Assembly: GCA_012729115.1 (NCBI GenBank) | Contig: JAAYDR010000051.1 | Location: 1 to 44,996 of the forward strand | DNA from: Clostridiales bacterium | GTDB lineage: Bacteria; Bacillota; Clostridia; Christensenellales; Aristaeellaceae | DNA: 44,996 nucleotides | Direction: 5' to 3' | Part shown: positions 1-44,996 of the stretch, piece by piece | Layout: every line of letters begins with the position of its first letter | Numbering within the stretch: position 1 is the stretch's first letter | Notes under the pieces: generated by a model | Told to the model about the DNA's origin: nothing | Seen by the model: only the letters and a program-made list of their open reading frames with translations | Database searches by the model: none | Position numbers and translations under genes: made by a program

Positions 1-717
1 ATCAAAGCGCTGGATATCGGCAGGCGCAAAGTACGCAATGTGCTGATCATCGGCGGTGGCCGCATCGCCCATTATCTGGCGGTGATGCTGCTTGATTCGG
101 GTATCGCGGTAAAAATTATTGAAAACAAGCAGACCCGCTGCGAGGAACTGTCGGAGTTGCTTCCCAAGGCGGATATCATCCATGGCGACGGTACCGAACG
201 GGAAGTTCTGCTGGAAGAGGGCATCAAGGCTACCGATGCAGTGGTAACCCTGACGGATATTGACGAAGAAAACCTGCTGGTATCCATGTTTGCCAACCAC
301 CTGGGTGTGCCAAGCGTGGTCACCAAAATCAACCGCGTTGAATACGTGGAGGTACTGCACCAGGCGGGCATCGAATCCATCGTCAGCCCCAAGATACTCT
401 GCGCCACCGACATCGCCCGTTACGTGCGGGCTATGGAAAACACATCCGGCGGCTCGGTGATCTCGGTACACCAACTGATGGATGGCCGTGTGGAGGCTCT
501 GGAATTCGTAGTCACCAAGTCCACGCATCACCGGGGCGAGAAACTGCAAAAGATCACCCTGAAGCCGGGGATGCTGATCAGCAGCATCATTCGTGGGGGC
601 TCGGTTATCATTCCCAAGGGGAGCGACACAATAGAACTGGGTGATACGTTGATTGTCGTCACCATTGCTGAACAGGCCATTGCCGATCTGAACGAGATCT
701 TTGCAGAAGGCGTCTGA
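1..717 (+). CDS. trkA: Trk potassium uptake regulatory subunit TrkA, C-terminal half (5' end outside window)
   Basis: The reading frame is open from base 1, so the gene begins upstream of the window; an internal GTG at 40 is not the real start. The visible part holds one RCK unit: a Rossmann NAD-binding segment with the glycine-rich LIIGGGRIA motif near residue 15, an acidic strand end (IIEN), a GDGT turn, and then a TrkA-C-like domain from about residue 150. Full TrkA proteins are about 450 residues with two such units, so this is probably the second. TrkA gates the TrkH K+ channel in response to nucleotides at the inner membrane face. trkH follows 14 bp downstream in the same direction, which confirms the assignment. 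Confidence 0.93.
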   Translation: MKALDIGRRKVRNVLIIGGGRIAHYLAVMLLDSGIAVKIIENKQTRCEELSELLPKADIIHGDGTEREVLLEEGIKATDAVVTLTDIDEENLLVSMFANHLGVPSVVTKINRVEYVEVLHQAGIESIVSPKILCATDIARYVRAMENTSGGSVISVHQLMDGRVEALEFVVTKSTHHRGEKLQKITLKPGMLISSIIRGGSVIIPKGSDTIELGDTLIVVTIAEQAIADLNEIFAEGV

Positions 718-731
718 GGGGAGAAGCTGAC

Positions 732-2177
732 ATGAATCGCCGGATGATCATCTACCTGATCGGCCATATTCTCACAATCGTGGCCCTGTTCATGCTCCCC
801 GCCCTGGGCATCTCCCTGTACCTGCAGGAACGCGGGGCGGCGATCGGCCTGGCGCTGTCCATCGGTCTGGCTCTTGCGCTGGGCATTGCCGCCATCATGA
901 CCCGGCCCAAGGACAGGAGCCTTCACGCACGGGAGGGCTTCGTTACCGTGGGCCTGGCCTGGATTGTGGTATCCTTGTTCGGCGGGCTGCCCTTCTTTTT
1001 AAGCGGCGCGATACCGGACTTTATTGATAGCCTGTTTGAAGCAGTTTCAGGTTTCACAACCACCGGCTCCAGTATTCTCACCAACGTGGAGGCCATGCCC
1101 AAAGGTCTGCTGTATTGGCGCAGCTTCACACACTGGCTGGGCGGTATGGGGGTGCTGGTCTTCATGCTGGCCCTCGTGCCCACCGGCCGGGGGAGCGGCC
1201 ATTCCATCTACCTGCTCCGGGCGGAAAGCCCCGGTCCACAGGTGGATAAGCTGGTACCCCGTATGCGCCGTACAGCGGAAATCCTCTACACCATCTATGT
1301 TGTAATGACCGTTGTGCAGATCATCCTGATGCTGCTGGGGGGCGTAACGCTGTTTGACTCGGTGACAATCACCTTTGGCACAGCGGGAACAGGCGGCTTT
1401 GCTATCAGGAACGACAGTTTAGCTGGATACAGCCCCTACATCCAGAACCTGGTTACCGTGTTTATGGCGCTGTTCGGAGTCAATTTCAGCATTTACTATC
1501 TGCTGCTGATTCGCTCCTTCCGCACGGCCTATAAAAATGAGGAACTTCGCGCTTACCTGGGAATCATGATTGCATTTACCGCTCTCATCACCGTGGACAT
1601 TCTGCCCCTGTACAAGCATGTGAACGAGGCGATTCGCCATGCGGCGTTCCAGGTATCCTCCATCATGACGACAACGGGATACGCCACCACGGACTTTAAC
1701 CTTTGGCCCCAGTTTTCCAGGTTTTTGCTGGTGGTGCTGATGATTCTGGGCGCTTCGGCGGGTTCTACCGGCGGCGGCTTTAAGATCATACGCGTACTCA
1801 TTTTATTAAAGTCAGCCCGCAACAGCCTCACTCGGATGCTGCATCCCAATACAGTCCGACTGACCCGCCTGAACGGTACTGTTCTGGATGAAGATACCAT
1901 CAAGGGGACTCATGTCTACCTGACTCTCTATGGAAGCATCGCGCTTCTTTCCATGATTCTGGTCTCTCTGGATGGCTACTCCATGGAAACAAATATCACA
2001 GCTGTGCTGGCCTGCTTTAACAACATCGGCCCCGGGCTGGATCTGGTAGGGCCTGTGGGGAATTTCAGCGGATATTCGCATATGAGCAAGATTGTTCTCA
2101 CCATTGACATGCTGTTGGGACGTCTGGAGATCGTGCCGATGCTCACGCTTCTGACTCCATCCGTGTGGCGGCGATAA
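732..2177 (+). CDS. trkH: Trk/Ktr-type potassium uptake membrane subunit TrkH
   Basis: A 481-residue polytopic membrane protein of the SKT K+ transporter superfamily. The selectivity-filter loops are visible: SGFTTTGSS near residue 107, GTAGTGGFA near 220, MTTTGYATTD near 315 and NNIGPGLDLVG near 430. The C-terminus (LGRLEIVPMLTLL) is typical of TrkH. The start ATG follows a GAGGGGAGAA ribosome binding site that overlaps the trkA stop, so the two genes form an operon. Length is normal for the family and no damage is seen. Confidence 0.95.
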   Translation: MNRRMIIYLIGHILTIVALFMLPALGISLYLQERGAAIGLALSIGLALALGIAAIMTRPKDRSLHAREGFVTVGLAWIVVSLFGGLPFFLSGAIPDFIDSLFEAVSGFTTTGSSILTNVEAMPKGLLYWRSFTHWLGGMGVLVFMLALVPTGRGSGHSIYLLRAESPGPQVDKLVPRMRRTAEILYTIYVVMTVVQIILMLLGGVTLFDSVTITFGTAGTGGFAIRNDSLAGYSPYIQNLVTVFMALFGVNFSIYYLLLIRSFRTAYKNEELRAYLGIMIAFTALITVDILPLYKHVNEAIRHAAFQVSSIMTTTGYATTDFNLWPQFSRFLLVVLMILGASAGSTGGGFKIIRVLILLKSARNSLTRMLHPNTVRLTRLNGTVLDEDTIKGTHVYLTLYGSIALLSMILVSLDGYSMETNITAVLACFNNIGPGLDLVGPVGNFSGYSHMSKIVLTIDMLLGRLEIVPMLTLLTPSVWRR

Positions 2178-2199
2178 GTGTAGAACCACAAAGGGTTAA

Positions 2200-2228
2200 A
2201 GGGCGGCTTGCTTCACACGGGCCGCCCT
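2200..2228. terminator. Hairpin between convergent trkH and solute-binding gene, probable bidirectional terminator
   Basis: An 8-bp perfect stem (AGGGCGGC / GCCGCCCT) with a 13-nt loop lies in the short gap between two convergent operons. On the minus strand it is followed by TTTAACCCTTT. The plus-strand tail is only weakly T-rich, so termination is better supported for the minus-strand operon. Confidence 0.55.
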
Positions 2229-2292
2229 GCTGTTCCTTATTCAAAGGGAGATGCTGCCTGCACCGGGGCTGTCGCAGAAGGTGGCTGACTCC

Positions 2293-3456
2293 CTACTCAC
2301 CCGCCTCCTTCAATGCAGACACGATCCTCTCATAGGTGTCCATGGTAAGCCCCGGCACCACCGACACCAACTCCTGGGGAATGCCTGTAACCCCGACGGC
2401 GGAAACGTCGTATTGCCCGCCTGTTACACCGGTGCGGAAGCCGTAGCGGCTGAAAGCGATCTCCTGGATACGTTTGTCGCTGAGGGCCTCCACGAAACGC
2501 ACACCCGCGTCGGAAAAAGCGATAATACAATGGGAGTTCCAGATGGTAGGCGCGGGGTAGAGGATCCGCACCCGGTCCTTGACCTGTGCATAACCCTCTG
2601 GATTTTGGTTGGCAAAGTCCACCATGCTCTTTTCATAATCCACGATCAGCGGCTTTGCGCCCATACCCGTGCGCAAGTAGAGATCAAAGAGGTCCGCAGG
2701 CGTGTTGTTCATAAAGCCAGACTTGAGATAAAAATCCTGAAGCCTGGGCAGCACCGTAATCAAGCTTTGCGCCGAAACCTGACCGTCACCCATGATGGCA
2801 GCCAGCAGGCCGTAATACGTCGCTCCCGGAGAGGAGGTGACAGGGTCTGTGGAGGCAATGTTCACACTGCCATACAAGCCTCCCACTCCAATCTCGCTCC
2901 ATTTCTTTTCTTCGTTAATGTACGCAAGCAGCCGCGGCATATCCGTTACGTAAAACACGCCGTCCGTTTCACTTACAATCCCCTGGGCCATCAGTGCCTG
3001 CGTCACCTGGTCCCAGGAATAAAACACGATGGGTGTATTCAGCGCGACAGCGCTCTTTTTTCGCGGTAGACGGAGCGCCTCGCCGCTTGCCGCAGGGGTC
3101 TGGTAATATTCATAATAGCGCTGATCGGAGAAGAATACGAAATCATAGGTCTTATTAACCCCGTTCTGCTCATAGGTCAGCGGCTCCTTAATCAACTTGC
3201 CGTTGCTCCAGGCATCGTTGATCACTACCAACTGATAATCCTCCAGCAGAATTCGGTTTACCTCCGCGTCCGCCAAAAAGTTCTCCTTGCCTCCACCCAC
3301 CGCGCCATAGATGGTCTGGGCTTTTTGTACCTGCTGTTGCTGCTTGAGGGTCGCAAGGATGCTTTCCCGGGCGGGACGGCTGGCCAGTAAGCCCACCGCT
3401 ACGATGAGCAGGAAGAGGCCTAGGCCCAACAACATCTTTTTCGTTCCTGTTTTCAT
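2293..3456 (-). CDS. Membrane-anchored solute-binding protein (periplasmic-binding-protein-like)
   Basis: A 387-residue protein with a basic N-terminus and a single hydrophobic segment (about residues 8-25), which could be an uncleaved signal anchor. The rest looks like a type 2 solute-binding fold; the alternating helix/strand pattern resembles the N-terminal half of the VWA-fused protein two genes upstream. No lipobox cysteine is visible. Start ATG is preceded by GGAGAA. It is the last gene of a three-gene minus-strand operon. The ligand cannot be read from sequence and no ABC permease or ATPase gene is adjacent, so a signalling or surface-assembly role is as likely as transport. Confidence 0.6.
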   Translation of the reverse strand: MKTGTKKMLLGLGLFLLIVAVGLLASRPARESILATLKQQQQVQKAQTIYGAVGGGKENFLADAEVNRILLEDYQLVVINDAWSNGKLIKEPLTYEQNGVNKTYDFVFFSDQRYYEYYQTPAASGEALRLPRKKSAVALNTPIVFYSWDQVTQALMAQGIVSETDGVFYVTDMPRLLAYINEEKKWSEIGVGGLYGSVNIASTDPVTSSPGATYYGLLAAIMGDGQVSAQSLITVLPRLQDFYLKSGFMNNTPADLFDLYLRTGMGAKPLIVDYEKSMVDFANQNPEGYAQVKDRVRILYPAPTIWNSHCIIAFSDAGVRFVEALSDKRIQEIAFSRYGFRTGVTGGQYDVSAVGVTGIPQELVSVVPGLTMDTYERIVSALKEAGE

Positions 3457-3477
3457 AGGAGTTCTCCTTATTGCCGC

Positions 3478-4086
3478 TTATAGATTTATAGAAGGTACGT
3501 CGTCGTGAGTCAACAAGCCGTCCTGGATACAGGACCGGGTCATAACCTCCATATCCACGGACATATCCAGCATATCCCTTTGATAAAGGTTTTCATGGAA
3601 ACGGTTCATGGCGTTATGAATGTTATCCAGATGCCCGATCAGCTTATCTCTCAGCTCAGGGTTGCTAATGCCATTTTTCTCCATTTGTCCATAGCGGCTG
3701 AGCAAGCCTCTCAAGGTAGGCAAGTAGAAGCTAAAAAATTTATAAGGTGTTTTAACCTCGTCCTTCTTTTCTTGAAGGGTCTGCAGAATACGGCGCACCA
3801 CCTGGATCATCTCGTCGGCTTCCCTCTGTACCTCGTCATCCTGAAGAGTCTGTGCCAGTCCGTCGATCTCTTGGAGGGCAGCCTCCCCCTGGGAAATCGT
3901 CTCCTCTATACTGGTGCTGGGTTCAGGAGCGATCGTCTGGGATTTAGGTCTCAGCAGAAGGGCAAACACTGCGAAGGCAACCAATCCGCAGACAAGAGCC
4001 ATGAGCAAGTCCCCACCCAGCAGGTATACCGCGATCACCGCAAGCCCACCGATTCCGCCGGAAAGCAGATAATGATTCCCCAACAT
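3478..4086 (-). CDS. XpaC-like membrane protein (5-bromo-4-chloroindolyl phosphate hydrolysis family)
   Basis: A 202-residue protein with two N-terminal membrane segments (about residues 8-24 and 28-46), then a soluble helical domain with coiled-coil character. The pattern of two membrane segments plus a helical domain containing TPYKFFSFYLPT resembles the XpaC / Halogen_Hydrol family, whose members often neighbour TelA-type and VWA genes. No TelA gene is visible in this window. The gene lies 14 bp downstream of the VWA gene and 21 bp upstream of the solute-binding gene, so the three are probably co-transcribed. Biochemical function is unknown in the family. Confidence 0.62.
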   Translation of the reverse strand: MLGNHYLLSGGIGGLAVIAVYLLGGDLLMALVCGLVAFAVFALLLRPKSQTIAPEPSTSIEETISQGEAALQEIDGLAQTLQDDEVQREADEMIQVVRRILQTLQEKKDEVKTPYKFFSFYLPTLRGLLSRYGQMEKNGISNPELRDKLIGHLDNIHNAMNRFHENLYQRDMLDMSVDMEVMTRSCIQDGLLTHDDVPSINL

Positions 4087-4100
4087 TTTCTTCCATCCTC

Positions 4101-5678
4101 TCAGTTATAGCCCCGCACGGTCTGGAATGCTTCCATCAGATCCGTTTTTCCATTAAACACCTTTCCGCCGGTAATCTTCGCAATGTCCTCCAACTGCTCC
4201 GTGTCCGCCTCACCAAAGGTGATGGAGTAAACACCGATTTGCAGCGGGGTTTCCCGGTAAGTCCGGATAAACTGCTGGATATCCCCCCCAGACTGGCCGT
4301 CTGTCATCAGCACCACCGACAGGGTCTGATGCCGGTCATCATAGGCACTGAGCTCCCGGTAAGCCTCAGTGAGCGCTTCGTAGATATCCGTGCCGCCGCC
4401 GGCTTCATTTGATAATAGTTCCTTCAGCAACGCCTGCTGATCTTTTCCGCTTCCCTTGATTGTATCACGAGGGCTGCCGCTAAAGGGAATCAGGAGTATT
4501 TGGTCCTGTTCCCCAAACTGGATAAAGTCTTTGGCAGCCAACTCCGGTGTCAGCAGCCGTGTCATGGCATCGGTCAACTCCCGGTACCCTTGCCCATACA
4601 TGCTGCCGGACATATCCAAGCAGAAAACCGTCACCGATGGCTTTTTAAATTCCTCCTGATAAATCCGAAAGGCTTCGCGAATTACTTCTGCAGCCGGGTA
4701 TTTGATGGGGGTCAGATAAGCCCGCATGTCAATGCCCCATTGGCGGTTAAAAACCGCTTCACTGCCATAGGGATTTTGACCGCCGTAGCCTGTGCGGCGA
4801 CCGGTCTCTGCCATGGCTTTCTGTGCCTGGGTATCCAGCAGCCAGGACTGGAGTTTGATAAAGTCTGCCTTTTTGTCCTTGTCACCATGGTCGATATAGG
4901 CAAAGGGTGAGTCGCTGATGGATACCCCTTCCTTGGGGTAAATCAGATAAAGGGGCTCCTTTCCCTCCCGTTCCAGACGCTGATTCAGCCCGATCATCAG
5001 AAACTCGTAGTTGATCATCGCGTCATAATCACCCGTCAGGTACAGTTCCCCCACATAATCCTCACTGCCGGAGTTGCGCTCCACCCCGGAAAACAACTCC
5101 TTCATCGCATCGCGCAGCGTAGGTTCCTCCAGGGTTTTCCTGGTCAATACCTCCGGGTTTCCAGCCATGGTGCTGAGAAAGCCCAGATAAGCCGAAGCAC
5201 CGCTGTTGGTTTGGGTGGCTGATGGCATGATAAAGGAAAGCTGCTTGCTTCGCACCGCATTTACAATATCCTCCATGGAGACCTGTCGCCCGGTAAAGCC
5301 CAAGGCCTCAGCTTTGGACTGTTTGATGCCAAAAACAATGGGGTTGATGGCTGTTACCTTGGAATCGGTGATCTTCTGCTTGCCTGAGAGCATGTACAGC
5401 CAGATGGAGTTGGAAAGCCATACCGCATCATAGGGACATTCAGCATCACTTAAGGTGTTCATCAATTTCATGGTGTTTTGATACGTAAACTCCACCGTGA
5501 TGCCTTGGGATTTGGCGTAGGTTGATAAAAGGTTTTCCATATCCCGGTTTTCCACGCTGGCCACTAGACGAAATGGGATTCGAGCTGAGGCGATGGCTGC
5601 TGTCAGACAGACACCCAGGAACAGCATGGTCGCCAGAAACAACGAAAACCGCCGGCTCTTCCTTGATGAGGTTCTCAT
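4101..5678 (-). CDS. Solute-binding domain fused to a von Willebrand factor A domain, secreted
   Basis: A 525-residue protein. Residues 1-32 form a signal peptide or anchor (basic start, hydrophobic core ending near ASA). Residues about 35-310 look like an extracellular solute-binding domain. Residues about 345-525 are a VWA domain with an intact MIDAS: DMSGS at 355-359, Thr430 in GGGTD and Asp460 in MTDGQ. Such VWA domains bind divalent metal and a protein partner. Start ATG at 5678 has GGAGG 12 nt upstream and a sigma-70-type promoter further up. It heads an operon with the XpaC-like and second solute-binding genes. The fusion suggests a surface complex that senses or captures a ligand; the ligand is unknown. 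Confidence 0.75.
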   Translation of the reverse strand: MRTSSRKSRRFSLFLATMLFLGVCLTAAIASARIPFRLVASVENRDMENLLSTYAKSQGITVEFTYQNTMKLMNTLSDAECPYDAVWLSNSIWLYMLSGKQKITDSKVTAINPIVFGIKQSKAEALGFTGRQVSMEDIVNAVRSKQLSFIMPSATQTNSGASAYLGFLSTMAGNPEVLTRKTLEEPTLRDAMKELFSGVERNSGSEDYVGELYLTGDYDAMINYEFLMIGLNQRLEREGKEPLYLIYPKEGVSISDSPFAYIDHGDKDKKADFIKLQSWLLDTQAQKAMAETGRRTGYGGQNPYGSEAVFNRQWGIDMRAYLTPIKYPAAEVIREAFRIYQEEFKKPSVTVFCLDMSGSMYGQGYRELTDAMTRLLTPELAAKDFIQFGEQDQILLIPFSGSPRDTIKGSGKDQQALLKELLSNEAGGGTDIYEALTEAYRELSAYDDRHQTLSVVLMTDGQSGGDIQQFIRTYRETPLQIGVYSITFGEADTEQLEDIAKITGGKVFNGKTDLMEAFQTVRGYN

Positions 5679-5721
5679 AACGGCCCTTTACCTCCAATGA
5701 GTCATTGAATCATTTGTCATC

Positions 5722-5750
5722 ATTATAACCATAGAAGCAGGTATGAGCAA
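5722..5750 (-). promoter_or_regulatory. Sigma-70/sigma-A-type promoter of the VWA operon
   Basis: On the minus strand TTGCTC (-35, 5750-5745) and TATAAT (-10, 5727-5722) are separated by exactly 17 bp and lie 44 bp upstream of the VWA start codon. Confidence 0.8.
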
Positions 5751-5828
5751 GACAGATGATAAAGCAATTCACAGAGGTACTCTCATCCATCCATCTGGGC
5801 GCGGTATGGCGAATGGTTTCCTGTATAC

Positions 5829-5858
5829 AAAAAAACTCACTCGCTGTACGAGTGAGCT
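5829..5858 (-). terminator. Intrinsic terminator (minus strand) with no gene upstream of it
   Basis: A perfect 8-bp stem CTCACTCG / CGAGTGAG (5836-5843 and 5849-5856) with a 5-nt loop is followed on the minus strand by seven T residues (5835-5829). The minus-strand DNA that would feed it (5860-7300) carries no credible gene. Confidence 0.75.
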
Positions 5859-6223
5859 AATGGAACTGGCTCCCCAGGCATGAACTACATCCGGCTGACT
5901 AACTTTGAGCCAGCAGAAATTCAAGATTCATTCCCTGCCCTGTTCCGTATCCCGCGTGAGCTTGTGGCGTGAAAAATGAATGATCGCAAATTTCACATTG
6001 AAGGCACTTGGAGCGGCCAGCTATCGGTGCCGTATTTTTTACAATCTTTCATTTAATGGCGCGCATGATAATGTGCTCTACGTAACGCACTCACCTGGTG
6101 AATGAAATCAATAAAAAAATTAAATAAACTAGCCTAAGATTGGGCTCGCAGGCTCCCCCGGCGCTGGCCGCGACCCGCCACAGAACCTATTTATATCTCG
6201 CGGTGCGGGAACGCGTGATGCAC

Positions 6224-6470
6224 CCTCACGCGCGATCAAGCAACCCCTATGGGGTTGCATCCAGGGGCGCGCGCGAGGTGTGGCATGGGCGTGATCGGGC
6301 GCGTGAGGTGGCGCATGATACTGCCCTGGCATGCAAGGCCGTCCGCGTTGCGCTTGTCGTGAGGCATGACAGCCGCCTGGGCGTAGATGGGCACGGCGTG
6401 CTGGTGACCGTGCGCGCATGTATCCTCACGCGCGATCAAGCAACCCCTTTGGGGTTGCATCCAGGAGCGC
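6224..6470. repeat. Two copies of a 47-bp GC-rich hairpin unit, 200 bp apart
   Basis: Bases 6224-6270 and 6424-6470 match at 45 of 47 positions with a spacing of exactly 200 bp. Each copy holds a perfect 8-bp hairpin, GCAACCCC / GGGGTTGC, with a 3-nt loop (6240-6258 and 6440-6458). One of the two differences lies in the loop, so the stem is preserved. Confidence 0.85.
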
Positions 6471-6540
6471 ACGAGGACGCGGGCGTGATCGCGCACGGGC
6501 GCGTGATGCGGCGCGACGCTGGCCAGGCGTGGGGCAGGAG

Positions 6541-6780
6541 CCCCAGGCGCTGGGGATCGGCAGCCGCACGGACCTTGGCCGGCGTGGGGCGCGCTTGCCA
6601 GGCATGGATCCAGGCGCAGGCACGCGCTTGCGCGGCGTCGCGCTGAACGTGGGGCTGGAGCGCCAGGCGCTGGGGATCGGCAGCCGCCCAGACACTGGCC
6701 AGCGTGGGGCGCGCTTGCCAGGCGTGGATCCGGGCGCAGGCACACGCTTGCACGGCGTCGCGCTGAACGTGGGGCTGGAG
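6541..6780. repeat. 120-bp tandem duplication
   Basis: Bases 6541-6660 and 6661-6780 are direct tandem copies with 10 differences in 120 and no gaps. A truncated third start is visible at 6781. The shorter motif GTGGGGCTGGAGCGCCAGGC recurs again at 6804-6823. No gene is assigned to the repeat. Confidence 0.9.
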
Positions 6781-6840
6781 CGCCAGGCGCTTACGCTCAG
6801 GCGTGGGGCTGGAGCGCCAGGCGCTCACGTGCAGGCGTGG

Positions 6841-6881
6841 GCGTGTGCGTGTGTGCATGCACGTATACGCATACGCATGCG
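6841..6881. other. 41-nt perfect alternating purine-pyrimidine tract (Z-DNA-prone)
   Basis: Every step from 6841 to 6881 alternates purine and pyrimidine, made of GC, GT and AC steps with a few AT steps. It lies just after the tandem repeats and about 500 bp upstream of the accessory operon. Alternating GC/GT tracts of this length can adopt Z-form DNA under negative supercoiling. Confidence 0.8.
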
Positions 6882-7378
6882 GGTACAAATACCGCACGTG
6901 CGCACGTTGGCCGGTTTTGGAGAAAATTTTTGCCGGATTTGACAATGGTTTGCGGGCTCCTCGATCCGGCCGCTTTGCCACAGCTGTGGGGCGGCCATGC
7001 TATGCTTCCAGCGTCGGCAGGGCAGCCCGCCGGCAGCACTCCAAGACAAGCACGACCGAGGCACCTTGACAACTGCAAGCCCCACGGCGAAAAGGATAGC
7101 GCAACCGGGCTCAAGCCCGCCCCAGACCGGCATACACTCACGGAAAGGCCGGCACAGGCGAAAAAAGCAACCGCGGCGATGCTCCAAGCGTGAATCCCAT
7201 TGCACCCGAAAGCGTGCAATAGCCGGCACGAGACAACGTGCAGCGGGCGGGGCTGGCCCTGACAACGCCGGCCCTCAGCGATGCAAGGGAAAACCCTTGC
7301 GCCGCGCACAGCCCACGCCTGGCCGGCGCGGGTTGTGCATGGCGCAAGACGCCAAAACATGACAGGAGGGTCAAAACC

Positions 7379-8221
7379 ATGGCAAACAACGAAAACAGCA
7401 AGCCGATGTACACTTTCGCGCCCCACACTATCACCTGCAACGGGCAGGAATTTCCCGCGGAGTATTCCATCAATCCCACAAGCGGCCATGTTTACGCTTT
7501 CCTGACGATCCAGGAGCGCGGAAAGCCCGTTTCTGTCAAGCTCAAGGTTACACAGAGCGAGGCCGAATATGCCGCGATCCTCCAGGCCGCCCAGCAGGAG
7601 CGCGAGGAGCGCAACGCCGGCAAGCAGGCGAAGGAGCCCGCGGCCGAGGCCGTGGCTGCTGGCCAGGAGCCCGAGGCCGCGCAACCCGAGGCCGTGGTGC
7701 CCGTAACCGTGCTGGCGAAGGATCCCGACACCGTGGCAAAAAAGCAACCTGCCGCTCTGGCCGCCTACTGGGAAAAGCGTCGCGCACAGAAGGCCGCCCA
7801 GCAAGCAGCCCAGGAGCCAGAGGCCGAGCCCACAGCCGAGCCCGTGGCCGTGCAGGCACAAGAACCAAAGCCAATGCCCGTGCAGGCGAAGGAGTCCAAG
7901 GCCGTGGAACCCGTCACCGTGGAGCCCGTGGCCGTCGCCCAGGATGAACGGGATCCCAAGCAGGCTCGCGGGCCCGTGCCGGACAAGAACTTTGTGGGGA
8001 AAGAGATAGCGGGCAATGGCTGGAAAATCCTGTTCGACGCCGCCCAGGAGCGCACGCGGGTGATCTTCGAGGGTGAACCGACGAAGGCCGCCCTGGTGAC
8101 CGTGGAAAAGGCCGGGTTTTACTGGTCCACAGTGATGCAGAGCTTTAATAAAAAATTGACTTTCAAGGCGTACCGGGCCGCCCAGGCCCTGGCGCTGGAC
8201 CTGCGCGCTGTCTGCGGTTGA
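7379..8221 (+). CDS. Accessory mobile-element protein with Ala/Glu/Pro/Val-rich linker and C-terminal DNA-metabolism-associated domain
   Basis: 280 residues. N-terminal region (1-60) looks globular; residues about 65-215 are a low-complexity Ala-Glu-Pro-Val-Gln linker; residues 215-280 form a conserved-looking domain with WKILFD, FEGEPTKAAL and GFYWS. This resembles the short tail (..GFRWS..) found at the ends of many phage and conjugative-element proteins. The start was chosen at ATG 7379, which follows CAGGAGGGT; a longer frame upstream lacks a ribosome binding site. First gene of a five-gene operon. The next gene uses a nearly identical leader (CAGGAGGGTnAnAACC). Function unknown. Confidence 0.7.
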   Translation: MANNENSKPMYTFAPHTITCNGQEFPAEYSINPTSGHVYAFLTIQERGKPVSVKLKVTQSEAEYAAILQAAQQEREERNAGKQAKEPAAEAVAAGQEPEAAQPEAVVPVTVLAKDPDTVAKKQPAALAAYWEKRRAQKAAQQAAQEPEAEPTAEPVAVQAQEPKPMPVQAKESKAVEPVTVEPVAVAQDERDPKQARGPVPDKNFVGKEIAGNGWKILFDAAQERTRVIFEGEPTKAALVTVEKAGFYWSTVMQSFNKKLTFKAYRAAQALALDLRAVCG

Positions 8222-8329
8222 CAGCGCGCAACCCTTCCGCCTGACGATGGCCGGATGGCAACCGGCCGAAACGCTCCCGTCCGGGAGCGTCGCGGAAAGC
8301 CGCAAAAATTGCACAGGAGGGTAACAACC

Positions 8330-9088
8330 ATGACCAACGCCGAGATGCTCCATCAAATCGCTCAACTCCAGGCAAGCGCGGATCCGGCAACCAAGAAGGA
8401 GCTGGCCAAAATGGCCGCCGCGCTGGAGGAAAAAGTGCGGGCCGACGCCGCCAAGTCCTGCGGATGCGGCAACGCGGCCGCCACTCTGGAAAAAATGTTC
8501 AAAGGCCAGACAAATCACAAGCTCGCCGGTGCATGGACGGATGAAAAAGGCCGCCAGTGCATCTGTGACGGGTTCCGGGGGTATCGGCTGCACAAAGCCC
8601 TTCCGCTGACACAGCTTGACAAGGACGTTGTGCCCTTTGACCTGAGCAAGATTATTGACCCGCTGGAGACGCGGGAAAACGTTCCGGTGAATGTGCCCAG
8701 CGTCAAGGAAATCAAGGAGTTTATCGCCCTGGAGCGCGCAAAGAGCGCAAACGGTGACAAACGCGGCAAGAAGGCCGACACAGTGATGGACCTGGGACGT
8801 GGATTGCCGGCCGTCAACGCCCGCTACCTGCTGGAGCTGCTCACCGTCCTGCCGGATGTCAAAGTGTACGCCAAGAAGGGCGGCCGCCTGGAGCCGCTGT
8901 ATGCCGTCAGCGAGCGCGGCGATGCCATTGTTCTCCCAGTGCGCACGCCGGAAAAAGAGCAGGCCGACAAGCTGGAGAAGCGGGCCCATGACCTGATCGC
9001 AAAACTGGCCGGGAAAGACGGCGAACAGCCGATCATTTCCATTGGCGACCTGGCCCTGCTGGCAGACGCCCGAAGCGCGACCGCCTGA
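8330..9088 (+). CDS. Accessory protein with a sliding-clamp-like C-terminal motif
   Basis: 252 residues. The N-terminus is helical and has a CGCG motif near 44-47. Residues 161-205 (AVNARYLLELL ... LEPLYAVSE ... VLPVR) resemble in spacing and wording the last third of bacterial beta-clamp subunits (..N.kYLldaL.. ..sP.li.. ..imPvr). The full clamp is not present, so this is at most a related single domain. ATG 8330 is preceded by CAGGAGGGT. Small hairpins (GGCCGG / CCGGCC and CGCTCCC / GGGAGCG) lie in the 108-bp gap upstream. Role unknown; a replication or clamp-mimic function is speculative. Confidence 0.62.
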   Translation: MTNAEMLHQIAQLQASADPATKKELAKMAAALEEKVRADAAKSCGCGNAAATLEKMFKGQTNHKLAGAWTDEKGRQCICDGFRGYRLHKALPLTQLDKDVVPFDLSKIIDPLETRENVPVNVPSVKEIKEFIALERAKSANGDKRGKKADTVMDLGRGLPAVNARYLLELLTVLPDVKVYAKKGGRLEPLYAVSERGDAIVLPVRTPEKEQADKLEKRAHDLIAKLAGKDGEQPIISIGDLALLADARSATA

Positions 9089-9106
9089 GCACAACAAACA
9101 GCCCAC

Positions 9107-9149
9107 GCCCGCCGGGCAAAAGGCGGGCATCCCGCCCCACATGGGCGGG
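9107..9149 (+). promoter_or_regulatory. GC-rich leader hairpins before the LPD29-like gene
   Basis: GCCCGCC (9107-9113) pairs with GGCGGGC (9122-9128), and CCCGCC (9131-9136) pairs with GGCGGG (9144-9149). The structure ends just before AGAAAGGAG, the ribosome binding site of the gene at 9167. Similar elements lie before the genes at 10393 and 10915. Confidence 0.55.
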
Positions 9150-9166
9150 CAGAAAGGAGAACCGCA

Positions 9167-10285
9167 ATGAATACCCGCATGGACACCAAGGAGAAACGCC
9201 TGGCATGGCGTGAACAAGCCCTGGAAGCCGCCAGAAAGCGCGGTGCAACCGTGACCCATCATCCCGAGGCGGACAGTATAAGCGTGAGTTGGCAGAGCGG
9301 GGAAAATCGTTTTGAGCTAACGATTTACGATGGCATGGCTTACAAACCAAGCCTTTGCTGTGCTTTCCGAACCGCCCAGCGGATGCAGGAAGCGCTGGAC
9401 AAGCACCTGCAGAACCGGACCGCCTGGCTGGCCAGCAAGAAGAACGTGCAGGGCAAGCGCAAGCTCTCCGGCCAGGCCCAGACCGCCACGGCCATCCGGG
9501 AGACGCTGATTAAACACTTCCCAGGCGTTAAGTTTTCGGTGAGGTCCTCCAGTTTCAGCATGGGGAACGATGTGACAATCTCCTGGACGGATGGCCCCGT
9601 GGCCGACCTGGTGGAGCATTACGCCCAGCAGTACGCCTATGGCCGCTTCAACGCCTACGAGGATTACGATTACATCGTGGCTATTGACTCAGCCCTGGGC
9701 TGCCCCGGTGCCAAGTACGTGAGCACATCCCGCACCATCAGCCCGGAGCGCCGGGCAACCATTGAGGCCGCGGCCAGGGAGGCCAGCGGCGGCCAGCTGC
9801 CGCTGAACCATTACCGGGATTTCTACCCGGAACAATATGAGCGGGAGCACCCCGAACTGTGGACGGAGGAATACCGCCGGGAGCTGGACGCCCAGCGCGA
9901 GGAGTGCAAGGCGCGGCAGGAATGGGCAGAAGCCAAGGCTGCCCAGGAGGGGCAAGCGCATCAGGAGTGGGCGCAGCACGAGGAAGCCCAAGAGCTACAG
10001 GAGGAGCAGGAGGCTGAGGCCAAGGAAGTCCGGGCAAAGCAGGAGATGCAGGACGCCGAGGCCAAGGAAGCCCAAACGCGGCAAGAAGAACGGGAGGCCA
10101 GGATCTTCCAGGCCCGAACGCAGGAAAAACGGCGGGAGGAAGCCCTTGCCTCCTTCCTGGGCGGGCTGCTGGGCATGGAAGCGCCCAAACGCAAGCCCGC
10201 GGATGTGATCGACCTGGCCCAGTACCGGCAGGCACGGGACGGCCTGACCCTGGGAGAATTTGCGGACCGGTATTGCAAGCAGTGA
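9167..10285 (+). CDS. LPD29-like polyvalent protein with long charged coiled coil
   Basis: 372 residues. Residues about 105-220 contain TAIRETLIKHFPGVKFSV and VTISWTDGP, the hallmark wording of the large polyvalent protein-associated domain LPD29 found in phage and conjugative-element proteins. Residues about 225-330 form a Glu/Ala/Gln-rich coiled coil. The C-terminus ends in DGLTLGEFADRYCKQ, closely matched by the end of the protein at 10915-11214. Start ATG follows AGAAAGGAG. Polyvalent proteins of this type are thought to be delivered with or expressed from mobile DNA to protect it; no catalytic domain is visible here. Confidence 0.7.
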   Translation: MNTRMDTKEKRLAWREQALEAARKRGATVTHHPEADSISVSWQSGENRFELTIYDGMAYKPSLCCAFRTAQRMQEALDKHLQNRTAWLASKKNVQGKRKLSGQAQTATAIRETLIKHFPGVKFSVRSSSFSMGNDVTISWTDGPVADLVEHYAQQYAYGRFNAYEDYDYIVAIDSALGCPGAKYVSTSRTISPERRATIEAAAREASGGQLPLNHYRDFYPEQYEREHPELWTEEYRRELDAQREECKARQEWAEAKAAQEGQAHQEWAQHEEAQELQEEQEAEAKEVRAKQEMQDAEAKEAQTRQEEREARIFQARTQEKRREEALASFLGGLLGMEAPKRKPADVIDLAQYRQARDGLTLGEFADRYCKQ

Positions 10286-10347
10286 ATCATGCGCCTGAAT
10301 GAGAGCCGGACAGCAGCCAGCCGAAACACCCGATGATGAAAACCACA

Positions 10348-10373
10348 GCCCGCCGGTATAAGCACCGGCGGGC
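10348..10373 (+). promoter_or_regulatory. GC-rich leader hairpin before the secreted protein gene
   Basis: A perfect 10-bp stem (GCCCGCCGGT / ACCGGCGGGC) with a 6-nt loop, followed within 5 nt by GAAAGGAG of the gene starting at 10393. Confidence 0.6.
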
Positions 10374-10392
10374 AGATGAAAGGAGCAGAACC

Positions 10393-10854
10393 ATGAAAAC
10401 CTGGAGAATCTGCGCGCTGGTCATAATGGCCCTGGCGCTGGCGTTGGCCGGAGCCCGCGCCCAGGAACCCGCCAACTTCCAACGGGCCCGATGGGGGCAG
10501 ACACTGGCACAGGTGATGGAAGGAGAGCCGGAAACTCTGTGGAATAACCTGAACGGACAGGAACAGGTGTTGACCAAGGACGCGCAGGCCTTTGGACTGG
10601 AGGCGTTGGTCATCTACACCTTTGAGGGCGGGGCTCTGAAAAAGGGCGGGCTTGTGTTTCAGGAGGAGCACTATTTCGCATGGGGCTACCTGGACGACTA
10701 CCTGCGGGCCAAGGATGCGCTGACCGGGCAGTACGGCGAGCCGGAGGAAGAAGCCTGGAAGGCCACATGGCAGACGGATCGCACGCGGATCACGCTTTCC
10801 CTGGCATCAGACGGGGCCGCCCACTCTGTGGCTGTGGTGTATGTGCAAAATTGA
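10393..10854 (+). CDS. Small secreted protein of unknown function
   Basis: 153 residues with a typical signal peptide: MKTWR, then a hydrophobic core of about 16 residues ending in AGARAQ, a plausible signal peptidase I site near residue 23-24. The mature part has motifs RWGQTLAQVMEGEP and YGEPEEEAWKATWQTDRTRI, like small exported proteins that bind a ligand or peptidoglycan, but no family is recognised. The start was set at 10393 because AAAGGAG lies 8 nt upstream; an upstream in-frame ATG at 10333 would run through the leader hairpin. Confidence 0.7.
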   Translation: MKTWRICALVIMALALALAGARAQEPANFQRARWGQTLAQVMEGEPETLWNNLNGQEQVLTKDAQAFGLEALVIYTFEGGALKKGGLVFQEEHYFAWGYLDDYLRAKDALTGQYGEPEEEAWKATWQTDRTRITLSLASDGAAHSVAVVYVQN

Positions 10855-10881
10855 GTATCTGAGGTTCAACCCGAACAGCCC

Positions 10882-10900
10882 GCCGGGGGCAATTCCCGGC
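10882..10900 (+). promoter_or_regulatory. GC-rich leader hairpin before the small membrane protein gene
   Basis: GCCGGG / CCCGGC stem with a 7-nt loop, followed directly by AGAAAGGAGG of the gene at 10915. The flanking wording (AACAGCCC.. and ..GGCAGAAAGGAG) matches the element before 9167. Confidence 0.55.
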
Positions 10901-10914
10901 AGAAAGGAGGGCGC

Positions 10915-11214
10915 ATGCGCTTCTTGATCCACAACGGCCTGGAGATCTGGGCCATCTTCTGCGGGATCCTGGTCCTCAACGGCATCTACCAGGTATTCAA
11001 GCTGGCGGCCAAGCACAAGGGAAAGGCCGGGCTACAGCGCAAAGCACCAGCTGTTCCAGCCGCCAAGGTGGCCCTGGTGCAGCATGTGCAGGCACAGCCG
11101 ACGGAAAAGCACGCCTCACGGAAGCGGGGACGGCCGCCCAAGGCCAGGGAGGCCGAAGGCGCTAAGGACGGAACCCTTACCCTGGGACAGTTTGCGGAAC
11201 GTGTCCAGAGATAG
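10915..11214 (+). CDS. Small membrane protein with an AT-hook-like basic motif
   Basis: 99 residues. One membrane segment (about residues 7-27), a basic linker, then RKRGRPPKA near residue 70, which has the RGRP core of AT-hook DNA-binding motifs. The C-terminus (DGTLTLGQFAERVQR) matches the tail of the LPD29-like protein two genes upstream. ATG follows AGAAAGGAGG. Last gene of the operon; two similar tails in one operon suggest a shared binding partner. Function unknown. Confidence 0.66.
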   Translation: MRFLIHNGLEIWAIFCGILVLNGIYQVFKLAAKHKGKAGLQRKAPAVPAAKVALVQHVQAQPTEKHASRKRGRPPKAREAEGAKDGTLTLGQFAERVQR

Positions 11215-11230
11215 TGACCCATTGAGCCCG

Positions 11231-11249
11231 GCCGGGGGCAAAGCCCGGC
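11231..11249 (+). promoter_or_regulatory. Fourth copy of the GC-rich leader hairpin, not followed by a gene
   Basis: GCCGGG / CCCGGC with loop GGCAAAG, nearly the same as the hairpin at 10882-10900. Here only a terminator follows, suggesting that a gene has been lost or that the element also acts at transcript ends. Confidence 0.5.
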
Positions 11250-11266
11250 AGACCCGATGATGAATA

Positions 11267-11303
11267 GCCGCCCCTTCCTTGCGAGGGGGCGGCGTCTTTT
11301 TTT
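11267..11303 (+). terminator. Strong intrinsic terminator of the accessory operon
   Basis: An 11-bp stem (GCCGCCCCTTC / GAGGGGGCGGC, one G-T pair) with a 5-nt loop is followed by GTC and seven T residues (11297-11303). Confidence 0.88.
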
Positions 11304-11473
11304 GTCCCTTGGTTTTACATAACGTGCTGGAGTGTTAAACTGAATGGGAAAGGCTTTCTTCCTATATATACCCCTGAAAAACCGTGTGATTTTAGGGCTA
11401 GTTTACCGGTGTTAAATTATGGTAAACTGAAAGCTACCGCAGGGCGTGACAGCACGAATGAGAGGGATCTTCT

Positions 11474-11986
11474 ATGGAGCCGTATAGTCTAAACGATATG
11501 GTGACGGCCGACATCGTCCGACAGAGGCCCTTTTTCTTCTTTGGGTTTAAGCGTGAAGAAGTGATGGGCAAGGACTACCGCCGTCTGGATTCCCTCCTGG
11601 CTGCGCTGGATGAGGCGGGCAGGGACGCCAGAGGGAAACTGATGCTGATTTTTGCCTTCGGCGAGGATCCCAGGGAACTGTGTGAGATCCCGGAGGTCAA
11701 TGAGTATCTTCAGGAGATTGTGCGCCGCTGCGCTCACTTCTTCTACTATATCATGCCGAATATGGATGTTGTGCACCCCTTTGCGCTCTCCCTGGCAGGC
11801 GCTTATGTGCTGTTCACCGATCCGGACAGCCGGTCTGCCCAGGTGCGTATCCGCGACATGTCCTCCGCCAAAGAAACCATCGAGCAGATCCTGAATGACG
11901 CGGACCAGTATGCCCACAGCGTGGAGGATTACGAGGGTATGGGAGAACTCTGGCAGGTCATCCGTGCGTGCGGGCTGCCGGTGTAG
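11474..11986 (+). CDS. Hypothetical protein, 170 residues
   Basis: I do not recognise a family. The protein is soluble, mixed helix/strand and acidic, with no signal peptide. A hydrophobic stretch (YVLFTDPDSR) and an aromatic run (PFFFFGFK) near the N-terminus are the visible oddities. ATG 11474 follows GAGAGGG. The 170 bp upstream (after the terminator) contain an inverted repeat, GTTTACC / GGTAAAC (about 11400-11426), and a related TGTTAAACTGA near 11333, which could be operator sites. The gene stands alone between the accessory operon and the convergent DUF2971 gene. Confidence 0.6.
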   Translation: MEPYSLNDMVTADIVRQRPFFFFGFKREEVMGKDYRRLDSLLAALDEAGRDARGKLMLIFAFGEDPRELCEIPEVNEYLQEIVRRCAHFFYYIMPNMDVVHPFALSLAGAYVLFTDPDSRSAQVRIRDMSSAKETIEQILNDADQYAHSVEDYEGMGELWQVIRACGLPV

Positions 11987-12028
11987 CCTATTACGTCTGC
12001 TTCGGGATTGAGTATGCTCCTGTTCAAG

Positions 12029-13048
12029 TCAGCGGTTGATATTAATTAAATCAGGCACAAGTTTGAATTTATCCTCATCAGGGCGGAAGCGGTAAACTGG
12101 AACCGTTATATGATTGGTAACTATAAACTCAAATAGGCCACTCCAATCATCTTCTCTCTGGCCAAAGAACACGCCAAGGTATATAGCACTTACACACGGG
12201 AATGGAATATATTCGATGACGTCCAGGCATACCAATCGTACCTCTTTTTCATGTGCCCATTCGTTCCCTTTGATATAGGGTGCATATGAGACACTTGAAT
12301 AATCATCATCAGGCCGAACCCGTTTGTATTCGACTTTTCGTAAGCTCCTCAATACTTCATCTTTTTGCGGATAGTCTTCGGGCAGAAGGGTTAAGTCAAA
12401 TTCGATACACATTCCGCGGTGATTTCCTCCGTAATATCCCCACATGGGTACCGAATTTTTAATTGTACTAAAGCATGCGATTCGAAGATTGTTTGAAATG
12501 GATGGGTTTTTGCTTCTGAGATCAGCATTGATTTTCTGGACGATTGATTTTGGGCCGATGAGTTTTGCAGGTATATCATTACAAATGGATGTAATGAGTT
12601 CTTCCATAGTGACAAGCGTTTGCGGCGAATAATGATCTGATAAACTGTAGCTTGATAATGCTTCCAGGAAACACGTATCAATTTCACTTTCAATTGCCTG
12701 TATAAGTCCCTTTAGCGAATTATAATGTTGCGCAGGGTTGCTTCTGCACATCCAGTCCACCGTAATGGGTGCTTTAAATGCATTATCAAGTGGATCGTTG
12801 AAACAATCTGACATTGAAACATGGATCCTGTTGTTTTTAAGTATATCAGTTGCTTTATGATGTCTTTCACAAAAATTTTCCTTACTCCCTTTTATCCCGC
12901 AGTATATATACAGTTTGCTATGACTTAAGTTTTGCTGCTCATTCACAACATCCCGGTTGTCGCTCCGGTTAGCAATCCCATTCTGTAGTGAAGCAACGAT
13001 AGTCCTGTATTGAGCCCAACCAGCCATCAGGTTGACAAGGTGATACAC
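12029..13048 (-). CDS. DUF2971 family protein
   Basis: Up to 339 residues. The family signature is clear: NDPLDNAF near residue 85, then CFSTIKNSVPMWGYYGGNH and GMCIEFD around 190-225, and a late WAHEKEVRLV. DUF2971 proteins are scattered, often seen in defence islands and phage cargo; their activity is not established. The frame opens at a GTG at 13048, with an ATG at 13027; neither has a good ribosome binding site, so the start is uncertain. Base composition is visibly AT-richer than the phage genes around it, which suggests separate acquisition. It is convergent with the gene at 11474 and divergent from the NlpC-like gene at 13285. Confidence 0.72.
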   Translation of the reverse strand: MYHLVNLMAGWAQYRTIVASLQNGIANRSDNRDVVNEQQNLSHSKLYIYCGIKGSKENFCERHHKATDILKNNRIHVSMSDCFNDPLDNAFKAPITVDWMCRSNPAQHYNSLKGLIQAIESEIDTCFLEALSSYSLSDHYSPQTLVTMEELITSICNDIPAKLIGPKSIVQKINADLRSKNPSISNNLRIACFSTIKNSVPMWGYYGGNHRGMCIEFDLTLLPEDYPQKDEVLRSLRKVEYKRVRPDDDYSSVSYAPYIKGNEWAHEKEVRLVCLDVIEYIPFPCVSAIYLGVFFGQREDDWSGLFEFIVTNHITVPVYRFRPDEDKFKLVPDLININR

Positions 13049-13227
13049 GGTTTACATCATCTCAGGGCGAACCCTTTCGGATAGATAATAGCCTCCCTAA
13101 ATGCATCAGCGTAAATCATAATGAATGGTCTTCTTAAGCCCCTGAATCTCCTGATGTCAACCACTTTCATCCCATTAGCATCACCTCTTCTCTGTATATC
13201 ACGCTCACCACACTCATTAAAATATGG

Positions 13228-13233
13228 TATAAT
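13228..13233 (+). promoter_or_regulatory. Extended -10 element upstream of the NlpC/P60-like gene
   Basis: TGGTATAAT gives an extended -10 (TGnTATAAT) 51 bp upstream of the ATG at 13285. The -35 position is poor, as is usual for extended -10 promoters. The remaining divergent gap (13049-13284) shows no other clear signal; an 82-codon minus-strand frame crossing it is probably not a gene. Confidence 0.55.
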
Positions 13234-13284
13234 GTAATCGACGCTAAATTGCACATGTTCTCTCTTTCTCTTGGAGGTGTCATC

Positions 13285-13746
13285 ATGTCGATCACAGGCA
13301 CACAATTAGCAAAAGCCGCAAGGGATGCTTACAATCAGTTCAAAGGCCAGAAAATCCCCAATCGCGGGGGAGGTTCAACACCAGAAGGATTTGACACTGG
13401 CGGATTCATCATGTACTGCTTCAGACAATGTGGCCATCCCCTCAAGATCAAGGGGACCAATGATCTGTTCCGCAGACCTCATACATGGAAAGACACGCTG
13501 GAGAACACCCGCAAAAGCAAAATGGCCGTCGATGGTGCCATAGCGTTTATCGTGAAGCACGATGGGGGTGAGCGAAAGCACAGCTATACTGATGGTGATA
13601 ACGCGGATTGTGCTGGGATTGTTTCAAATGGACAGATTATCTACTATTCTGCCACCAATGAAGCAATATGTGAGACACGCATTAACTCATCTACACGCGG
13701 GAATTGGTGGAGCCATTTTGTACACTTGAAGGATGTTTCATATTAA
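13285..13746 (+). CDS. NlpC/P60-like protein that has lost its catalytic Cys and His
   Basis: 153 residues. It aligns along its length with the N-terminal hydrolase domain of the prophage endolysin at 15975-16880. Its FDTGGFIMYCFRQCG (residues 37-50) corresponds to MDCQGLIEYLAMQCG, and its TDGDNADCAGI corresponds to NDGDASHVGA. The catalytic Cys is therefore Thr38, and the His position is Cys109. ATG 13285 follows TTGGAGGTG at good spacing; an upstream in-frame ATG at 13249 has none. No signal peptide. A non-enzymatic role (cell-wall or protein binding, inhibitor, immunity) would fit, but none is shown. Alone on the plus strand, next to DUF2971. Confidence 0.66.
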   Translation: MSITGTQLAKAARDAYNQFKGQKIPNRGGGSTPEGFDTGGFIMYCFRQCGHPLKIKGTNDLFRRPHTWKDTLENTRKSKMAVDGAIAFIVKHDGGERKHSYTDGDNADCAGIVSNGQIIYYSATNEAICETRINSSTRGNWWSHFVHLKDVSY

Positions 13747-13754
13747 CATCTCCT

Positions 13755-14354
13755 TCACCCCCTCCTTCCCACCAGTTTGAATTTTTTCAGGCTCTCGTCA
13801 ATCTCCTCCTGGATCACACCGATGTACACCAGCGTATCCCGCCGGTTGGAGTGGCCCAGGATGCGCTGCAGGCTCACCACGTCGCCGGTCATTTTGTAGT
13901 AATGATACCCAAAGGTTTTGCGCAGGGTGTGGCACCCGATGCGCTCTTCAATGCCGGCCTGTCTGGCAATGCGGTTGATGATCTGATAGGCCCGCTGCCG
14001 GGTGATGGGCCGCATAAGTTTGGTGGATGGATCTCTCTCCCGGCTCTGGAAGGCGTATTCCTCCGTCGGCCGACCGGACAGCAGCCGATTGATTTCTTTG
14101 CGCGCTGCCGGGTTGATGAGGATGCGGGCCTCCTTACCGGTTTTTTTGGTTTGTAGTTGGGCATACTCCCTGCCCCGCAGATCCCGCACCCGAAAGCGGG
14201 TGAAGTCGCTGACCCGCAGGGAGGTATTGAGCCCCACCACCAGGATCAGCTCCCAGCTCACCGAGCCCTTGCGGGCTCTCCTGTCATGGGCCCGGGCGAT
14301 GTCATAGCACACTTCCAGCACCTCCGGGTTTCGGATGGGCTGCACCACTTTCAT
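13755..14354 (-). CDS. Short tyrosine recombinase / integrase (catalytic domain only)
   Basis: 199 residues covering only the catalytic half of a tyrosine recombinase: Arg in LNTSLRVSDFTR, Lys in TKKTGKEARI, HTLRKTFGYH (H-x-x-R), LGHSN, and the nucleophile Tyr in TLVYIGV. The N-terminal SAM-like DNA-binding domain of full integrases (about 350-400 residues) is absent. Start ATG has GGAG at good spacing. It could integrate the prophage, resolve dimers or invert DNA. It lies at the distal end of the late operon, downstream of the lysis genes. Residues look intact, so it may be active. Confidence 0.88.
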   Translation of the reverse strand: MKVVQPIRNPEVLEVCYDIARAHDRRARKGSVSWELILVVGLNTSLRVSDFTRFRVRDLRGREYAQLQTKKTGKEARILINPAARKEINRLLSGRPTEEYAFQSRERDPSTKLMRPITRQRAYQIINRIARQAGIEERIGCHTLRKTFGYHYYKMTGDVVSLQRILGHSNRRDTLVYIGVIQEEIDESLKKFKLVGRRG

Positions 14355-14395
14355 GGGTTTTCATCTCCTTTGATTAAGTCAAACTAAGTAAGGCC

Positions 14396-14429
14396 AAAAA
14401 AGAAACACCCGGAGGATAGGTCATCCGGG
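14396..14429 (-). terminator. Intrinsic terminator at the end of the late/lysis operon
   Basis: On the minus strand CCCGGA / TCCGGG (6-bp stem, 10-nt loop) is followed by TGTTTCTTTTTT. It lies 35 bp after the holin stop codon and before the recombinase gene. Confidence 0.78.
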
Positions 14430-14433
14430 CGCA

Positions 14434-14472
14434 ATTCGTCTGCATTCTGATTCGTCCGGGCTGCTATTCGTC
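14434..14472. repeat. Three ATTCGTC repeats at exact 16-bp spacing
   Basis: ATTCGTC begins at 14434, 14450 and 14466. The third copy overlaps the last codons of the holin gene. The array lies between the late-operon terminator and the holin, close to the recombinase gene; recombinase or regulator binding sites are possible. Confidence 0.6.
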
Positions 14473-14910
14473 AAAGGGTGCGCCGGCTGGAGCCTCTGGG
14501 ATGTCCATGTCCTCCACGGGCAGGTCTGTCCCCGCAAATACATCAGTACCATGCCCCTTGATGTCGCAGTTGGCCTCAAGCAGCGCATCCGCAGCCTTCA
14601 GCTCCTCGGGCGATAAATCCACATTATCCACGGCCGCATAGGTCTGTACCAGGTCCAGGGCCACCTGCTTGCGTTCCTGAGCCTGAATTTCTCCAATCTT
14701 CATCATCTGTTCTGCGGCGTGGAAAGCATACGTGGCGTACAGCACAATCTTGTGAAAGAGGCCCTCCCCCTGGGAGGCCAGCGGGGCCAGGCTTTCCATG
14801 GCGTCGGTGATGGCGTCCATGTCGGTCTTTGTGAAGTACCCCTTCTTCCACAGGAAAAACAGCAGCACAGAAAGGGCCAGGGTGAGGAGAATCCAAATCC
14901 AGTCCTCCAT
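14464..14910 (-). CDS. Phage holin, LLH family
   Basis: 148 residues with one N-terminal membrane segment (about 4-21), then KKGYFTKTD and a helical region (ITDAMESLAP ... ALDLVQTYAA), the layout of LLH-family holins. The C-terminal 30 residues are acidic and proline-rich. Holins form membrane lesions that release the endolysin. Last gene of the late operon, after a second small membrane protein, and followed by a terminator. Confidence 0.78.
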   Translation of the reverse strand: MEDWIWILLTLALSVLLFFLWKKGYFTKTDMDAITDAMESLAPLASQGEGLFHKIVLYATYAFHAAEQMMKIGEIQAQERKQVALDLVQTYAAVDNVDLSPEELKAADALLEANCDIKGHGTDVFAGTDLPVEDMDIPEAPAGAPFDE

Positions 14911-14925
14911 AGGGAAACCTCCATT

Positions 14926-15195
14926 CTATCCGTTGATGTCGTCGTCTTTTGTGCCATGGCTGAACAGGTGATACCGGTTCACGAAGAATTTCTCGCTGAT
15001 GGAGTTGCCGTTGTACACCGCCACAATGCCAAAGGTGTACTCCAGAAGCCCCAGGAAGGCCTTGATCTGCTCGGTGGGGTTGTCTCCGATGCGCCACTGG
15101 GCAACAAAGAAGGCCACGTAGCCAAGGAGCAGCGCGCAGGCGGCAAACCGCTTGGAGTATTGGATGTACCGGATTTTCTTCCTTGGCTTCTTCAC
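14926..15195 (-). CDS. Small two-pass membrane protein of the lysis cassette
   Basis: 89 residues with a very basic N-terminus (VKKPRKKIRY), two membrane segments (about 20-38 and 49-66) and a polar end. The start was set at GTG 15195 because GGGAGGAGG lies just upstream; an earlier in-frame GTG at 15213 would place that ribosome binding site inside the gene. It sits between a coiled-coil membrane protein and the holin, so a second holin or antiholin role is plausible but not shown. Confidence 0.68.
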   Translation of the reverse strand: MKKPRKKIRYIQYSKRFAACALLLGYVAFFVAQWRIGDNPTEQIKAFLGLLEYTFGIVAVYNGNSISEKFFVNRYHLFSHGTKDDDING

Positions 15196-15216
15196 GGGCG
15201 TACCTCCTCCCACGGC

Positions 15217-15726
15217 TTACGCGCTATGGCACCGCTGGATGGCCTCTTTGAAGTCCTCCGGCACGCCGTTGCGCTTGCGGCCGACGGTGTACTGGTCATA
15301 AAGGCGCTGCAAACTCACCCGCTTGTGCATGGGCAGGGGAGACCCACGGATGCAGTACACCTCATAGGCCTCGTTAAGTTGCACGCTTTGCAGCGTCCCC
15401 ACCTGGTCGCTGGTTTCCTCCAGCAGGCGCAGTTGCTTGGCCTGGTCCTGCCGAAACTTCTCCATGCTCTCCCGCACCATGAGGCTGTCCTTTTCCTGCC
15501 CCTGCTGGATGGCCTGGAGCTGATCCATGGCCGATTCCATGGTTATCCGCTGGGCCGCCAGTTCCTCCGCAATGGCCTTAATGGGTGCGGCCTTCAGCTC
15601 AAGCCTGCGCCTGCGCCAGGCGCGGAACCTGGATTTTGCGCCAAAGAGAGCCACCATGGTACCGATGATGGTTCCAATTCCGGCCGCAATCCCCACTGCG
15701 CCGGGCCAAATCTGTTTCAAATCCAC
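15217..15726 (-). CDS. Phage membrane-anchored coiled-coil protein
   Basis: 169 residues. One N-terminal membrane segment (about 8-28) is followed by an Arg-rich patch (RAWRRRR) and a long predicted coiled coil (about 45-120). The C-terminal 45 residues look like a small basic domain (HKRVSLQRLYDQYTVGRKR). I do not recognise the family. Its place between the endolysin and holin genes suggests a role in lysis, for example spanin-like or holin-modulating, though a host with one membrane would not need a spanin. Confidence 0.65.
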   Translation of the reverse strand: MDLKQIWPGAVGIAAGIGTIIGTMVALFGAKSRFRAWRRRRLELKAAPIKAIAEELAAQRITMESAMDQLQAIQQGQEKDSLMVRESMEKFRQDQAKQLRLLEETSDQVGTLQSVQLNEAYEVYCIRGSPLPMHKRVSLQRLYDQYTVGRKRNGVPEDFKEAIQRCHSA

Positions 15727-15759
15727 AACTCCATGCTCCCCTTTCTGTGATGCGCTGGG

Positions 15760-15978
15760 TCACCGGGGATCGGGGGGCCCGGTTCGCTGGCCGTGGGAGA
15801 TGTCGTCGCTCTCCCGGTCCTTGAAAATCGCGCACTCTCCATCAACCACGTACCCGCAGCCCACGCAGCACTCCGGCGTCTGGCAGGGCGTCACATGAGG
15901 CCCCCGCAGGATGCAGTTGCGGCAAGAGGGGTACAGGTGGCAGAGCACGCAATTTTCGCACAGGGTTTTCAGCCTCAC
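15760..15978 (-). CDS. Small cysteine-rich protein coupled to the endolysin gene
   Basis: 72 residues from GTG 15978, which overlaps the endolysin stop (GTGA), a common coupling arrangement. It contains eleven cysteines in 42 residues, including CENCVLC, CRNC and CQTPECCVGC, a pattern that suggests two or more zinc-binding knuckles. A longer frame exists upstream inside the endolysin gene but has no start signal. No family recognised. Confidence 0.55.
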   Translation of the reverse strand: MRLKTLCENCVLCHLYPSCRNCILRGPHVTPCQTPECCVGCGYVVDGECAIFKDRESDDISHGQRTGPPDPR

Positions 15979-16880
15979 AGGCTCTTCACCCCCGCGCTGT
16001 TCAGCAGGTTCACCAGGGCCTTGGCGTTTTCCACGCTGGAGCAGGGAATCCACACGCCATAGCCGCCCGTCAGGCTGGGCACCTGGGAGGCTTCATTCAG
16101 ATCCACCGCCCCGCCGATCTGCTGCAGAAACTGGCTTGGCATCCATCCATTGACGCCGCCCCAGAATACCCTGCTTCTGTCGCCGCTTACCTCCAGCACC
16201 TGCACCGTGGCCCCGTAGGGCACGGTGGCCAGAGTTTTGCTTTCCCCGTCGGGCAGAGCCCGCAGGTAACAGCCTTTTCCATTTTGAGTTACCACCCTTG
16301 CGTCATAAAGCGCCATTTGAATGCTCACCTCCGCCGCCTGTCCTGCCGTGCCGCCTTGCAGCGCGGCAATTTTCTGTTCGATGGCCGCTCCAAAATTAAT
16401 CCACTTGGACAGCCCTACGCAGTTCCAGCCTCCATTGATGGCTTTGCCCTTGAAGGTGCTGGCAGCCACCTTCCCCTGGGAGGAAGAGGCATGCACCGCC
16501 GTGGTTCCATCCAAAAACGCCCCCACATGGGAGGCGTCGCCGTCGTTGTCCTTGTATTTGCTGTTGTATCCATCGGTGTGAATAAACAGCCACGCGCCGG
16601 GAGGGACGCTGCCGAAGGCTTTCACGCATTCCGCCACGGTTCCCCGCCATTTGCAGGTCATCCGCCAGTGGGCGTTACTCCCGGCCAGGTTCACCTGGGC
16701 TTTGGTCATGCCGCATTGCATGGCCAGGTATTCAATGAGCCCCTGGCAGTCCATGCCGTCCAGGGTCATTCCATTTGGAACATAGGGGATCTCCCATGGC
16801 GCTCGCGTGGATCTCGCCCGTCGCTCCACTTCAGCCAGCAGCGCTTTGCCGGCGGCCACATAGTCCGTGTTTTGAATCAT
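15975..16880 (-). CDS. Phage endolysin: NlpC/P60-type hydrolase, SH3-like domain and C-terminal repeat
   Basis: 301 residues. Residues about 10-160 form an NlpC/P60-CHAP-like hydrolase with Cys45 in GMDCQGL and His118 in GDASHVGAF, giving a Cys-His pair for peptidoglycan peptide cleavage. Residues about 190-255 are an SH3-like wall-binding domain (RVVTQNGKGCYLRALPDG, VNGWMPSQFL). The last 40 residues (GVWIPCSSVENAKALVNLL) look like a small sporulation- or wall-associated motif. The start was set at ATG 16880, which has AGAGGT 7 nt upstream; a GTG at 16898 overlapping the preceding stop is an alternative. No signal peptide, so release depends on the holin. Confidence 0.88.
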   Translation of the reverse strand: MIQNTDYVAAGKALLAEVERRARSTRAPWEIPYVPNGMTLDGMDCQGLIEYLAMQCGMTKAQVNLAGSNAHWRMTCKWRGTVAECVKAFGSVPPGAWLFIHTDGYNSKYKDNDGDASHVGAFLDGTTAVHASSSQGKVAASTFKGKAINGGWNCVGLSKWINFGAAIEQKIAALQGGTAGQAAEVSIQMALYDARVVTQNGKGCYLRALPDGESKTLATVPYGATVQVLEVSGDRSRVFWGGVNGWMPSQFLQQIGGAVDLNEASQVPSLTGGYGVWIPCSSVENAKALVNLLNSAGVKSL

Positions 16881-16894
16881 GGCCATCACCTCTT

Positions 16895-17119
16895 TCACTT
16901 TTCAGCCAAGTCACACCAGGCTTCAAATCGTTCGCGGATGTCAGCCTCCAGTATCTCCGTCCATGGCACACCGGAAAGGACCAGTAATTGAACAGGATAA
17001 CCTCCGCCGGGTGCACCGCGAGAATCCTGCATACGGCAGAGCTGAACAGTGCAAAGACCATCTCCGTCCCGCCGGATCTCATACCAACGATCGGGCAGTT
17101 GTGACAGTATCAGCAGCAT
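16895..17119 (-). CDS. Small unknown protein translationally coupled to the DGR reverse transcriptase
   Basis: 74 residues. Its ATG lies inside the last codons of the reverse transcriptase gene (10-bp overlap), and its stop overlaps a possible GTG start of the endolysin. The sequence has a WYEIRRDGDGLCTVQLC strand-like start and an acidic helical end (ILEADIRERFEAWCDLAEK). No family recognised. The coupling means it would be made with the RT, so it could be a DGR accessory or just a phage gene placed there. Confidence 0.6.
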   Translation of the reverse strand: MLLILSQLPDRWYEIRRDGDGLCTVQLCRMQDSRGAPGGGYPVQLLVLSGVPWTEILEADIRERFEAWCDLAEK

Positions 17120-18279
17120 GCGTCAGAGTCTCCCTCTGATTGGGCGTGGTTTCGCTGAAACGCGATGTTGTAAGCAATCCACTGCCGTATGGTGTGCCCG
17201 TTGACATGCTCCAATAAGCCGTTGTAACTCGCCATTCGTTGCATGACATCGTCATAATTCCGCCTTCCAGCGGCGTAGTCCAAAACCAGGTGCAGCAAGC
17301 TCTTTTTCATGTGCTTCACCGTGCTCTTGCGCAGGAGCATGTGGGTTGCCCATATCCGCCTGCCTACGAACGGAATCCCGTGAGAGATTGGAATGGCCGT
17401 TGTCTTCTGGTTGCACTTCAGTTTCAATCTATCCATCATGAACGACTGGAGCGCTTCCATCCACATATGAAGTGTATCGCTGTCTGGCGCGAGGATCACG
17501 ATGTCGTCCATATACCGGATGTAGTAGTGGATTTTCAACACGTGTTTTGCGTATTGGTCCACCTCGTTCATCACCATATTGGCTACTGTTTGGGAGACAA
17601 GTGCACCGATGGGAACACCTACGTCATATAGCCGTTCCTCCCGCGCAGTGTCCATGCAAGTGCGTCCATCCGGTAGTCCAAAAGGAGTATGACGGCATCG
17701 GATGATATTGTTCATGATTTGCATGAAAACCGGATCATCCACGTATTTGGACAACACGTCCAGGATCACCTGGTGATCCAGCCGGTAGAAGAACTTTGCA
17801 ACGTCAATCTTTCCGGCAGTATAGGAAGCACCGTCTGGTTTACGTCTGATCTGGTGAAGCCAGTATTGCAGGCGGGCAGCCGCTTTGTGTACGCCCTTGC
17901 CGGCCCTGCATGCGTAGCTGTCATAGATGTAGTGCTTGTCCAGGATCGGGCCAAGCACGCGATAGATGGCTTGCTGGGCGACACGGTCCCGAAAATCCGA
18001 TACATGGATCAACCTGGTTTGTGGAATATGTACATACCGTTCATGAAATAGGCCGCTTTGGTAGGAACCGGACCGAAAAGCATTTTCCAGTTGCGTCAGG
18101 TTCTCATACAGGTCATCCTCGAAGCGCAACACAGAAGCGTGACTGCGTTTTCCTTTTGCGCTTGCTCTCTCAGCCATCAGCAGGTTTTCATAGTCCGTGA
18201 TTTGATCAATCAGGTGAGTCGCCTTGACCATGCACACCTCTTCCGCCGCGCGTCGCATTTCTACGTCGGGTTTTAACAT
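17110..18279 (-). CDS. DGR reverse transcriptase
   Basis: 389 residues from ATG 18279. RT fingers/palm motifs in order: DFRDRVAQQAIY (95-106), KIDVAKFFYRLDH (157-169), the catalytic YMDD at 256-259, and the DGR hallmark IGALVSQ (224-230), which replaces the QGxxxSP of group II intron and retron RTs. It synthesises error-prone cDNA from TR RNA, misincorporating at adenines. There is no maturase or nuclease domain, as expected for DGR RTs. An open frame extends upstream through the TR to 18564, but 389 residues fits the family better. Gene order target-avd-TR-RT is a common DGR layout. Confidence 0.95.
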   Translation of the reverse strand: MLKPDVEMRRAAEEVCMVKATHLIDQITDYENLLMAERASAKGKRSHASVLRFEDDLYENLTQLENAFRSGSYQSGLFHERYVHIPQTRLIHVSDFRDRVAQQAIYRVLGPILDKHYIYDSYACRAGKGVHKAAARLQYWLHQIRRKPDGASYTAGKIDVAKFFYRLDHQVILDVLSKYVDDPVFMQIMNNIIRCRHTPFGLPDGRTCMDTAREERLYDVGVPIGALVSQTVANMVMNEVDQYAKHVLKIHYYIRYMDDIVILAPDSDTLHMWMEALQSFMMDRLKLKCNQKTTAIPISHGIPFVGRRIWATHMLLRKSTVKHMKKSLLHLVLDYAAGRRNYDDVMQRMASYNGLLEHVNGHTIRQWIAYNIAFQRNHAQSEGDSDACC

Positions 18280-18440
18280 CTTGCTGATGCTATTCCGTTT
18301 TCGCGGCGATTGATATTCATGTCCCGTTGTCTGCGGGACAACGGAAGCAGGCTCCTTTGCCTTCAACGCGCTATGCCGGAAGCCGTAGCCGCCGACTCCA
18401 TGTGGCGTGACGATGCCAATAAAGCGGGCATCGGAAGGCG

Positions 18441-18554
18441 AAGCGGGGCGCGCGCCATAGTTCGTGTTCGTGTTAGCGCGGGCGTTGTTGGAGTTCACGT
18501 AAGCCAACCCAGCGTTGGACGTGTTGTTATAGTTGCCGCCGCGCCGGGGGAAAC
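18441..18554 (-). repeat. DGR template repeat (TR)
   Basis: 114 bp, matching the VR at 19035-19148 at 107 positions with no gaps. On the coding strand it contains 26 adenines, 20 of them in ten AAC (Asn) codons, the codon type that gives wide amino-acid choice under adenine mutagenesis. It lies between avd and the RT, with 161 nt between its 3' end and the RT start; known DGRs need such a spacer to prime cDNA synthesis. Confidence 0.96.
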
Positions 18555-18585
18555 TGCGCCGCATCAATCAGCCTGCTCCCTGCAT

Positions 18586-18933
18586 TTACCGCCTGTTGGC
18601 GGGCAACGCCTTTTGAAGTCCTCCAATCAGCCTGCCGATTTCAGAGAGTTTTTCACTCCACACCCGATGCTGCTGGAAGGCAATGTAACGCCGTTTCAGA
18701 GCGTAACCCAGGTAAACCTTCATGCACAGGTTCAAATCGTCCATCTGGCGGACCGTGGTGGCGTTAAAATGACCGTTCCCGATCTTCTCTGCAATCACCA
18801 GCATGTCGTACCCGATGGAACGGATCTTTGGAACAAGGCCGCCGTTTCGTTGCGCGGCCGGAAAGTTTTCCAGCCGGTCATCCATGTACGGCAGCATTTC
18901 TTCTATCTTGTGCTTCAGTGTCAGATCACCCAT
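18586..18933 (-). CDS. avd: DGR accessory variability determinant Avd
   Basis: 115 residues, nearly all helical and basic, consistent with the four-helix-bundle Avd family (about 110-130 residues) that forms a pentamer, binds TR RNA and the RT, and is required for cDNA synthesis. Visible features: LKHKIEEMLPYMDDRLENFP, then KIRSIGYDMLVIAEKI and LGYALKRRYIAFQQHRVW, typical of the family. AGAAAGGAA precedes the ATG. It sits between the target and TR as in the Bordetella phage DGR. No damage seen. Confidence 0.9.
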   Translation of the reverse strand: MGDLTLKHKIEEMLPYMDDRLENFPAAQRNGGLVPKIRSIGYDMLVIAEKIGNGHFNATTVRQMDDLNLCMKVYLGYALKRRYIAFQQHRVWSEKLSEIGRLIGGLQKALPANRR

Positions 18934-18975
18934 GGCTTAGTTCCTTTCTCCATGCGTAAATCAGGAAAGAACGCG

Positions 18976-18997
18976 GGGCCGCGCTTCCGCGCGGCCC
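18976..18997 (-). promoter_or_regulatory. Hairpin downstream of VR, candidate DGR target-recognition cruciform
   Basis: A perfect 9-bp stem (GGGCCGCGC / GCGCGGCCC) closes a 4-nt loop that reads GGAA on the coding strand. It lies 18 bp after the target stop codon and about 38 bp after the end of VR. On the coding strand no T-run follows, so it is not a normal terminator. In the Bordetella phage DGR a hairpin of similar size and place, with a GNRA/GRNA-type loop, is needed for efficient homing. Confidence 0.75.
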
Positions 18998-19014
18998 TTT
19001 CAGTTTTTCAGGGC

Positions 19015-20238
19015 TCAGGCAGGCAGTTCCACACAAGCGGGGCGCGCGCCATAGTTCGTGTACGTGTAAGCGCGGGCGTTGTGGGAGTTCACGTAAGCCA
19101 ACCCAGCGCTGGACGTGCTGCTATAGCTGCCGCCGCGCCGGGGGAAACGTTCATCTGCCGTGAAATGCACATAGACGGTGCCAGGGGTTGTGTCTCCGCT
19201 GATGGGAAAGAGGCCAAGCTCCTTGAGGACATGCGGCACGAAGGGCACATTGGCGGCGTTCACGGCAAGGTTACTGAACGATGTGTTTCTTTGCTCGTTG
19301 TCAAACGTCGGTTCCACTGTGTCCAGTGTGATCTTGTTATTCTGCCATGTCCAGTGCAGAGTTCCTGGCGTTCCAGGCGCTACCAGGGTATATCCGTCAT
19401 TGCTCAGGTTGGGCAGGATGGCTTTCCAGTTGGTGCTGGTGGCGGAAAGGTCCGCCGCAGGATCTGCAGCGTTGTTGTCCTCCAAGATCTGTATTTCGCA
19501 GTTGACCAGGCGGTATCCATAATCCTGCTCGGCACAGTTGCCAACCAGATCCGCAATGCCATTGGGCGTGCCATCCAGCATCCAGGACATGGGGCCGGAG
19601 CCATTGATGGTATGATAGCCTTGGTATCTGCTATCAGCCACAAACTGCGACCGGTCTGCAGGGGTCCCGCCAATGTGCTCCATCCTCTGCCAGTACAGCG
19701 GGGAGGTGATGGGAAGCAGTTCGGCGCTGGTGGTATGCGCAATCAGGCACTTGTATTTCCATCCACGAAAAGTGCGAATCATGTCCACTGTCACCGACTT
19801 TGCAGGCTCCCAAGCCGTTCCATCCCGGTAATCGCAGCCCCAGTAATTGTTCCCTTTTGGGTTCCATCCGTACTTTTTGGCCAGAAGCAGAAGCAGGCCG
19901 CTTTCCGCTACTGTCTTTCCGCTGACTCCATTGCCAAAGGCACGCATGCGGGACAAGAACTGATCCGCGCCCAGAGTATGGCGGGGAGGCATGTTTGGCA
20001 AGCTGAAAAGGGTACCGTTTGCAGTCAGCTCGCATGCCTTGTACTTGCCAATCAAAATCCTGGGTAGCGTCTGTCCATTCACCTTAAATGCAGGGTGGAC
20101 ATGGTCAGGCAGGCTGCTGTCCAGCTCGCTGCTCTTGATCTGCGGGATGGGAACAAAAATGCTGGGGTTTCCGATGCTGTCGTACAGCACCACGTTTCCC
20201 AGCTGAGAAGCCAGAAATTCCAAGGGGCTCTTGCCCAT
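19015..20238 (-). CDS. DGR target: variable tail-fibre tip protein with C-type-lectin/FGE-like fold
   Basis: 407 residues. The C-terminal two-thirds match the formylglycine-generating-enzyme/C-type-lectin group in wording: GIADLVGNCAEQ (227-238, compare the FGE GxxDMxGNVWEW), an RGGSY near 366-370 and a terminal NYGARPA in place of GFR. Residues 364-401 are the VR, so the diversified side chains fall on the ligand-binding face of the lectin fold. The N-terminal third probably anchors it to the fibre. The start was set at ATG 20238 with AGGAGGT 8 nt upstream; the frame opens at a TTG at 20244. Likely role: host receptor binding by a tunable tip. Confidence 0.9.
   Translation of the reverse strand: MGKSPLEFLASQLGNVVLYDSIGNPSIFVPIPQIKSSELDSSLPDHVHPAFKVNGQTLPRILIGKYKACELTANGTLFSLPNMPPRHTLGADQFLSRMRAFGNGVSGKTVAESGLLLLLAKKYGWNPKGNNYWGCDYRDGTAWEPAKSVTVDMIRTFRGWKYKCLIAHTTSAELLPITSPLYWQRMEHIGGTPADRSQFVADSRYQGYHTINGSGPMSWMLDGTPNGIADLVGNCAEQDYGYRLVNCEIQILEDNNAADPAADLSATSTNWKAILPNLSNDGYTLVAPGTPGTLHWTWQNNKITLDTVEPTFDNEQRNTSFSNLAVNAANVPFVPHVLKELGLFPISGDTTPGTVYVHFTADERFPRRGGSYSSTSSAGLAYVNSHNARAYTYTNYGARPACVELPA
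19035..19148 (-). repeat. DGR variable repeat (VR)
   Basis: 114 bp at the 3' end of the target gene (residues about 364-401 of 407). Seven positions differ from the TR (19062, 19068, 19083, 19109, 19118, 19121, 19127) and all are TR adenines: four A to G, two A to T, one A to C on the coding strand. The products are four Asn to Ser, two Asn to Tyr and one Asn to His. The last 27 bp (19035-19061) are identical and GC-rich, as expected for the initiation-of-mutagenic-homing region. Confidence 0.96.
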
Positions 20239-20240
20239 GC

Positions 20241-20390
20241 TCAATTACCTCCTGCCATCATGTCCATGAGTTCGTTAAACTGATCCTGCGTGATTTTATG
20301 CGCCTGTAAAAAGGTGGAAAGGATATCACCCATCACTGCCGGGTCAAAACTTCCCCGTGCAATGACGCGCTTTGCGTACTGATACTCCAT
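20241..20390 (-). CDS. XkdX-like small tail protein
   Basis: 49 residues, starting MEYQYAKRVIARGSF and ending in THR-poor helical KITQDQFNELMDM. The pattern (short Y..G.F start, central FLQAHKITQDQ) resembles the XkdX family of about 45-residue proteins encoded after fibre genes in Bacillota phages. AAGGAGGAGCTCC precedes the ATG, and its 3' end carries the ribosome binding site of the DGR target gene. Too short for firm assignment. Confidence 0.6.
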   Translation of the reverse strand: MEYQYAKRVIARGSFDPAVMGDILSTFLQAHKITQDQFNELMDMMAGGN

Positions 20391-20420
20391 GGAGCTCCTC
20401 CTTTAACGGATCGTGCAGTT

Positions 20421-20831
20421 TTAGCCGCCCTCTTTTTCCAGGGCTGCCTGGGCGCTTTCATACAGCAGAAGCAATATGGCCTCATCGTGTTCTACCACAA
20501 GTTCTGCCGCTTCCCGGCGCTGTGCTGCCGCAGCGAGATAAGGAGCGATTGTTGCCTCCTCCTCCGCTTCCCGCTCTGCTTCCCACTGGGCGATTTCCTC
20601 ATCCGTTGGGTTGTACTCCGGCGGTTCGTTTTCTTGTGCTTCCTCTGCCTGAACATCGCCTGCCGGAGCCTCATCCTCCGGGAGTTCCTCCGATGTTTCC
20701 TCCACTGGAATTCCTTCTTCCGGCGTACCGTTCTCCGGTGGGTTGTCCCCATCCGGGAGGCCGTTTTCAGGCTCCTGCCCGTCTGTGGTTCCTTCTTCCG
20801 TCATGACCACTTCATCTTCCATTTCATCCAT
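20421..20831 (-). CDS. Acidic low-complexity phage protein
   Basis: 136 residues. Residues 1-85 are extremely rich in Glu, Asp, Pro and Gly with little other content and are probably disordered; residues 86-136 are helical. AGAAAGGAG precedes the ATG. It lies between the fibre genes and the XkdX-like gene. It could be a fibre chaperone or an acidic linker subunit, but no family is recognised. Confidence 0.6.
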   Translation of the reverse strand: MDEMEDEVVMTEEGTTDGQEPENGLPDGDNPPENGTPEEGIPVEETSEELPEDEAPAGDVQAEEAQENEPPEYNPTDEEIAQWEAEREAEEEATIAPYLAAAAQRREAAELVVEHDEAILLLLYESAQAALEKEGG

Positions 20832-20849
20832 GCCTGGCTCCTTTCTGGC

Positions 20850-21131
20850 TTATGCGAGGGCAGCCACAGCCGCTTGCAGCGTTGCGATTTCCTTCTGCAT
20901 TGCCCTTATTTGCATCTGAGTGGTCACAGCGAGCAGGTCATAGGCAACGCCGCAATGCTGTAACCCTTCCTCAATGTGGTTCAGGTTGGTGGCGTTTACC
21001 GGAGTGCCTGCTTGCATCACCGTGCCAGGGGACTTGGTGTGGGTAATGCTGCCGTCTGCATTGGTTGTTTCCCTCCAGGTATTGGGACGCTCCACCGCCT
21101 CATCCGTCCATTTAATCCGGTCATATGCCAT
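20850..21131 (-). CDS. Fibre-associated protein, copy 1
   Basis: 93 residues. The first 75 residues are clearly paralogous to the protein at 22319-22648: both read MA(Y/F)xRIxWTDEAVERP, then DGSITHT, GTPxxAxNxNxIEEGLQH and DLL. The C-terminus is a short helix (MQKEIATLQAAVAAL) that could trimerise. Such proteins accompany fibre genes in gut Bacillota prophages; a fibre-attachment or assembly role is likely but unproven. Confidence 0.68.
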   Translation of the reverse strand: MAYDRIKWTDEAVERPNTWRETTNADGSITHTKSPGTVMQAGTPVNATNLNHIEEGLQHCGVAYDLLAVTTQMQIRAMQKEIATLQAAVAALA

Positions 21132-21156
21132 GGTTTTCCCTCCCCTCTTTTTGCAG

Positions 21157-22305
21157 TTATGCCAGGATCACGGATTCACGGATCTGGGCGATAACTGCCG
21201 CTGTGGGCCAGCCTGGTACGGCAATCCATCCGGGCGCAGCAATACCTGCAGCGGTCAGGGATTCCTCGATGGCCGTCTGCATTGCCTCCATCTGTCCCCC
21301 CCAGGACGAAAACAGACCCATCTCGCCTGGAAGTTCGATGGCTGCCAGACCATAATAACCACGCTGGACATTCACCGCACTCAGCAGCTCCAGAATGTCT
21401 GACTGGTGGCTGATGTCCTGGTTGGAAATCACCGTGCCGGGCGTTATGTTTCTGCTCCAAACGAGAGGAACCACAATCACACCTAACGCGCACACGCCGC
21501 TAATCATCTCATGGATGTCCGTCAGGGTGTAACGGATGGTGTGCACTCCGGATGTCAGACTGGGCAACCGGTCCGTCACCGTGCCCCCTTCTCCTGGAAC
21601 AGAGGCAGCCTCTGCCCACGGGCCATCATCCACCTGTCTTTTGAGAGTCATGGCGTCCCCTTCCGGATCCGCTGGGCAAGAGAGGACCACCGAAGGCGTT
21701 TGGCTATGGCAGGCGGCCGTTCCGGACGGCCGAATCACGGTTGGTGCGCCAGGCTCTGTGTTTCCTGACAGCAGCGTGGGGCAAAGCACATACTCGCTAT
21801 AATAGTTCGATCCCGCGCTGCCACGTGTACGCGCGCGAAACTGCCGAAGTACACCGGCAGGGGCTTCTACCACAACCGTCCGGCCGCTGCTTACCTCGTC
21901 GGCTGTCCACTCTCCCCATAGGGAGGTTCCGATGGTCTGGTCCCGCCAGCTAATACCCCAGCCTTGCAGGGTGTTCAGGTCGCCTCCCGCGCCGCCGACG
22001 ATGGAAAGCACTTTGGTGTCTATATTCAGCAAGACTGCCGTAGGTGGCGTACACGGGTCCGTAACGGTCTGATAGTTGGGGGTGACGTTGGCCACATTGT
22101 ATGTGTAAATCCAGCCGCCCGGTGTGGATCCAACATGATAAAATCCATTTGATACTTCCGGGCTTCCGCTCTTCGCATAGATCATAATTTGCGCGCCGTT
22201 TTCATAAAACCCGTTCGTACCGGACGTGTTGTTCGCCTTCTTGTAGACGTAGGCATTTCCTCCGCCAACAACTGTTCCGGAATAGCTGATAATGTTTTGG
22301 GCCAT
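21157..22305 (-). CDS. Phage tail fibre / adhesin-like protein
   Basis: 382 residues, rich in Gly, Ser, Thr and Val, mostly beta. The central part (about 130-270) reads like fibronectin-III or Ig-like modules (GWGISWRDQTIG, LRQFRARTRGSAGS, TSGVHTIRYTLTD). The C-terminus is helical. GGAGAGG precedes the ATG. It lies between two paralogous small genes and upstream of the DGR target, so it is probably the fibre shaft or a separate fibre. Confidence 0.68.
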   Translation of the reverse strand: MAQNIISYSGTVVGGGNAYVYKKANNTSGTNGFYENGAQIMIYAKSGSPEVSNGFYHVGSTPGGWIYTYNVANVTPNYQTVTDPCTPPTAVLLNIDTKVLSIVGGAGGDLNTLQGWGISWRDQTIGTSLWGEWTADEVSSGRTVVVEAPAGVLRQFRARTRGSAGSNYYSEYVLCPTLLSGNTEPGAPTVIRPSGTAACHSQTPSVVLSCPADPEGDAMTLKRQVDDGPWAEAASVPGEGGTVTDRLPSLTSGVHTIRYTLTDIHEMISGVCALGVIVVPLVWSRNITPGTVISNQDISHQSDILELLSAVNVQRGYYGLAAIELPGEMGLFSSWGGQMEAMQTAIEESLTAAGIAAPGWIAVPGWPTAAVIAQIRESVILA

Positions 22306-22318
22306 GTCCTACCTCTCC

Positions 22319-22648
22319 TTACCGAAAAAGTGCGTTATCCAAATATCGCCCTCCCAGATCCACGCCGTCTTCCGTCAGTACGAAGGTGGAGCTGAACTGA
22401 AGCTGTTTCTCCTCCAATTCCCGTGCCTTCATTTGCTGTGTGACCTCCAGCAGGTCGTGTGCAATGCTCAAATGCTGCAGCCCTTCTTCGATGCGGTTGA
22501 AGTTGGAAGCGCTTTGCGGGGTCCCTTCCTGCAGAACCTCCCCATGAGCTTGGGTGTGGGTAATGCTTCCGTCTGGGTTGACGGCCTCTTCATAGGTTTC
22601 TGGCCGCTCCACCACTTCGTCTGTCCACTGAATGCGCTCAAATGCCAT
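22319..22648 (-). CDS. Fibre-associated protein, copy 2
   Basis: 109 residues, paralogue of the protein at 20850-21131 over its first 75 residues. Its C-terminal 30 residues differ (FSSTFVLTEDGVDLGGRYLDNALFR). The two copies flank the 382-residue fibre gene, which suggests a tandem module duplication. The ATG follows a G-rich stretch (GGGGGG) rather than a classic ribosome binding site. Confidence 0.68.
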   Translation of the reverse strand: MAFERIQWTDEVVERPETYEEAVNPDGSITHTQAHGEVLQEGTPQSASNFNRIEEGLQHLSIAHDLLEVTQQMKARELEEKQLQFSSTFVLTEDGVDLGGRYLDNALFR

Positions 22649-22662
22649 GGTATCGTCCCCCC

Positions 22663-22968
22663 CTATGCTTCGGTAATGGTGAAGCGGAAGCGGTATAGGA
22701 TCCCTTCCTGAGCATCCGCCCTGTTGATGCTTTCCGCCTTAGAAGCGATCAGCTGGTTGTTGTAATCATAGAGCTGAATCTCCGTTACGGTGATGTTGCC
22801 AGTCACGGCATGGTCAATGATGATGGTAATGGAAATTCTTCCGTCTGCCAGCAGTGTCTTTTCCGTGATCTCTGCCGGATAGTAGCTGCCTCCCACTCTG
22901 TACTGGGCGCGGGCAATTTTGTTCTTCAGGTGATTCCGCAGCCCGTCCAGCGCCAAAACTGTAAGCAC
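22663..22968 (-). CDS. Phage tail protein of unknown role
   Basis: 101 residues from GTG 22968, which has AGGAGG 8 nt upstream. A longer frame starts at 23007 inside the tail-protein-I gene but has no ribosome binding site. Predicted beta-rich with TVTEIQLYDYNNQLIASK near the centre, typical of small fibre-proximal proteins encoded after tail protein I. No domain named. Confidence 0.65.
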   Translation of the reverse strand: MLTVLALDGLRNHLKNKIARAQYRVGGSYYPAEITEKTLLADGRISITIIIDHAVTGNITVTEIQLYDYNNQLIASKAESINRADAQEGILYRFRFTITEA

Positions 22969-22996
22969 CGTCCATTCCTCCTTGTGTGCGTCTGAT

Positions 22997-23779
22997 TTAC
23001 GCCCCACAGATCACCGTACCGCAAGACTGGTACATGATTCTGGTTTGCGTTGGTTCTATGGAAACAAGCACAGTCTGGCTGCCCTGGGCGGCCACTGTGC
23101 TTGGGTTGGGCCTGGTGCCTGTCCTTGGAAACGGACAGCGATAATCCTGGGCGTGGCTTTGAATCTCCAAGGTAACGTCCCGTATCCGACCCACCTGGTT
23201 CCGCCCGGGAACGGTGCCGGACCGAAGGCGTTCTCCCGTAATGCGATACACCGCTCTGCCGTTTGCTTCCCCATCGCCCTCCACCACGATTTTATGCATG
23301 CACCCAACTGAGAAGTCATCCAGCACGGAGCGTGCGTTTTTGGCAGCGGTGATGGCCCTTCGTGCCCAGGCTTCTTTGTCGCTCGTCCACTCCTCTCCAG
23401 AGGCTGATACGCGAAAGTGGAAGGGCTCCCCGCCATACAGGCTGCTCTCTTCCACCTCTGCGGTGAGGAACAGCCCCTCCAGGTAGTTGAGAATGGCCTG
23501 GGGTGTACCCAGCACCCGGTCATAGAGTAACGCTGCCTGTATCCACCGCCGCTTTGCGGTCAGATCACCATTGTGGTCATACATGCAGCCCAGTTCCCAG
23601 GCCATTTCATCCAGCCGCCAGATGGGCATGTCCTCTACGTTGGACAAGGTAGCCAGCCCTGTGTCCATCACCGCGTCCATAGCCCGCAAGCCTGCTTCCA
23701 TGGCTTTGGCAATGGCATATCCGTTCTTGTCCCGCAGGAGAAACCTTGGAAACAACTGTTCTATTTTAAACTCCATCAT
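22997..23779 (-). CDS. Phage tail protein I (baseplate, P2 gpI-like)
   Basis: 260 residues. The N-terminal part (LFPRFLLRDKNGYAIAKAMEAGL ... LSNVEDMPIWRLDEMAWELG) matches the Tail_P2_I family, which joins the baseplate to the fibres. The ATG at 23779 overlaps the stop of the baseplate J gene (ATGATG), so the two are translationally coupled. The C-terminal half carries extra beta-rich sequence and ends in CGTVICGA. Confidence 0.82.
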   Translation of the reverse strand: MMEFKIEQLFPRFLLRDKNGYAIAKAMEAGLRAMDAVMDTGLATLSNVEDMPIWRLDEMAWELGCMYDHNGDLTAKRRWIQAALLYDRVLGTPQAILNYLEGLFLTAEVEESSLYGGEPFHFRVSASGEEWTSDKEAWARRAITAAKNARSVLDDFSVGCMHKIVVEGDGEANGRAVYRITGERLRSGTVPGRNQVGRIRDVTLEIQSHAQDYRCPFPRTGTRPNPSTVAAQGSQTVLVSIEPTQTRIMYQSCGTVICGA

Positions 23780-24888
23780 GGTTCCATCACCGCCAATGTG
23801 ATGGTGCCTAGGCAACGCTTGTCCGGGTCGATGCGGGTGTATTCCACACTTCCGCCTGCAAAATGGCTTTCCGGTCCATAAATCACCCTGGACACACCCG
23901 CTCTATACAGGTTGGCGGTCAGCCGATCCGGGTTAAAAGGGCGCCCAACGGACAGATCCTGCCAGTCCTTGTATTCCGATACGGCGGCCTGCAGCGCTGC
24001 GGTGATGTCTCCCTCGGCGTCCTCCTCCACGGCATAGAGAATATGCAGCGCGTATGGAATGGCCTCCGCCTCTTGTACAGTGACGGTATCTGTCAGCGGG
24101 CGCACGTCCGAAGCAGACAGCGCTTGTGCTACAGCTGCGATGGTGGCGGCAGCCCCCTCTGTGTTTCTCAAAATCAGGTACATACCAACCTGACCGGCCC
24201 CCAGGTTCAGGGCTCTGGCATCCACAATCTCGCTGGTAGCAGCCTTGGCTGCTGCCTCGTACTGACGGGATGGGCCGGTGGTGATGGCGGCTAACCCGTT
24301 CAGCCGGATTCGCTCCCGATAGGTGTCGTCATCTTCCCGTTCCGATCCTCCCGTGGTTTCCGCAATGACCACAACACTGACCACGGCCGGGTGGGTGATG
24401 GCCAGTTGCATCTGTGTGCCGGCGGCTACACCGTTCCCCTGGCTTCCAGGGTCCTTGCAGAGTATGTCTGTGTCGAGCACCTGGGCATGGCCCGTGTGGG
24501 TCACAGGATTCACCAGCAGATAGAAGCGCTCACCGTCTGGCGTCATGGCTGTGCCGGCGGGAAAAGTTTTGGTTGCACCGGTGGGAACGAAGGTGATGCG
24601 CACCTTTCCTGCGGCGGCGTTTGCCTGGATGCGCGGGCAGTTTCGGTTTTCACCGTAGATGTCAAGGTATTCCCCCTGGGCATAGCGCAGGGTCTGCATG
24701 CGCAGCGCATTGTCCACGGCGGCAAAGGTCTGAGTCAGCACCGCCTGTACGCCCCGCAGGAGGATCTCCTTTTCGTCTCCGGGATAGAGCACGTCTCCGC
24801 CGGCATCCACGTAGGCGGCGATCATCTCCCGCCATATTTCATCCGGGTCATAGGTCAGATAGTGTAGTTCCTTGTCTGCCACCGCCAT
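23776..24888 (-). CDS. Baseplate J-like protein
   Basis: 370 residues. The family features are visible: LLRGVQAVLTQTFAAVDNALRMQT near residue 45-70, LDIYGENRNCPR, a beta-rich middle (TFPAGTAMTPDGERFYLL), and the TTGGSEREDDDTYRERI hinge. Baseplate J proteins form the wedges that attach around the hub of contractile tails. ATG 24888 overlaps the gp25 stop (TGATG) with GGAGAG just upstream. Confidence 0.92.
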   Translation of the reverse strand: MAVADKELHYLTYDPDEIWREMIAAYVDAGGDVLYPGDEKEILLRGVQAVLTQTFAAVDNALRMQTLRYAQGEYLDIYGENRNCPRIQANAAAGKVRITFVPTGATKTFPAGTAMTPDGERFYLLVNPVTHTGHAQVLDTDILCKDPGSQGNGVAAGTQMQLAITHPAVVSVVVIAETTGGSEREDDDTYRERIRLNGLAAITTGPSRQYEAAAKAATSEIVDARALNLGAGQVGMYLILRNTEGAAATIAAVAQALSASDVRPLTDTVTVQEAEAIPYALHILYAVEEDAEGDITAALQAAVSEYKDWQDLSVGRPFNPDRLTANLYRAGVSRVIYGPESHFAGGSVEYTRIDPDKRCLGTITLAVMEP

Positions 24889-25208
24889 CACTCCTCTCCG
24901 TCCAGTTCAATCAGCAGTTCCGCCTCGATGAGGATTTCTCCGTTTCCGTCCAGGCGGCAGGTAGCACCTGTGACGGTCACATCCGGCTCCCAGAGCATCA
25001 CCCGGTCGATCTCCGGCAGGAGGGCTTCCCGAAGCTCAGGCATGGGCAGATCGTACAGCGCCGGGTCGAAGCCCCGCAAGCGGTCATAGGGAACCTCCCC
25101 CATCCGTGTCATAAGCAGGTTTTTTGCGTTCTGCACCGTGCGGTCCGTCAGGCTTTCGCTTTCAAAGGCAATGGCTGCGGGCCGGTTGTTGATGAGAAAC
25201 TTAGGCAT
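24888..25208 (-). CDS. Baseplate wedge protein, gp25/GPW family
   Basis: 106 residues, normal for the family. It has the QNAKNLLMTRMGEVPYDRLRGFD region typical of gp25/IraD-like proteins (compare ..LLLTRPGERPFNPDFG..). It nucleates wedge assembly and joins the sheath. GGTGGAGG precedes the ATG and its stop overlaps the J gene. Confidence 0.85.
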   Translation of the reverse strand: MPKFLINNRPAAIAFESESLTDRTVQNAKNLLMTRMGEVPYDRLRGFDPALYDLPMPELREALLPEIDRVMLWEPDVTVTGATCRLDGNGEILIEAELLIELDGEE

Positions 25209-25226
25209 GGTGCACCTCCACCCTGG

Positions 25227-25793
25227 TTACTTCTTCTTGCTTGCCGTCTTGGCCGCGCTGATGGTATTCTGCGTGCTCCAGAAAGCGCTGTTCTCACGGT
25301 CGCCACGGTTCTTGTCCGCCACTGTGGTTGTGGTATAGCCGCCAGCTCCGTCGCTGACGGAGATCTTCTTGCTTTTTTTCCTGGTTGTTCCTCCTCCGCC
25401 CTCAGGTACTCCTCCGAAACTCTGGCTGAACTTCATGGTGAGCTGCACCTTGGCGGACGCCCACTTTCCGGCAGGAGTAATGCGCACATCCGTCACATTC
25501 GCGTCCGTCAGGGTGAGCGAATCTGACAAAACTTTCTTGCCTGCCACGTAGAAATGCCCTGAGGTTTCCTTTTTCACGGCATTCAGGTACTTCTGCACTT
25601 CGCTTTGTACATCCACCCCCAGGCTGGCCAGCAGATGCACCGTAAAGGTGATCTGGGAGGACTTTTTCCGCGCCTTCTCCTCGGCGTTTTGCGTCTTTTC
25701 CTCGCAGGAGCTTTTGATGGAAAGGCTTTCAAAGCTATTCACAAGGCTGGAAGAAACGGTAAACTGAAACCCGGCCCATTTTCCAATCAGCAT
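25227..25793 (-). CDS. Phage tail protein, possibly hub or tail-completion related
   Basis: 188 residues. The first 120 are mixed beta/helix (GKWAGFQFTVSSSLVNSFESL ...) and the rest is a Gly- and Lys-rich tail ending in TASKKK. The position after tail protein X and before gp25 is where P2- and Mu-like phages encode hub, spike or tail-completion proteins. I do not recognise the family with certainty, so its exact role is left open. Confidence 0.6.
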   Translation of the reverse strand: MLIGKWAGFQFTVSSSLVNSFESLSIKSSCEEKTQNAEEKARKKSSQITFTVHLLASLGVDVQSEVQKYLNAVKKETSGHFYVAGKKVLSDSLTLTDANVTDVRITPAGKWASAKVQLTMKFSQSFGGVPEGGGGTTRKKSKKISVSDGAGGYTTTTVADKNRGDRENSAFWSTQNTISAAKTASKKK

Positions 25794-25798
25794 TTACT

Positions 25799-26017
25799 TC
25801 ACCCTTTCCACGGTGCGGATGCCGGCTCGCCCACGCCTTCCTCTGGCACCTCCACCACCGGCAGGTTGAGGATTTCGCCGCCCGCAAAGCGAAGCCGGCG
25901 GCAGTAACCGGGGTTGGCTTGGAGCAACTGGGCGGCGTACTTCTCGTCGCCGTACACCGCAAGGCTGATCTGGTCAAAGCTCTCCCCGGCCTTGCAGGGA
26001 TATTTCATGCTGTCCAA
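25799..26017 (-). CDS. LysM-like tail protein X
   Basis: 72 residues with a single LysM-like domain (CKAGESFDQISLAVYGDEKYAAQLLQANP), the make-up of phage tail protein X. The frame opens at TTG 26017, overlapping the tape-measure stop; ATG 26008 is the alternative start. LysM-like domains in this position bind the hub region rather than free peptidoglycan. Confidence 0.78.
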   Translation of the reverse strand: MDSMKYPCKAGESFDQISLAVYGDEKYAAQLLQANPGYCRRLRFAGGEILNLPVVEVPEEGVGEPASAPWKG

Positions 26018-29000
26018 TTAAACGTACACCTCCGCTTCCTCCCGCAGGGCGCTGTCCTCCATCCACTTGAAAAAGCGCTCCTTGTCCTCCAGCAGCTTTT
26101 CTTCCACATCCCGGGCATCATTGGCGTAGATGGTTGGAGCGTATACATACTGTCCGGCTTGCCGGCCAGGGCTGGCGTTCAGCCCGCCATTGCGGCCGAT
26201 CAACTCGCCCCAGGTAAACCCGCTGGCCTCTCGCGCCGCGTCCAGCAGCGCCGCTGTGCGCAGGCTGTGTTCCTCCGGGATGGCCCATTCCGGCCCAGCC
26301 TCGCCGAAGATGGATGGGATGGCGGCCCTGCCGCCCTGGGCATACTCGTCCAGCTTGTTGTTTCCCCCTCCACCCTTGGGCATGCCGGTCAGGCTTACAT
26401 GTACTGGCCAGGAGCCGGGGTTGGCAGACAGGTAGGCTTGTGCCTCACTGGCAAAATCGCTGCCGGCCGCCGACCCGTCGGGGAGCTGCACATCCAGGGA
26501 AAGGGGCGCTATGCGAAACTGCTCCGTGTCAGAAAGTTCCCCATACAGCAGCTGCTTGATGGCGTAAAACTCCCGGTACAGATCCCCTGTTCCGGAAGGA
26601 GCGTTTGCATCCTGCGCCAGGATGGCGTCCAGGTCGTAGGTTTCCCGAAGCCGCTCCCGCATGTTTGTCAGTTCGGTAATTTGGTCATCTTTCAGCGTGT
26701 TGTTCTCATAGGCCAGTGGGTCCATGATACCGTACCCAAGGCCCTGCCGCAGGCCCGCTTCGATGCTCTCCAGGAAGGCGGTGATGGTGCCGTCCCTGTC
26801 AAAGGCGCGGATGGTTCCCCGCGCGGTATCTAGGCTGTATTGCTCCAGATACTTGTCCATGACATCGCCTGTGAATGCCCCGGCACCATACAGTGGGTTG
26901 AAATTTGTGGCAATGCCTGTCATTGCCCACAATCGGGCATATTCATCGGCCTTCTCCGTGTCCCCCTGGGCGCGGTAGTAGTCCATCAGATTGGTCAGCT
27001 CGTCCATGCCGCCCAGGCTGCCCAGTGCGGAAATCAGGTACTTGCCCAGCTGCTGCTTGGTGGAATCCAGACCAAATACCACTTGCTCATCCGCATACGC
27101 GCTCTTTCCAAAGAGGCCGGTGATGATGTCCGACGCGCCCTTCCCCGAGATTCCGCCTTTCAGCCAGGTGTCCGCATAGGCACCCAGCAGGTTTGCCGGG
27201 TCCCGCAGATCGCTTTGCTGGATAGCGCTCAGGTACAGCCGCAGGATGGCATCATTGATCTGCTGCAGGGACCGGTCGCCATAGATCATCTGGTTCTTCT
27301 TTGCGTCCATGGAAGCCAGTGCGGCATCCCGCTCCGCCTCGGTGGCCTCTCCCTTGGCGATCTGCCGGTCATAGGCCAGTTTTACTTCGGCCCGATCCCG
27401 GATGAAGGCATCCTCCGCTTTGGTGAAAGCCTCCGATTTCAGATTTTCCAGCTCCTGGCCGTACTTTTGCAGCTCGTCCCAACTCGCGGTTTGTGCCTTG
27501 TACAACAGGCTTTCCAGGGATATTTCGCTTTCCTCCTGGGCCACCTGTGCGGCGGCCTGGGCCACGGCCTCGTTGATGCTGCGAATCAGGCTGACGATCT
27601 GCTCATATTCCTCCGGTGAGATGGTGTCGTCCTCAAAGGCGCTAAACAGCGCGTCCCGCAATTCCGCCCCCAGGCTTTCCGCGCCCGCCATCCGGTCCTC
27701 GCTCTCCAGGTTCAGCACATCGGAAATCTGCTGGTAGATGGGATCCAGGTCCGCCACGCCATCGCCGCCAAAGAGGTTTTTCAGGTACGTCAGGTTGGCG
27801 GACGAAGCACTTTGGATGCCCAGCTGCAGCTGGGCCATCATCTCCACTCCCAATTTTTCCAGGGCCTGCTTATCGGGCTCTGTCAGCTGGGTGCCGGTGA
27901 GCATCTTGGAGAGCAGGTCCCCAGAGAGATCACTGCTGGCGGTTTTGTAGCTGTCCACCGCCTTCAGGACCGAGGCTGTGTAGGCGTCAAACTCCTTGTA
28001 GGATTCCTGAAAGCCGGTGCGCAGGTCGCTCACATAGCCTCCCAGCTCGTCAAAGTCCAGCTTCATCTGGCCAAATTTGGACGCATAATCCGCGTCGGCC
28101 AGCTCCTGCATGGCATTGACCGCGCCTACCAGGGCGATAGCTCCCAGCGTGATGCCGCCCGCCGGCGTCAGGGCAAAGCCGATCAGCCGGAAGGCCGTGC
28201 CTGCCAGCAGCAGTGCGGGCCCCGCCACTCCAATAGTGGTCGCTGCGGATACCAACGCATCCAACTGGCTCTTATCCATGTTGTTCAGCTCCACCACGAT
28301 GCCATGGAGCCAGTCCGCCGCAGGCTGCAACACGTCATCCAGGGAGTCACCCACCTTGATTTTGAAGGAATCCCATGCGGCTTCCAGCTTCCGGATGGCA
28401 CCGCCCAGGCCTCCCTGCATGGTGGCGGCCATCTGAGCTGCAAAGCCTTCGCTGTCAATGATGTCTGCCATGCTGATTTTGTACTGCTCATCCGAAACGG
28501 AAATCAGGTTGCTGGCGGTAATATAGCCCCGCTTGCCAAAGATCTGGCCCAGCACCGAGGCGCGCATATCGTCGCTCCCAAGTCCCGCAAGGGCGGTGCG
28601 CAGGTCGGAGATGATGTCCAGCATGTTGCGCAGATTTCCGCTTTCGTCAAATACGTTGAGCCCCAGCTCCTTGATGGCTCCGGCAGCGGCGGTAAGGTCA
28701 ATGCCCTCCTCCTCCAGGTAGGCGTCCAGCTCCGACTGGGTCATGCCCAGGTTTTCCAGAGCGGCAATCACGGCCTTTTTCTCACCCATGGGCGCAACCA
28801 GATTCAGCGCGAAGTTGCGCAGGGCCGTGCCGCCCTCCTCCCCCCGCATGTCCTTGCCGAACTGTGCCATGGCCGAAAGGATGGTCAGCACCTCGGCGCT
28901 TCCGCCTTTGAATAGGTTCAAGCCGGAACCCAGCCGGGTCATGGAGTCGCCCAGGGTGTCGATGTCTGTGGATCCGATGGCCGCCGTCTTGGCCATCTGG

Positions 29001-29464
29001 TCCGTCAAAGTGCCGGCAAAGCCCAGTTCTTCCCGCAGGGACATCAGGGAGGAATACAGGTAATCCACGGAATCAGCCAGTCCCAGGTTGCCGGCCATGG
29101 CCAGCCCCAGGACGCTTGGGATCAGGGTCTTGATTTCCTCGGTGGTCAGACCCAGCTGACCCATAAAGACCTCGGCTTCCGCCGCCTGCTTCTTGGAGTA
29201 GGTGGATGTAGTCCCAATTCGGCTGTTCAGTTCATCCAGCGTGCGCATTTCCTCTCCGCTGAACTCGCCCACCGCCTGCACCTGACGCATCAGGTCGTCA
29301 TAGCCGATAAACTCCCCTACGCTGTCCTTGCCAAAGCCGATAATCTTCTGGCTGATCCCGTCAATGGTGGAGCCAAGCCCCAGCAGGGCGCTTCCAATGG
29401 TTCCAAAGGAATTGTCCACGCTTCCGCCGATGGTGATGATGGTCTCCAGTCTCTGCCCTGCCAT
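26018..29464 (-). CDS. Phage tail tape measure protein
   Basis: 1,148 residues. The N-terminal third has the phage minor-tail/TMP domain (IGTTSTYSKKQAAEAEVFMGQLGL, then GSTDIDTLGDSMTRLG). A hydrophobic block (about residues 395-450, LLLAGTAFRLIGFALTPAG) could enter the host membrane during ejection. The rest is helical, and near the end GEAGPEWAIPEEH is typical of TMPs. Length sets tail length. GGAGGG precedes the ATG. In the same operon as the chaperones encoded upstream. Confidence 0.92.
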   Translation of the reverse strand: MAGQRLETIITIGGSVDNSFGTIGSALLGLGSTIDGISQKIIGFGKDSVGEFIGYDDLMRQVQAVGEFSGEEMRTLDELNSRIGTTSTYSKKQAAEAEVFMGQLGLTTEEIKTLIPSVLGLAMAGNLGLADSVDYLYSSLMSLREELGFAGTLTDQMAKTAAIGSTDIDTLGDSMTRLGSGLNLFKGGSAEVLTILSAMAQFGKDMRGEEGGTALRNFALNLVAPMGEKKAVIAALENLGMTQSELDAYLEEEGIDLTAAAGAIKELGLNVFDESGNLRNMLDIISDLRTALAGLGSDDMRASVLGQIFGKRGYITASNLISVSDEQYKISMADIIDSEGFAAQMAATMQGGLGGAIRKLEAAWDSFKIKVGDSLDDVLQPAADWLHGIVVELNNMDKSQLDALVSAATTIGVAGPALLLAGTAFRLIGFALTPAGGITLGAIALVGAVNAMQELADADYASKFGQMKLDFDELGGYVSDLRTGFQESYKEFDAYTASVLKAVDSYKTASSDLSGDLLSKMLTGTQLTEPDKQALEKLGVEMMAQLQLGIQSASSANLTYLKNLFGGDGVADLDPIYQQISDVLNLESEDRMAGAESLGAELRDALFSAFEDDTISPEEYEQIVSLIRSINEAVAQAAAQVAQEESEISLESLLYKAQTASWDELQKYGQELENLKSEAFTKAEDAFIRDRAEVKLAYDRQIAKGEATEAERDAALASMDAKKNQMIYGDRSLQQINDAILRLYLSAIQQSDLRDPANLLGAYADTWLKGGISGKGASDIITGLFGKSAYADEQVVFGLDSTKQQLGKYLISALGSLGGMDELTNLMDYYRAQGDTEKADEYARLWAMTGIATNFNPLYGAGAFTGDVMDKYLEQYSLDTARGTIRAFDRDGTITAFLESIEAGLRQGLGYGIMDPLAYENNTLKDDQITELTNMRERLRETYDLDAILAQDANAPSGTGDLYREFYAIKQLLYGELSDTEQFRIAPLSLDVQLPDGSAAGSDFASEAQAYLSANPGSWPVHVSLTGMPKGGGGNNKLDEYAQGGRAAIPSIFGEAGPEWAIPEEHSLRTAALLDAAREASGFTWGELIGRNGGLNASPGRQAGQYVYAPTIYANDARDVEEKLLEDKERFFKWMEDSALREEAEVYV

Positions 29465-29482
29465 GTGCGCCCTCCATCCTGC

Positions 29483-29710
29483 TTATTCCTCTTGGATCAC
29501 TCCTGCGGCCTTTCCCAGGATCCCCCCCTCTCCGTCGTCAAACAGAAAGAAGTAGACGCCATCCCCAACCGCAAACTCTGCATCTTGCATTGCCTGTATC
29601 TGTGGCGTCACCACCCCAACGCGCGTCAGGCTTTTCACACGGTAACCGGCCTGGGTCTTTTCCACCACCTGGCCGCGTTCGATGGCCGCGCCGAAAAAAT
29701 CGTTGTACAT
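29483..29710 (-). CDS. Small baseplate/tail protein
   Basis: 75 residues, beta-rich (RGQVVEKTQAGYRVKSL, FAVGDGVYFFLFDDGEGGILG), which looks like a small OB-fold. It lies between hub and tape-measure genes, a place where a spike-like or hub-accessory protein is common. GGAGG precedes the ATG. No family assigned. Confidence 0.62.
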   Translation of the reverse strand: MYNDFFGAAIERGQVVEKTQAGYRVKSLTRVGVVTPQIQAMQDAEFAVGDGVYFFLFDDGEGGILGKAAGVIQEE

Positions 29711-29722
29711 TGGAACCTCCCT

Positions 29723-30637
29723 TTAGCTGATGGAGGTAATTTTCCGAACCATCTTCACCTTGGTGCTTCCCTTGAAAAAATCATGCTGGGCCTCGTCTAT
29801 CACCCATTCTCCGGCGGCGTCTGTGACGCTTGTCACGTCCACCCTGGCCAGGGCGGTCATGCCGGGATTGTAGGGGGTGACAAATTCCATCTCCTCCGCC
29901 CGTCGATTGTGGCAAAGCAACAGCCCCCTGGCCCACCGCCCCGCAGACAGGCTGTCATGGGCGGGCAGGTCGGTATAGATCCTGCTCTCCAAGGTGTCGG
30001 CAGCCGTGTCCACGGCCCTGCCCTCTCCATAGGGGCTCATAACGGTCACGCTGTCCCACCGTCCGCCCCGCTGCCGATAAAAAAAGCCGGGTGTGGCGGA
30101 CTGAATCTCAATGTTCTGCCCCGCTTTTTGCTCCTGGGCATACTCAATGCCAATGGCCACCAGCTTGCCGTTCAGGCATTTAAGGGTGGCACCCTCCATC
30201 TCCAGCACACGCTGGAGGAATGCCGTCACTCCCTCGTCCTTGCGCAGCAGGAAGGGATAGCGGATGCTCCCCTCCAGGCCGAAGAGGGCCCAGTCCATGC
30301 CACACTCCGCAGCGCAGGCACGCATCAGCCCGGCCAGGGTGATGTTTTCGTAGGTGCCGTAGGCTTTGCGCCGCACGGCGGACGGGGTGGCCGTGGCAAT
30401 CAGCCGGTACCGCCCCTCCTCTGGCAGAATCATGGAGATGAAAAGTGTGCCCGTGTCGTACCCGTTGTGGGACACCAGCACCTTGTCATCCCGCTTGGGC
30501 CCCCAGGCAAACCATTTGGCGGCATTCCCAACCACCAACTCCAGGCTGTCCGCTCGCCCGCCGGATAAATCCCGGTGGACACAGCCGCGGATCTCCATAT
30601 GCTCCGTAATGTCCGTGCCCTCGTAGATAAACTGCAT
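29723..30637 (-). CDS. Late control D / baseplate hub protein (gpD-like)
   Basis: 304 residues with the phage late-control D hub layout: beta barrel domains, LAGLMRACAAECGMDW and an EGVTAFLQRVLEMEGATLKCLNGKLVAIG stretch in the middle. These proteins form the trimeric hub on which the spike and baseplate sit. GGGAGGGCGC precedes the ATG, in a leader with a 14-bp palindrome (30653-30666). Encoded upstream of the tape measure, as in some Mu/P2-like gut prophages. Confidence 0.78.
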   Translation of the reverse strand: MQFIYEGTDITEHMEIRGCVHRDLSGGRADSLELVVGNAAKWFAWGPKRDDKVLVSHNGYDTGTLFISMILPEEGRYRLIATATPSAVRRKAYGTYENITLAGLMRACAAECGMDWALFGLEGSIRYPFLLRKDEGVTAFLQRVLEMEGATLKCLNGKLVAIGIEYAQEQKAGQNIEIQSATPGFFYRQRGGRWDSVTVMSPYGEGRAVDTAADTLESRIYTDLPAHDSLSAGRWARGLLLCHNRRAEEMEFVTPYNPGMTALARVDVTSVTDAAGEWVIDEAQHDFFKGSTKVKMVRKITSIS

Positions 30638-30670
30638 AGCGCCCTCCCGGGCGCGGGAGCTCCCGCCCCC

Positions 30671-30880
30671 CTATCGCCCTTGATCCCGCTTGTCCGCCAG
30701 CTTTTCCATCACATCGCCGATGGCGCGGAAAAACTCGGCAAAGCGGAAAATGGTCATGTCCATGAAATCGGTGATCGGCGTATGGCTTACAATGGCCGCA
30801 TTGCTCACCCGTTCAAAATACGCCGATTTCCCGCCTGGACAGTAGCGGCGAAAAAAAGCGAGGCAATCCGCATCGCGCAC
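30671..30880 (-). CDS. Frameshift extension of the tail assembly chaperone (-1 frame)
   Basis: A frame without its own ribosome binding site overlaps the end of the chaperone gene (30805-31260) in the -1 frame. If ribosomes slip at TTTTTTC (30856-30850) they make a fusion of about 196 residues ending in VMEKLADKRDQGR. Fusion chaperones of the lambda gpG-gpGT and P2 E-E+E' type bind the tape measure. Only the part after the slip site is likely translated. Confidence 0.75.
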   Translation of the reverse strand: MRDADCLAFFRRYCPGGKSAYFERVSNAAIVSHTPITDFMDMTIFRFAEFFRAIGDVMEKLADKRDQGR

Positions 30881-31260
30881 ACCGCGTCTGCTACTCCCAT
30901 CTGCGTTTTGACGTCGGTTTCATCCACCTCGCCGGTGGCCCTGGCGGCAGCCGCCGCAAACAGCGCGAACGCCTGCTTGTTAGTAAGATGGAAAATGGAA
31001 CCCGCCTCGCTGTCGCTGTCCAGCGCCTGGGCGAAGTCCCATCCGGTCAGTTTGGTAAAGTCATAGGAAAGCTCTGTCACATCCTGGCTTTTCGCGCGGA
31101 TGGGTTTCTCCAGCACCAGCTTCCCCTTTTTCAGTTTCATGGCCTTCTCCACCGGATCGGTCGCGGCAGCCTTTGCCTCCTCCGATACGTCGGACCTTTC
31201 CTCCTCCATCGGCTCCTGCTCTCCCAGAGCGGTGGCCATGGGCAATGCCTTTTTGTCCAT
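30805..31260 (-). CDS. Tail assembly chaperone (gpG/gpE-like)
   Basis: 151 residues from ATG 31260 (the frame opens at a TTG at 31269). The N-terminal third is acidic and disordered; then KGKLVLEKPIRAKSQDVTELSYDFTKLTG, a typical start of the phage chaperone domain, followed by helices. It lies between the tail tube and the hub genes, and ends with the overlapping -1 frame. The pair is expected to coat the tape measure during tail assembly. Confidence 0.8.
   Translation of the reverse strand: MDKKALPMATALGEQEPMEEERSDVSEEAKAAATDPVEKAMKLKKGKLVLEKPIRAKSQDVTELSYDFTKLTGWDFAQALDSDSEAGSIFHLTNKQAFALFAAAAARATGEVDETDVKTQMGVADAVCAMRIASLFFAATVQAGNRRILNG
30850..30856 (-). promoter_or_regulatory. Programmed -1 frameshift site TTTTTTC
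   Basis: On the coding strand the zero-frame reads ctT TTT TTC, a canonical X-XXY-YYZ heptamer. A -1 slip leads straight into the 69-codon overlapping frame. CCGC and GCGG nearby on the 3' side could form a weak stimulatory stem. Confidence 0.75.
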
Positions 31261-31296
31261 TTTTTTCAATCCCTTTCCTTGATTGCATGGGTGGTT

Positions 31297-31318
31297 CGGA
31301 GGGGCCGAAGCCCCTCCG
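31297..31318 (-). promoter_or_regulatory. UUCG-capped mRNA hairpin between tube and chaperone genes
   Basis: A perfect 9-bp stem (CGGAGGGGC / GCCCCTCCG) closes the loop TTCG on the coding strand, giving the very stable cUUCGg tetraloop. No T-run follows. It may protect the 3' end of the abundant tube/sheath mRNA or lower read-through into the chaperones. Confidence 0.65.
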
Positions 31319-31353
31319 AGTGCACAAGTGGGTATCCACTTGCTCGAAGTCCG

Positions 31354-31869
31354 TCAGGACAGAATGCTCTCCACGGTATCCGTCACCGTCACGCCGTTCA
31401 CCTTGATGATTCCGGCCATGGCGTCCACCAGGGTCACAATCTCTCCATTGATTTCCTCCTCAAATCTGAGGCAAGCATACTTGTCCGTGGAGCCCCAGGG
31501 GTTCCCCTGCTCCACCTTGCCCTTGTCCGTGGAGGAGTGCACTCCCGTCATGCGGAACTTCACGCTCTCCAGCCCGATCTCCCCGGTGGCCACATTGTAC
31601 TTCTGCCGCGCCACGCGCACTTCCAGCATATGCTTCCCCGGGTCTCCCAGGCGGTTGCAGTTCACGCCGTTGTTGTGGGCCACTTCAAACTCCATGGCCT
31701 CCAGGTGGGTCATGTCAGGCATCTCCACAGCCGCCACCATCCCGGAGGAGTCAATCTTGCTGGAGGTATGTTTGATGGTAGGCACCGTGATGCTGGTCAC
31801 ATCCTCCACCACAAGGCCGTTGTCGATGACCCGGTGGCCCTCAACGTTGTTGTAGACTTTCGTCACCAT
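31354..31869 (-). CDS. Phage major tail tube protein
   Basis: 171 residues, the normal size for tail tube proteins of contractile phages, directly after the sheath gene. It has the beta-rich tube wording GLVVEDVTSITVPTIKHTSS, EAMEFEVAHNNG, LEVRVARQKYNVATGE. AAGGAGT precedes the ATG. It polymerises as stacked hexamers inside the sheath. Confidence 0.87.
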   Translation of the reverse strand: MVTKVYNNVEGHRVIDNGLVVEDVTSITVPTIKHTSSKIDSSGMVAAVEMPDMTHLEAMEFEVAHNNGVNCNRLGDPGKHMLEVRVARQKYNVATGEIGLESVKFRMTGVHSSTDKGKVEQGNPWGSTDKYACLRFEEEINGEIVTLVDAMAGIIKVNGVTVTDTVESILS

Positions 31870-31894
31870 GTCTTTCTCACTCCTTGCTTACCCA

Positions 31895-33382
31895 TTACGG
31901 GGCCTGGAAGAAGGTCACAAAGCCCTCATCCGTCCAGTTGACGATGGCAGTCAGGCTCTTGGCCAAGGGCGTGGTGGTCACGTCAAACAGGAAAGCATGG
32001 TCGCCGTTCACCATGTCGCTTGCGGCGTCCTCCTGGGCCAGGATGGTCACGCGCCCGAAGGTCAGCGCTCCCACCCGCACCAGGCCGTCCAGCCTTGCCT
32101 GCTCCTCCGCCACGATGCTCTTGATGTCATTCAGCGTCATGGGCTTGTCCACGCTCTTCCCGCGCCTGTGCTGGAAGTCGTTGCTGATGTAGAACAGCAT
32201 CATCCGGTTGGTCTCGGCGATGTTCAGCCGGTCGGCCGCAGAGGGGCCGTAATCGGCGGAATGAGCGCCCCACAGAGCCCAGCGGCCGCCCACAAACGCG
32301 GCGGACGCAATGCCATTCTTGTTAAGGTGCTCGTTGATGGCCTCATCGTCCAGCATCACGTTTCCGCTGTCCTCGCCCAGGTACAGGTTCTGGATGATGG
32401 GGCAATCGGTGTTGGAAGGAGTCTTGTAGGGGATATCGTCCTGCTGGATCAGCAGCTCCTGCAGATTGGCCGCCGCCAGCACAGACAAGTGGTACACTTT
32501 CCCGTCCGTGCCCTTGGCCAGGGGGAAGAACACCGTCTCATGCTCCTTGTTGAAGCCGTTGGTCTGCCGCCAGGTGTTTGCCGAGGAAAGGGAGATGGCA
32601 GAGCCGTCCGCGGTGATGGGAAGATCCGCGTACACATAGGCATCCCAGTGGCCGTTGATCTTCTGGGCCGCCTGCACCAGCGCGGTATGCACGGCAGGCA
32701 GGCTGCCAAAGCCCGGGCACAACAGGAAGGATGGGATCCTGCCGGTGGCCTGGTACACGTTCTTCACGGCGTAAATGCCGGTGCTTAAACCCGCCCCGTC
32801 GCTGGCCCCGATCACATCCTCCGCATCCACGGCCGTGGCGTCAATCAGGTCATAGGTGATGGCCAGGGCGGCGCTGCCCAGGGCTCCGGTGGTCAGCTCC
32901 GCAATGGTAATCACGCCTTTGGCCGGGTCATAGGCGATGGCGTAGTCCACGCCCTTTTGCTTGGTAACCGGGTTCTCGCCGCTGGTTTTCACTTCCACGC
33001 TGTCCAGAATGATGCTCTGGGCAGCGGCAATGGTAATGCGCCCGTTTGCGGGGGTCAGGTTCTGGGTTCCGCCCTGTGCCGCCGTATGGACCTCCGGGTC
33101 CAGCACGTTGATGAACACCAGGGGGGCCACCCCTTTCTGTTCCAGGTGCACGTGCATGGCCTCGCACAGGGTGTACTTTGCCCAGTCGCTGGAATAGCCC
33201 AGGTACTTCTTCGCCTCTGCGAAGTTTTGAATCAGCAGCGGCTTGTTCACGTTGGCAGCGCCCCCGGGCACGGTATGCACGGGAGCGGTTCCGATGTAGA
33301 CGATGGCGTTCCGGCTTTGCTGGGCCACTTTGGTGCCCGCCGTCTGGATTCTGCCGTACGCGCCATGAAGGTATTCAGCCAT
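31895..33382 (-). CDS. Phage tail sheath protein
   Basis: 495 residues. It has an N-terminal AYIGT-like start (NAIVYIGTAPVHTV), the PLLIQNFAEAKKYLG segment, a variable outer domain, and a C-terminal domain with RLNIAETNRMMLFYIS and WTDEGFV, all typical of the contractile sheath family. This shows a myophage-type tail. AAGGAGG precedes the ATG. Confidence 0.92.
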   Translation of the reverse strand: MAEYLHGAYGRIQTAGTKVAQQSRNAIVYIGTAPVHTVPGGAANVNKPLLIQNFAEAKKYLGYSSDWAKYTLCEAMHVHLEQKGVAPLVFINVLDPEVHTAAQGGTQNLTPANGRITIAAAQSIILDSVEVKTSGENPVTKQKGVDYAIAYDPAKGVITIAELTTGALGSAALAITYDLIDATAVDAEDVIGASDGAGLSTGIYAVKNVYQATGRIPSFLLCPGFGSLPAVHTALVQAAQKINGHWDAYVYADLPITADGSAISLSSANTWRQTNGFNKEHETVFFPLAKGTDGKVYHLSVLAAANLQELLIQQDDIPYKTPSNTDCPIIQNLYLGEDSGNVMLDDEAINEHLNKNGIASAAFVGGRWALWGAHSADYGPSAADRLNIAETNRMMLFYISNDFQHRRGKSVDKPMTLNDIKSIVAEEQARLDGLVRVGALTFGRVTILAQEDAASDMVNGDHAFLFDVTTTPLAKSLTAIVNWTDEGFVTFFQAP

Positions 33383-33404
33383 ATGGGAAACCTCCTTGCT
33401 TGCG

Positions 33405-34064
33405 CTATTTTAAGTACTCTTCAACCAGGCTGTCCGTTCCTTTGTCGGCGTAGCAGTTGAAGTCCACATTGACGAAACCGTAGAATATGGGCCGCTTGTC
33501 CACCACCATGCCCTGGTCGGTGTACAGGCTGTAGATCACGCTGTCCTCCTGCACCATCAGGTCGGTGCCCGGTATGGACTTAAGCTCCAGCAGCTTTTCC
33601 TTGGCGTCGTCCATCCAGTTCAAGAGGGTGAACAGCCCTTCCTCGGTTCCCTCGGTCAACAGGGTCATGTCCATCCTCTTCTGTTCACAGCTCTCCACAA
33701 AGCCAGGAAGCCTGGTACCCGGCTCGTACACGCTGAACAGCATGCTGATGGACAGGGTTTGCGCCAGGTCTCTTGGTCTGCGAACATTGTTGCTGGTGTC
33801 AAAGTTCCTCTCCAGGTCCGTGCGTTCCACGTACCGGGCACGGGAGGGGTTGGGCATAATCAGGATGCCAGGGGTCACGCTCAGGGGATCCGGCTCCATT
33901 TCTCCCGTCTGGGTCTGCCGGCGTGGCGTCCACCCCAGGTAGCAGACCGGCTCCTGCCTGCGGATGTCCATGATGGTCTCCCCGGGGGCTTTCAGGGAGC
34001 GTCCCTGGCACAGTTCCCGGATGGCCCATTGTTTCAGGCCCAGCAGGCGCTCGCTGGTTCTCAT
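33405..34064 (-). CDS. Tail completion/terminator-like protein
   Basis: 219 residues. Its ATG overlaps the stop of the connector gene upstream (ATGA) and it is followed by the sheath gene, the usual place of a neck or tail-terminator protein. Visible wording such as LKQWAIRELCQGR and RPRDLAQTLSISMLFSVYEPG does not settle a family. It most likely caps the tail or links it to the head. Confidence 0.65.
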   Translation of the reverse strand: MRTSERLLGLKQWAIRELCQGRSLKAPGETIMDIRRQEPVCYLGWTPRRQTQTGEMEPDPLSVTPGILIMPNPSRARYVERTDLERNFDTSNNVRRPRDLAQTLSISMLFSVYEPGTRLPGFVESCEQKRMDMTLLTEGTEEGLFTLLNWMDDAKEKLLELKSIPGTDLMVQEDSVIYSLYTDQGMVVDKRPIFYGFVNVDFNCYADKGTDSLVEEYLK

Positions 34065-34408
34065 TCAATCCACCCCTTCGGCTCATCGCTCATCACCAGG
34101 ATCCCAAGCATCCCGCCGTCCTCCTGCACCTGCAGGATCTTCATGGGCTTCCCGTCCAGGAAGATGTGCTCATTGGGCTGCACGGTCCTTGGCTCCGGAA
34201 AGCCCTCCAGGGGCGTGTAGATCATGGTTTCCGTCACGTTGTTGTCCCAGCTCAGGTCGATGGCGTTGGCGTTCTTCTTCTTGATGGCCACTTCCCCGTC
34301 CAGCACGCAGTCAAACTCCTTGCCGTTCCAGGTGTGGGTTTCCGCGAAGTGACCTGGGTTCATGAATACCCTGTGGGCGTCGGCCAGGATGCGGTCCTTC
34401 AGGGTCAA
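34061..34408 (-). CDS. Head-tail attachment protein (lambda FII / Gifsy-2-like)
   Basis: 115 residues. MTLKDRILADAHRVFMNPGHFAETHTWNGKEFDCVLD is the characteristic opening of Gifsy-2/FII-like head-tail joining proteins (shown here only to mark its first segment: DRILADAHRVFMNPGHFAE). The start is a TTG that overlaps the stop of the preceding gene (TTGA), and no better start is visible. Its product would seal the neck between connector and tail. Confidence 0.75.
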   Translation of the reverse strand: MTLKDRILADAHRVFMNPGHFAETHTWNGKEFDCVLDGEVAIKKKNANAIDLSWDNNVTETMIYTPLEGFPEPRTVQPNEHIFLDGKPMKILQVQEDGGMLGILVMSDEPKGWIE

Positions 34409-34611
34409 TGGGTTTCACCGGCGGGCTTTTCCGCCGTTTCCTTTTCCCGGCGTTTGGGCTCGGCAGGCTTTGCCTCCGCAGGCTTCGCCTCGGCGGGCCT
34501 TATCGACCGCTTCTCCTGGGGCAGCAGCCGGGCCTCTCCCTGCTCAATCAGGCGCGCGCCATAACTGGCGTTCACCTCCGCCGTTTCGCCGGTCCTCAGC
34601 TTCACTTTCAT
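34405..34611 (-). CDS. Small basic head-region protein with PAEAK repeats
   Basis: 68 residues. The first 35 look folded (KVKLRTGETAEVNASYGARL), like small head-proximal proteins of this phage type. The rest is a charged repeat of PAEAK units. GGAGGAG precedes the ATG, and its stop overlaps the TTG of the attachment gene. Function unknown. Confidence 0.66.
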   Translation of the reverse strand: MKVKLRTGETAEVNASYGARLIEQGEARLLPQEKRSIRPAEAKPAEAKPAEPKRREKETAEKPAGETH

Positions 34612-34614
34612 AGG

Positions 34615-35055
34615 TCAGCTCCTCCTTCCTGCGGGCTTCTTTGGGCTGGAGGGCTTCTTTGCCGCAGGCTTCTTGGTGGCCGCATTTGCCTCTGAGCGCT
34701 TCACGGCCTTGGCTTCCACAATGCCCTCCATGATGTTGATTTCCGGGGGCGGTTCCGGCTCCTCCGCCCCTTCCTCCGGCTCCTCCTCCGGCTCCTCCTC
34801 GGGCTCAGTCCCGGGCTGCGGATCCGGCGCAAGCCTCCGCTCCTGGATGTCCTCCGGGATGCCCTCCGTTGGCAGGACGCGCGGGGCCGGCAACTGTGCC
34901 GCATAGTCGAAGGAGCGATCCGGGTTTTCTTCCCGAATCGCTCCCTTTTCCAGCAGCCGTTTGCTTTTCTCCTGGGGGATCTCCTCATGGATGATCTCTC
35001 CGGGGGTGTACATCTTCCGGTTCACCCTCACGTAGTGCAAAGCAATATAACTCAT
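34615..35055 (-). CDS. Head-region protein with acidic and basic tails
   Basis: 146 residues. An N-terminal domain of about 50 residues (YIALHYVRVNRKMYTPGEII) is followed by a Glu/Pro-rich stretch and a Lys/Ala/Pro-rich end. The N-terminal part resembles small proteins encoded right after the capsid gene in lambda-like heads. GGAGG precedes the ATG. The role is not known. Confidence 0.66.
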   Translation of the reverse strand: MSYIALHYVRVNRKMYTPGEIIHEEIPQEKSKRLLEKGAIREENPDRSFDYAAQLPAPRVLPTEGIPEDIQERRLAPDPQPGTEPEEEPEEEPEEGAEEPEPPPEINIMEGIVEAKAVKRSEANAATKKPAAKKPSSPKKPAGRRS

Positions 35056-35083
35056 GTGAGCCTCCGTTTCCGTGTCCCATGCC

Positions 35084-36127
35084 TTAGAGCACGTCGGCTA
35101 CCACCCAGGCATCCGCGTTGAAGGGGATGATGGTTGGGCAGCTGGTCAGGCGGTTCTTCACGGCGCTGGCGTTGATGTCGCCGTAGCGCAGGGGAACCTC
35201 CTCCTTGATGTAGGTCAGGTGGGAGGCGTTCTTGCCGGTTTCCTCCACCTGGGTCACAGGACCGTGGGGGCATTTCAGCATTTCGCGGCCGCCCATCAGC
35301 AGTTTGCCGCTGGGAAGGATGGGCTTCACCTGGCCGTCGTCGTCGGTGAACCGGCCGGCAAAACTGTACATTTCCACCCCATCGCTGTTCCAGCCCAGGA
35401 AGCGCACCCCCTGGCCCCGATACCGGGTATTGATCTCGCCCATGTTGATGTTTCTGCTGTCAAACTGCTTCACGTAGTCGCTGTTGCCCAGCATGGCGGC
35501 GGCTACATCGGGGGCCATCACGATGATGTCCACGATGCCCAGGCCGTCATACACCAGGTCATACATCTCCTGCATGTCGCTCTCGATGGTGGCGGAAGCG
35601 GTGTTCCAGGCATTGTCCGGGGTGAAGTTGTTGGTGAAGCCGAAGTCGGCCACCAACGTGGTCTGCTTGTCCCGGCCCTCGTTGGTGTAGCGGAACACCT
35701 CCAGCTTGCCGGTCAGAAGCATCTGGCGGGCCATGTGCTCCCTGCGGCGCTGAATGGCCGCCCGCATCTCCATCAGGTCCTGGGCCAGCATCTTCCTTTC
35801 CCGCTGCTCGGGGGTCATGGCTCCCATCACCTGTTCGCCAAAGGTGCGGCCCTTCAGGTCCTTGTTGTCGATAATCCTCTCCGGGGCGATGGTGCAGAAA
35901 CCGATCTGACGGGTTTCAAAGCCGGTGCGGCCCATCACCACACCGCCGGTACCGGGATGCACGATGGGAGCCATTTGCCGGGCGCCCTTCTTGAAGTCAT
36001 AGATGGCCTCGTCGTCCTCCACAGCGCCCATGTTTTTCACAAAGACGTCATAGAGGAAGGTATACTCTCTGGGCAGCAGCTCAATGGCGGCCAGTTGCGC
36101 CCGGGTGCTGTAAATATCAAGCGGCAT
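35084..36127 (-). CDS. Major capsid protein, lambda gpE family
   Basis: 347 residues, the usual size of gpE-type capsid proteins. Family wording includes MAPIVHPGTGG, GFETRQIGFCTIAPER, GEQVMGAMTPEQRERKML and a C-terminal TSCPTIIPFNADAWVVADV. ATG 36127 has GGAGGAG upstream; a longer frame up to 36262 enters the decoration gene and is rejected. Forms the HK97-fold shell. Confidence 0.93.
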   Translation of the reverse strand: MPLDIYSTRAQLAAIELLPREYTFLYDVFVKNMGAVEDDEAIYDFKKGARQMAPIVHPGTGGVVMGRTGFETRQIGFCTIAPERIIDNKDLKGRTFGEQVMGAMTPEQRERKMLAQDLMEMRAAIQRRREHMARQMLLTGKLEVFRYTNEGRDKQTTLVADFGFTNNFTPDNAWNTASATIESDMQEMYDLVYDGLGIVDIIVMAPDVAAAMLGNSDYVKQFDSRNINMGEINTRYRGQGVRFLGWNSDGVEMYSFAGRFTDDDGQVKPILPSGKLLMGGREMLKCPHGPVTQVEETGKNASHLTYIKEEVPLRYGDINASAVKNRLTSCPTIIPFNADAWVVADVL

Positions 36128-36153
36128 TCTTTTTCTCCTCCTTGTTTTACACG

Positions 36154-37017
36154 TTAGTTGGCGTCTTTCCAGACGGCGAACAGCGCCAGATCGGCGGCAG
36201 TCCCGGTATAGGACGCGGCCACGGCGTAATCCGTGCCGGTTCCGTCCGCCTTGGTGTTCCACTTGTCAAAGGCCTTGGTGGCAGGCGGGGTCAGGGTGCT
36301 GTCGGGGATGGCATAGACCGCGCCCACCTTCACCCGACCGGCGGCCATGGTGCCGGTGCCGCCGTTGGCATCAAAGGTGACATAGGCATATTCCACCTTC
36401 CAGATGGCAAACAGCGTGAGCCCTGCGGCAGCGGGATAGACATCCTCTGCCTCGTAATCCGTGCCGGTTCCGTCCGCCTTGGTGTTCCACTTGTCAAACT
36501 CCTTGTCCGCAGGCGCGGTGAAGGTGTTGTCGGCCACGGCATAGGTGGAGCCCGCCAGGGCCATTTCCGTCACCGGAAGGCCCACGCCGCCATTGGCCTG
36601 ATAGACGATGGGCACAAAGTGGTTCACCAGCTCAGGGGCATCGTCTGCCAGGTGGTCCAGCAGGATGCCCTGCTGACGGAGCACCAGCATGTTGTCGGCG
36701 GTCAGCGGCTGGTCATCAGCCAGCAGAATCTTGCTGGCAAACAGCCGTCCGGCCCGGTAGGCGCGGGCGTCCTCGGCCACCAGCAGGTTTCCCGAGGTGT
36801 CCACGGCTTCGTCCAGCACCACCAGGGTGTTATCGGAGGCGATGTCTGCCGAAGCGGCAGGGGCGTACATCCCGGAAGCCTGGCGGCACATCACCATGCC
36901 CCTGGGCACCCTGCCGTTGCCGGGCTCACAGGAAATGGCAATCACCTGCGCCCCCTGTGGGTCGGCCAGCAGGTACTGGGGATTTTTCGCCCCGATGGTT
37001 TCAAACAGCTTACTCAT
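36154..37017 (-). CDS. Capsid decoration protein fused to two InlB/Flg_new-type repeats
   Basis: 287 residues. The first 140 look like a lambda gpD-type decoration protein, placed between the protease/scaffold and capsid genes as gpD is. Residues about 140-287 hold two repeats with the InlB-B/Flg_new wording: (Y/F)xANGG near the start of each, then FDKWNTKADGTGTDY and a closing LFA(I/V)WK. These beta-grasp-like repeats are common on bacterial surface proteins. GGAGA precedes the ATG. The repeats would be shown on the capsid surface and might bind host or mucosal glycans. Confidence 0.78.
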   Translation of the reverse strand: MSKLFETIGAKNPQYLLADPQGAQVIAISCEPGNGRVPRGMVMCRQASGMYAPAASADIASDNTLVVLDEAVDTSGNLLVAEDARAYRAGRLFASKILLADDQPLTADNMLVLRQQGILLDHLADDAPELVNHFVPIVYQANGGVGLPVTEMALAGSTYAVADNTFTAPADKEFDKWNTKADGTGTDYEAEDVYPAAAGLTLFAIWKVEYAYVTFDANGGTGTMAAGRVKVGAVYAIPDSTLTPPATKAFDKWNTKADGTGTDYAVAASYTGTAADLALFAVWKDAN

Positions 37018-37042
37018 TGCCTTGTTGTCTCCTTTCTGTTTG

Positions 37043-37444
37043 TTAGAACATGCCGCCGTCGGCAGAAGCGCGGTAGGCTTTGGCGTACTCGGCGATTTCA
37101 GCGGCCGCCTTCTTCAGCTCCGCGTCCGGGTCGCTGCTGCCATTGTCGCTGGCTTCTCCCGCCACCTCCACGCTGGGGGCGGTTTCGGCCTTGCGGTCGT
37201 CCACAAATTTCGCGGCCTTTTCCCGCTGGGCTTTCACCACCTGCTTTTGGAAGTCGATGGGGCTTGTGCCCTTTTCCTTGGCTTCCAGGGCAAGCGCCTC
37301 ATAGCCTGGAGGGGTCAGGTCGTCGATCTCCTGCATGCGCTGTCTCTCAGCCTCGCTGCCGCCGCGCATGATGGACTCGTACAGGCCGGGGTTTTCCGCC
37401 TTCAGGTCCTCCATGGTAATCTCCTTGATGTCCTTGCTGCTCAT
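37043..37444 (-). CDS. Nested scaffold protein (internal in-frame start, lambda Nu3-like)
   Basis: An in-frame ATG at 37444 (MSSKDIKEITMEDL) has a perfect GGAGGAG 9 nt upstream, inside the protease gene. The product of 133 residues is charged and helical. In lambda the scaffold Nu3 is made from an internal start in the same frame as gene C, which is the same arrangement. Confidence 0.72.
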   Translation of the reverse strand: MSSKDIKEITMEDLKAENPGLYESIMRGGSEAERQRMQEIDDLTPPGYEALALEAKEKGTSPIDFQKQVVKAQREKAAKFVDDRKAETAPSVEVAGEASDNGSSDPDAELKKAAAEIAEYAKAYRASADGGMF

Positions 37445-38239
37445 GGTTCCTTGCTCCTCCTTTGTTCCCATATGTTCAGTCGACTCCCCGGCGGCAACGC
37501 CCTGGTGATCGTTACTGACAGTCGCTCCCGCTCCCTGCGGGGTTTGATCCGCTCCCTGCGGGGTTTTGTCCGCGCACATGTGCAGGCACTCGGGAAGCGC
37601 GCCGTACATGTCCCGCATAATGGACAGGGTATCCTGGGGCAGCTCTGCGCAGGCCACCGCCTCCTGGGCTTCCAGCACCTCGTCCACAAAGCCCGCGTCC
37701 ACCGCCTCCTGGGCGGTAAACCAGCTGGTTTCGTCCATCCAGCCCTTGATGGTATCATCATCCTTCTTGCAGCGCTTGGCGTACATCTGCCGGAAGTCCG
37801 CTTCCAACTTTCGCAGCATCTTCGCCTCCTTCTCCATATCCCTTGCCTCGCCAAGGGTCCAGGAGATGGGGTTGTGAATCATGTACTCGCTGCCCTCTGC
37901 CATGTGCACCGTCCAGCCGGGTATGGATGCCAGCAGGGTGGCTGCGCTGGCGCACAGGCCCTCAATGTACACATGCTTTTCCGCTGCCTCCATCTGCACC
38001 AGCATGGAGCGCATGGCCACAGCCTGGTATACGCTGCCCCCGGGGGAGTTGATCCGCAGGTTGACGCGCTTTGCCCCTTTCAGCTTTTTCACAGCGGCGT
38101 CAAACTCTTTGGCCGTCACCTCCGGGTCCTCCGGCCTCCATTTCCAGCTCACGATGGAGCTGTAAACCATGATCTCGCCGGTGTCCTCAGCCTCCATGCG
38201 CACGTCGTAGCCAAACTTGAACATCTTCCGCTCGCTCAT
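37043..38239 (-). CDS. Head maturation protease, ClpP/S14-type, with C-terminal scaffold
   Basis: 398 residues. Residues 1-190 form a ClpP-like serine protease with NSPGGS (64-69), nucleophile Ser98 in CASAAT and His122 in MIHNP. Residues 200-265 are a linker with TPQGADQTPQGAG repeats. Residues 266-398 are charged and helical and are likely the scaffold. ATGA overlap couples it to the portal gene. Like lambda gpC, it should cleave scaffold and portal during head maturation. Confidence 0.9.
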   Translation of the reverse strand: MSERKMFKFGYDVRMEAEDTGEIMVYSSIVSWKWRPEDPEVTAKEFDAAVKKLKGAKRVNLRINSPGGSVYQAVAMRSMLVQMEAAEKHVYIEGLCASAATLLASIPGWTVHMAEGSEYMIHNPISWTLGEARDMEKEAKMLRKLEADFRQMYAKRCKKDDDTIKGWMDETSWFTAQEAVDAGFVDEVLEAQEAVACAELPQDTLSIMRDMYGALPECLHMCADKTPQGADQTPQGAGATVSNDHQGVAAGESTEHMGTKEEQGTMSSKDIKEITMEDLKAENPGLYESIMRGGSEAERQRMQEIDDLTPPGYEALALEAKEKGTSPIDFQKQVVKAQREKAAKFVDDRKAETAPSVEVAGEASDNGSSDPDAELKKAAAEIAEYAKAYRASADGGMF

Positions 38240-39891
38240 TTACTCTTGCTCCCTTCGCTGTCGTCGCCTTCCTCAGGCCCGTCCCCGGGGCCGCCCTGCT
38301 TTTCTTCCTGCGGTGCGCCCAGGGCGCTCATCTCCTTCTTCCGCTGGCGGATGTTCTCGGCCCAGTCATTGCCGTTGAACTCGGCAGCCTCCTGCTCCTG
38401 GGTGGTAATGTTGTTCTTGATGCGCATTTCGGCGGCCTTGACCTCCTTGATGGGGTCCACATGGCCGGCGCTGACGCCCATCCACATGCAGCTGCACCAG
38501 GCCTGCCGGATCGCCGGATCGTCAAAGAAGCCGGGTGCCTCAATTCTGCCGATGGCCACGGCCTCGGAAAGCCACTGCTCATACACCGGCTGGTTGAACA
38601 TCTGGTTGAAGTCCCTGCGGTACACCCGCACCTCCCGCCAGAAGTCCAGCATCGCGCCCCGGGCTGCCGTGTAGTTGCTGTTGTACTTTTTGATCAGCAC
38701 TTCCACAGGGATGCCCATGCTCGCGCCAATCACGGTTTCCAGGGCGGTCACAAAGCTCTCAAAGGCGCTGTTGCTGCGGATGGGGTTGATTTCCTTCACC
38801 CGCTTGCCCGGTGGCAGGTCGTAGATCACGCCCGGGGCCAGCTCCAGTTTCAGCTGATCCTCCGGGTCCGTCACCCGCTCCTCCTCGTTGACTGCGTCCT
38901 CCATCCCTGCCGCCCCGTCATCCTCGTCGCTCTCCAAAAAGGCGGTCAGCATGGAGGACACCACATTGGCCGCCAGCTCGCTATTGATATACCGGTCCAG
39001 CTGCTTGATCTGCTCAATCTGGGCGGCGCAGAAGGGGATGCCACGCCGCTGCTCCGGCCGCTCATGGGTCATCACGTGCAAAATGTTGGGGTAGCCTGTC
39101 TCCCTTCCAAAGGCTTCAATGGCCTGCCATTCTACGCTTTGGGTGCTGTTGGCCATCAGTGGGTGGCGGTTGGCGATGTGGTAGCGCACCACCGCGCCCT
39201 CCCGGTCAATCTCCACGCCATCCACAATCCGGCCCCCGCCGGATACTTCCTTGCTCTCGCTCTCTCCCCCCATGGCATCCGGGGTACAGACACGGTCCGC
39301 CTCCAGGATGCGCAGGGTGGTCTGGTAGGGGGTTCGCTTGTTGGGCTTCATCCCAAACAGGGCAAACACGTCTCCGCTCACCAGCATGCTGCGGAAGGCC
39401 AGCTGCTGCATCCCAAAGAAGTCCTGCTGCCGCGTTGCGTCGCACATCACGTTGGAGGCCCACAGGTGAAACTCCCGCAGGGTGTTCCGCTCCCACTCGT
39501 CCCGGGCCTCATCCGACAGCCCCAGCACATCGCTGTTAATCTTTGGCTTTGGGTGGATGCCCCAGCCCACCACGTTGGTGGTCATGGTGGCAGGGCCGCT
39601 GCGGGCCAGTCCGCCTCCGGCGTACAGGTCCCTGGCCCGGCGGCGCAGCAGCGCGCCGTGGAGGTCAATGTCGTCCTCCGCGCTTCCTCCGCCCACCAGC
39701 CAGCCTATCAGGCTGTTCAGGGTGCGGCTTGCCCCGTGGTTTCCGTAGCCGGTGTAGGCCAGCCGTTCCCGTATCAGGCCTCTGCCCGTTTCCTCCAGGC
39801 GCTCCTTGCGCATGCGGTTCTCATAGGCCCTGTTTCCCTTTTGGGGGGACAATAAAAAAAGCGCCCTCTCGCGCAGGTTTGGTTTGCTCAT
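38236..39891 (-). CDS. Phage portal protein, lambda gpB family
   Basis: 551 residues, matching the lambda portal family: ARDLYAGGGLARSGPATMTTNVVGWG, RSMLVSGDVFALF near residue 185, PFCAAQIEQIKQLDRY and a WREVRVYRRDFNQMF C-terminal clip region. The last 30 residues are acidic and disordered. It forms the dodecameric channel at the head vertex. AGGGGGAGA precedes the ATG. Confidence 0.93.
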   Translation of the reverse strand: MSKPNLRERALFLLSPQKGNRAYENRMRKERLEETGRGLIRERLAYTGYGNHGASRTLNSLIGWLVGGGSAEDDIDLHGALLRRRARDLYAGGGLARSGPATMTTNVVGWGIHPKPKINSDVLGLSDEARDEWERNTLREFHLWASNVMCDATRQQDFFGMQQLAFRSMLVSGDVFALFGMKPNKRTPYQTTLRILEADRVCTPDAMGGESESKEVSGGGRIVDGVEIDREGAVVRYHIANRHPLMANSTQSVEWQAIEAFGRETGYPNILHVMTHERPEQRRGIPFCAAQIEQIKQLDRYINSELAANVVSSMLTAFLESDEDDGAAGMEDAVNEEERVTDPEDQLKLELAPGVIYDLPPGKRVKEINPIRSNSAFESFVTALETVIGASMGIPVEVLIKKYNSNYTAARGAMLDFWREVRVYRRDFNQMFNQPVYEQWLSEAVAIGRIEAPGFFDDPAIRQAWCSCMWMGVSAGHVDPIKEVKAAEMRIKNNITTQEQEAAEFNGNDWAENIRQRKKEMSALGAPQEEKQGGPGDGPEEGDDSEGSKSK

Positions 39892-39903
39892 GCTTTCTCC
39901 CCC

Positions 39904-40146
39904 TTACAGGTCACGGGGCACAACCCGCACCACGCGGCTCTTTCGTGCATTCCCGGACAGCACCTTCACGGCGTTGGACAGTATCATAATCTGCTTGTTC
40001 ACAGCGGGGATATCAAAGGCGGTAAACTCCCGGCTGCCAATGCGGTAGCTTTTCGCCTGCCCGGTGGCCAGGGCCGTCAAACAGTCCTTCCACAAGGCCA
40101 GCTGCTCCTGCGCCTCCTGGAGCGTGTACGCGTATTCCAGCGCCAT
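39904..40146 (-). CDS. gpW-like / DUF6148-like small head-completion protein
   Basis: 80 residues, helical N-terminus (LQEAQEQLALWKDCLTALATGQ) and a short beta turn with YRIGSREFTAFD. Its place between the large terminase and portal genes is that of lambda gpW. GGAGGGG precedes the ATG. Confidence 0.78.
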   Translation of the reverse strand: MALEYAYTLQEAQEQLALWKDCLTALATGQAKSYRIGSREFTAFDIPAVNKQIMILSNAVKVLSGNARKSRVVRVVPRDL

Positions 40147-40156
40147 GGTACCCCTC

Positions 40157-42025
40157 CTATACCTGTATTCCGCCAGAGATCACCCGGGGCCGGTTGCCCA
40201 GCTTCCGCCTGGCGGCCTCGGCCTGGGTGATGGGTCTGGTTTCCGTCGTTCCGGCCAGCGCCTGTTCGTACTTGTCAAAGTTCCAGTTGAAATACTTGAA
40301 GGCGGCCCGGTTGTAATTGCGAAGATCCAGCGGCTCGTTGCGTTCATGGATCTTCTCCCAGGTGATGGTCTCCTTGCCCCGCAGCCGCTTAATCACCATT
40401 TTTTCCGAAATCAGCCCGCGGAAATAGTCCTCATCGTATCCCATCCGGGGATCCATGGGAAAGTGCATATACCGCGGCCCCGGCCTCTCGATGGAGGTGT
40501 TGTAGAGGATGGCTTCCTTGCCCTGGTCCACAGCCACAATAAAGGCGATCTCCCCCTGCTTCAGCTTGCCCTTCTGCATGGGCCGCACGTAGCTCTTGCC
40601 TTCTCCGCCCTCACCCTTGATGGCCCACACCCGCCTTACGGCCCGCTTGGCGCATTCCCTGTATACATCCGAGGTAAAGTGTCCGCCGGAGTCCACAAAG
40701 GTGGCCAGAATCCGCATGGCCCTGCCGTCCCTCATGCTCCATTCCTTGTCCAGCAGCGCGTCCACTTCCTCCCACACGCCTTCCGCGTCGGCGCGGCCCG
40801 GAATCACGCCTTTGCGGATCCCCCAGCTTTCCTCGTGGCGGTTCCATCCCACAACCTCAAACTCCAGTCGGTTGTCCTGCACGTCAATAGCCATGGTCAG
40901 TACCAGCACCCCGGTGGGCACCTCCGCATTGTAATGCTCCCGGCGGGCATAAAGCTGCTCCGGCCTGCCGCTTCGCTCCCGCACCTCCCACAGCTCGCAC
41001 AGCACGGTGTTCATAAACACCTTCAGTTCCTCCGGGTCATCCTTCACCGCCAGAAAAGTATGGGCAATCTCTTTCCAGTCGCTCCATGGGCTCATGAATG
41101 CGTTCAGTTGGAAACTGCGTACCCCCCGCTGGATGGCATCCGGATTATGAGCCACCCACTTGGCCGGGCAATGCTTGGTTTCATACTCCTCCGTCTCCCC
41201 CAGACACTCAGGGCAGCGCCACCGCACGGATTCCACCCGGTAGGCTTTCTTGCCGTTCTTCTCGTACTCCGTCTTTTCAATGGCGATGTTGGCAAACCGG
41301 ATGAAACTGTACTGGTGGCAATGGGGGCACTGGGTATGCCACTCTTCCTGCGTTCCGTCCATATATTCCTTCTCAATCTTGCTCTTCCCCTTGATGGTGG
41401 GAGAGGAGGTGAGCACCACCTTACGGTTGTGGCGGTAGGTCTCGGTACGCCGCATGGCAATGGCGATGGGGTCGCCTTCCGTGCCTGCGGAGCTGGGGTA
41501 CCTGTCAATTTCGTCAAAATTCAGGTAGCGGATGGGCCTGGCGGCCAGGTTGGTGGGGCTGTTCGCGCCTGTCAGGGCCAGGCTCCCCCCCGGATAGGTT
41601 TTCATCCCGATGGTGTTTCGGCTGTCCCTGCTCTTGGCTTCGTGGATCTTCCGCTTCAGGGCCGGGCAGGCTTCAATCATCGGCGCGATTCGCCTTGTGG
41701 AAAAGTCCTGCACAAACTCATCGGTGGGCTGCACAAACAGCATCGGCCCCGGATCCACGTCAATGGCCCATCCCGTCATGTTCAGCTCCATCTCGGTCTT
41801 GCCCACCTGGGAGCTGGCCATGATCACGATTTTCCAGAGGCCCGGCTGGGTGTAGGCGTCCATGATCTCCCGCTGAAAGGGAGCCCGGTCCGTTCGCCAC
41901 GGCCCCGGCTCTGCCGAGCTCTCGGTCACCAGGATCCGGTTTTCATCGGCCCACTTGGAAACGGTAATTTTCTTGGGCGGACGGAACATCAGCAGGGTGT
42001 CCTGCATCAGGCTACGCAAGTCCAT
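40157..42025 (-). CDS. Terminase large subunit, lambda gpA family
   Basis: 622 residues. Walker A-like SSQVGKT at 71-77, a Walker-B-like YLNFDEID with Asp171-Glu172, a zinc-ribbon-like CPHCHQY ... CPECLGE near residue 245-275, and the nuclease segment MAIDVQDNRLE near 378. The GpA family cuts at cos sites and drives packaging, so the phage probably has cohesive ends. AGGAGG precedes the ATG. Confidence 0.94.
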   Translation of the reverse strand: MDLRSLMQDTLLMFRPPKKITVSKWADENRILVTESSAEPGPWRTDRAPFQREIMDAYTQPGLWKIVIMASSQVGKTEMELNMTGWAIDVDPGPMLFVQPTDEFVQDFSTRRIAPMIEACPALKRKIHEAKSRDSRNTIGMKTYPGGSLALTGANSPTNLAARPIRYLNFDEIDRYPSSAGTEGDPIAIAMRRTETYRHNRKVVLTSSPTIKGKSKIEKEYMDGTQEEWHTQCPHCHQYSFIRFANIAIEKTEYEKNGKKAYRVESVRWRCPECLGETEEYETKHCPAKWVAHNPDAIQRGVRSFQLNAFMSPWSDWKEIAHTFLAVKDDPEELKVFMNTVLCELWEVRERSGRPEQLYARREHYNAEVPTGVLVLTMAIDVQDNRLEFEVVGWNRHEESWGIRKGVIPGRADAEGVWEEVDALLDKEWSMRDGRAMRILATFVDSGGHFTSDVYRECAKRAVRRVWAIKGEGGEGKSYVRPMQKGKLKQGEIAFIVAVDQGKEAILYNTSIERPGPRYMHFPMDPRMGYDEDYFRGLISEKMVIKRLRGKETITWEKIHERNEPLDLRNYNRAAFKYFNWNFDKYEQALAGTTETRPITQAEAARRKLGNRPRVISGGIQV

Positions 42026-42036
42026 GGTCCGTCCTC

Positions 42037-42558
42037 CTATTCTTCGCTTGCGCCCTCGCTTTCCTCATCTTCGCTTGCGCCCATCCACTGGCTTGGCAGC
42101 GGGGTGTCGGCAATCAGGTTCAGCACTTCCCGCACCGCTTCTTCAATCACTCCGCTGATGAGCATTGTGCTTTTCATGCCCACCACAACAGGTGCCACCT
42201 TGCTGGGCAGCAGCATCATGTTCTGGGTCACCGCATGGGCAATGTCCGCCCACACCCGCTTCACGTCGGCAACAGCCACCACTTCGCCACGCATCCTGGC
42301 CAGCTCAATCTCGCTCTTGGCCATTTTCACCTGCTCATGCTTGGCCTTCACTTCGTCCAGGTCCATGTCGGTGCCGGATTGGCTGTCCACGCAGTAAGCC
42401 ACCCAGCGCTGTACAAAAAGAGCGAGGTCGTACTTGCCGCCCTCGCCCTCCACAAACAGCTTCTGTTCCTTTGGCAGATCCCGGTCTATGTCATAAAGCC
42501 TCCGGTAGGTATACCCGGCGACCGTCGCCAGCTCCTTTTTGGTCAAAGATATGCTCAT
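42037..42558 (-). CDS. Terminase small subunit, Nu1-like
   Basis: 173 residues. An N-terminal winged-helix-like region (KKELATVAGYTYRRLYDIDRD), then the coiled MAKSEIELARMRGEVVAVADV hinge typical of Nu1-type subunits. Its C-terminus is acidic (ASEDEESEGASEE). It recognises the cos/pac region and recruits the large subunit. The next gene is the large subunit. Confidence 0.85.
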   Translation of the reverse strand: MSISLTKKELATVAGYTYRRLYDIDRDLPKEQKLFVEGEGGKYDLALFVQRWVAYCVDSQSGTDMDLDEVKAKHEQVKMAKSEIELARMRGEVVAVADVKRVWADIAHAVTQNMMLLPSKVAPVVVGMKSTMLISGVIEEAVREVLNLIADTPLPSQWMGASEDEESEGASEE

Positions 42559-42567
42559 ATCCCACCC

Positions 42568-43209
42568 CTACCGGATCCGTCCCATCATAAACCGGTACTC
42601 ATGCTCAATCCGCTGTTTCAGGTAATTCACAATTTCATCGCTCACGTTCTGCCTGCTCCGGTTGGTTGGCATCTGCGGCACGCCAATGCCCACAGCCGGG
42701 CGTACCCGGTTCCCATCCCCGGGAATACGGGCATAAAACCCTTTCTTTTTCCCTTTGAACACAGCAAAGTGAATGGCTCCTCCATCGCTGGGCAGCACAC
42801 TGGCCCCCTCCGTCACGATATTGGCCACAATCTTGTAGGCCCGCCGCTTTCGCTTCCCCTTGGCCCCTTCGTATCCGCTGCGGATCTTGGACCCTCCAGC
42901 CGTTGCCGAGGCCGCAAACTGCCCGCCAATTTTTCCACGGGTGCCGGCCACCGGTATGGTGCAGTTGATCTCCATCCCGCCACTGGAGGTAGCGGTTTGA
43001 ATCGTGCTGCCAATCCACGCAGGCTTGGCGCAGTAATCCACGGGCAGCTCCTTTTTCAGCGTCGTGCGCACATGGCTGCCCACCCGGGAAGGAGCCAGCA
43101 CCCGCCTAAGCAGCGTGCGCATCTGGTCCGGGGTCAGCGTTCCCCTCAGGGCGGTCACCGTGGAGTCCAGATCGCTGGTGTCAATATGCAGCATCACCGA
43201 AACAGCCAC
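42568..43209 (-). CDS. Minor tail protein Z / tail-completion-like protein
   Basis: 213 residues from GTG 43209 (the frame is open from 43263). The fold resembles prophage minor-tail protein Z: LRRVLAPSRVGSHVRTTLKKELPV and a basic loop (GAKGKRKRRAYK). In lambda, Z lies after the head genes; here it precedes terminase at the start of the late operon. GGGAGGGG lies just upstream of the chosen GTG. Assignment is tentative. Confidence 0.6.
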   Translation of the reverse strand: MAVSVMLHIDTSDLDSTVTALRGTLTPDQMRTLLRRVLAPSRVGSHVRTTLKKELPVDYCAKPAWIGSTIQTATSSGGMEINCTIPVAGTRGKIGGQFAASATAGGSKIRSGYEGAKGKRKRRAYKIVANIVTEGASVLPSDGGAIHFAVFKGKKKGFYARIPGDGNRVRPAVGIGVPQMPTNRSRQNVSDEIVNYLKQRIEHEYRFMMGRIR

Positions 43210-43278
43210 GCGCACCCCTCCCGCACAAACGAAAGCGAGCGATGGATTTTCTCCATCGCCCACTTATCTCATAATACC

Positions 43279-43306
43279 ATTATACGTTTTCATGCCGGAG
43301 AATCAA
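43279..43306 (-). promoter_or_regulatory. Late-operon promoter
   Basis: On the minus strand TTGATT (43306-43301) and TATAAT (43284-43279) are 16 bp apart and lie 69 bp upstream of the first late gene. A second TATAAT (43335-43330) further upstream has a weak -35 and may be a tandem promoter. Confidence 0.72.
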
Positions 43307-43364
43307 GAGGTATTTGAAATACCAAACAAATTATACTATCCAATTATATATATTTATTACAGTT

Positions 43365-43838
43365 TCACTCCTCCGCCCAGTTTCCAGGCCACCGAACGCT
43401 GCTCATATCCTTGGCCTGCTCAACGGCTCTGCGCAGTTCTTTGAACTTCCACTCCGTCAGGTTCAGCTCGCTTCTCACCTGGGAGGTCGGCAGGCCCAGC
43501 ACGTACACCATCTTCACAAAGGTCCTCATGTTTGCGTCCCGGATGCCGTTCAGGATGCGTTCCGCCCGACCCAGCTCCCGCATGCAATCCTTCACCTGCC
43601 GCCTGTACCGTTCCGCCTTCTCGTCCAGGTCCGCCAGCATGGCATCGAAGCCGCAGGGCTGCCCTCCGCAGCCCGCTGTCTTGCTGAACCGCTGAGTGAT
43701 GAAGAACATCCGGTCACTCAACCAGCTGATCCGGCTCTCTCCGTCGCACACATCCTGCATCGCGCTCACCACCCGCTGCAGGCAGGGGATGTCTCTGTTC
43801 TGTGGCTCGGTCAACGTCCTAGTTTTAACGTTCTCCAT
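43365..43838 (-). CDS. Probable late-gene transcription regulator (sigma-like/HTH)
   Basis: 157 residues, helical. The last 60 residues (IRDANMRTFVKMVYVLGLPTSQVRSELNLTEWKFKELRRAV) look like a sigma-region-4 HTH as seen in RinA/ArpU-like phage regulators. It lies just upstream of the late promoter, where such activators are encoded. The central part has a CGGQPCG pair. GGAG precedes the ATG. Confidence 0.7.
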   Translation of the reverse strand: MENVKTRTLTEPQNRDIPCLQRVVSAMQDVCDGESRISWLSDRMFFITQRFSKTAGCGGQPCGFDAMLADLDEKAERYRRQVKDCMRELGRAERILNGIRDANMRTFVKMVYVLGLPTSQVRSELNLTEWKFKELRRAVEQAKDMSSVRWPGNWAEE

Positions 43839-43850
43839 ACGCTTGGCTCC

Positions 43851-44060
43851 TTATCCATTGGCCGCTTTGGTGGGCGGTTTTCCGGTCCGGTGCTGGGGCC
43901 GGTCCCTCACCTTACTTTCCCAAAGCGAGCAGAACCGTTTCCTAACCAGCGGCTGATGATAAAACTCCGAATACCTCTGATAGCACACCTGCCCGTTTCC
44001 CGTCTCCAGGTTCCGCCAGTTCCACAGGCATGTGCCGCATCTTCTTTCGCATACTGCCAT
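43851..44060 (-). CDS. Small cysteine-rich protein
   Basis: 69 residues with CERRCGTCLWN near the N-terminus and further Cys at about 26 and 43 (CSLW), suggesting a zinc knuckle. It precedes the regulator gene. No family recognised; the start has only a weak GAAG upstream. Confidence 0.6.
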   Translation of the reverse strand: MAVCERRCGTCLWNWRNLETGNGQVCYQRYSEFYHQPLVRKRFCSLWESKVRDRPQHRTGKPPTKAANG

Positions 44061-44193
44061 GTACTTCTTCGCCCCGGTTCATTTATTTACCCTTTAGCCG
44101 ATAAGGTATAATATTTTGCGCACAATTGAAAATGGGAGCCCAGAGCGTGTAAGCTGTTGTTAGCGGCAACATCACAACACGAGGAGGATTCCC

Positions 44194-44996
44194 ATGGGAG
44201 ATATTATACAGCTCAATCAAGCGGAAATAAAGGGACAGCTCAAAGATTTGGTGCGCGGGACGGTGGAAGAAACACTCAATAAGTTGCTGGACGAGGAAGC
44301 GGATCGGATTACCAACGCCCATCGGTATGAACGGAATGAAGAACGTCTGGATACCCGTGCAGGGCATTATACCCGAAAGCTGCTGACCACCAGCGGAGAA
44401 GTGAACTTGAAAGTCCCGAAGCTGCGAGTGCTTCCGTTTGAAACCGCCATTGTAGAACGCTACAAACGCCGGGAAGAATCGGTCGAGGAAGCGCTGATCG
44501 AGATGTATCTGGCCGGGGTATCGGTTCGCCGGGTGGAGGATGTGACCGAAGCACTCTGGGGCGCGAAGGTATCGCCTGGAACGGTCAGCGAGTTGAACAA
44601 AAAGGTCTACGTCCAGATCGAAGCGTGGCGCAACCGTGAGCTCAAATCAACGTACCCCTACGTGTTTCTGGATGGCATCTACCTCAAGAAAAACTGGGGT
44701 GGAACCATTGAGAACGTTGCCATACTGGTTGCCTTGGGCGTGAATGAGGACGGAAATCGGGAGGTGATCGGTGCCTGTGAAGGTGGAAAAGAGGATACAG
44801 AAAGCTGGCTTCGTTTTTTCCGGCATCTGGCTAAGCGTGGGCTTCGAGGCGTGCGGATGATGACGGGCGATAAATGTAACGGCATGGTAGAGGCAATGCT
44901 GCAAGTGTTCCCTGAAGCTCATTACCAACGCTGTATGGTGCATTTCATGAGAAACGTCCTCAGCGACGTGCCCCGCGCGCGTGCAAAAGAGGCCGG
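44194..44996 (+). mobile_element. IS256-family transposase gene (5' part; runs off the window)
   Basis: Open frame from ATG 44194 (GAGGAGG upstream) with no stop before the window ends, at least 267 residues. IS256/Mutator wording is clear: VSPGTVSELNKKVY, the first catalytic Asp in YVFLDGIYLKK, a second Asp in RMMTGDKCNG and HYQRCMVHFMRN. The catalytic Glu lies beyond the window. The left end of the element must be between 44061 and 44193; terminal repeats cannot be judged without the right end. A TATAAT at 44107-44112 is a possible promoter. Confidence 0.9.

Follow-up and report, generated by a model that had tools for sequence, protein, structure and literature searches.

Results

The window (the whole stretch of DNA that was analyzed, 44,996 nucleotides) carries on its minus strand, from 17110 to 20238, what is almost certainly a complete prophage-borne diversity-generating retroelement (DGR) of the BPP-1 kind. 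We computed its parts, the adenine-only differences between its template repeat (TR) and variable repeat (VR), the predicted fold of its target, a potential hairpin, and its phage setting (Table 1). A preliminary description of this DNA had claimed a complete set of reverse transcriptase (RT), Avd, TR, VR, and lectin target, and all five are indeed located there, intact, in the order target-VR-avd-TR-RT on one strand. That description also placed the element in the tail module of a contractile prophage and its target at the tip of a fiber. The setting holds, since the DGR adjoins baseplate genes and the window contains a tail sheath gene; the fiber tip position is a conjecture by analogy with BPP-1 and other phages. 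Matched contractile-tail prophage genes include tail sheath, baseplate wedge, tape measure, portal, and terminase (phrog_23, phrog_6, phrog_1533, phrog_21, and phrog_15), and the target is situated between baseplate and lysis-type genes. No tRNA genes were found within the window.

Table 1. Features of the DGR and its surroundings, in window coordinates
Feature	Coordinates	Strand	Basis or remark
Phage integrase (tyrosine recombinase)	13755..14354	-	PF00589, 77 bits
DGR RT, 373 aa, probable start ATG 18231	17110..18231	-	PF00078, phrog_1423
TR-RT spacer, probably 3' part of template RNA	18232..18440	-	156/206 aligned bases identical to relative L045 (4 indel columns)
TR	18441..18554	-	114 bp; its 7 mismatches with VR all fall on TR adenines
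Avd accessory protein, 115 aa	18586..18933	-	PF22296 bAvd, phrog_3206
Possible DNA hairpin/cruciform	18976..18997	-	stem of 9 bp with GGAA loop (GRNA pattern), 37 nt past VR
DGR target, TaqVP-type C-type lectin (FGE subtype), 407 aa	19015..20238	-	5vf4 sequence and fold match
VR, codes for C-terminal part of target	19035..19148	-	gapless 114-bp alignment to TR
CBM5/12-like (chitin-binding-like) insert, about residues 142-186, 45 residues	19681..19815	-	1ed7 similarity
Two baseplate genes (span 22997..24891)	22997-23815, 23776-24891	-	phrog_14404 and phrog_6
Tail sheath, contractile phage	31895..33382	-	phrog_23, E 7e-48

The RT scores 62 bits against PF00078 and matches phrog_1423 with an E value of 1e-118. 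It contains both motifs previously claimed, YMDD and IGALVSQ; RTs of the DGR group follow a rule of YxDD plus an SQ motif. Its identity to known DGR RTs is 43.9% (BalMu-1), 42.8% (Faecalibacterium phage Lagaffe), and 33.2% (BPP-1 brt). The best PDB chain is 8ub7 (E 9e-48 and 167 bits, the next chain reaching 48 bits), which we take to be the BPP-1 RT and whose length of 328 equals that of brt. On membership in the DGR group, for which a profile search had been suggested, the top similarity is to DGR RTs, and we reject a placement outside the group. Because the RT tree includes few outgroups and leaves forks open, placement in the DGR clade relies on similarity and context. Avd passes PF22296 (41.6 bits, cut-off 40) and matches phrog_3206, "Avd protein of DGR" (E 4e-13), and it scores 40.3 bits against the NCBIfam model, under the cut-off of 80.

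When TR (18554 to 18441) is compared to VR (19148 to 19035), the seven mismatches are four A>G, two A>T, and one A>C. All seven fall on TR adenines, which make up 26 of the 114 bases; for mismatches placed at random, the probability of this outcome is 1.6e-5. Sixteen TR codons are alterable, 10 of them AAC, without a possible change to stop, and in the VR seven Asn are replaced by Ser, His, or Tyr (target residues 371, 373, 374, 377, 386, 391, and 393). The stop codon of the target lies 17 nt past the VR end. The GC-rich 3' ends of TR and VR are identical to the last base of the repeat; a difference between IMH and IMH* at this end is a feature of BPP-1. One VR was found for this DGR, and a DNA search of its genome, which is 95.9% complete and consists of 124 contigs, gave no extra VRs. 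That search returned the TR, the VR, and one 72% match, the last being part of a second DGR on contig C57.

The hairpin that follows the VR is equalled by none of 300 mononucleotide shuffles. Hairpins with a GRNA loop are found in 54 of 71 related elements versus 5 of 1,420 shuffles, the best hairpin having no such loop in the other 17. According to PMC3240598, BPP-1 has a like hairpin, also with a GRNA loop and also following the VR, at a distance given as 4-34 nt, which leaves the 37 nt seen here just outside the range.

A TR/VR pair was recovered from 71 of 80 related loci, while 9 gave none. Across the 71, 934 of 957 mismatches are at TR adenines, in a scan that favors and requires adenine-mismatch pairs. 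The RTs of the aligned relatives are 33-43% identical to the window RT, except for L031 (68%). The changed-adenine fraction of the window VR (7/26, 0.27) is the lowest of the 72 elements, with a range of 0.31-0.91 in the relatives. Variation of the VR across related genomes had been proposed as a check of the preliminary description. Among relatives, 11 pairs of loci share an identical TR. The two VRs are the same in 2 of these pairs, whereas in the other 9, which come from 5 groups of loci, they differ at 10-15 adenine positions and 0-1 others. Variation is almost confined to adenines, but in relatives rather than in the window element itself. No near-identical copy of the latter was found in the genus, the family, viral_contigs, or phage records: 16 other genomes of the genus yielded only one distant RT (31%), the closest RT among 308 genomes of the family is 67% identical, viral_contigs gave no close relatives by RT, by target, or by TR patterns, and megablast of positions 12000-32000 against phage records gave no match.

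The target was previously described as C-type-lectin/FGE-like, which structure prediction supports. It matches phrog_2889 (E 6e-75), with a weaker match to the tail protein family phrog_5302; no Pfam family is matched at E 0.001, and a match to Pfam FGE-sulfatase is likewise absent. By sequence it matches the variable protein TaqVP (5vf4) of a Thermus aquaticus prophage with an E value of 1.2e-39. A model built from a 69-sequence alignment has a pLDDT of 92.6 and supersedes an earlier 9-sequence one, which was poor in places (71.5). In Foldseek searches, this model matches three 5vf4 chains with E values of 3e-35 to 1e-33, and the shared fold extends along the chain (TM 0.76-0.83, 30-31% identity, rmsd 3.5-4.4), whereas matches to the Mtd structures of BPP-1 are weak (E 0.024 at best).

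TaqVP is described as a protein of one domain (PMC6328139), whereas the window target has an extra, CBM5/12-like insert. This insert resembles 1ed7 both by sequence (E 0.013) and by Foldseek (TM 0.81 by 1ed7's length, rmsd 1.6, 36% identity, E 0.024), and it scores 15.6 bits against Pfam CBM_5_12, under the cut-off of 26.2. It is found in 10 of the 69 aligned targets, window included; 7 of the 69, again including the window, match CBM_5_12 at E up to 0.1, the best at 1.3e-5. Among the open-licence papers listed in our literature searches, none describes a chitin- or carbohydrate-binding part of a DGR target, judging by titles and abstract openings.

Divergence in the RT far exceeds that in the target and TR. 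The contig of L045, one of the relatives closest by RT, ends inside avd. In trees of 30 hand-picked rows, the target groups with those of 7 other insert-bearing elements (SH-aLRT 100, insert columns retained), and the placement of the RT has a support of 66/33. Since the RT tree leaves the place of the window open, recombination is not proven.

Discussion

Two known systems share the layout of this element. BPP-1 (brt, avd, and mtd) has the same one-strand order of target-VR-gene-TR-RT, the gene annotated as bbp7 in its record presumably being avd. Its RT is 33% identical to ours, and its TR and VR likewise differ at A only (PMC3240598); it differs from the window phage, which is contractile. 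In Lagaffe, as in the window, P2-like baseplate genes are followed by target, Avd-like gene, RT, endolysin, and holin, with an integrase further on. Differences are that the Lagaffe target is annotated as tropism-determinant-like, after the BPP-1 tropism determinant, and that Lagaffe_CP, a related candidate prophage, is reported to have two variable regions (PMC11792537), versus the one VR found here. By analogy with the known mechanism, the avd-TR-RT transcript would serve as template, RT and Avd would copy the TR into cDNA with misincorporation opposite adenines, and this cDNA would take the place of the VR, the hairpin and the GC-rich 3' end common to both repeats marking the site. The 16 lectin-end codons, 10 of them AAC, would thereby be changeable while the TR stays constant.

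Two alternatives concern the RT and its activity. The frame of the RT is open from 18567 to 17110 and could be read as a 485-aa fusion of a lectin-like, TR-encoded N terminus to the RT; the phrog_1423 alignment begins at residue 5, and relative L038 has an RT frame that stays open across the TR apart from 2 nt. We nevertheless consider a real fusion highly implausible and reject it, because the closest relative (L031/L045, 67-68% identical), whose RT open reading frame (ORF) begins at the aligned ATG, has an interrupted frame between TR and RT, and because in 11 of 12 other TR/VR-bearing elements compared the RT frame opens only past the TR. The RT thus probably starts near 18231, and the upstream part of the long frame 17110-18567, TR included, is probably noncoding. 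Alternatively, the DGR may be complete but silent or decaying, its last retrohoming being old and selection now keeping one VR, as could be suggested by the lowest changed-adenine fraction among 72 elements and the lack of variant copies in our searches. This is quite unlikely: the ORFs for RT, Avd, and target are all open, the VR holds seven amino acid changes and zero stops, and the low count may reflect one homing event with few mutations. Moreover, identity of the RT to that of L045 by codon position is 0.77, 0.83, and 0.41, a pattern by which the RT looks to be under constraint. Compared with the third positions of the RT (153 of 372 identical), the spacer is better conserved (156 of 206 bases), in keeping with its probable role as the 3' part of the template RNA.

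What the variable protein binds can be approached by analogy. The target is probably an adhesin of the virion tail or baseplate, whose variable face would touch the bacterial surface; a location at the tip of a fiber, setting host range, would follow the example of BPP-1 and other phages. More speculatively, the fixed chitin-binding-like insert might hold GlcNAc-containing polymers. Such polymer binding would also suit adhesion to mucus or other particles instead of a role as host-range tip, and in another gut phage the DGR target has been likened to a mucus-adherence protein (PMC11792537). We find this reading unlikely, since the target is flanked by baseplate and lysis-type genes, an arrangement shared with Lagaffe and its target of BPP-1 tropism-determinant-like annotation, and the phrog_5302 tail protein is also matched, if weakly (E 1.6e-5). 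The mismatch in divergence between RT and target may reflect a swapped cassette, fast RT evolution being the other reading. We put forward tentatively, as a possible but doubtful scenario, a two-handed adhesin of a family of Clostridia phages: a hypervariable receptor-binding protein would have, built into its lectin scaffold, a fixed CBM5/12-type module that binds a GlcNAc-rich polymer, and in the window phage this target and its TR would be driven by an RT/Avd pair acquired by exchange from another DGR lineage.

DGRs of gut Clostridia phages have been described before, and the element itself thus adds one further case. Among its useful additions, a TaqVP-type phage target that bears a chitin-binding-like insert has been modeled with confidence, and in the wider group natural VR variation is seen to be nearly confined to adenines. 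If the two-handed, exchanged reading is true, DGR engines and targets would be swappable as separate modules, and the mismatch between RT and target divergence offers a way to test how freely engine and target recombine.

Organization of the element and its TR/VR pair

Diversity-generating retroelements (DGRs) act through adenine misincorporation and retrohoming, with an IMH as known from BPP-1. In the window element, the template repeat (TR) and variable repeat (VR) align over 114 bp without gaps, and all 7 differences between them occur where the TR has an adenine (A>G four times, A>T twice, and A>C once). With 26 A among the 114 TR positions, the probability that randomly placed differences would all fall at A is 1.6e-5. 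Each of the seven changes replaces an Asn by Ser, His, or Tyr. Of the TR codons, 16 can be altered by adenine changes, including 10 AAC codons, and a stop codon cannot arise at any of these 16.

Features of the window DGR, in gene direction, and of a second DGR in the same genome
Element	Feature	Coordinates	Strand	Position or length
Window	target gene	20238..19015	minus	first in gene direction
Window	VR	19148..19035	minus	near 3' end of target gene
Window	potential hairpin	18997..18976	minus	between VR and avd
Window	avd	18933..18586	minus	downstream of hairpin
Window	TR	18554..18441	minus	downstream of avd
Window	spacer	18232-18440	minus	separates TR from RT
Window	RT	18231..17110	minus	last in gene direction
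L030	TR	8264-8125		140 bp
L030	VR	8512-8373		140 bp
L030	tail-protein target	8344-10482

The second DGR, unrelated to the window element, occupies 6932-10482 of another contig (C57, locus L030). All 11 of its TR/VR mismatches are at A, its 323-aa reverse transcriptase (RT) has VGFYISP where the SQ motif is expected, and no Avd match was found among the nine L030 proteins scanned. About 5 kb from this RT, at 383-1912, L030 also encodes a reverse transcriptase of the anti-phage type DRT4 (PADLOC, E 5e-200).

RT, Avd, and noncoding parts

The window RT matched PF00078 and phrog_1423 in profile searches, and carries YMDD (by alignment) and IGALVSQ (by motif check). Its best PDB sequence was 8ub7 (167 bits, runner-up 48 bits), and its top-ranked relatives by tblastn against phage records were BalMu-1 (43.9% identity) and Lagaffe (42.8%), with BPP-1 brt ranking lower (33.2%). 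Since our RT tree is small (19 rows), with few outgroups and open forks, assignment of this RT to the DGRs rests on similarity and context. The accessory protein Avd narrowly passed the Pfam bAvd cut-off (41.6 bits, cut-off 40) and also matched phrog_3206; it missed the NCBIfam cut-off for Avd.

A mechanical ORF (17110-18567) contains the TR in frame. In the closest relative (L031, on the same contig as L045), which is 67-68% identical, the TR is present, the TR-to-RT frame is broken, and the RT ORF starts at an ATG aligned with window position 18231. Among 12 further elements that have a TR/VR pair, the open RT frame starts downstream of the TR in 11, the exception being L038, where it is open across the whole TR save 2 nt. 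Between the window and L045, the spacer is identical at 156/206 positions versus 153/372 for RT third codon positions. This suggests conservation of the region at the DNA or RNA level and not of an encoded protein, in keeping with a template RNA.

The potential hairpin lies 37 nt past the VR and has a 9-bp GC stem and a GGAA loop, which none of 300 mononucleotide shuffles equaled. According to the part of PMC3240598 dealing with these structures, BPP-1 homing requires such a hairpin/cruciform, and phage DGRs share such a feature 4-34 bp past the VR, with a GC-rich stem of 7-10 bp and a GRNA loop; the distance of the window hairpin just exceeds this range. Among 71 relatives (the TR/VR-bearing loci within the best 80 of at least 437 stretches encoding a relative), the best hairpin found within 80 nt downstream of the VR has a GRNA loop in 54, versus 5 of 1,420 shuffled stretches. 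The window structure could also be a terminator, but the sequence downstream lacks a clear T run.

Target protein and its insert

The target resembles the Thermus aquaticus DGR variable protein TaqVP (5vf4) by sequence (E 1.2e-39). A model built from 69 sequences (mean pLDDT 92.6, pTM 0.90) matched three 5vf4 chains in structure comparison (E 3e-35 to 1e-33, TM 0.76-0.83). These 69 rows are the window, two loci in the host's family (L032 and L033), and targets from the 71 TR/VR-pair loci: three of those targets fell beyond the length limits, and of the remaining 68 all but two near-copies, hence 66, were used. Pfam FGE-sulfatase was found at E up to 0.1 in 55 of the 69, the window target not among them.

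Residues from about 142 to 186 form an insert resembling the chitin-binding domain of chitinase A1 (1ed7), both by sequence (E 0.013) and by structure (E 0.024, TM 0.81 on 1ed7 length, 36% identity). The window target missed the Pfam CBM_5_12 cut-off and is one of seven among the 69 that match this family at E up to 0.1 (best E 1.3e-5). By alignment, 10 of the 69 bear the insert, window included; the eight used in a target tree formed a single group (SH-aLRT 100), with insert columns kept in.

VR variation among relatives

Searches of genomes, viral contigs, and phage records found no near-identical copies of the window element. An RT-alignment scan of genome contigs gave at least 437 stretches encoding a relative, of which the best 80 were retained. 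TR/VR pairs were sought with a heavier penalty on non-adenine mismatches and with 70% at adenines required, and 71 of the 80 loci had one; 934 of the 957 mismatches fell at adenines of the TR, a figure biased upward by that scan. Of the nine loci that gave no pair, five had between 4 and 1292 bases of sequence before the RT and four had 5 kb. The share of changed adenines is lowest in the window VR (0.27), versus 0.31-0.91 in the 71 relatives.

In an all-against-all comparison of 73 loci (the 71 plus L032 and L033), 18 pairs had TR identity of at least 93%, 11 of them being identical over the compared stretch. Nine of these 11, derived from five locus groups, have VRs that differ at 10-15 of 16-28 adenine positions and at no more than one of 57-96 others; the remaining two pairs have identical VRs. 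The seven pairs with 2-7 TR differences differ in the VR at 9-15 adenine and 2-7 non-adenine positions. In L094, L099, and L100 the 300 nt preceding the VR differ at only 0-1 positions, which marks the VR as hypervariable. L032 and L033, from two genera of the host family, have similar prophage DGR regions with stretches 93-98% identical, one shared TR, and 12 VR differences, all at adenines. These findings show that natural adenine variation of the VR occurs in the wider group, that is, in relatives rather than in the window copy.

Three related RT loci occur within the single genome of Anaerovorax sp. IOR16. Two (L051 and L052) each have a TR/VR pair, with the same TR and VR and different upstream DNA (68 of 300); the scan found no pair in the third (L050).

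Unequal divergence of target and RT

When the window was compared with seven other insert-bearing elements, the target body was 53-67% identical and the RT 39-44%. Within those seven (21 pairs), the values are 47-92% for the target and 58-85% for the RT, or 47-65% and 58-67% once the near-copy pair L113/L121 is removed. The Avd comparison covered the window against the seven, and its matches were weak: five had E 4.2e-4 or better and the remaining two 0.005 and 0.013, one of these two lying distant from the VR. The window TR is 71-80% identical to the TRs of the seven and 81-82% to those of L040 and L045; these nine and two near-copies make up the 11 best TR matches of 74 compared. By these identities, the TR follows the target. 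The pattern fits a swap in which the RT/Avd part of the window DGR would have come from elsewhere, and it also fits fast evolution of the RT; the RT tree favors neither.

Prophage setting and relation to known DGRs

Genes of a contractile phage lie near the DGR (sheath, baseplate, tape measure, major head protein, protease, portal, and terminase), with an integrase and a lysin candidate on its opposite side. The lysin candidate has NlpC/P60 and SH3_3 matches, each slightly below the Pfam cut-off. Gene order resembles that of phage Lagaffe. At 12029-13048, 0.7 kb from the integrase gene, a DUF2971 protein matches PDC-S31, a candidate family for phage defence (E 2e-25). Because the nearest named relatives, among the matches listed, are mostly Clostridia from gut or rumen samples, and the L045 contig belongs to a genome in the host's family, the host of the phage is likely a member of the Clostridia.

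In the sections of PMC8144416 that concern them, three DGR clades are described as almost entirely viral, mostly from phages, with gut Firmicutes, Bacteroidetes, or Proteobacteria as predicted hosts and mostly tail proteins as targets. Faecalibacterium prophages are portrayed in part of PMC11792537 as rich in DGRs and as active in part. The window DGR adds one member to the gut-phage DGRs already described.
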